Part shown: piece after piece, positions 1-36,673 of the stretch
How positions within the stretch are numbered: the first letter of the stretch is position 1
Layout: every line of letters begins with the position of its first letter
Source: an uncultured Erysipelotrichaceae bacterium
Lineage (GTDB): Bacteria; Bacillota_I; Bacilli_A; Erysipelotrichales; Erysipelotrichaceae
Assembly: GCA_949744505.1 (NCBI GenBank)
Contig: CATJXY010000046.1
Location: 1 to 36,673, forward strand
Direction: 5' to 3'
DNA: 36,673 nt
Translations under genes and position numbers: made by a program
The notes under the pieces: model-generated
Database searches by the model: none
What the model was told of the DNA's origin: nothing
Seen by the model: only the letters and a program-made list of their open reading frames with translations

Positions 1-47
1 CCATTTTCATAAAAATTTTTAAAATTTCTTAATTTTATTTTTCTTAC

Positions 48-202
48 TTAGCTCAAAATAAAAACTCCAATCACTTAGAATGGAGCTAACTTAACTATTT
101 ATATTTTGTTGTCTTTAATAAAAGGGTATTAGGGATTATCCCTAACGAGAGATTACCGTTTGTTAGCTTTGGCTATACAAATGGTCTGCTCGCTAAGGTA
201 AT
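48..202. other. Palindrome-rich non-coding stretch, possible mobile-element end or transfer origin
   Basis: No coding gene is visible left of position 292. The stretch holds several inverted repeats: TTAGCTC at 48-54 with GAGCTAA at 83-89, CTCCA at 65-69 with TGGAG at 81-85, a perfect TTAGGGA-TTA-TCCCTAA palindrome at 129-145, and ATTACC at 152-157 with GGTAAT at 197-202. From about 124 to 200 it is visibly richer in G and C than the AT-rich flanks. It lies next to a TnpV-type transposon gene, so an element end, a recombinase site or an oriT-like nick region are reasonable readings. I cannot name the site. Inference only. Confidence 0.35.
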
Positions 203-234
203 ACAAGTAAATTCATAACAATCATTTTATCCAT

Positions 235-279
235 CAAAAAAGCACAACCTTGAGAATAAATTTGTTCTCTTGGTTGTGC
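235..279 (-). terminator. Rho-independent terminator after the tnpV-like gene
   Basis: On the minus strand GCACAACC and its complement, plus an inner GAGAA/TTCTC pairing separated by a two-base mismatch, form a long hairpin (242-279). A run of T residues follows (A-tract at 235-241 on the plus strand). It starts 13 bases beyond the stop codon of the small gene at 292-648. Confidence 0.8.
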
Positions 280-291
280 ATTTGATCTTGT

Positions 292-648
292 TTAGAAGTT
301 ATAAATGATTTCTTTGTTTACTATTTCTGTTGCGATATTTTTAATGTTGTTCATCTTACAAACCCATAACATCATATCATTTACCTTTAACTTTTCTGTT
401 ACATTTTCCTTTTCAGCTAGTGATTTGACTAGTGTTTGATAATAATCTTGAGCTTGTCTTTCTATATCACTTAGATAAGAATTAAGTTTATTTGATGTAA
501 GTAAATTGTAATAAGTGATACGATGATTTTCTTTTAAATATCTTTTATGTCTATTAGCATAGATACCTAATTCATAAGTTTCATTATCATCATTAAGTGT
601 TAAGCAGGGTAATAAGTAATCATCAATAAGTTCATAGTTTATGTTCAT
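292..648 (-). CDS. tnpV: TnpV-type transposon-encoded protein
   Basis: This 118-residue protein matches what I know of the TnpV family, small accessory proteins of clostridial integrative and mobilizable elements (Tn4451-type and relatives) whose role is unclear. The visible family pattern is a start with a pair of leucines and a proline before an acidic stretch, then ELGIYANRHKRYLKENH near residues 26-42, a central SNKLNSYLSDIERQAQ segment, and a C-terminal VTEKLKVNDMMLWVCKMNNI stretch. Length is normal for the family. The start is supported by AGGAGG eight bases upstream. It has its own terminator and is separated by another terminator from the defence operon, so it is probably a separate unit. 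No recombinase or relaxase is in the window; the rest of the element, if present, would be to the left. Confidence 0.8.
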   Translation of the reverse strand: MNINYELIDDYLLPCLTLNDDNETYELGIYANRHKRYLKENHRITYYNLLTSNKLNSYLSDIERQAQDYYQTLVKSLAEKENVTEKLKVNDMMLWVCKMNNIKNIATEIVNKEIIYNF

Positions 649-709
649 TTTTGTTTCCTCCTGACATCATTTTAGAAGAAATGAGATGAGAAAACGAATG
701 TGTGAATGC

Positions 710-745
710 AAAAAAGACATCAATCATCAAAAATGACCAATGTCT
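710..745 (-). terminator. Terminator of the defence operon
   Basis: On the minus strand AGACAT pairs with ATGTCT, with an inner TCAT/ATGA stem, followed by TTTTTT (plus-strand A-tract 710-715). It lies about 28 bases after the stop of the type III restriction subunit gene and marks the end of the long minus-strand operon. Confidence 0.75.
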
Positions 746-772
746 AGGTTTATTTATTGCAATTCATTTCTA

Positions 773-3700
773 TTAAATATTCGTCATTATATTTAACAAA
801 CTCTGATAACTATCAACATCATGATACCTCACATTACTTGTTGACATTTCATTAAACAATTTCTTTGCGCAAGATATTTTTGCCTGCTCAATTGGTCTAA
901 GATTCAAACTATCCATTGTTCCTTTTGTTTCAGCAACAAAGAAAATGTGCTTTACCGTTCCCTCATAGAACGCAATCGCCCAGTCAGGGGAATAGTTACC
1001 CACTGGAGTAGGAATTTGGAATGTCCTCGGCAGTTTTGCATAAACGCATACTTCCTCGGCAGCGTCCAAGTCCTCAGCAAACTTTCTTTCAATGCTCTTT
1101 TCGGCAGAACCGTCTGTGAACACATAGTCCTGAATAGCTTTCTTTGCAAGAAATGCCTTGTCAAAGCTTTTCGTATTCTTTTCGGCAGTGAAAATAGTGC
1201 TGTCATACTCGCCATCAATATAGTCATAAGAGATATGCTCAACAATCATTGTTGCTTTCTGTTCTTTTATAAGCTTAATTATCTTAGATATAAATTCTTC
1301 CGGATTATTTCTAAACATATATAGCTTTTCCGGTTTTAACCTCTTAAGAATAGTTGCAACTGTTTTACGAGTTAGAACTGTCCCTTCTGCCACCTTTCCG
1401 ATAAGATCGTATTTAATTTGGCTAGTTTCAGCGTGCTTTAATGTCTGCGTTCTCGTTTTTTCTCCACTGAAAGAAGCTCCACGATCAAGCTCATGCTCAC
1501 TCATTTTATCTTTTTGGCGACCTATTGTAGCGGTATATTGAAGTTCTGATACAAAAAGCTTTTCATTGATATGGTTGATTGATTTTTGAATAAGTTCAGC
1601 ACTATCAAATTCCACAGTATAAGCGTATTTACGGTTAATTTGTTTCCATAAAGCCTGAAACTCCTTTTTAGCAAAGTTTTCATTTAGCGGATTTTCCTTA
1701 ACCTTAGATTCATGTCCATCAGTAAACATATCTTTTAGTACGCTATCGTCATAAACAGACTGAATAAGTGTATGAATGCCATCTGTCATTGGCTTCAATT
1801 CTTCCGGTAATGCTGCAAGCATTCCGGTCACGGCGTCATTACGATATTTATCGGTAACATTCCGCTCCATATCAACATAACCATTAGAAATCAAATAAAA
1901 CTCAATAGCATTCACTTGTTCTTCATCAATTATGACCGATTCATTACCCACTTTAACATATTTACCATTAAAATATTCTCTTGTTGCTACTGTAGGTCTA
2001 TCATAAAGAACTGTTTTAATATCACTCTGCAAATCAGTCACAAAATTCTTGTAACTTTCACTCGCAATCACTGTCAGCATATTGATGTCATGGACAGTAT
2101 CACCACAAGTTTGTGCATCCATTCTATTACCATGTTGATTTACACAAAGACGAAGTCCTCTTCCTACTTCCTGCCGTTTTGCTGTACTATTGTCGGAATG
2201 TTTCAGCGTACAAATCTGGAAAACATTCGGGTTATCCCAGCCTTCACGAAGGGCGGAATGAGAAAAAATAAATCGTGTAGGCTCTTCAAACGACAAAAGA
2301 CGCTCCTTATTTTTTAAAATAAGATCATACGCAGAAATGTCATCTGAAAATTCACTGCCTCGCTTAAGTGTGCTATCTATGCTTCTTCCGGTCTTTTTAT
2401 CAATACTAAAATATCCCTTATGTACTGCTGTTACATCACTACAAACAGACTTCAAATATCTTTGATAAGGTGTATCCAAAACTGTGACATATTGATTCAG
2501 AACACTTATATACTCTTCCTCAAACATCTTTCCGTATTTGCCCAACAATTCATTACCTTCATCGTCATACTGACGATATTTTGAAACTTCGTCAATGAAG
2601 AACAAAGAAAGTGATTTGATACCCATATTAAAAAGTTTTTCTTCCTTTTCAAAATGAGAAAGAATGGTTTCCCTAATTTGAATGCGACGCATATCGTCTT
2701 CGGACACATCGCCATTTACTTCGCCCGCTTTAATTACTTCTCCATTGGTAAAAGTAACTGTACCACGAAGCGGATCAATTTCAGAAATTGTATAACCCTT
2801 ATATTGTTCCATCTCCTGCGATAGATAATATAAATCATCTCCGACATTACAGTTACGAGTTTCTCGGTTAATGGATTTGTTATACCCGATTTCGAGTTCA
2901 ATTCTTGCCATTGGAGGTTTCTTAGACGATAAAACAATCTGTTCCAAATATAGGTAACTATCTGTTCCTCTGAAATTTTTTACTTCAAATCCCTTAACCT
3001 CAATCTTCTTTACCAATCGTTTATTAAATGCGTCAAGTGCGTCAAGCACATAGACGGTATTATGCTGTTTTGCGTGGGTCGCTGAATAATTCAAGCTAAA
3101 TAACGGATTGAAGTTCTTCAGTGCTTTTTGCGTAACATCGCCACCCATTTTCTGCGGCTCATCAAGAATGATAATCGGTCTGTTGGCAGCAATGACATCA
3201 ATCGGACGACGAGAACCAAATTCATCACGTTTTGAATAAATAATACGGGATTCTTTGCTTCGTCCTCCTTCTTTTAAAGAAGCTGCAAACGCTTGTGTAT
3301 TGATAATCATTACATTTATACCAGAACTTGAAGAAAAGTTATCAAGCTGGTTCAAGTTTGAACTGTTGTAAATAAAGAATCTCGCCTTTTTACCATAATG
3401 TTCCATAAAATGATCGGCAGTTATTTCAAATGATTTTTTTACACCTTCACGAATGGCAATACTTGGTACTACAACGATAAACTTACTCCAACCATACTTC
3501 TTATTTAATTCAAACATTGTCTTAATATAAACATAAGTTTTACCTGTTCCCGTTTCCATTTCTATATCGAGAGAACAACGCCCCAAATCATTATTAAGTT
3601 CTTTAGAAAGTTTGATATTACTTTGACTTTGCAGCGTTCGTATGTTATTTAATAGCTGCTCATCAGAAAGCTCCACAACTTCATTTTTATAACCAGTATC

Positions 3701-3886
3701 ATCGAATGGATCAACTATATCGTTTGAACTATCAAAAGATATAAATGAAGTTTGTTGAGAATTATTATATTTTCCTAAATCTCGTATATAACTAATGCCA
3801 TCGTGAAAACCTTGTCCATGAAAGACCTTTGCAACCGCCTCTACAGCCTCTGTTTGATATTGTTGAATTTTAAAATTAAATTTCAC
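773..3886 (-). CDS. res: Type III restriction-modification system, Res subunit (helicase-nuclease)
   Basis: This is the ATP-dependent translocase and endonuclease subunit of a type III R-M system. It works with Mod and cuts DNA away from unmodified sites. Helicase motifs are Walker A GTGKT (113-117), DEPQ (242-245), YSAT (267-270), SHSALREGWDNPNV (542-555) and motif VI RQEVGRGLRL (571-580). The C-terminus has a PD-(D/E)xK nuclease core: SPDW with Asp968, then ETK at 986-988. At 1037 residues it is full length. The start codon is GTG, overlapping the stop of the Abi-like gene as GTGA, with GGGAGG just upstream, so translation is probably coupled. The usual mod-res pair is interrupted here by the Abi-C-like gene. 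Last gene of the operon. Confidence 0.93.
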   Translation of the reverse strand: MKFNFKIQQYQTEAVEAVAKVFHGQGFHDGISYIRDLGKYNNSQQTSFISFDSSNDIVDPFDDTGYKNEVVELSDEQLLNNIRTLQSQSNIKLSKELNNDLGRCSLDIEMETGTGKTYVYIKTMFELNKKYGWSKFIVVVPSIAIREGVKKSFEITADHFMEHYGKKARFFIYNSSNLNQLDNFSSSSGINVMIINTQAFAASLKEGGRSKESRIIYSKRDEFGSRRPIDVIAANRPIIILDEPQKMGGDVTQKALKNFNPLFSLNYSATHAKQHNTVYVLDALDAFNKRLVKKIEVKGFEVKNFRGTDSYLYLEQIVLSSKKPPMARIELEIGYNKSINRETRNCNVGDDLYYLSQEMEQYKGYTISEIDPLRGTVTFTNGEVIKAGEVNGDVSEDDMRRIQIRETILSHFEKEEKLFNMGIKSLSLFFIDEVSKYRQYDDEGNELLGKYGKMFEEEYISVLNQYVTVLDTPYQRYLKSVCSDVTAVHKGYFSIDKKTGRSIDSTLKRGSEFSDDISAYDLILKNKERLLSFEEPTRFIFSHSALREGWDNPNVFQICTLKHSDNSTAKRQEVGRGLRLCVNQHGNRMDAQTCGDTVHDINMLTVIASESYKNFVTDLQSDIKTVLYDRPTVATREYFNGKYVKVGNESVIIDEEQVNAIEFYLISNGYVDMERNVTDKYRNDAVTGMLAALPEELKPMTDGIHTLIQSVYDDSVLKDMFTDGHESKVKENPLNENFAKKEFQALWKQINRKYAYTVEFDSAELIQKSINHINEKLFVSELQYTATIGRQKDKMSEHELDRGASFSGEKTRTQTLKHAETSQIKYDLIGKVAEGTVLTRKTVATILKRLKPEKLYMFRNNPEEFISKIIKLIKEQKATMIVEHISYDYIDGEYDSTIFTAEKNTKSFDKAFLAKKAIQDYVFTDGSAEKSIERKFAEDLDAAEEVCVYAKLPRTFQIPTPVGNYSPDWAIAFYEGTVKHIFFVAETKGTMDSLNLRPIEQAKISCAKKLFNEMSTSNVRYHDVDSYQSLLNIMTNI

Positions 3887-4722
3887 GAGTGCGACCTCCC
3901 TTCATAGGTATCCCACAAAAAAGTGACAAAAGTTATGCTACACCCAACCGCTAATTTAGCATGTCGCACTTCAAGTCCTGTAAATGTTGCACTTTTTCCA
4001 TGCCCACTTCCGTAGGCATTGCGTATTTCAGTCAATTTAGAAGTTATTCCCCTTAAATTTCCAAGAACAGCTTTAATATTTTGTTCAACAGGATCAGCGG
4101 AAGAAATTGATTGTGGAGTAAGATTTAGTTGTTTTAATGTTTCTCCAGTTAATTGCCCCATATCCCAGTTCTTATCCCAAACTACATTCAGTTCATCTAA
4201 GATAGTTTTACAACAACTTTCTATCAGTTCCTTTGCCTTTCCTATGGCATCTGTTGGGTTCTCCGTTTGCATCTTGAGCATAAGTTCAATTTGTTTTGAC
4301 AGGTATTCGCTTGTGAATTTTTCTTGCAAATCGGCAGCTGTTGCGGCAAGCGGTGTAGACCTATTCGTTACACGATCCATACACTCTCGACACTTATTAT
4401 ATGTCTTTGCGTATTCAGCGTTGTATCGTGAATATCCCCACCCACTTTCTTCGTCTTCATCTTTTTTGTATTCACTTTCATAATTGAGTTCATAATACTC
4501 CAACAAATCTTTTAAAAGTTTCACACAATTTTCATCTGAAGCTGAGTTGATATATGCGGTTAAAGATTTTCCTTTAGACATTTGATATTTTTCACATAGT
4601 GGTACACCCACACTTTCCATCGTAAAAATATCAAAATCATTGGTTGAGAAATTCAACACATAACCACCTCTATTGAATAATTTCAAAAATATTCCTTTTT
4701 CAATATGTGAGAATACCGCCAT
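3883..4722 (-). CDS. Abi-C-like abortive infection family protein
   Basis: A 279-residue protein inserted between mod and res. The C-terminal part (about residues 130-279) resembles the abortive-infection C-terminal (Abi_C) family: a helical segment with EKFTSEYLSKQIELMLK, GKAKELIESCCKTIL, then RNAYGSGHG (234-242) and a final helix HAKLAVGCSITFVTFL. The R-x6-H spacing (Arg234, His241) is the kind of motif seen in HEPN ribonucleases, so an RNA-cleaving effector is possible; this is inference. The N-terminal 110 residues are not recognised. It starts in TAATG with the mod stop and ends in GTGA with the res start, so all three should be made together. A likely job is a back-up suicide response if restriction fails or Mod is inhibited. 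Confidence 0.78.
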   Translation of the reverse strand: MAVFSHIEKGIFLKLFNRGGYVLNFSTNDFDIFTMESVGVPLCEKYQMSKGKSLTAYINSASDENCVKLLKDLLEYYELNYESEYKKDEDEESGWGYSRYNAEYAKTYNKCRECMDRVTNRSTPLAATAADLQEKFTSEYLSKQIELMLKMQTENPTDAIGKAKELIESCCKTILDELNVVWDKNWDMGQLTGETLKQLNLTPQSISSADPVEQNIKAVLGNLRGITSKLTEIRNAYGSGHGKSATFTGLEVRHAKLAVGCSITFVTFLWDTYEGRSHS

Positions 4723-6605
4723 TACAACACCTTCCTTACTGTGTCAGGACTATATGTAGCAAAAATTTGTTCAAAGTTTGTAGCTACGCTGTCGTTTGCC
4801 ATAGAGCTATCACGCATTACAAAATAATATGGTTGCTGCTTTGCAACTTCCTTAATAACTTCATCAGTTACATCATCATCGAAACAAGCAATCAGGAAGC
4901 CTTCCGCTACATTAAAGACTTTCTTTCCAGCAATAGTAGTTTCCTCTATCTTACTTGAAAGAAGAACACCTAAATCAAGCATAACTTGGAATAGCAAATC
5001 TTCCGGAGTTCTGTCCTCTTTGATGTTATCGGTCAAAGAAGTAAACAATGATGGTTCATATTCAGCAGGATTATAGTAAACGTCTTTCATATTGCTTGTG
5101 TCGCATTTTAGGACACGAAAACCAATGTCAAGGTTTTGTGCAGAAAGTCCTGTTTCTTCCTTAATTTTTGTACCAGCACGACGGATACGCTCTTTGCCGA
5201 TTTCGCAGATATTTTTATAGCCTGCTTTGTAGGCTTCACTTTTTTCGTCCGTTTCCTCTGGCAACTGAACCATAATAAACTTACGATTACCACCATCTTC
5301 AGCATTTAATTTCATAACGGCATGTGCAGTTGTAGATGAACCAGAAAAAAAATCCAAAATAATACTATCATTAGAACATTTAGCAATCTTCATTGTCCTA
5401 GTTAATAACTCAATCGGTTTAGGTGTATCAAACACTTTCTCCGGAATAAGATTCTTCAAATCTATTTGTGCTTTTTTGTTTCCTTCAATATCGTTCCACA
5501 AGTTCGATGGTCTTTTACTTCTCCCCTCTAAATAGAATTTATAATATATAAAATATTTATCACCATCTTTTTTGAAATAAATCTCGTTATTCTTTAACAT
5601 TTTTTCATATGTTTCTCTACCAACACGCCATCTACTTTCATATCCTGTTGGTCCTATAGGATAAACTATTTTCCCATCGGGTGTTTCTATTCCAAAGTAC
5701 ATACTTGGTCTATCTTCTCGTCTGTCCTCACCGCCTGTTCTTCTTAGTTGTAAAATAGAAAATTTTCCTTTTTCATCCTCAAGATTATATCGAGCAATGT
5801 CTTTTTCATCTAAATCAATACCACCTACAGTAAATTTTTCCATTTTTGAATAAATTACTAAATAGTCAAAAGACTTTCCTAAGGAATCTGTACCTTGTGC
5901 TGTAGTAGTACCTGTGGCTCTGCATACATTTCCAACAAAGTTATTCGCTCCAAATACTTCATTGCAAATCTTTATTAGATTATCTAATTCATTATCATCA
6001 ATACTAATAAAAATAACCCCATCATCAGTCAACAAATCTTTCGCAAGCCTTAATCTTGGATAAATCATATTTAACCAATCTGTATGAAAACGACCGTTGC
6101 TTTCCGTATTCTGTACAAGTCTATTACCCTCTTCATCAAATTGCCCACTATTTTCAATGTACTCATCTATATTTTGAGCAAAATCATCTTCATACACAAA
6201 ATCACTACCCGTATTGTAAGGTGGATCAATATAAATCATCTTAATTTTTCCAAGATAAGTCTCTTGCAAAAGCTTCAACACTTCAAGATTGTCGCCTTCG
6301 ATATAAAGGTTTTCTGTGCTATCAAAATTGACACTTTCCTCTCTGCAAGGACGAAGTGTCTTTGCAAGTGGAGCATTTGCAAGAAGCATTGATTTCTTTT
6401 TATCAGGCCAAGTGAACTGATAACGTTCCTCTTGATTTTCAACAACCTTACAAGAAATCTCTTGCATAAGCACATCTTTATCAATAGCACGAACAACCTC
6501 GCCATTTTCATCAATGGTTTCAGTTACAGCATTAGGAAACATCTCTACAAGTTTTCTAAAATTCTCATCAGCCTTATTAGGCGTGTGCATTTTTAATTTA
6601 TCCAT
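4722..6605 (-). CDS. mod: Type III restriction-modification system, Mod subunit (DNA adenine methyltransferase)
   Basis: This subunit recognises the target site and methylates adenine N6 using SAM, and it also gives the Res complex its specificity. The catalytic motif DPPY is at residues 127-130 and the SAM-binding motif DFFSGSSTT at about 418-426. This order (catalytic motif first) is the beta class of amino-methyltransferases, typical of type III Mod. Residues about 230-400 between them form the target recognition region, the part that varies most between systems. At 627 residues it is normal length. The start codon directly follows the TAA of the HEPN-like gene and the stop overlaps the abi start as TAATG. 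A T8 tract (5345-5352) encodes the FF of the SAM motif. Confidence 0.93.
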   Translation of the reverse strand: MDKLKMHTPNKADENFRKLVEMFPNAVTETIDENGEVVRAIDKDVLMQEISCKVVENQEERYQFTWPDKKKSMLLANAPLAKTLRPCREESVNFDSTENLYIEGDNLEVLKLLQETYLGKIKMIYIDPPYNTGSDFVYEDDFAQNIDEYIENSGQFDEEGNRLVQNTESNGRFHTDWLNMIYPRLRLAKDLLTDDGVIFISIDDNELDNLIKICNEVFGANNFVGNVCRATGTTTAQGTDSLGKSFDYLVIYSKMEKFTVGGIDLDEKDIARYNLEDEKGKFSILQLRRTGGEDRREDRPSMYFGIETPDGKIVYPIGPTGYESRWRVGRETYEKMLKNNEIYFKKDGDKYFIYYKFYLEGRSKRPSNLWNDIEGNKKAQIDLKNLIPEKVFDTPKPIELLTRTMKIAKCSNDSIILDFFSGSSTTAHAVMKLNAEDGGNRKFIMVQLPEETDEKSEAYKAGYKNICEIGKERIRRAGTKIKEETGLSAQNLDIGFRVLKCDTSNMKDVYYNPAEYEPSLFTSLTDNIKEDRTPEDLLFQVMLDLGVLLSSKIEETTIAGKKVFNVAEGFLIACFDDDVTDEVIKEVAKQQPYYFVMRDSSMANDSVATNFEQIFATYSPDTVRKVL

Positions 6606-7718
6606 TTAATTTTCCTCCGTTTCAAGTTTAGGCTCTAACGCTATTATAAAATCCGTTAAAAGGATTGCATTGAGTGATGCTTTTTTATTTGGATATTTTT
6701 TGTATTTACTATGTGAAACACCATTTCTGTTTGGTACACCTTCGATTACATCATCAGGAGTATCACATTGACTTACAATCAAATTCTCATAAAAATCTGC
6801 AAATATTGGTTCAAAATCATTTTCATCAATTAACTCAGCAAATTTTTCTTTTGTTTTCTTCTGACCACATCGTCCGTCTATATGTAACTTTCGATGAATC
6901 AAACCTTCCCACATTGTAGCAAGACAAGCAATTGTGAGTGCGTATTCTCCTCTTAAATGTGCTTTTATCGCTTGTCCTAATATCTTTTTAATGTGCGGTT
7001 CTAAGTCGGAATTTTTCCAAGTTCGCTTGATATTTTTTATTTCCTTTGGAGAATAATATCCCAGTATCGTTTTATCTATTCGTAGTTCTCTGCGTTTACT
7101 TTTGCCTCGACTTGTCGCAATAATGTCTGATACCTCGGACATTATAGACATACTAACCGTCCACCCAGCATATGGGAACCATTTACATTCATACATAGTA
7201 GTTAAATATACTTCATTTAACTCTCTATATCGTTTGAGAACATCGTTATCAAAGTTTAATCTCTGCAAGACATTAAACATTGGCGAGAAATCAATGCTTT
7301 GTATCCACTCTATCGCCGGTGAACGCACTGCTTCGAGCAAAGTAGAGCCCATGTTTCCAACAATATTTCTGACGGAATCCGCCAATAATCTTGTTGCACT
7401 ATCACTATAAGCTTTTAAAGCCAATGACATTGATTCATTTATCTTATCAAGATAAGAATTTTTAAAAGCTTGAAGAGGTTCCACTAACGAAGCAGTCAAC
7501 ACATTAAACGCATTTTGTCTTTCGCTTATTGCTTTAATTACCGGATTTTCAAACATCGCAGAATAATCTTGAGTTATATAAGAGGGCAATTTAGGTATGT
7601 TTACTCGTGCAGCATTATCAATAATTCTCTGCATTTGCTCATGCTGCTGTAATATAGGTTCCGTACTCTTTAATATTTTTTCTTGCATTTCAATACTTTT
7701 TTTCAAAGCTTCCGACAT
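6606..7718 (-). CDS. Unrecognised protein with a C-terminal HEPN-like motif
   Basis: A 370-residue, largely helical protein that I cannot assign to a named family. The N-terminal half (1-190) looks like coiled-coil or helical repeats. The middle has KIDKT-like basic segments and an AHLRGEYALTIACLATMWEGLI stretch (near 255-275) of the type that precedes HEPN-like C-termini in defence proteins. Near the end is RNGVSH (331-336), an R-x4-H motif as in HEPN ribonucleases, followed by a helix ASLNAILLTDFIIAL. The inferred role is an RNase-type effector or sensor in the type III R-M operon. Its TAA is immediately followed by the mod ATG. There is no good ribosome binding site 5-12 bases before its own ATG; a GGAGGG lies about 30 bases upstream within the DUF4391 end, so coupling to that gene is plausible. 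Confidence 0.6.
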   Translation of the reverse strand: MSEALKKSIEMQEKILKSTEPILQQHEQMQRIIDNAARVNIPKLPSYITQDYSAMFENPVIKAISERQNAFNVLTASLVEPLQAFKNSYLDKINESMSLALKAYSDSATRLLADSVRNIVGNMGSTLLEAVRSPAIEWIQSIDFSPMFNVLQRLNFDNDVLKRYRELNEVYLTTMYECKWFPYAGWTVSMSIMSEVSDIIATSRGKSKRRELRIDKTILGYYSPKEIKNIKRTWKNSDLEPHIKKILGQAIKAHLRGEYALTIACLATMWEGLIHRKLHIDGRCGQKKTKEKFAELIDENDFEPIFADFYENLIVSQCDTPDDVIEGVPNRNGVSHSKYKKYPNKKASLNAILLTDFIIALEPKLETEEN

Positions 7719-7744
7719 AGAGTTAAATTCATTATTGCTAATAG

Positions 7745-8347
7745 TTATCCCTCCAATCCCTTCTTCATCTTATTTATCTTCTGAACGATTTCAAACTTCT
7801 TCTTTGGCTGTTTTTCATTCCTTGCCATCTTTTCTAATCGCTCGATTTCTTTTAACAGCTTTTGTTTCTTATCGTCTGAAAAAATCTGCTGTTCAAGTGT
7901 ATTTCCTTGTTCAATAGTGACATCACCAATTTGTACAATGATGTTTTCCCATATTTTATCAAGATTCAACCCTTTAAGCTCAAGCTTATATGAATCAATC
8001 TCTTTCCAATCAGTCTGCATAAACTTGGTGTGGAATGCTGTTATTTTTATTTTTCCATCAAACTCAAGAACCATCAGCATTTTTTGAGGAATGAGTTTTG
8101 ATAAAGTTATAATAATCTTTTCATCAAAGTCTCGTCTTTTGAGTGCGACGTGCATTACAAAGAAACTTCCAACTTCTTCGCCTTTATCTACATTAATTTT
8201 TTCAGCTGTCACTTCATTTACAATAGTGATCCTTGAAATATCAGTGTCGATTTTTGCTTTGGTAGCCGTATTCATCTGAAACTTTGCATAAATTGCATTT
8301 TTAGGCAATTGTTTTTTGAGTTCTGTACTTTTAGGCAAACCAAACAT
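7745..8347 (-). CDS. DUF4391 family protein
   Basis: A 200-residue protein starting with MFGLPKSTELKKQLPKNAIY, characteristic of DUF4391. Members of this family are, as far as I recall, often found beside SNF2-like helicases and type III-like Mod/Res genes, as here. The fold looks alpha/beta, with a middle FFVMHVALKRRDFDEKIII strand region, and a strongly basic C-terminal coiled coil (about 150-200: KLLKEIERLEKMARNEKQPK and following). The biochemical role is unknown. A structural or adaptor part linking the helicase to the Mod/Res proteins is inference from conserved neighbourhood. It sits 8 bases after the stop of the preceding gene, in the same operon. Confidence 0.75.
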   Translation of the reverse strand: MFGLPKSTELKKQLPKNAIYAKFQMNTATKAKIDTDISRITIVNEVTAEKINVDKGEEVGSFFVMHVALKRRDFDEKIIITLSKLIPQKMLMVLEFDGKIKITAFHTKFMQTDWKEIDSYKLELKGLNLDKIWENIIVQIGDVTIEQGNTLEQQIFSDDKKQKLLKEIERLEKMARNEKQPKKKFEIVQKINKMKKGLEG

Positions 8348-8355
8348 AAACTACC

Positions 8356-9150
8356 TTATAAGCATTGTCCAACAAACTGTACTATCGCTGTTGCTGCTGC
8401 TATAAATTCTGTTGTACCTGCAATCCCTTTTAGTGTATTTAAAGCCATTTTTATAATACCTTTCTTAGGTTTTTCATCAGTAATAGTTGATATAGTTTCA
8501 ATGCAATCATTTACAGTTTCTCTGTCTTCTTCATTTAAATCTGAAGTGGAATTTAATAATTCACTAATTAGTTTTTGCAATCGTTCCATATCGCAAGCTG
8601 TTTGATTAGCAGTGATTGCACTACCTTCTGAAGCGACATTAACTTGTGTATTTGTTAATGTGCTATTTTCAATATTAACATTAACTGTTGTTTTATCATC
8701 TAATCCCATCTGTATACTTATCCTCGTTAAATAGTTTTCTATATGTGTTATCAACACTCTGATAAATTCATTTCCAAAAGCATTGACCTTTTCTTGGAAT
8801 TTCTTAGAAGTTGAGTAGCCATAGAATACATAACTCCTACCATCAACATTATTATCTGCCATATATTTCACCACTGCATATATATTCGCAACTTCCTTTT
8901 CATCAGTTGAACCAAGCGAAAAAATGCTGCGACCGTAACTATGTGTTACTTCATCGACTTCTTGCATAACATCATATTCTGGTTCTCCACAAGATTTTAT
9001 ATATTCACTTATCAATTCGTGAGTATCAAGAAATCTGATAAACTTTGAAAGCTCTGTTGAATAGATTTCATACCCAGCTCTAAGAACTCTGTTTGATGCT
9101 GATAAAAATTCTTTAATCAATATTTTTAATTCAATTTTACTTACTTCCAT
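8356..9150 (-). CDS. Unrecognised defence-operon protein with Asn/Thr-rich linker and hydrophobic C-terminus
   Basis: I do not recognise the family. I place the start at 9150 because GGAG lies nine bases before that ATG, although the frame stays open to an ATG at 9186; this gives 264 residues and overlaps the zinc-ribbon gene by 14 bases. The N-terminal ~150 residues are helical and mixed. Then a stretch of alternating polar and aliphatic residues (TVNVNIENSTLTNTQVNVAS and on, about 155-185) looks like a short beta-solenoid or amyloid-like linker, as seen between modules of some Abi and toxin proteins. A helical C-terminus ends with a hydrophobic segment (GTTEFIAAATAIVQFVGQ) that could insert in or touch a membrane. 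A membrane-acting effector is possible but is only inference. Confidence 0.55.
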   Translation of the reverse strand: MEVSKIELKILIKEFLSASNRVLRAGYEIYSTELSKFIRFLDTHELISEYIKSCGEPEYDVMQEVDEVTHSYGRSIFSLGSTDEKEVANIYAVVKYMADNNVDGRSYVFYGYSTSKKFQEKVNAFGNEFIRVLITHIENYLTRISIQMGLDDKTTVNVNIENSTLTNTQVNVASEGSAITANQTACDMERLQKLISELLNSTSDLNEEDRETVNDCIETISTITDEKPKKGIIKMALNTLKGIAGTTEFIAAATAIVQFVGQCL

Positions 9151-9592
9151 CTTTTTGATCTCCACAATATGGGCAATAACAGCCACAATAATTTAAAAGG
9201 TGTCGTATCTTACCTTGTCGATTACAACATTCAAAATCAACAATTTCCATAGAATCAATCGTAGATTTAATTGGAATTTCTTCTTCTTTTTGGGGTTTAT
9301 TTGCTTTAACTTGAATTATAGAATTTCTAGTTTTTCTCTCCAGTTTTTTCATCTCATCATAAAAATCCCCAAGAACTTTATTTAGTGCTTTAGCTTTTGC
9401 TAATTCAACGACATCTTTCGTAATATAAGTATCACTAACAAGCCCACACAATGGGCAATAAATATCTACAACATCATCGCTTTCAATATCATCCGGTGGA
9501 AGCTTAAAATACTCTCCACATTTAGGACATTGCAATAAGACAAATCCGTCATCGTCTGTAGGGATTGAAATTTTAATTGTGAATTCGTCCAT
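9137..9592 (-). CDS. Small zinc-ribbon protein of the defence operon
   Basis: A 151-residue protein with two likely zinc sites. The N-terminal ribbon has C22-P-K-C25 and C46-P-L-C49. The C-terminal cluster has Cys122, Cys123, Cys136, Cys138, and a C140-P-Y-C143-G knuckle. Between them is a charged helical segment. Such ribbons often bind DNA, RNA or a protein partner; the target here is unknown. The start is well supported: AGGAGG lies five bases upstream and overlaps the end of the helicase gene, whose stop is only 9 bases away, so the two are probably co-translated. It overlaps the next gene by 14 bases. I know of no named family for it. Confidence 0.7.
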   Translation of the reverse strand: MDEFTIKISIPTDDDGFVLLQCPKCGEYFKLPPDDIESDDVVDIYCPLCGLVSDTYITKDVVELAKAKALNKVLGDFYDEMKKLERKTRNSIIQVKANKPQKEEEIPIKSTIDSMEIVDFECCNRQGKIRHLLNYCGCYCPYCGDQKDGSK

Positions 9593-9601
9593 AGAATCCT
9601 C

Positions 9602-12600
9602 CTACCTTACAACCAAGAAACAAATTAATTCAAAGTCATCTAACCCTTTTATCTCATTTGATAAAAAGCTAATCTGTCCTCCGCTTAAGAAACCATCAAT
9701 ATCGCTTTCTTCTTTAACTTCAATAATTGATGAAATTGTTTCACCAAGAAGTTTTGAAAACTCCAACATATTTCTTCCGTCACGAGTTTCTCTATTAAAA
9801 GCTCTATATAATTCTGGTATTGGTTCATTCTTTCCTTTGCAAAGAAAACGCATTTTATCAAGTATTTGTTTTGGAGATAAGTGGTCACAAACCACATCTC
9901 CATCATTACTGATATACACCATATAGAATGGATGAAGTCTGTTTTGATTATCAATGTTTACGCTATTTGATCTGTTCTTCAAAACATAAATAACACCTGC
10001 CGGCGTTTCTTCGCTTGCTGGAACAACGGAATGAAGTCCAAATGGAGTTTTATCAATATCATCATGGTGCTTGATATATTCCAGTAAATCAAGTCTGAAC
10101 TCATTCAATCCCAAATCCATTATTGAAATGCCTGTGGACATATCCTCAATATCAACCACTTCTTCCTGCAAACGCTTTAGTTGTGATTTACGATATTCAA
10201 GATCTGTCTTTTCTTCTTCGCTTAAAATATTATCATCACCGGTTGCAGTCATATCAACAATTTTCATTCTTGTTTCTACTTTGGCTTTTAGGTCAATGTA
10301 CTCATCAAGGGTTACATCCGGCCAGAAATTCACCAGCTGGATATAAGCATTTGTACTTCCAATACGGTCTATTCGACCAAATCTTTGAATGATTCTGACC
10401 GGATTCCAATGTATATCATAGTTAATCAGATAATCACAGTCCTGTAAGTTCTGACCTTCCGAAATACAGTCTGTTGCGATAAGCACGTCTATTTCTATCG
10501 GGTTATCTGCCATCAAAAGATTTTTATCTTTCGAGATAGGTGAAAAACAAGTAAGAACCGTATTCAAATCACGACTTTTAAGTGGAGCAGTAGTTTTACC
10601 GTCTACAGAACCTGTTATCATCGCTGTGTTCAAACCAAAATTATTCTTCACATACTTGCTGACATTATCATAGAGGTATCCTGCTGTATCCGCAAAAGCA
10701 GTAAAAATAATAATCTTCTTATTACCTTCATTGATTGGCTCTGTCATCTTCTTATCAATGACTCTAAATAATTCCTGAAGCTTGCTGTCATGCTCTGGTG
10801 TAATATCCCCAACCATCAAAGTCAAAAGCTCTAATACCTCTTGGTCTTTTGATAACTCTCTCTTCCAAGATTTATAATCCATGTCAGCAAGATCTATTTT
10901 TACTTTTTTACCAAAGGTAAATAAATCATCGCTGTTTTGGTCATCACTATCAAAATCATCAATATCAGAAATATCACTTAGTTCAAGCTTCAAACTTGAG
11001 TGTTTATCATATCTGTCGATCGTTCCAATGGTGTTTTCAATCAGCTCCTTAATTCTTTTTAATGTCAGATTAAATGAAAAGACTGAACTTTCCATACGCT
11101 TCATCAGATTGATAGCAGTTAAGCGTCGGATACCTTGTTCTCTATTTGCCTGCGTAAATCCAACATTCACTTTGTTATCTTCATACAGTTCTGCATACTT
11201 CTCCAACTTGCTTGGCAAAATGAAATGAGTTGGTGTATAAATTGACAAATTGAGCAACATTAACTGTTCAAATATTTCATTATAGTTGATTGCCTCTTTT
11301 AAATCTGTAAGTCTTGGTCTTAATGAAATTGGCTTTAATCTGGTCGGGAATGTTCCAATATCTGTTGTATCATAATATTTCTGAATATGTTTACGGGAAC
11401 GGGCAATCGTGACAGAATCCAAAACTTCAAAGAAATCAAAATCAAGCATTTTCAAAAGATTCTCCGTAGTTCTGTCGGCAGTTTCCCATTTGCTCCAAGT
11501 GTTAAATGCTCTTTGGGCGTTCTTAAAAATCTCATCAATCGAACGAGAGGTATTTAATTTATCGTCTATGTAATCCGTATTTCCTTCATATGCTAAAGCA
11601 AGCTGATTTTTTAAATCATTAAATCTGTTATTTACCGGAGTAGCCGATAACATCAAAACTTTCGTCTTAACGCCTTTACGAATTACTTTGTTCAATAATT
11701 TTAAATAACGATTTTCCTTCTCGTTTTCTTCTCCTGATAATTTTCCACCATTGCGGAAATTGTGCGATTCATCAATCACAACCAAATCATAATTTCCCCA
11801 ATTTAACCTTTCTAAATCAAGACCATTAGAAATACCTCTAGTACGATTTAAATCTGTATGATATAAAACATCATAGCGCAGTCTATCTTCGGCAATAGGA
11901 TTATTTACATAGTTATCTTTATAAGTATTCCAGTTATTTGTAAGTTTTTTAGGACAAAGTACCAAAACAGATTTATTTCTATTTTCATAATATTTTATAA
12001 CAGCAAGTGCAGTAAAAGTTTTACCAAGACCAACACTGTCTGCTAAAATACAACCATTATACTTTTCAAGTTTGTTGATAATTGCAAGTACTGCATCTTT
12101 CTGAAAATTGTAAAGTAGATTCCAAATCTTGCTCTCTTTAAATCCAGTTGCTTCATTCGGCAGAACATCTTCTGAAATGTCCTCCAAAAATTCATTAAAG
12201 ATATTGTAAAGCGTTACAAAATAGATAAAGTCTGGGGAGTTTTCGTTATATGCTGCAGTAATATTTTCAATAACTTCATCAGTCACTTCCTGCAATTTAT
12301 CATTATCATTCCAAAGACTTTCAAACAAATCAATATAAGCATTTGAAAAAGGTGCTTCCGATTTTTGAATCATTGTATATGCGTTATTTCCTCTTTCACT
12401 GCCTAAATCAACTGTAGTAAATCCGTTAATAGGCATATAGTTCTTATCATCAAGATTGATAAAACCCATCATGTTATCGCTTGTGATATTCGACTTGAAC
12501 GTTACTTTCTTTTTGATCCACTCCGCACATTCTTTCGCAATGGCCTTTTGAGTCAACTCATTTCTAAGCTTTACTTCATATTCTGTTCCATATAAACTAC

Positions 12601-12838
12601 GTTCTCTATTTAAACGAGGAATATAAAATTCTCGTTTTTCTTTTTTTAACTTTTCTTTTATAAAAGTTGGAGAAGTAAAAATAAAACGAAGTTCATCAAT
12701 ATCGCTCAATTCTTTCTTAAGTTCTTGAAATGCATAAATAGAAAAACAAGCTGCTGCAATTGAGAGTTTGCTGCCATTTTTTAATTCATTTGATAAATCT
12801 TCTTTTAAAATTTTATTTCTATTATCTATCAATTCCAT
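9602..12838 (-). CDS. SNF2/DEAD-like helicase with N-terminal PLD-like domain
   Basis: A large ATP-dependent DNA translocase of the defence operon. I choose the start at 12838 (1078 residues) because GGAGG lies eight bases before it; an ATG 18 bases earlier has no ribosome binding site. The first ~150 residues resemble the phospholipase D-like module found at the head of many defence helicases (SKLSIAAACFSIYAFQELKK), but I see no clear HxK catalytic motif, so it may be non-catalytic. Helicase motifs: Q-type NFQKDA (244-249), Walker A ADSVGLGKT (266-274), DESH (356-359), SATP (398-401), ATDCISEGQNL (788-798), QRFGRIDRIG (818-827). An acidic insertion (SDISDIDDFDSDDQNSDD, about 621-638) lies between the two halves. 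First structural gene after the regulator, in the same operon as mod and res. Confidence 0.85.
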   Translation of the reverse strand: MELIDNRNKILKEDLSNELKNGSKLSIAAACFSIYAFQELKKELSDIDELRFIFTSPTFIKEKLKKEKREFYIPRLNRERSLYGTEYEVKLRNELTQKAIAKECAEWIKKKVTFKSNITSDNMMGFINLDDKNYMPINGFTTVDLGSERGNNAYTMIQKSEAPFSNAYIDLFESLWNDNDKLQEVTDEVIENITAAYNENSPDFIYFVTLYNIFNEFLEDISEDVLPNEATGFKESKIWNLLYNFQKDAVLAIINKLEKYNGCILADSVGLGKTFTALAVIKYYENRNKSVLVLCPKKLTNNWNTYKDNYVNNPIAEDRLRYDVLYHTDLNRTRGISNGLDLERLNWGNYDLVVIDESHNFRNGGKLSGEENEKENRYLKLLNKVIRKGVKTKVLMLSATPVNNRFNDLKNQLALAYEGNTDYIDDKLNTSRSIDEIFKNAQRAFNTWSKWETADRTTENLLKMLDFDFFEVLDSVTIARSRKHIQKYYDTTDIGTFPTRLKPISLRPRLTDLKEAINYNEIFEQLMLLNLSIYTPTHFILPSKLEKYAELYEDNKVNVGFTQANREQGIRRLTAINLMKRMESSVFSFNLTLKRIKELIENTIGTIDRYDKHSSLKLELSDISDIDDFDSDDQNSDDLFTFGKKVKIDLADMDYKSWKRELSKDQEVLELLTLMVGDITPEHDSKLQELFRVIDKKMTEPINEGNKKIIIFTAFADTAGYLYDNVSKYVKNNFGLNTAMITGSVDGKTTAPLKSRDLNTVLTCFSPISKDKNLLMADNPIEIDVLIATDCISEGQNLQDCDYLINYDIHWNPVRIIQRFGRIDRIGSTNAYIQLVNFWPDVTLDEYIDLKAKVETRMKIVDMTATGDDNILSEEEKTDLEYRKSQLKRLQEEVVDIEDMSTGISIMDLGLNEFRLDLLEYIKHHDDIDKTPFGLHSVVPASEETPAGVIYVLKNRSNSVNIDNQNRLHPFYMVYISNDGDVVCDHLSPKQILDKMRFLCKGKNEPIPELYRAFNRETRDGRNMLEFSKLLGETISSIIEVKEESDIDGFLSGGQISFLSNEIKGLDDFELICFLVVR

Positions 12839-12861
12839 AATAAAATCCTCCGTCATAATTT

Positions 12862-13080
12862 TTACGAATTTAAATTATCCCCATCTACAACTTCCATAAT
12901 TTCATCAAAGGTGCAATCAAGAGCTTTACATATTCTGACAAGCACATCTGTAGTAACATTATTGCCTCTATTTAATTTACTAAGTGTATATGAACTAATA
13001 TTTGCTTTCTCAGCCAAATCCTTTTTCTTCATATCTCGATCTATCAAGAGTTTCCATAATTTTTTATAACTTACTACCAT
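12862..13080 (-). CDS. Cro/C1-type HTH transcriptional regulator
   Basis: A 72-residue single-domain XRE-family repressor. The helix-turn-helix is in residues 17-45 (KKKDLAEKANISSYTLSKLN), followed by TDVLVRICKALDCTFDEIME, a typical closing helix. It is the first gene of the defence operon, 24 bases before the helicase start, so it most likely controls the operon, including itself. Similar small regulators at the head of R-M operons act as controller proteins that delay restriction until Mod protects the genome. That parallel is inference. An AAAGG ribosome binding site lies about ten bases upstream. Confidence 0.88.
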   Translation of the reverse strand: MVVSYKKLWKLLIDRDMKKKDLAEKANISSYTLSKLNRGNNVTTDVLVRICKALDCTFDEIMEVVDGDNLNS

Positions 13081-13120
13081 ACGTAAACAACCTTTCTAAA
13101 TACTGTTTTAAGTACAATAA

Positions 13121-13159
13121 ATCATTATATATGATACGTTAAATTTATTGCGATTTCAA
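13121..13159 (-). promoter_or_regulatory. Likely defence-operon promoter with possible operator
   Basis: On the minus strand a TTGAAA -35 box (13154-13159) is separated by 17 bases from a TATCAT -10 box (13131-13136), about 50 bases before the regulator start codon. An imperfect dyad, ATCAT-N5-ATGAT (13121-13135), overlaps the -10 region, where a Cro/C1-type repressor would block transcription. No other promoter-like sequence is obvious in this 226-base gap. Confidence 0.6.
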
Positions 13160-13251
13160 TAAATAACATAGCGAACGCAAAGTTTTTATGAAAATATCTA
13201 TATTCTTTCTAATAACAATTATTACTCTGTAATGTTGATTATTCCACAAAT

Positions 13252-13290
13252 AAAAAACATTCATAATATCAATAATCCGATAAATGAATG
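13252..13290 (-). terminator. Terminator after the rlmD-like gene
   Basis: On the minus strand CATTCAT (from 13290) pairs with ATGAATG (to 13258) across a 19-base loop and is followed by TTTTTT. It lies 17 bases beyond the rlmD stop. The plus strand also reads into a TTTT after the stem, so it may work weakly both ways and insulate the core operon from the defence operon. The long loop lowers confidence. Confidence 0.6.
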
Positions 13291-13306
13291 CTTTTATCTC
13301 CTGATT

Positions 13307-14911
13307 TTAAATCATCTTAAAATGTTCTAACGCATCAATAATCATTTCTTCTTTTTCTTTAGTACATTTTGGTTGTTTGTTATCTTTGTTCTTAGAGATA
13401 TTAAAATTCTCTCTTTCTTTGATACCTAACTTTTGTTTTGTTTGTGCGATGTTAAGAGATGAAACTTTAACACCATACTTTTCCAATATGTATTCCTTTA
13501 TTTCATCATAAGTAGCTTTAGCTTCTGCTTTTGTTAAATCTAATTCATTTGTATCTATCTTGATGTTGATATGTGTACTTGGTGTTTTTCTTAAAAGTTG
13601 GACAACCGTCTCCACATGACTCGTCATTGGAAACATATCAACCGATTGAACTTTTTTCACTTCATATCCTCTTTCATTTAGCAAAGCACAGTCCCTCGCA
13701 AGCGTTGCAGGATTACATGAAACATATACTAGCCTTTGCGGACTCATCTCTACAATCGCATCTATACCATGATTATCCAACCCTTTTCTCGGTGGATCCA
13801 CAACAATAACATTCGGTCTCATATTATTCTTAACCAGGTCTAAAGCAATTTCTCCGGCATCACCACAAATGAATTCAATGTTCTCAATTCCATTTAACTT
13901 AGCATTCTCTTTCGCATTTTCAATTGCCTCTTTGACAATCTCCACCCCAAGAACTTTCTTTGCATATTTAGACACAAAAATTCCAATTGTTCCAATGCCA
14001 CAATATAAATCTAAAACAATCTCATTCCCACTCAGTTGAGCATATTCGATTGCCTTATCATAAAGAACTTCTGTCTGTGCGGAATTAATCTGATAAAAAG
14101 ATTTGCTGGAAATATTAAATTTAAACTCTCCACATTGATCTTGAATCCACTCTCTACCATATAAAAGAATCTCTTTTTCCCCTAAGATTACATTATCATC
14201 GCGATCATTTATATTCAAAATGATACTTTTTACGCAATCAAAATTATTAACAATCTTCTCAACAAGTTCATTCATTCCATTTAATTCTTGCTTTTTCGCA
14301 ATCAAAACAACCATCACTTCTTGTGTCTTAAATGCATGTTTGATTAATACATGACGAATTTCTGATGACATAGGTGAAGTTTGTAACTCATGAAATATGA
14401 ACTGATGAAGTTTATTTTGAATATCACTCTGAACATGGCATTCTTTACAATCAACAATATCATGACTGTGTGCACGATAAAATCCACTTGTCAAATTCCC
14501 TTCTTTATTCTTTCCAAATGGAATTTGAACCTTGTTACGATAATGCAGCGGATCTTTCGCACTTAAAATAGGAAAAATTTCCACATCCAAATGGGCTATC
14601 TGCTTAAAACATTCCACTACTCTCTCTGTTTTAAATGTTGCCTGTTCCTTTTCTGAGAAATGTTGAAGTGTACACCCTCCACATTGTTTAAACATTTTAC
14701 AAACCGGTTCCACCCGTTCATTTGATGATTCTAATACTTCAATCAGATGACCATAACCATATGTTTTCTTCAATGCGGTTACTACAAATTCAACCTTTTC
14801 TCCTTTAAGTATATTTTTGACGAAAAAACAAAAATTATCTGTTTTTACAATTCCCGCTCCCTCTACCGTATAACCGGTACAGGTTCCAATTAAACGATCA
14901 TTCTTTTTCAT
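13307..14911 (-). CDS. rlmD: 23S rRNA (uracil-C5)-methyltransferase, RlmD/RumA family
   Basis: It methylates C5 of a uracil in 23S rRNA (U1939 type; family members also include RlmCD-like and TrmA-like enzymes, so the exact site is not certain). Residues 1-60 form a TRAM domain (TCTGYTVEGAGIV). Iron-sulfur cysteines are Cys71, then CGGC near 77-80. The SAM motif is VLDLYCGIGTIGIF (near 297), then VVDPPRKGLD, and the catalytic cysteine is in YVSCNPATLARD. At 534 residues it is about 80 longer than E. coli RumA. The extra C-terminus (TKAEAKATYDEIKEYILEKY and following, ending ALEHFKMI) is a conserved extension that I know from clostridial relatives. It follows a terminator that separates it from the upstream operon genes. 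Confidence 0.9.
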   Translation of the reverse strand: MKKNDRLIGTCTGYTVEGAGIVKTDNFCFFVKNILKGEKVEFVVTALKKTYGYGHLIEVLESSNERVEPVCKMFKQCGGCTLQHFSEKEQATFKTERVVECFKQIAHLDVEIFPILSAKDPLHYRNKVQIPFGKNKEGNLTSGFYRAHSHDIVDCKECHVQSDIQNKLHQFIFHELQTSPMSSEIRHVLIKHAFKTQEVMVVLIAKKQELNGMNELVEKIVNNFDCVKSIILNINDRDDNVILGEKEILLYGREWIQDQCGEFKFNISSKSFYQINSAQTEVLYDKAIEYAQLSGNEIVLDLYCGIGTIGIFVSKYAKKVLGVEIVKEAIENAKENAKLNGIENIEFICGDAGEIALDLVKNNMRPNVIVVDPPRKGLDNHGIDAIVEMSPQRLVYVSCNPATLARDCALLNERGYEVKKVQSVDMFPMTSHVETVVQLLRKTPSTHINIKIDTNELDLTKAEAKATYDEIKEYILEKYGVKVSSLNIAQTKQKLGIKERENFNISKNKDNKQPKCTKEKEEMIIDALEHFKMI

Positions 14912-14927
14912 AATCCCTTTACTTTCT

Positions 14928-14952
14928 AAAAAAGGGCAAATTCGTTGCCCTT
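14928..14952 (-). terminator. Terminator or attenuator between the membrane-protein gene and rlmD
   Basis: On the minus strand AAGGGCAA pairs with TTGCCCTT over a 5-base loop and is followed by six T residues. The stem begins inside the stop codon of the upstream gene. Since rlmD starts only 17 bases further on and has no clear promoter in between, rlmD is probably expressed by partial read-through. Confidence 0.85.
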
Positions 14953-15688
14953 ATTCTTCTGATTGTTCCTCTTCTTCAGATGAGTTTTCCCCATCACCGA
15001 CACCATCAATAACACCGATTTCACTATCATTTTCTTCCTCTTCTCCATAAGTATCTTTTCGCAATTGTGCAGCCACATCCGGATCTTTTGGTGAAGAAAC
15101 CACTTGAACTGATGGTTCGCTCATACTTGAATTCTTCGTTGTAATCAAATATAGATATTGTTCATTTCCCGCAAAATCAATATTGTTATACAAATGAATT
15201 TCAAGATCATACATTTTCTTTGTACTTGTTTTTGTAAAATATGTATTTACATCCAATGTTGAAGCAACACTTTCATATACAGAATTAGCTAATGCCGTTG
15301 CTTCCTCTTCATTAAGACTATCTTGCATATCAACATAAATTCTTAGTGTCGCTGTTACCAACTCGATATTTACAGATTCAACTTGATTATCCGATTTAAT
15401 CTTGGATTCAATGGATGTAATCTGTTCCTCGGTAATAGCCGGATTCAAATCGTTTTCATATCGATTTCCAAGCACAGGTGTTCCCGTTGCTTTAGAAGCA
15501 CTGATCAAAATGGATCCAAGTATAACAAACGGAATACAAATCACAATGATTCCTACAATAATGACGATCGTAGATGCATTCACTTTCATTTTTCCTTTAT
15601 TTCCAGTGACTTTTTTATCGCTTTTCTTCGCAACTTTTACCTTTTCTATTTTCTTTGTATTTTGGACTTTTTCATCTTTTTGTTCCAT
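14951..15688 (-). CDS. Single-pass membrane protein of unknown function
   Basis: I choose the ATG at 15688 (AGGAG eight bases upstream) over one 30 bases earlier, giving 245 residues. The N-terminus is very lysine-rich (1-35), followed by one hydrophobic span (STIVIIVGIIVICIPFVILG, about 39-58), so the short basic tail is cytoplasmic and the rest outside. The outer part has an alpha/beta domain (about 75-190) with ITEEQITSIESKIKSDNQVE. The tail is strongly acidic (EEEENDSEIG, SSEEEEQSEE). The family is not recognised. It follows gatB in the same direction with a 70-base gap and ends in a terminator. Confidence 0.75.
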   Translation of the reverse strand: MEQKDEKVQNTKKIEKVKVAKKSDKKVTGNKGKMKVNASTIVIIVGIIVICIPFVILGSILISASKATGTPVLGNRYENDLNPAITEEQITSIESKIKSDNQVESVNIELVTATLRIYVDMQDSLNEEEATALANSVYESVASTLDVNTYFTKTSTKKMYDLEIHLYNNIDFAGNEQYLYLITTKNSSMSEPSVQVVSSPKDPDVAAQLRKDTYGEEEENDSEIGVIDGVGDGENSSEEEEQSEE

Positions 15689-15758
15689 CAACATCACTCC
15701 TATCATGACAGATGTCATCTATAGTTTAGACTATTTCACAGAATTGTGCAATTATTTC

Positions 15759-17189
15759 TTATCCAATTCGTTTCTTAAGTTCTTGAACAATCAACTGATT
15801 TGTCATGGCCGGATTGGCTTGACCCTTTGATTTCTTCATAACTTGACCTACTAAGAATCCAACCGCACGGTCTTTTCCATTCGCATAATCTTGAATAGAT
15901 TGTGGTTGTTCGTCTAATACTTGTGTAATCATTTCCAATAAAGCACCTGCATCGCTATTCTGCTTCATTCCCTTATCTGCAACAACTTGCTTTGGATCTT
16001 TTCCTTTGAATACTTCTTCAAATACTTCTTTTCCTTGTTTTCCGGAAATTTCCTTATCTTGAATCATATTAAGTAAGGTTGCCAAATACTCTGCCTTAAC
16101 CGGATTTTCAGAAAGAGAACATCCGCTTTTTACCATCGCAGCCGTAAAATCACCAATAATCCAGTTAGCTGCCATCTTAATATGAGAAGTATGCTGCAAT
16201 ACCTCTTCAAAAAACTCTGAAAGTTCCTTTGTCTGCACAAGAACATTCGCATCATATTCGCTTAGACCATATTGTTCTATATAACGTTGTTTTCTGACTT
16301 TCGGCATTTCCGGAATTGATTCTTGAATTTTCTTTACCCAGTTCAAATCCAATTGAATCGGAAAAATATTCGGTTCAGGAAAGAATTTATAATCCACATT
16401 TCCTTCCTTTTTACGCATGGAAACGGTAGTCTTGCTTTCTTCATCAAAACGACGAGTTTCTTGAATAACAGTTCCGCCATTTTCATAGATCTCTTTTTGA
16501 CGCTCAACTTCATAATCAATTGCCTTTTGAACATTACTGATAGAATTCAAATTCTTAATTTCCGTTTTTGTATTAAACTCAACTTGTCCTTTTGGACGAA
16601 TTGAGACATTAACATCACAACGCATGCTTCCTTCTTCCATCTTCACATCTGAAACACCTAAATAATAAAGCATGCTTCTCAATGCTTCAACATACGCTGC
16701 CGCTTCTTTACCGTTACGAATATCCGGTTCCGATACAATTTCAATAAGCGGTGTTCCGGCACGATTATAGTCAATCATTGTACCACTGTTGGTGTGGAAC
16801 TGCTTTGCTGTATCCTCTTCCATGTGAAGACGATTTACACGAATTCGCTTTTCTTCTCCATTTACTTCAATATCAACATATCCATTTCTCCCAATCGGAT
16901 GAAATTGCTGTGTAATTTGGAAGCCTTTTGGAAGATCAGAATAATAATAATTTTTACGATCAAACTTAACAAGCGGATCAATATCTAAATGAAGTGCTGT
17001 ACATGCCATGATTGCATATTCCACTGCCGTTTTATTCACGCATGGCATTGTTCCCGGATGCCCTAAATCAATTTCATTGACACAACTGTTTGCTGTCTTT
17101 CCAAATGAAGTCGGAGCACTGGAAAACATTTTTGTCTTTGTTTTCAATTCACAATGAATTTCAATTCCGATAATTACTTCATATTCCAT
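15759..17189 (-). CDS. gatB: Aspartyl/glutamyl-tRNA(Asn/Gln) amidotransferase subunit B
   Basis: The tRNA-binding and kinase subunit of GatCAB, which converts Glu-tRNA(Gln) (and/or Asp-tRNA(Asn)) to the amidated form by phosphorylating and then amidating the misacylated residue. It opens with EVIIGIEIHCELKTKTKMFS and has the conserved DLGHPGTMPCVNKTAVEYAI, then KFDRKNYYYSDLPKGFQITQ, and VKMEEGSMRCDVNVSIRP. The C-terminal YqeY-like tail (about 320-476) contacts tRNA. At 476 residues it is full length. The start is one base beyond the stop of gatA. Confidence 0.97.
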   Translation of the reverse strand: MEYEVIIGIEIHCELKTKTKMFSSAPTSFGKTANSCVNEIDLGHPGTMPCVNKTAVEYAIMACTALHLDIDPLVKFDRKNYYYSDLPKGFQITQQFHPIGRNGYVDIEVNGEEKRIRVNRLHMEEDTAKQFHTNSGTMIDYNRAGTPLIEIVSEPDIRNGKEAAAYVEALRSMLYYLGVSDVKMEEGSMRCDVNVSIRPKGQVEFNTKTEIKNLNSISNVQKAIDYEVERQKEIYENGGTVIQETRRFDEESKTTVSMRKKEGNVDYKFFPEPNIFPIQLDLNWVKKIQESIPEMPKVRKQRYIEQYGLSEYDANVLVQTKELSEFFEEVLQHTSHIKMAANWIIGDFTAAMVKSGCSLSENPVKAEYLATLLNMIQDKEISGKQGKEVFEEVFKGKDPKQVVADKGMKQNSDAGALLEMITQVLDEQPQSIQDYANGKDRAVGFLVGQVMKKSKGQANPAMTNQLIVQELKKRIG

Positions 17190-17190
17190 A

Positions 17191-18603
17191 TTAAAGCACC
17201 TCTTTAATCTTATCTTCTAAACCGGTAATCAGTTCAATTCCTCTTAAAATATCAAACATATTCCCTTCATCAAACGGATGACATGTAATATTTAAGCCAA
17301 TTGGCAATCCCCCAACTTCTCCCATAGGAATTGTAGCACTCGGATATCCGGAAAAATTTCCCAAAACCATATGATTCTCCGCAACAAGATAACTATCGGA
17401 TAAATCGTCTTGGTTTTGATCCTCTATTTTCGGTGCAACCGTTCCACTGGCCGGTGCAAGTATTCCATCCAGTCCATCAAGTGCATTTTTTAACTCTTCT
17501 ACAATCAAGCGGCGAACTTTTTGCGCTTTACGGAATAACTTATCCTGATTTTCCTCAAATAATCCGTAACTTCCGATTACAAAACGCTTTTTGATCAAAG
17601 ATCCGAATCCTTCCGTTCTTGATGCAATCATGACGTCTTCACATGATTTTGCTTCTTTTTGCAAACCAAAGCGAATTCCATCTAAATTAGAATGATTTGC
17701 CGTTGCCTCACAATTCGCAATCAAATAATAGGTCGGAAGCATCGCTTTCATTAAATCTTCATTTAATTCAACTTCTTTAACTTCTGCCCCTTGTTTTTTC
17801 ACTTCTTCGACAACCTTATTAAAACAATCCAAAATTTCTTTATTCTCAATCACATCAACGACATTCTTTAATATCGCCAGTTTCTTTCCTTTAAGATTTC
17901 CCTTTACCTGATCTAAATAATGTGGCACAGGCTCAAAAGAAGATGTCATATCACGGTCATCTCTTCCCGCTAAAACTTCCAATGCAACAGCCGCATCTCT
18001 TACACTTCTTGTGAAATAGCCGACATGGTCCAAAGAACTTGAATACGGAATAATCCCATAGCGAGAGATTCTTCCGTAAGTAGGTTTTACACCGCAAATT
18101 CCACAAAATGAAGCCGGTTTACGAACAGAATCTCCTGTATCTGATCCAATCGCAAACGGAACAACACCGGCTGCCACTAATGCAGCAGACCCTCCTGAAC
18201 TTCCTCCTGAAATACGATCCAGATCATACGGATTATGTACCGGTCCGGTATAAGCAGTTTTATTTGTTCCACCCATTGCCAATTCATCCATAGAAGATTT
18301 CGCAATGACAATAGCACCCTCTGCTTGTAATCGATCCACGATATGAGCATTATAAATCGGAACATATCCTTGAAGTATCCCACTTGATGCTGTTGTTTCT
18401 ATTCCTTTTGTACAAACATTATCCTTTAATACAATCGGTACCCCTGCCATTAAACCATTTTTATTATAGTTTTCTAACTGTTCTGTCGGATCAACAAAAG
18501 TAACAACTGCATTCAATTTTCCTTGAACATCTTGTGCTTTTTTCAAAGCTTCAGAAACATTCTTTTCCACATTTGATTTCATCATTTCCAACATTGTAGC
18601 CAT
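17191..18603 (-). CDS. gatA: Aspartyl/glutamyl-tRNA(Asn/Gln) amidotransferase subunit A
   Basis: The glutaminase subunit, which releases ammonia from glutamine and channels it to GatB. It is an amidase-signature enzyme. Aligning by eye to the S. aureus enzyme puts the Ser-cisSer-Lys triad at Lys60, Ser135 and Ser159, with GGSSGGS at 133-139. The nucleophile loop reads GSDTGDSVRKPAS, where the usual second Gly before the serine is Asp158; the serine itself is kept. At 470 residues it is slightly short compared with 485 but complete. GGTGG precedes the first ATG. It starts just after gatC. Confidence 0.97.
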   Translation of the reverse strand: MATMLEMMKSNVEKNVSEALKKAQDVQGKLNAVVTFVDPTEQLENYNKNGLMAGVPIVLKDNVCTKGIETTASSGILQGYVPIYNAHIVDRLQAEGAIVIAKSSMDELAMGGTNKTAYTGPVHNPYDLDRISGGSSGGSAALVAAGVVPFAIGSDTGDSVRKPASFCGICGVKPTYGRISRYGIIPYSSSLDHVGYFTRSVRDAAVALEVLAGRDDRDMTSSFEPVPHYLDQVKGNLKGKKLAILKNVVDVIENKEILDCFNKVVEEVKKQGAEVKEVELNEDLMKAMLPTYYLIANCEATANHSNLDGIRFGLQKEAKSCEDVMIASRTEGFGSLIKKRFVIGSYGLFEENQDKLFRKAQKVRRLIVEELKNALDGLDGILAPASGTVAPKIEDQNQDDLSDSYLVAENHMVLGNFSGYPSATIPMGEVGGLPIGLNITCHPFDEGNMFDILRGIELITGLEDKIKEVL

Positions 18604-18604
18604 C

Positions 18605-18892
18605 TTACTTCACCACCTTCGGAACAAGAACATGTCTGGCTCGACTCTTGTGTACATTTTTAAGGGCATCTTCTACAGAAACCACATTTTCTACACAATC
18701 CTCACGTAGAAATGAAGTCGGTGTTTCAAACGGGTAAACCATTTCTTCCACTCCCTCGGTATTGACATTTTCCAACAATTCCAATTGTTTATTTAATGTT
18801 TCAAATTCTTTTTTAATATCCGCAGCTTCTTCATCGCTGAGTTCAAACATCAACTGATGTGCTAACTGCTTAAAGTATGCTTCATCTTTCAT
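18605..18892 (-). CDS. gatC: Aspartyl/glutamyl-tRNA(Asn/Gln) amidotransferase subunit C
   Basis: The small subunit that wraps around and stabilises GatA in GatCAB. I place the start at 18892 (MKDEAYFKQLAHQLMFELSD, 95 residues, family-typical) because AGGAGG lies seven bases before it; the reading frame extends 12 codons further without a ribosome binding site and would overlap the gene before. The C-terminus has the conserved LREDCVENVVSVEDALKNVH pattern. The stop is one base before the gatA start. Confidence 0.95.
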   Translation of the reverse strand: MKDEAYFKQLAHQLMFELSDEEAADIKKEFETLNKQLELLENVNTEGVEEMVYPFETPTSFLREDCVENVVSVEDALKNVHKSRARHVLVPKVVK

Positions 18893-18903
18893 CTTGATTC
18901 CTC

Positions 18904-21981
<3,078 letters not shown>

Positions 21982-22036
21982 CAGAACTCCATCTTTTTTC
22001 CTATCTGAGGTATGATTTTGAATGAAGTTTCATCCC

Positions 22037-23407
22037 TTATGCCACGGCATTCTCATCCGGCATATTTTTAATTTCATTAAATACATCTACACTTAAAATT
22101 AATACCAGTATAATCGTACACCAATCCGTTAACGGTTGTGTCATATAAATTCCAATTTCACCAATTAGCCTTGGCAAGATATACGCAAAAGGAATATAAA
22201 ACAACCCTTGTCTGGAAATTGAGACAAGAAATGACTTCTTGCTTTTTCCCAATGATTGAAAATTCTGTGCTAAAATTTCGTAAACACCTAAAATAGGCAT
22301 ACAACACGCATATCCCTTCATCATACTTTGCCCCACAGCAATTACCTCAAGCTCCTGAGTATAAATCTGCATTAAAGAATTTCCAAAGAAATAGAAAACA
22401 AAAGACATGACAAACCCATAGCCCATCGTAAAACAAATCGAAATCTTCAGTGCCGATAATAACCGTTTCTTATTCTTTGCACCATAATTATACGAAGCAA
22501 ACGGTTGATATCCTTGTGCCAATCCTAAGAAGACAAACATCGCAAAACTCATACTTTTTTTAGCTAACCCCACTGCCGCAACTGTTGCAGTAGAGAATAA
22601 TCCCGCCGACTTTGCCAACATTCCATATGAAATGCTAGGCAGTCCACTGCGAATAAAAACCACGATTCCCAAATTCAGTATTTCTTTAAAACTTTCGAAA
22701 TCAAAACCGAAATCCAAGAATTTCCAACGTACAAATTGACTCTTTGTACATATTCTGACCATCATCAACACTGCTGAAATAATTTGGGAAAAAACCGTTG
22801 CCAACGCAGCTCCTTTTACTTGAAGATTCAGTCCCCATTCAAACATAAAAATCGGATCCAAAATCATATTGGCAAAAATACCAATTAGAATCGCAATCAT
22901 CGGAAATTGAACATCTCCTTCCGAACGAAGAAGGAAACTCAAAATTTGTTTCAACACAGCAAAAAAAGAGCCTAATACCAAAATGAACATATACTGATAA
23001 GCATAATCAATCACTTCTTGTTCTGATGAAAAGAAATTTAAAATTCCATTCAAATTCATCAACGATAAAAGAATCAATGCCAGTGATGTAAAAATTGTCA
23101 TTGTCATTGCAGTCTTTACTGCTTTTGATGTTTTAGAATAATCTTTTGACCCCAAACACCGCCCAACATAACTGGAACTACCTGCACCAATACCATCTCC
23201 TACCGATTGAATAATCATCGTAATCGGTAAAGCAACCGTTGTTGCGGCAATCATCGCAGTATTATGCAATTGGCTTATAAAAAAAGTATCTACAATATTA
23301 TATATTGTTCCTACCAGACTTGTTAAAATTGAAGGTACAGCCAATTTTATCAAAGCCTTTTTGACAGGAGTTTCTCTAAGTGTCTTTAAACGTTCTTCAT
23401 TCTGCAT
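22037..23407 (-). CDS. MATE family multidrug/cation exporter
   Basis: A 456-residue integral membrane protein with about 12 hydrophobic spans in two equivalent halves. The start VKKALIKLAVPSILTSLVGT and the IYNIVDTFFISQLHNTAMIA segment are typical of MATE proteins, which use sodium or proton gradients to expel organic cations and drugs. The second half begins near residue 240 with a matching RSGLPSISYGMLAKSAGLF motif. The substrate cannot be read from the sequence. A GGGAG site precedes the ATG. It has its own promoter and no strong terminator before ligA. Confidence 0.9.
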   Translation of the reverse strand: MQNEERLKTLRETPVKKALIKLAVPSILTSLVGTIYNIVDTFFISQLHNTAMIAATTVALPITMIIQSVGDGIGAGSSSYVGRCLGSKDYSKTSKAVKTAMTMTIFTSLALILLSLMNLNGILNFFSSEQEVIDYAYQYMFILVLGSFFAVLKQILSFLLRSEGDVQFPMIAILIGIFANMILDPIFMFEWGLNLQVKGAALATVFSQIISAVLMMVRICTKSQFVRWKFLDFGFDFESFKEILNLGIVVFIRSGLPSISYGMLAKSAGLFSTATVAAVGLAKKSMSFAMFVFLGLAQGYQPFASYNYGAKNKKRLLSALKISICFTMGYGFVMSFVFYFFGNSLMQIYTQELEVIAVGQSMMKGYACCMPILGVYEILAQNFQSLGKSKKSFLVSISRQGLFYIPFAYILPRLIGEIGIYMTQPLTDWCTIILVLILSVDVFNEIKNMPDENAVA

Positions 23408-23433
23408 TTTTCTTCTCCCATTTTATCCCACTT

Positions 23434-23462
23434 ATTTTACATGATTTACTTACCAAAAACAA
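23434..23462 (-). promoter_or_regulatory. Probable promoter of the MATE gene
   Basis: On the minus strand TTGTTT (23457-23462), a 17-base spacer and TAAAAT (23434-23439) lie 27 bases before the start codon, just after the terminator of the upstream gene. Four to five of six positions match in each box. Confidence 0.5.
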
Positions 23463-23497
23463 ACTAAAGTTCTCCTATCATTTTCACAAACAATAAT

Positions 23498-23523
23498 AAA
23501 AAACGTTCTGCAATAACAGAACG
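23498..23523 (-). terminator. Terminator at the end of the PTS/rpoN/isomerase operon
   Basis: On the minus strand CGTTCTG pairs perfectly with CAGAACG over a 6-base loop, followed by TTTTTTATTATT. It lies about 25 bases after the stop of the isomerase gene. Confidence 0.9.
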
Positions 23524-23548
23524 CTTCATCCTCGTTATAGTATTGAGA

Positions 23549-24427
23549 TTAAAGATTATATACTTCCACCATTTTTCTAGCCAGACATTGTAAATATCTT
23601 AATTCCTCTTTTTTCACTTCAAGAAATGAATCCTCCATCGGAATCTTTGCCGTATGAACTTCCAAAGAAAAAACTCCGTCAAATCCAATTTCTTTTAATT
23701 TTATACAAAAATCATGCCAATCAATTGAACCACAATAAGGAGCAAAATGACTATCTAATGTCGAGTAATTATCATGAATATGAACAACCTTTACCTTTTC
23801 TTTGAGTACATCTAACATAACAGAAGGCTGATAACCATTAATATTGGCATGCCCTGTATCCACACATGCAACAAAATCATCTCCCAATTCATTTAGAAAT
23901 TCTAACATTTCATATGGAGAGCGAAACGTTGTTTCCATAGGTAAATGAGTTTCATCATCATAACGAAATAAGTTTTCTATGGCAATCTTTACTCCATATT
24001 GATGAGCGACTTTTCCCAACTCACGATAAAAGTTCATATTATATCTTCTTTGCTTCTCAATTTCGTCTGCGGTCTTGGCATTTTGATATTTTCGTGGGTG
24101 AACAACAACATATTGACATCCCAATATTTGAGCTACCTGAAAGCTTCTCTTCGTCATCTCAATCAAATATTCTTCATTCGGATCAATTCCGATTTTTTTA
24201 ATCAAAGGAGCATGAATTTGATAAATAACCAATCCCAATTCATCAATCTTCTTTTTGATTTTTTTTGCATGCTCGATCCACAAATCACTATTATACTCGC
24301 TGTCTTTTCCGCAATACAAATAATACCCATAATCAAATGCATCAAATCCACATTCTTTGGCAAGGTCAAAACATTCGAATTCACTTGCATAATGGCAGCA
24401 TGCACTGCTGTTTATTCCTATTTTCAT
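23549..24427 (-). CDS. Sugar phosphate isomerase/epimerase, xylose isomerase-like TIM barrel
   Basis: A 292-residue member of the AP endonuclease 2/xylose isomerase-like barrel family, metal-dependent enzymes that interconvert sugars, keto-sugars or inosose-type compounds. Likely metal ligands are seen in strands: IAIENLFR (Glu), ACVDTGHANI (Asp/His), VVHIHDN (His) and FSLEVHTA (Glu). I choose the ATG at 24427 because AAAGGAG lies eight bases upstream; six codons more are open in frame. It starts 15 bases after the end of rpoN. The place at the end of the PTS operon suggests it acts on the imported sugar or its phosphate. The substrate is not visible. A nuclease role cannot be excluded from sequence alone but is unlikely from the context. 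Confidence 0.85.
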   Translation of the reverse strand: MKIGINSSACCHYASEFECFDLAKECGFDAFDYGYYLYCGKDSEYNSDLWIEHAKKIKKKIDELGLVIYQIHAPLIKKIGIDPNEEYLIEMTKRSFQVAQILGCQYVVVHPRKYQNAKTADEIEKQRRYNMNFYRELGKVAHQYGVKIAIENLFRYDDETHLPMETTFRSPYEMLEFLNELGDDFVACVDTGHANINGYQPSVMLDVLKEKVKVVHIHDNYSTLDSHFAPYCGSIDWHDFCIKLKEIGFDGVFSLEVHTAKIPMEDSFLEVKKEELRYLQCLARKMVEVYNL

Positions 24428-24441
24428 TTTGTTTTCTCCTT

Positions 24442-25680
24442 TCATCCATCTTTCCTCATTTTCGCAATCGGTATTTTTAATTGTTCACGATACTTCGATA
24501 CGGTTCTTCTGGAAATCTCAATTCCTTTTTTCTTTAATAAATTCACAATCATTTGATCCGAATAAGGCATGGATTTATCTTCATGATGAATCAGACTTTC
24601 AATCTCTCTCATCATTTCATGTTGGCTTTTTCCATCATAAACATGAATAGAAAAAAAATCTTTTAATAAGATACACTCTCCGTTATAAAATAAATACTTA
24701 TCTTGAACACAGCGACAAATTGTAGAAGGATTCAATCCGATTCTCGATCCGACTTGTTGATATGTCAGGGGTCGCAAAACATCATTCTTTACAAAATAAT
24801 CTCTCTGCACCAAAACCAACTCTTTGACAACTTTCATCATCGTATCATATCGCTTATCAATTCCTTTAATGACTTTATATGCTTCTTGCGTTTTTTCTTG
24901 GACATACTTTTTTGTTTCTTCATCCAACATCGACTCCACCTGTTTAACTTTAAAAAACGGTCTTTGTGCCGTTAAATAAACCTTTATTTCATTTTCTTCA
25001 ACTTCGATAAATACTTCCGGAATTTTATATTCCACTTTCATTTCATAAAGACTTCCCGGCTTTGGATTCAATGACTGAATATGCTTTTTTGCACGAATAA
25101 CCTCTTTCAAAGAAACATTGCAATTCTTCGCAATTTCTTCTAACTTATTTTTTGCCAACAAATCCAGATGATTGTAAACAATTTGAATTGCCAAGGGATC
25201 ATATGGATGATCAACAAAACAAAGCTGAACAAGAAGACACTCTTTTAAATTTCTACAAGCAACTCCCGCAGGAGTAAATGTCTGAATGGTTTTTATGATT
25301 TCCGCAATTTCTGAGCAATCTAACCTTAAAATGTTCATCAGCTCTTCCTCTGAGTCCTGAAGATATCCGTTTGAATCTAAACTTTGTATAATATATTCCG
25401 CTGCACTTCTATTTTTTATTTCACTATATGAAAGCTGCTCAAGCAACACTTCTTTTAACGTCTTCTTTTTACTGGCAAATTGTAATATTTCTTCAAAATC
25501 ACTCTTTTTTATAGAATTCGCTCTCTCATAATCAATTTCAACCAACGGATTCGATTCAATCAATTGATCTGACAATTCTTTAAGCCTTTCAAACGGCATC
25601 TCTAAAAGTTTAAGATTTTGTACTTGCTTAAATGAAAGCTTATTCTTTACTTGTTGATGCTGAGTCATTTTGATTTTCAT
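24442..25680 (-). CDS. rpoN: RNA polymerase sigma-54 factor
   Basis: Sigma-54 directs RNA polymerase to -24/-12 promoters and needs an AAA+ activator to open them. Region I is Gln/Leu-rich (HQQVKNKLSFKQVQNLKLLE, 8-27). The C-terminal DNA-binding part has the HTH with GSRIGLNPSTICRCVQDKYL and the RpoN box SRRTVSKYRE (390-399), close to the ARRTVAKYRE consensus. At 412 residues it is slightly shorter than E. coli RpoN (477), normal for Firmicutes. AAAGGAG precedes the ATG. It lies 72 bases after the PTS EIID gene and before the isomerase, in the same direction, so it is probably part of the PTS operon and under sigma-54 control itself. Confidence 0.95.
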   Translation of the reverse strand: MKIKMTQHQQVKNKLSFKQVQNLKLLEMPFERLKELSDQLIESNPLVEIDYERANSIKKSDFEEILQFASKKKTLKEVLLEQLSYSEIKNRSAAEYIIQSLDSNGYLQDSEEELMNILRLDCSEIAEIIKTIQTFTPAGVACRNLKECLLVQLCFVDHPYDPLAIQIVYNHLDLLAKNKLEEIAKNCNVSLKEVIRAKKHIQSLNPKPGSLYEMKVEYKIPEVFIEVEENEIKVYLTAQRPFFKVKQVESMLDEETKKYVQEKTQEAYKVIKGIDKRYDTMMKVVKELVLVQRDYFVKNDVLRPLTYQQVGSRIGLNPSTICRCVQDKYLFYNGECILLKDFFSIHVYDGKSQHEMMREIESLIHHEDKSMPYSDQMIVNLLKKKGIEISRRTVSKYREQLKIPIAKMRKDG

Positions 25681-25704
25681 ATTCTACTCCTTTACATTAT
25701 TGAA

Positions 25705-25746
25705 AGGGTCATAATCTAAGGAGGACTAACACATGATTATAACCCT
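25705..25746 (-). promoter_or_regulatory. Intercistronic RNA hairpin between EIID and rpoN
   Basis: On the minus strand a 12-base-pair stem (arms 25735-25746 and 25705-25716) is fully paired if one G-U pair is allowed, with an 18-base loop. In plus-strand RNA the same position would be a C/A mismatch, which suggests that the minus-strand transcript is the functional one. There is no T-run after it, so it is not a typical terminator. The loop contains TCCTCCTTA, which could pair (CTCCTT with AAGGAG) with the rpoN ribosome binding site. A processing, stability or translation-control role is possible. Confidence 0.5.
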
Positions 25747-25752
25747 TTTATC

Positions 25753-26571
25753 TTATCCTAAAAATCCGATGTAAGAAAGTAAAATTCCTAAAGCCATTAA
25801 GCCATATAATAGTTTAGTTATACACTTACCATCTGTTTTCTTAATTGACCACCAACAGAATCCGACCAAGAGTACATTCAAGAGTTTAGGTGTAATTTTA
25901 TCTAACAAAGATTGTATTTGAATGACCCCTTCTCCACTCGCAAATTCAAAAATAACTTTTAAAGATACAGTACTTGTTATCATTTGACCGACAACAAACA
26001 AACCAACAATTGTCGCGAATGTTGTCATATAAGAAATTACTTTATTACCTTGCCCGGAAAGAATCATATCCATTCCCTTTTCATAGCCAAGCTTCAAAAA
26101 TAACCATTTACTTCCATGATTAATTAATCCAAATGACAAGAATAAGAAAATTGCTCCCAAGACGTTTCCTTCTAGTGCAATGGTAGCCCCTATACTTGCA
26201 AGAATCGGGTAAAATGTATTGAAATAAAGCGCATCCCCGACTCCGGCAAGAGGTCCCATCAATCCGGCCTTTACCGATGTTAGAAGTTCTTTATGATCTT
26301 CATCTGTTGTTTCCTCTAAGGCACTACATAAACCGACTACAAAGTGATTCATTGTATTATGATTATTATAGAATTGAAGATGTCTTTTCATGGCTCTTAC
26401 TTTTTCTTCTTTTGGACGATCTTGATATATTTTTTCAAGAGCCGGTGTCATCATGCTCAAAAATCCGATTGCTTGCATGCGCTCAAAGTTTTGAGTTGAT
26501 TGAAAACAATATCCGCGAAAATACATTTTCAACAAGTCTTTTTTTGTTAATAGTCTTTTCTGATTCTCCAT
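25753..26571 (-). CDS. PTS mannose/fructose/sorbose family transporter subunit IID
   Basis: A membrane subunit that, with IIC, forms the sugar channel of a mannose-family PTS. The family opening is LTKKDLLKMYFRGYCFQSTQ followed by ERMQAIGFLSMMTPALEKIY. A later GLMGPLAGVGDALYFNTFYP motif (about 107-126) is characteristic of IID, and hydrophobic segments fill the second half. At 272 residues it is full length. The start overlaps the IIC stop as TAATG. Which sugar is moved cannot be read from the sequence; this family takes mannose, fructose, sorbose, glucosamine, galactosamine and relatives. Confidence 0.93.
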   Translation of the reverse strand: MENQKRLLTKKDLLKMYFRGYCFQSTQNFERMQAIGFLSMMTPALEKIYQDRPKEEKVRAMKRHLQFYNNHNTMNHFVVGLCSALEETTDEDHKELLTSVKAGLMGPLAGVGDALYFNTFYPILASIGATIALEGNVLGAIFLFLSFGLINHGSKWLFLKLGYEKGMDMILSGQGNKVISYMTTFATIVGLFVVGQMITSTVSLKVIFEFASGEGVIQIQSLLDKITPKLLNVLLVGFCWWSIKKTDGKCITKLLYGLMALGILLSYIGFLG

Positions 26572-27326
26572 TATAGATCCAAACCTCCTTCTTCACTTTG
26601 GGCTTCCTTATTTTCCAAACAACAATGCATACCGGCAATTCCGATAGCAATAATTGAAACTGCAAATAAATTCAATCCCAAGTAGTTAGCAAACGCAAAT
26701 CCCAAAACCAAATATTGCCAATTACTCTTTTTCAACATGTAGTTCAGCAGCATTCCCAATCCGATTGCCGGAATCATTTTGCTTGCAACATTCAAACCGG
26801 TCAAAATCCAAGCCGGAATGACATCCAACAAAGACTGAATGGCTGCACTTCCCACATAAATCGTTACAAAACAAGGAATTGCATACATGAAGAAAGTTAA
26901 AAGAACCCCATATACTTGAAGCTGATCCAATTTTCTGAAATCACCCGCTTCGGCAAGTTTTTCTGCCCATCCGTTAAATACATTTCTGATTGTCTTTAAA
27001 AGAATAATTCCCTGTTGCATTAATGTAGCCACCGGAATAGCCGCAGTCACACCGACAGATACATCTCCTCCGGTCAAAGCCGCAATTGCTGTTCCGACAA
27101 TCGCTCCGGTTGTTACATCCGGTGGTGTATAAGCACCTACAGCATTGACTCCAAGCCACATCAATTCCAAAGTTCCACCAACGACAAGACCGGTACGAAG
27201 ATCTCCCAATAAAAGTCCTGTAACCGTTCCTGCTAAAAGTGGTTTACGAAATTGAAACTGAGGTCCAAAAGCATCTAATCCGCAAAAACCTGCCCAAATT
27301 CCAACTAATAAGCATTTTAAAATCAT
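26571..27326 (-). CDS. PTS mannose/fructose/sorbose family transporter subunit IIC
   Basis: A membrane subunit and sugar channel partner of IID. It is strongly hydrophobic, with about six spans. The region with GLLLGDLRTGLVVGGTLELM (about 37-56) and the following NAVGAYTPPDVTTGAIVGTA match the conserved IIC-sorbose pattern. At 251 residues it is a normal length. Its start overlaps the IIB stop by four bases (ATGA) and its stop overlaps the IID start by one (TAATG), so the transporter subunits are translationally linked. Confidence 0.93.
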   Translation of the reverse strand: MILKCLLVGIWAGFCGLDAFGPQFQFRKPLLAGTVTGLLLGDLRTGLVVGGTLELMWLGVNAVGAYTPPDVTTGAIVGTAIAALTGGDVSVGVTAAIPVATLMQQGIILLKTIRNVFNGWAEKLAEAGDFRKLDQLQVYGVLLTFFMYAIPCFVTIYVGSAAIQSLLDVIPAWILTGLNVASKMIPAIGLGMLLNYMLKKSNWQYLVLGFAFANYLGLNLFAVSIIAIGIAGMHCCLENKEAQSEEGGLDL

Positions 27327-27811
27327 TTTTCCATCTCCTTTTCGATTAAATCTTTAAAATAAATCAATTCATCTTTTGGAATCATTTGAATCTGAATATC
27401 TATCCCCCGTGATAATATCTCCTTTAGATTCTCAACATCTTGATCATTAAGTGCAATTGCTTTGGTAAATCTACGACTGTTTTCTTTCGCTCTTAATCCA
27501 CCCAGATTTAAGACTTGAAAGCTCAAACCGTTTTTGGCCAGCCTTAATGCATCATCCGTATTGATCAAAATAATCAATGTACGCTTTTTGATTTCTGTCT
27601 TCTTCAACAAGGATAACAATTCATCCACTCCGAATATTCTTATTTGAATATTGGAAGGTGCTGTCATCATAATCCCTGCCTTTTGAATCGGATCATTCAC
27701 AACAACATCATTCACGACAAGAATCTGCTCGATATTGAACTTGTTTACCCATGTTGTAATAACCTGTCCATGAATCATTCGATCATCAATTCTCACTAAC
27801 TCAACAGCCAT
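27323..27811 (-). CDS. PTS mannose/fructose/sorbose family subunit IIB
   Basis: A cytoplasmic subunit that passes phosphate from IIA to the incoming sugar. The phosphorylated residue is His14 in VRIDDRMIHGQVITTWV, the hallmark of this family. Length is 162 residues, as usual. Its start shares one base with the IIA stop. It belongs to the four-gene PTS operon driven from the sigma-54 promoter upstream of IIA. Confidence 0.95.
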   Translation of the reverse strand: MAVELVRIDDRMIHGQVITTWVNKFNIEQILVVNDVVVNDPIQKAGIMMTAPSNIQIRIFGVDELLSLLKKTEIKKRTLIILINTDDALRLAKNGLSFQVLNLGGLRAKENSRRFTKAIALNDQDVENLKEILSRGIDIQIQMIPKDELIYFKDLIEKEMEK

Positions 27812-28236
27812 TAATAACTCCCTCCTTTCATTTCTTCACTAAAAACTCTTAAAGATGAGGCAAAAGAATCTGTCAATTCTTTCGCAAGCTCTTTGAAGTT
27901 GCAATTTGGATCACTTCTTCTCGTTACCGCTTCAAGTAAAATCGGAATATTAAATCCTGCAAAAACCGTTACATTTTTTTGTGTCAGAAGAAGTCTTGCA
28001 GCAACGTTGCACGGAGTGCCACACATGATATCCGCAAAGACAAATACTTCATCTGTGGTTTTCATTAATTCTTTATATTCCGTCAACATTTGATTTTCAA
28101 TTAGTTCTACATCCTCAACGCTTGATACTGTAATGGTTGAAATATCATCCATTTTCCCGGCAATGGTTTCAATACAACTCAATGCACCTTTCGCAAAATC
28201 ACCATGGCTTGCTAATATGATTCCCAGTTTTCCCAT
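27811..28236 (-). CDS. PTS mannose/fructose family subunit IIA
   Basis: A cytoplasmic subunit that accepts phosphate from HPr on His11 (GIILASHGDFAKGAL). A conserved FADIMCGTPCNVAARLLLTQ stretch follows (about 68-87). At 141 residues it is a stand-alone IIA, as in manX-type systems that keep A and B apart. It is the first gene of the PTS operon; AGGAGAGTTC-type purine-rich sequence precedes the ATG, and the -24/-12 promoter is about 37 bases upstream. Confidence 0.95.
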   Translation of the reverse strand: MGKLGIILASHGDFAKGALSCIETIAGKMDDISTITVSSVEDVELIENQMLTEYKELMKTTDEVFVFADIMCGTPCNVAARLLLTQKNVTVFAGFNIPILLEAVTRRSDPNCNFKELAKELTDSFASSLRVFSEEMKGGSY

Positions 28237-28272
28237 TGAACTCTCCTTTATCCTCCTTTCACCTATATCTCA

Positions 28273-28286
28273 GCAATTTTCATGCC
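28273..28286 (-). promoter_or_regulatory. Sigma-54 (-24/-12) promoter of the PTS operon
   Basis: On the minus strand TGGCATG-AAAA-TTGCT has the invariant GG (28286-28285) and GC (28274-28273) exactly ten bases apart, matching the YTGGCACG-N4-TTGCW consensus at nearly every position. It lies 37 bases before the EIIA start codon. The neighbours are a LevR-type sigma-54 activator and rpoN. Two copies of the 9-base direct repeat TTTCATACA (28327-28335 and 28346-28354, plus-strand reading) lie upstream and may be activator sites. Confidence 0.9.
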
Positions 28287-28292
28287 ATACAC

Positions 28293-28329
28293 AAAAAAAG
28301 GAATATTTCCGCTAAAACATTCCTTTTTT
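28293..28329. terminator. Terminator after the activator gene, possibly bidirectional
   Basis: AAAAAAGGAAT (28294-28304) pairs with ATTCCTTTTTT (28319-28329). On both strands the stem ends in a T-run. It separates the end of the LevR-type gene from the PTS promoter and sits only seven bases upstream of the -24 box. Confidence 0.75.
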
Positions 28330-28354
28330 CATACACTTTTTCCCATTTCATACA

Positions 28355-31117
28355 TCATTCTTTAAAATTAGAATCTCTCTGTATGATTTTAACGATGTGT
28401 GATATTTCCTGATCATTGATCACAATATTAAACTTTGTTTCCAAATAATGAATTGTCCCATGAATGACCCGTTCTATTTCGTTTTCTATTTTACTTAATT
28501 CTTCATTATGAGCCGGTTGCATAAATTCATAATCTTTCATGACCAATCTTTCAATCAGGTAAGAAAGATGAACGATCAAATCAATCACAGTAGAATTATC
28601 AAACAGGAGTTGAAAGTTTTCTTCTAATTGTTGTATATATTTTTCAATATAAAAATACAACTTCTTTGCATCAAAATAATAAAGATACTTATCAATTGTT
28701 TCCAATGTGATATCAATCTGTGTCTCTCTTTTTAGCTCAGAAGCCATGTCTTGTTTAGAAACTGCATTGACTTCATTCACAAATGAAAATAAGAAATCAA
28801 TCCCATTCCCAAACAGAATATCATACAACGAAACAAACGGGATATTTTCTATCTCTAAATCAACTGTTCCGACAATTGCTAAAACATTTTCATTGTTTGA
28901 TTTATTATGAATCATCTCTTTTAAATGATTCACTCTATCATTTTGTAAAGCTTCCACTTCGATTGAATTGACTTTATTTTTTTCAAAAATGCTTTCCAAA
29001 TGTTTCTTTAGGAAAAAGGCTGTGCCTTCATTCGAACGACATACTGTATAAATCATCTTTTTATGCTGAACCTTCAGCACACGATCAATCTGATTATCAA
29101 TCATTCGATCCAATTTTCTCACATTTGCTTTAACCCCCTTTAATACATCGGTAATCTGGTAGTTTAATAAAATAAGTTTTCTTGCCGTTTCCAACACAAC
29201 AAGAAGATTGACTGTCGGTATTACGATTGCATGAATGCCTGTATTCTTTTCAAGCAATTCTTCCAATGAAATAAGACTCACAAGATCCACAAATAATATG
29301 ACTTGTTCAAGCTTTCTCGATTTGATTTCTTTTACCAATGATGGTAGTATCTCAAGCACATTTTCTTTAAGTGAAATATCATACCCAATGACAGAATCGA
29401 TGGATAAAAGTTCATTTACCGCCTCCGCAATACTTTGCGCTGTAGACTGACCATGTGCAATTACAAAAATCAATTCTTTCGTATTCCTCTCACTACCGTT
29501 TAAACAATATTCAAATATTTTAGATAACGGTCCAATTTCTTGATTTGGAATCTTAAATCCAATCTGATTTTCCGCAAATTGTATAAATTCCTTTGTTTTT
29601 TCTATCCTCTCATCCTGATTAAAATTCATTTCATCCAATTCGGATTGATAAGTATGATTCATAATATTTTTTAAATAAATTGCCAAAGCAATATTCTGGC
29701 TTCGATCAATCGGTGTATCCAAATAGCGAACTGCCCACTCGTTGACAAGCCACATCAAATCCAGAATTTCTCTATCTTCCAAATAAGCATCCAATTGATG
29801 ATTTTTCAATAAATGGCAGATTTCTTCTGTAAATTGAATGAAATTTTCCGTTATCGATAATTCCTCTTTTTTATTGTAAATAATCGGAAGATGAATCATG
29901 GCTCGATAAGATACGTCATAAGGAGCAATCAAATAAGATTCTTCATTCAGCAAAAGTTCACATTGTTTTCTTGTTTTTTCACTTGTTTGATCTATTTTAA
30001 AGAAAATGCTCTGCGGCAGATGATTAAGATGAATTCTCAATTCACCCAAATTTTCAGTCTGCATCTCCATATAGGCATTGGCAATCGTCAGTTTGATATC
30101 ATTCTTCAATTGACCGATATTTCCCTTTGGATAATAATTAAGAAGTTTAATGATGACTTCTCGATCAATGATTACTTGATATTCAATATTATTGACTTCT
30201 CTAGCATATAATTCAAAAATAAGTTGCTTTCTTTCTACAAATGTTTTCATTTGAAGGTTTGGGATTTGAATAATCATTTCGATTCTACGCAAAAAGGTTT
30301 CAAGAAGAACATTATCCGGATTCTCAGTTGTTGCTAAAACAAATGTAACATTCGCTTCTCTTTCAGTATTTGCTTCACCAAGACGACGATATTTCTTTTT
30401 ATCAAGAAAATAAAATAACATTTCCTGTCCTTCCGGTGGAAGACGATGCACTTCATCCAAAAAAAGCATGCCGTTATCTGCCTCTTCGATCAACCCGGAT
30501 CGGTCTTCTAAAGAATCGGTATAAGAACCTTTTTTACTACCGAATAAATAGCTCAATAATAAATTCGGATTATTCGCATAATCAGCACAATTAAAAACGA
30601 TCAACTTGCAATCCGGTTGAAAAACCCCTTTTTGGATTCCGTATTGAAACATTTTTTCCGCAAATAAACTTTTTCCTGTTCCGCTTTCTCCGATAATCAG
30701 CGTATGGAGTGGTTTTTTAGGGTAAAGAATCGCTGCTTTGGCAAGACTTACCGCTTTCTTTAAACTATATTCATATCCAATCAATTCTTCAAAAATATCA
30801 TCTACTTTGGATAAATTAACATTTTCTTCAATCAATTCTTTCAAAGATGAACAAATACAATTTTTCTCATAAACACGATTACTGATTTTCATCAAAAATT
30901 CTTTTGAAAAATATCGAACTGTTTTTCCTTTGATTTTAATTACTTTATCCATCTCAAACAACTTATTTACTTCAACCGTAACATTATTTCGAAGCATATG
31001 AAGCTCTTCTGCCAATTCATAAACAGAAATTCCTTCACATTTCCCCAGTTTTAAATCAATAAAAGAATATTTTCTTGAATAATTTTCTATTAAATCCAGT
31101 ATTTGATCAATTCTCAT
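28355..31117 (-). CDS. levR: LevR-type sigma-54 activator with PTS regulation domains
   Basis: An AAA+ activator of sigma-54 controlled by the PTS. Domains in order: N-terminal winged HTH (1-80); AAA+ (about 110-345) with Walker A GESGTGKS (143-150), Walker B LFLDEVHR (218-225) and arginines at 277-278; a PRD-like region (about 425-510); an EIIA-Man-like domain with phospho-His555 (VIAHGQS); an EIIB-Gat-like domain with Cys693 (YTVCRSNEGTA); and a second PRD (about 820-915) with His850 and His907. This is the LevR/ManR layout, 920 residues, full length. The sigma-54 contact loop, usually GAFTGA, reads GSYTDS at 197-202. It lies upstream of, and in the same direction as, the PTS operon and probably activates it when the transported sugar is present. 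Confidence 0.93.
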   Translation of the reverse strand: MRIDQILDLIENYSRKYSFIDLKLGKCEGISVYELAEELHMLRNNVTVEVNKLFEMDKVIKIKGKTVRYFSKEFLMKISNRVYEKNCICSSLKELIEENVNLSKVDDIFEELIGYEYSLKKAVSLAKAAILYPKKPLHTLIIGESGTGKSLFAEKMFQYGIQKGVFQPDCKLIVFNCADYANNPNLLLSYLFGSKKGSYTDSLEDRSGLIEEADNGMLFLDEVHRLPPEGQEMLFYFLDKKKYRRLGEANTEREANVTFVLATTENPDNVLLETFLRRIEMIIQIPNLQMKTFVERKQLIFELYAREVNNIEYQVIIDREVIIKLLNYYPKGNIGQLKNDIKLTIANAYMEMQTENLGELRIHLNHLPQSIFFKIDQTSEKTRKQCELLLNEESYLIAPYDVSYRAMIHLPIIYNKKEELSITENFIQFTEEICHLLKNHQLDAYLEDREILDLMWLVNEWAVRYLDTPIDRSQNIALAIYLKNIMNHTYQSELDEMNFNQDERIEKTKEFIQFAENQIGFKIPNQEIGPLSKIFEYCLNGSERNTKELIFVIAHGQSTAQSIAEAVNELLSIDSVIGYDISLKENVLEILPSLVKEIKSRKLEQVILFVDLVSLISLEELLEKNTGIHAIVIPTVNLLVVLETARKLILLNYQITDVLKGVKANVRKLDRMIDNQIDRVLKVQHKKMIYTVCRSNEGTAFFLKKHLESIFEKNKVNSIEVEALQNDRVNHLKEMIHNKSNNENVLAIVGTVDLEIENIPFVSLYDILFGNGIDFLFSFVNEVNAVSKQDMASELKRETQIDITLETIDKYLYYFDAKKLYFYIEKYIQQLEENFQLLFDNSTVIDLIVHLSYLIERLVMKDYEFMQPAHNEELSKIENEIERVIHGTIHYLETKFNIVINDQEISHIVKIIQRDSNFKE

Positions 31118-31151
31118 ATCATCACCTATTCTTTCACTTGATTTTAATGCA

Positions 31152-31180
31152 ATTGTAACATTATCTACTTTTATTGTCTA
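31152..31180 (-). promoter_or_regulatory. Sigma-70-type promoter of the activator gene
   Basis: On the minus strand TAGACA (31175-31180), a 17-base spacer and TACAAT (31152-31157) lie 34 bases before the levR start codon. Both boxes match the consensus at five of six positions. The activator is thus transcribed by the housekeeping sigma factor, not by sigma-54. Confidence 0.75.
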
Positions 31181-31184
31181 TTTT

Positions 31185-31217
31185 AAAAAAATGGAAGATA
31201 TATTTCTACCTTCCATT
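31185..31217 (-). terminator. Terminator after pcrA
   Basis: On the minus strand AATGGAAG pairs with CTTCCATT over a 12-base loop and is followed by seven T residues. It sits 19 bases beyond the pcrA stop and just before the levR promoter. Confidence 0.9.
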
Positions 31218-31235
31218 CACTTTTATGTAATTTTC

Positions 31236-33392
31236 TTAAGAAACAAGTTTCTTTAAAGAAGGATGTGTAGCCAAAACTTTCTTAACCCCAACCGGAAATT
31301 TGAACGCGATCTGTACAAAATTTCCTTCGACTCCAAGAACGATTCCTTCTCCGAAAACCGCATGACTGATTTTATCTCCCTTTTTAAAGCCTTTTTTTCC
31401 TTTAGGTGTTACGGGAGCAGAAACCTCTTCAAAATCAAACTCATCATCCGGTATAAACAAAGGTTGCTCATGTGGATCTTGAAATTTACTCGAAACACCC
31501 AAATGTTCAACTGTAGATGGATCCAGCTCATCAATAAAACGAGAAGTCGTCTTGACTCGATTTAATACATAGTTAAAACCGGAACTATCTGTCAAATACA
31601 ATTTATTTCTGGCTCGAGTGTAAGCAACATAAGCCAAACGTCTTTCTTCTTCCAATCCTTTTTTTCCATCTTGCATAGAACGATCGCTTGGGAAAATACC
31701 ATCACTCATACCACATACAAACACATTGTTAAATTCCAATCCCTTCGCCGCATGAACCGTCATTAGCTGAACACTTAAAGAACGTTCAGTTTCATTTGTT
31801 TCTCCATACAAGCTAACTATTTGTAAATACTCATCCAAAGTACTGTCCGGGAAATTAATCATAAACGATCCAATATCATTAATCAGTTCCTTTAAGTTTT
31901 CAATTCGTTCAGTTTCCTTGTTTTCTTCTAACATACGGCGATATCCACTCTCATCAATAACTTTTTCCAACATTTTATCAATGGACGTTTCATCCACTTC
32001 TTTTTTCCACTTTTCAATCATCTGGACAAAATTCTTCACCGTTTCTCTATTTTTCGGTCCCAAAATATCCGATTCATTTTTAAGTACTTCATACATGGTT
32101 GTTTTTAATTCTTTTGAACGATCTCGAAGCTTTTCCATGGATCTTGTCCCCAATCCTCTTTTCGGATTATTGATGATACGAAGTAATGCCAAATCATCAT
32201 TCATTGTAATCATACGCAAATAACATAGCGCATCTTTAATTTCCGCACGCTCATAGAACTTGACCCCGCCAAAGATCACATAAGGAATATGCTCTTCTAA
32301 AAGTCCTTTTTCAATTGCCCTTGAAAGATAGTTGGAACGATACAAAATCGCAATATCACGATATTCTGTCCCTTTACTATGAAGTTCAGCAATCTTCCGT
32401 GCGATCCATGCCGCTTCATATTCTTCTGAAGCGCTCGTATAATGAGTAATCTTTTCCCCGGCTTCTTTGTTTGTGTATAAATCTTTCTTAACACGATAAC
32501 TGTTATTTTTGATCAAGGAATTCGCCCCATCCAGTATCATTTGAGTAGAACGATAGTTTTCATTTAGGATAATCGTATGCAACGGGGCAAAATCTTTTTC
32601 AAAATTCATGATAATGTTCACATCAGCACCACGCCAAGTATATATTGTTTGATCGGGATCCCCGACAACATAGACGTTATTCTGTGTTCCGGCTAAAAGA
32701 CGAATCAATTCATATTGCACCTGATCGATATCTTGAAACTCATCGACATGAATATAATTGAAACATTTTTGCCACTTTGCCAAAACCTCGCTATATCGTT
32801 TAAACATTTTTACAGTGACCAAAAGTAAATCATCGAAATCCAATGCATATAAAGCATTCTGCCTCTCAACATAGTAACGATATAACTTCGCCTTATCCAT
32901 TTCTCCTTTAAATCCGACTGCCAATCGCTCAGCACGATCCGGATCGATCGAAGCCGCTTTATTATTCGCAATATAATCTAAAACAGACGCATAAGAATAA
33001 GTTTGCTTATCTAAATTCAATTCACGATAAGCTTCTTTTAAAATAGCCTTTTGATCATCGGCATCCATGACTGTAAAATTACGTGGATATCCCATAGTTA
33101 AGATATCTTTTCTTAAAATTCGAACACAAAGTGAGTGAATTGTGGAAATAGAAACCGTACTGCCTTCTTGAATCATCCCATTAACTCTTTCTTTCATTTC
33201 ATTCGCCGCTTTATTAGTAAATGTAATTGCTAATATTTTATTGGGATAGACTCCTTTTTCTAAAATCAGATAAGCAATTCGAGTTGTTAGAACACGCGTT
33301 TTCCCACTTCCTGCTCCCGCAATGATTCGCACATATTGAGAATCAGTCAAAACCGCTTCTTTCTGATTCGCATTCAAATTTTCAAAATTCAT
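31236..33392 (-). CDS. pcrA: ATP-dependent DNA helicase PcrA (UvrD/Rep family)
   Basis: A 3'-5' superfamily 1 helicase acting in repair and rolling-circle replication, and removing RecA from DNA. I place the start at 33392 (NFENLNANQKEAV, 718 residues) because a GAGGTGAG site precedes it; 34 more codons are open in frame but look non-coding. Motifs: Q-motif LNANQKEAV, Walker A AGAGSGKTR, motif II VDEFQDID, motif III GDPDQTIYTWRGA, motif IV-V region MTVHAAKGLEFNNVFV, motif VI EERRLAYVAYTRARNKL. The C-terminus (about 660-718) has the PcrA-type tail with a Tudor-like VFGEGIVLGVEGNFVQIAF. Confidence 0.97.
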   Translation of the reverse strand: MNFENLNANQKEAVLTDSQYVRIIAGAGSGKTRVLTTRIAYLILEKGVYPNKILAITFTNKAANEMKERVNGMIQEGSTVSISTIHSLCVRILRKDILTMGYPRNFTVMDADDQKAILKEAYRELNLDKQTYSYASVLDYIANNKAASIDPDRAERLAVGFKGEMDKAKLYRYYVERQNALYALDFDDLLLVTVKMFKRYSEVLAKWQKCFNYIHVDEFQDIDQVQYELIRLLAGTQNNVYVVGDPDQTIYTWRGADVNIIMNFEKDFAPLHTIILNENYRSTQMILDGANSLIKNNSYRVKKDLYTNKEAGEKITHYTSASEEYEAAWIARKIAELHSKGTEYRDIAILYRSNYLSRAIEKGLLEEHIPYVIFGGVKFYERAEIKDALCYLRMITMNDDLALLRIINNPKRGLGTRSMEKLRDRSKELKTTMYEVLKNESDILGPKNRETVKNFVQMIEKWKKEVDETSIDKMLEKVIDESGYRRMLEENKETERIENLKELINDIGSFMINFPDSTLDEYLQIVSLYGETNETERSLSVQLMTVHAAKGLEFNNVFVCGMSDGIFPSDRSMQDGKKGLEEERRLAYVAYTRARNKLYLTDSSGFNYVLNRVKTTSRFIDELDPSTVEHLGVSSKFQDPHEQPLFIPDDEFDFEEVSAPVTPKGKKGFKKGDKISHAVFGEGIVLGVEGNFVQIAFKFPVGVKKVLATHPSLKKLVS

Positions 33393-33486
33393 AACTCTCA
33401 CCTCAGTGTTTATAATCATATCATAATCAGAGCCATCACAAAACAAAAAAGTTAATGAAAACTTAATAGAATTATTTGTAAATTGT

Positions 33487-33515
33487 TTCACCACTGTTTC
33501 AAGTTATGTTATAAT
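33487..33515 (+). promoter_or_regulatory. Promoter of the plus-strand methyltransferase operon
   Basis: TTCACC (33487-33492), a 17-base spacer and TATAAT (33510-33515), with TG one base upstream of the -10 (extended -10). It lies 20 bases before the start codon at 33535. It is divergent from pcrA. Confidence 0.7.
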
Positions 33516-33534
33516 ATGTGAAAGGAGAAAGCTC

Positions 33535-34410
33535 ATGAACAAAATTGCAGATAACTGGAAAGATTATGAATGTATTTCTGCCGGAGATGGAGAAAAAGTA
33601 GAGCGTTGGGGAAATATCTTACTACGCCGCCCTGATCCACAAGCCGCATGGAATAAAGAACCGGACCCGGTGTGGAATTCTATTCACGCACATTATCACC
33701 GCAGTTCAAAAGGGGGAGGAAGTTGGGAATTTAAAAAGAAACTTCCGGAAACTTGGACCGTTTCATATAAAAACCTCACATTTAAAGTTTCCCCTACCGG
33801 ATTTAAACATACCGGACTTTTTCCTGAACAAGCAGTCAATTGGGATTGGATGATGGACATGATTTCAAAAGAAAATAGAGAAATCCGAATCCTCAACCTA
33901 TTCGCTTATACCGGGGGGGCTACCATGGCTTGTGCTAGTGCCGGTGCCGATGAAGTCGTTCATGTCGATGCTTCAAAAGGAATGGTTCAGTGGGCTAAAG
34001 AGAATATGGCACTTTCCCACCTTGAAGATAAAAAAATTCGTTTTATTGTCGATGATGTCTTAAAATTCGTACAACGAGAAAAGCGCCGTGGCCATACTTA
34101 TCACGGAATCATTATGGATCCGCCGAGTTATGGAAGAGGGCCGAATAAAGAAGTTTGGAAATTGGAAGATCAACTCAATGATTTAATTGAGAGTTGTTTA
34201 GATATTCTTGATGAAGAACCCTTGTTCTTTCTCATCAATTCTTATACAACCGGGTTCTCGGCAACTGTTCTTGCAAACTGTTTAAAAAAGACCGTTCTCA
34301 AAAAACATCCAAGCGGTAAGATTGAAGCAGGAGAAGTCGGACTACCAATCACCAAAGATGATTTGATCCTCCCTTGCGGAATTTACGGAAGATGGATCAG
34401 CCATGATTAA
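33535..34410 (+). CDS. Class I SAM-dependent methyltransferase, RlmI/RlmK-like
   Basis: A 291-residue methyltransferase, probably an rRNA or tRNA cytosine/guanine enzyme of the RlmI-RlmK group, though the exact substrate is unclear. The SAM motif is LNLFAYTGGATMACASAGAD (120-139), VVHVDAS (141-147) is the next strand, and MDPPSYGRG (194-202) is the catalytic motif. The N-terminal ~90 residues (with ERWGNILLRRPDPQAAW) are not typical of RlmI, which has a PUA domain. AGGAG precedes the ATG. It overlaps the RluA-type gene downstream by 8 bases, so RNA modification is a shared theme. Confidence 0.85.
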   Translation: MNKIADNWKDYECISAGDGEKVERWGNILLRRPDPQAAWNKEPDPVWNSIHAHYHRSSKGGGSWEFKKKLPETWTVSYKNLTFKVSPTGFKHTGLFPEQAVNWDWMMDMISKENREIRILNLFAYTGGATMACASAGADEVVHVDASKGMVQWAKENMALSHLEDKKIRFIVDDVLKFVQREKRRGHTYHGIIMDPPSYGRGPNKEVWKLEDQLNDLIESCLDILDEEPLFFLINSYTTGFSATVLANCLKKTVLKKHPSGKIEAGEVGLPITKDDLILPCGIYGRWISHD

Positions 34411-35065
34411 TATTTTATATGAGGATAATCATTTGCTTGTTGTTGAAAAACCTTGCAACATGCCGACGCAACAAGATGAAAGTGAAGACTTAGATCTATT
34501 AACTTGTTTAAAAGAAGATTTAAAGATTCGCTACAATAAATCAGGAAATGTCTATTTGGGACTTGTTCATCGTCTAGATCGCCCTGTAGGGGGTATTATG
34601 GTTTTTGCCAAAACATCCAAGGCCGCTTCAAGACTCAGTGATCAAATTAGAACGCATCAATTTCAAAAAACATATCGTGCTATCGTAAATTATAACGGTC
34701 TTAAAAAACAAGATACATGGATTGATATGTTAAAGAAGGACCACAAGACAAATACCAGTAAAGTCACGTCTATCCGTGATCCTCAAGGAAAAGAAGCTAT
34801 TCTTTCCTATTCTATCCTTGATATCAATCAAAATCTGGCTTGTGTGGAAATTTCATTAAAAACAGGCCGTTCTCATCAAATTCGTGTTCAATTTTCCAGT
34901 CGAAACCATGCTTTATGGGGAGATCAAAGGTATAACCCTTCTGCTAAAGAAAATCAGCAAATTGCATTATGGGCTTACTCAATTCGATTTATCCATCCCA
35001 CTACCAAGCAACAATTGGAATTCAAATTAAATCCGCCAAATCAATTCCCTTGGAATTTATTTTAG
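34403..35065 (+). CDS. RluA-family pseudouridine synthase
   Basis: It converts uridine to pseudouridine in rRNA or tRNA. The catalytic signature is GLVHRLDRPVGGIMVFAKTS, with Asp59 as the nucleophile. The later TGRSHQIRVQFSSRNHALWG stretch is the conserved C-terminal family motif. At 220 residues it lacks the S4 domain of larger members and is in the size range of small RluA/TruC-like enzymes. It starts inside the end of the methyltransferase gene. Confidence 0.92.
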   Translation: MINILYEDNHLLVVEKPCNMPTQQDESEDLDLLTCLKEDLKIRYNKSGNVYLGLVHRLDRPVGGIMVFAKTSKAASRLSDQIRTHQFQKTYRAIVNYNGLKKQDTWIDMLKKDHKTNTSKVTSIRDPQGKEAILSYSILDINQNLACVEISLKTGRSHQIRVQFSSRNHALWGDQRYNPSAKENQQIALWAYSIRFIHPTTKQQLEFKLNPPNQFPWNLF

Positions 35066-35081
35066 ATAAGGAGACTCGTTT

Positions 35082-36203
35082 ATGACATATGGTAATGTAA
35101 AATTAAATGGTAACCAACCAAAAAGAAAAAGAAGAAAACTGAGAAAATCATTTGTGATTAGTGCCTCCCTTTTTCTTATCACATTTACTCTTTTGTTAGT
35201 ATTTTTGTTTTTCCCTACTACGGCAAGGAAACTCAAAAAAATCGGATATAGTCCGGAGGCAATTGAAATCATCAAACAAGACAAAATAGCAAATACTCTT
35301 ATTGACGGGAATTATTTTTCCGAGAATTTACAGAGCGCCATTTTATCCAAAAATTATGATTTAAAATATTTGGATCTATATCTGATTCAGGATAAAACCA
35401 CAGAAGACGATACGCTCCTTTATGATAAGCTTATCGCAAAAGGATACAGTACAAATGAACTGATTCTTTTGTATTCAAGTCTTACATTTAAAGAAATGAC
35501 TCCTTTACTTGTATTTGATAAAGTAAAAACAGTCGATTTTTACATCAATGATGTTTCTGATCATCGTATCACAAATAATGCCCAAAATTTCTTTGAATTA
35601 TCCGGAAGTTATATTGAATATTACAAGGAAACCGAGGTATCCGTCAGCATAGACAGAAATGCCCTCATGGTAAATAAACATTATTATATTGATGAAAACT
35701 TCATTCCAAATGATTTGGTTACACTTTCAATTCAATACGCAGCTTCTGACAGACAGTTACAAAGAGAAGCGGCTGATGCACTACAAACAATGTGTGATGC
35801 CTTGCAAAGTGAAACAGGATTAAGAATGTACGCATCCAGTGCATATCGCAGTTATCAATCACAAGTAGAAATCTATAATGGGTATGTTGCCACAAAAGGA
35901 CAAGAAGCGGCTGATTTAGTAGCGGCAAGACCGGGATTCTCTGAACATCAAACCGGTTTAACAGTAGATATGACTCCTGTTGGAAGTAGTATGGGAGAAT
36001 TCGGAGACAGTGAACAATTTAAATGGATGCTAGAAAACTCTTATAAATATGGTTGGATCTTACGCTATCCTGAAGGAAAAACAACGATTACCGGATATGA
36101 CTTCGAAGCATGGCACTATCGTTATCTTGGTGTTGATTTAGCTACAAAAGTTCATAATTCGGGTCTTACCTATGATGAATATTATGAATTGTATTTAAAA
36201 TAA
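35082..36203 (+). CDS. VanY-type D-alanyl-D-alanine carboxypeptidase (M15B)
   Basis: A cell-wall peptidase that removes the terminal D-Ala from peptidoglycan stem peptides. The N-terminus is basic (about 14-22), then one membrane span (SFVISASLFLITFTLLLVFL, about 23-42) anchors the enzyme outside the cell. The C-terminal catalytic domain (about 235-373) has SAYRSYQSQ, then SEHQTGLTVD with zinc ligands His289 and Asp296, and EAWHYRYLG with Glu342 (base) and His345 (zinc). The stretch between residues 50 and 230 is not recognised. AAGGAG lies eight bases before the ATG. Followed by a strong terminator. Confidence 0.93.
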   Translation: MTYGNVKLNGNQPKRKRRKLRKSFVISASLFLITFTLLLVFLFFPTTARKLKKIGYSPEAIEIIKQDKIANTLIDGNYFSENLQSAILSKNYDLKYLDLYLIQDKTTEDDTLLYDKLIAKGYSTNELILLYSSLTFKEMTPLLVFDKVKTVDFYINDVSDHRITNNAQNFFELSGSYIEYYKETEVSVSIDRNALMVNKHYYIDENFIPNDLVTLSIQYAASDRQLQREAADALQTMCDALQSETGLRMYASSAYRSYQSQVEIYNGYVATKGQEAADLVAARPGFSEHQTGLTVDMTPVGSSMGEFGDSEQFKWMLENSYKYGWILRYPEGKTTITGYDFEAWHYRYLGVDLATKVHNSGLTYDEYYELYLK

Positions 36204-36204
36204 A

Positions 36205-36241
36205 AGAAGTAGAAGTCCAAGTTAGGATTTCTACTTTTTTA
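36205..36241. terminator. Terminator between convergent genes
   Basis: AGTAGAAGTCC (36208-36218) pairs with GGATTTCTACT (36225-36235), with one G-T position in the stem, followed by TTTTTT. It ends the VanY-type gene and lies just after the stop of the minus-strand HPt gene. An A-tract on its left side may allow some use from the other direction. Confidence 0.85.
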
Positions 36242-36243
36242 AT

Positions 36244-36600
36244 CTATGCTTGTAGCTGTTTAATACATTTAATTGTCATACAATAATCTTCTTTTACTTT
36301 TTCTACCAATAAATCAATATCTGCCTTATATTCATGACAATTACGAAGTCTTTCACATAATGCATCAGATGAAATATACAGTTGTGTAAGTGCTAAATTC
36401 TGGCAAATCCCCTTTATAGTATGAACAGCTCTAAAGGCTTCTTCCATATTCCGATTCTCAATTGAGTCAATCAATAATTGATAGCTTTTATCATCCATGT
36501 ATTTCAAAACAAACTTGATAATTCTTTCCTCTGTTCTCAAGCGGCCTTTGACTTCCTTATAATCCGCATTCATCGCAGCATAGCATTCTTCAATTGTCAT
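36244..36600 (-). CDS. HPt (histidine phosphotransfer) domain protein
   Basis: A 118-residue stand-alone phosphotransfer protein. The active-site signature is AFRAVHTIKGICQNLAL with phospho-accepting His60; the rest is a four-helix bundle. Such proteins carry phosphate between a hybrid histidine kinase and a response regulator; the partners are not in the window. The ATG overlaps the stop of the upstream GGDEF-type gene as TAATG, so the two are co-translated, linking the phosphorelay to cyclic-di-GMP or similar signalling. Confidence 0.88.
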   Translation of the reverse strand: MTIEECYAAMNADYKEVKGRLRTEERIIKFVLKYMDDKSYQLLIDSIENRNMEEAFRAVHTIKGICQNLALTQLYISSDALCERLRNCHEYKADIDLLVEKVKEDYCMTIKCIKQLQA

Positions 36601-36673
36601 TATTTTTTCTCCTTATAAAAGCGGTATGCTCCTCCACCCTCTCTTTTAACTTCATACATCGTATCATCAGCCA
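36600..36673 (-). CDS. C-terminus of a GGDEF-type protein (partial)
   Basis: Only the last 23 full codons are in the window. They read ADDTMYEVK followed by REGGGAYRFYKEKK, matching the end of GGDEF diguanylate cyclase domains (A-D-x-A/T-M-Y-x-x-K-x-x-G). The TAA stop shares its last A with the ATG of the HPt gene. The catalytic GGDEF motif itself is beyond the window edge, so activity is unknown. The gene is cut at its 5' side. Confidence 0.75.
   Translation of the reverse strand, partial: ADDTMYEVKREGGGAYRFYKEKK

Follow-up and report, generated by a model that had tools for sequence, protein, structure and literature searches.

The window analysed here is a stretch of 36,673 nucleotides from an uncultured Erysipelotrichaceae bacterium. 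Its minus strand carries, in this order, the gene of a LevR-type activator, a hairpin, a -24/-12 site, the four PTS genes EIIA-EIIB-EIIC-EIID, rpoN, an epimerase-like gene and a terminator. All open reading frames of this module are intact.

31152..31180, minus strand: candidate sigma-70-type promoter of levR (TAGACA-17-TACAAT, extended TG), a 10/12 consensus match only and the best of the region
28355..31117, minus strand: LevR/DagR-type sigma-54 activator, 920 aa (Pfam PF00158 127 bits, PRD 33 bits)
28294..28329, minus strand: terminator-like hairpin in the gap between levR and the PTS promoter (15-nt arms, T-rich tail, fold z -3.58)
28272..28287, minus strand: predicted -24/-12 promoter TGGCATGAAAATTGCT, 12/12 match, 35 nt 5′ of the EIIA start
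27811..28236, minus strand: PTS EIIA, Man family (PF03610 76 bits)
27323..27811, minus strand: PTS EIIB, Man/Sor family (PF03830 152 bits)
26571..27326, minus strand: PTS EIIC (PF03609 246 bits)
25753..26571, minus strand: PTS EIID (PF03613 278 bits)
25703..25748, minus strand: 14-bp hairpin in the EIID/rpoN gap, no T-run on the transcribed strand, weak (z -1.3)
24442..25680, minus strand: rpoN, sigma-54, 412 aa (Pfam CBD 154, DBD 139, AID 22.5 bits; TIGR02395 323 bits)
23549..24427, minus strand: xylose-isomerase-like TIM-barrel sugar epimerase/isomerase (PF01261 128 bits)
23500..23527, minus strand: intrinsic terminator at the operon end (12-pair stem and T-rich tail)

An initial annotation of the sequence had placed a LevR-type activator upstream and rpoN downstream of the PTS genes, and Pfam and the coordinates confirm both. 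The reading frame of the epimerase-like gene opens at 24445; its probable start is the ATG at 24427, and its ribosome binding site overlaps the 3′ end of rpoN. Relatives of this gene are present in the three closest cassettes. All its matches to NCBIfam are far below the cut-off, so that no substrate could be assigned. Elsewhere in the window (773-12856, minus strand) lies a defence-like block with a type III restriction endonuclease, an Abi_C-type protein, a DNA methylase and an SNF2-type helicase.

The window RpoN has a CBD and a DBD above the Pfam cut-offs and an intact RpoN box (ISRRTVSKYRE). Residues 5-49 match AID, the activator-interacting region I, at a score slightly under the cut-off of 23.8 bits, and the TIGR02395 model matches the whole length above its cut-off. 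Judged by these domains the protein is a predicted sigma-54 factor, region I included. In the activator, Walker A and Walker B are intact and the GAFTGA-type loop is replaced by GSYTDS, which none of the other activators read has. Each of these substitutions, taken singly, occurs in a validated working activator (PMC3162934). Despite the divergent loop the AAA+ domain is predicted to be of the sigma-54 interaction type. Pfam finds the C-terminal PRD, and the EIIA-/EIIB-like middle part was read solely from motifs. The best NCBIfam relative is DagR, at 437.8 bits against a cut-off of 1400; we rejected the identity with DagR and call the protein LevR/DagR-like instead. A search 5′ of the -24/-12 promoter for an inverted repeat as LevR binding site yielded, apart from weak AT-rich pairs, just the terminator hairpin.

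The singular loop of the activator, together with the AID score just short of the Pfam cut-off and the divergence of RpoN, could be taken as signs of a decaying module whose operon is no longer activated by sigma-54. We regard such a decay as highly improbable, as it would have spared the open reading frames, both Walker motifs, the RpoN box and a 12/12 promoter, and as every one of the loop substitutions is found in a working activator.

The near-consensus -24/-12 promoter that had been noticed before EIIA is indeed present. The site, TGGCATG-AAAA-TTGCT at 28287-28272, matches at all 12 positions. The motif as such is without enrichment in the window (14 found at up to two mismatches versus 12.8 expected from shuffles), and the promoter is credible because of its position and its conservation across cassettes. 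Among related cassettes, a 12/12 match precedes 30 of the 74 EII operons at a distance of up to 250 nt, and for a further 14 the match comes to 10 or 11 positions. With the reversed pattern, a 12/12 match was found in none of the 74 and never more than nine positions matched; out of 370 random 260-bp stretches taken from the same loci, 4 reached 12/12, and genuine sites may be among them. With its predicted promoter ahead of the EII genes the cassette has the build of a sigma-54-dependent PTS operon. A scan of the whole genome for further sites with a relaxed pattern, as had been proposed, returned two perfect matches, that of the window included. The second one (C70) lies inside a coding open reading frame, near its 3′ end, and was discounted. 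When one mismatch was allowed the genome held 56 matches versus 26 for the reversed pattern.

The question whether rpoN belongs to this operon centers on the 72-nt gap that separates EIID from rpoN. It contains an isolated TATAAT without usable -35 and the 14-bp hairpin, whose transcribed strand lacks a T-run. Neither a terminator nor a sigma-70-type site was called within these 72 nt, and the earlier statement that rpoN follows EIID with no terminator stands. Therefore rpoN is probably part of the operon that it helps to transcribe. The hairpin is possibly a processing or attenuation element and might reduce read-through.

The same gap also offers another reading, in which rpoN is expressed separately, by a weak internal promoter or by processing at the hairpin; the factor would then be private to the operon but would not reinforce itself. 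Besides the hairpin and the TATAAT, this reading has in its favour that many relatives have an rpoN without detectable -24/-12 site. The lack of a usable -35 and of a T-run speaks against it. Moreover, nine divergent cassettes of relatives have rpoN directly behind a perfect 12/12 -24/-12 site, so that sigma-54-driven rpoN genes do exist in this class. We consider separate expression unlikely, though it deserves to be kept in mind, and prefer the self-reinforcing operon.

The source genome (1.85 Mb, 97.9% complete) has a single rpoN. Many other sigma-54 activators, which the initial annotation had named as evidence against its proposal, did not turn up: PF00158 gave a single strong hit (131 bits). 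The two that follow score 38 and 27 bits, as ordinary AAA+ proteins do; being far below true activators, they were not counted. Since there is no second activator in the genome, the sigma-54 factor would be restricted by default to its own LevR.

Identity between the window RpoN and its nearest relatives is no more than about 36%, and the evidence from the order therefore bears on the class to which it belongs more than on the window copy itself. We surveyed 316 genomes of the order, and 394 genomes as a sample of the wider class. Within the wider-class sample rpoN is confined to this order, where 67 copies are spread over 50 of the 316 genomes. An activator lies within 9 kb of 62 of the 67 copies, at a median distance of 1.19 kb. 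In four of the five exceptions the assembly is fragmented and rpoN is on a separate contig; the fifth is in a genome (G012) in which no activator was found. This last copy (L096, G012:C16) is short and divergent and is possibly a remnant. Thirteen genomes of the order hold two to five rpoN genes, and such genomes pair each copy with an activator (3 of 3 in G078; five rpoN and six activators in G162). Nearly every sigma-54 gene of the order is packaged with its own activator, usually together with a Man-type PTS. For comparison we fetched by similarity 78 RpoN loci from outside the order, mostly from Firmicutes; seven have any activator-like open reading frame nearby and a single one, from a Lachnospiraceae metagenome-assembled genome, has LevR and PTS genes, arranged as they are in the window.

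The arrangement within the cassettes varies. Among 60 cassettes laid out, rpoN and the activator gene are divergent in 40 and convergent in 4; levR is upstream of rpoN, as in the window, in 8, and the reverse order is found in another 8. In the three closest LevR-EII cassettes rpoN is divergent, unlike the in-operon rpoN of the window. A culturable relative, Faecalicoccus acidiformans (L111), has a LevR-EII type that is among the closest. Several members of the cassette class are from Erysipelotrichaceae. At three loci of the genus g32 (L198, L199, L200), rpoN is convergent with the gene of a sigma-54 activator of another type, which scores higher and is about 630 aa long; -24/-12 sites are nearby and there is no PTS. 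Here the same packaging serves another regulon. Finally, four LevR-PTS cassettes lack a local rpoN although their -24/-12 sites are perfect (two in G043, one in G038 and one on C5 of G162; L236-L239). These orphan cassettes sit in genomes with rpoN elsewhere, and therefore it appears that sigma-54 can be shared in trans.

Sigma-54 and its activator also diverge together. RpoN and LevR distances correlate with a Mantel r of 0.70 (n = 48; 0.72 as partial correlation on RecA), versus 0.17 for RpoN and RecA; the RpoN-LevR correlation partly reflects shared ancestry of the cassettes and is alone no proof of functional pairing. Most of the RpoN paralogues within one genome group with counterparts in other genera and are hence no recent duplicates. 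In one pair of cassettes (G125b and G146) identity is about 96% for LevR and RpoN and just about 45-60% for the EII proteins, and therefore the LevR-RpoN pair can change its cargo. The locus L192 compares in a similar manner with L193, L194 and L196 (LevR and RpoN 74-96% identical, EII about 45-60%), the PTS cargo being apparently swapped. Within a cassette, rpoN is usually the gene with the lowest conservation (in G104b/G279b, 78% identity for RpoN and 99% for LevR), which would be expected of a factor with few promoters to serve. Two locus pairs of the genus g36 have RpoN identities of 78% (L095/L202) and 73% (L072/L076), against 99% and 95% for LevR and the EII proteins.

The promoters appear to take part in this divergence. 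In the well supported clade G057/G162c/G298a the promoters of the EII genes and of rpoN end in ATGCG in six of six cases, an ending which is missing from the other sigma-54 cassettes of the G162 genome. An altered RpoN box (SRRRIAAYRKR in G078b, SRRRIADVRKR in G279b) pairs with a TGGCGC -24 element, as seen at two promoters only. Over the whole set, the distance between promoter cores tracks RpoN weakly (r 0.19-0.21, p<0.01) and does not track RecA. The predicted promoter thus co-varies with the sigma-54 paralogue in the manner of Cereibacter, in the relatives and not for the window itself. In genome-wide scans, matches to the relaxed motif fall inside cassettes in 3 of 3 cases in G298, in 2 of 3 in G057 and in about half of 14 in G162.

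These observations bear on the simplest objection to a dedicated factor, namely that rpoN encodes a general sigma-54 which merely adjoins the PTS cassette, serves other promoters and has no special link to the operon. The orphan cassettes, whose promoters are used without a local rpoN, fit this reading, as does the excess of near-perfect sites in the source genome over the reversed pattern. The source genome, however, has no second activator for such a general factor, the adjacency throughout the order exceeds chance by far, RpoN follows LevR and hardly RecA, and all three relaxed-motif matches of G298 and two of the three of G057 fall in cassettes. We judge a general sigma-54 improbable. The earlier proposal that sigma-54 serves mainly or only its own operon is thus likely to be right in this genome; as a general rule it does not hold, as the orphan cassettes of relatives borrow their sigma-54.

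The cassette had also been described as portable, and several findings agree with this. The distances between cassettes barely track RecA. The genes pcrA and ligA, which are spaced by 37 bp in a Listeria record and by 34 bp in a Staphylococcus record, are split in the window (19952-33494) by the cassette together with a MATE gene (22037-23407). Further, complete cassettes of rpoN, LevR-type activator and EIIABCD are present on the Lacticaseibacillus paracasei plasmids p1CACC566 and pLPCN-2; PLSDB typing classes one of the two as mobilizable and the other as conjugative. As in the window, rpoN of pLPCN-2 is downstream of the EII genes and there is a 12/12 -24/-12 site. The plasmid cassettes differ in their cargo enzymes and in their distant RpoN (28% identity). 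The two plasmid cassettes are known to us as annotation only, and we found no study of them.

Taken together, the interpretation given by the initial annotation is supported and largely holds. The gene content, the single rpoN and activator, the predicted promoter, the packaging and the co-divergence with LevR make it likely, in our view, that the module is a self-contained sigma-54 regulon through which one sugar, or a derivative of a sugar, is taken up. We suggest that it works in the following steps. LevR would be made from its sigma-70-type promoter, and its PRD and EII-like domains would sense the phosphorylation state of the PTS, as judged from the LevR family. Then LevR, acting at the single -24/-12 promoter, would remodel the sigma-54 polymerase and thereby switch on EIIABCD, rpoN and the epimerase-like gene. 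Because rpoN sits inside the operon that it drives, induction would raise the level of sigma-54 and so reinforce itself. A basal supply of sigma-54 would have to come from read-through or from a weak internal promoter. We infer in this way co-transcription, feedback and a near-exclusive service to the own operon. The module would be one of an order-wide class in which nearly every sigma-54 gene travels with its activator and co-diverges with it and, in part, with the promoter.

In teaching, sigma-54 is presented as one global factor common to many activators. The B. subtilis lev, L. plantarum pts9/ManR and E. faecalis mpt/MptR systems have the same LevR-type activator, -24/-12 promoter and Man-family EII operon as the window. 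To our knowledge, rpoN lies elsewhere on the chromosome in all three. In contrast, the window rpoN lies inside the predicted operon, and the relatives repeat rpoN in each cassette. In Firmicutes it is established that sigma-54 and LevR control Man-type PTS; L. plantarum, like the source genome, has just one activator (PMC3162934). Specialized sigma-54 factors are likewise known. In Cereibacter (Rhodobacter) sphaeroides, with RpoN1-RpoN4, each paralogue studied works with its own activator (PMC11999139), and the specificity is partly set by the -11 base of the promoter (PMC11999139, PMC3538637). This is, however, one alphaproteobacterium which has been called exceptional, and the regulons concern nif and flagella, not PTS, and do not extend over an order. 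The mobile element ICEMlSym of Mesorhizobium loti carries rpoN2 and NifA, and rpoN2 is in an operon activated by that pair (PMC3538637). It differs from the present module as it serves nitrogen fixation with another class of activator, stands beside a chromosomal rpoN1 and is a single case. A search of the literature for Erysipelotrich* together with sigma-54 or rpoN returned no report, most subscription papers being outside the search, and we found no description of an order-wide rpoN-LevR-PTS packaging in Firmicutes with up to five cassettes per genome. The window module would thus operate in the manner of these known systems, with sigma-54/LevR control of PTS and specialized and mobile sigma-54 factors already described; what we did not find described is the systematic packaging through the order.

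More tentatively, and with some doubt, we put forward that in this order sigma-54 may have ceased to act globally and become an operon-level part, with up to five mutually insulated sets of sigma-54, LevR and promoter in one genome, each private to its PTS, horizontally spread and self-amplifying. The clade with its private -12 element and the genome with five rpoN genes make this orthogonality directly testable, and sets of this kind are ready-made parts for synthetic regulation. An order that packages sigma-54 operon by operon is a natural series for the co-evolution and insulation of sigma-54, activator and promoter, and it bears on how a regulon that needs an unusual sigma factor can be transferred as a whole into a genome without that factor.
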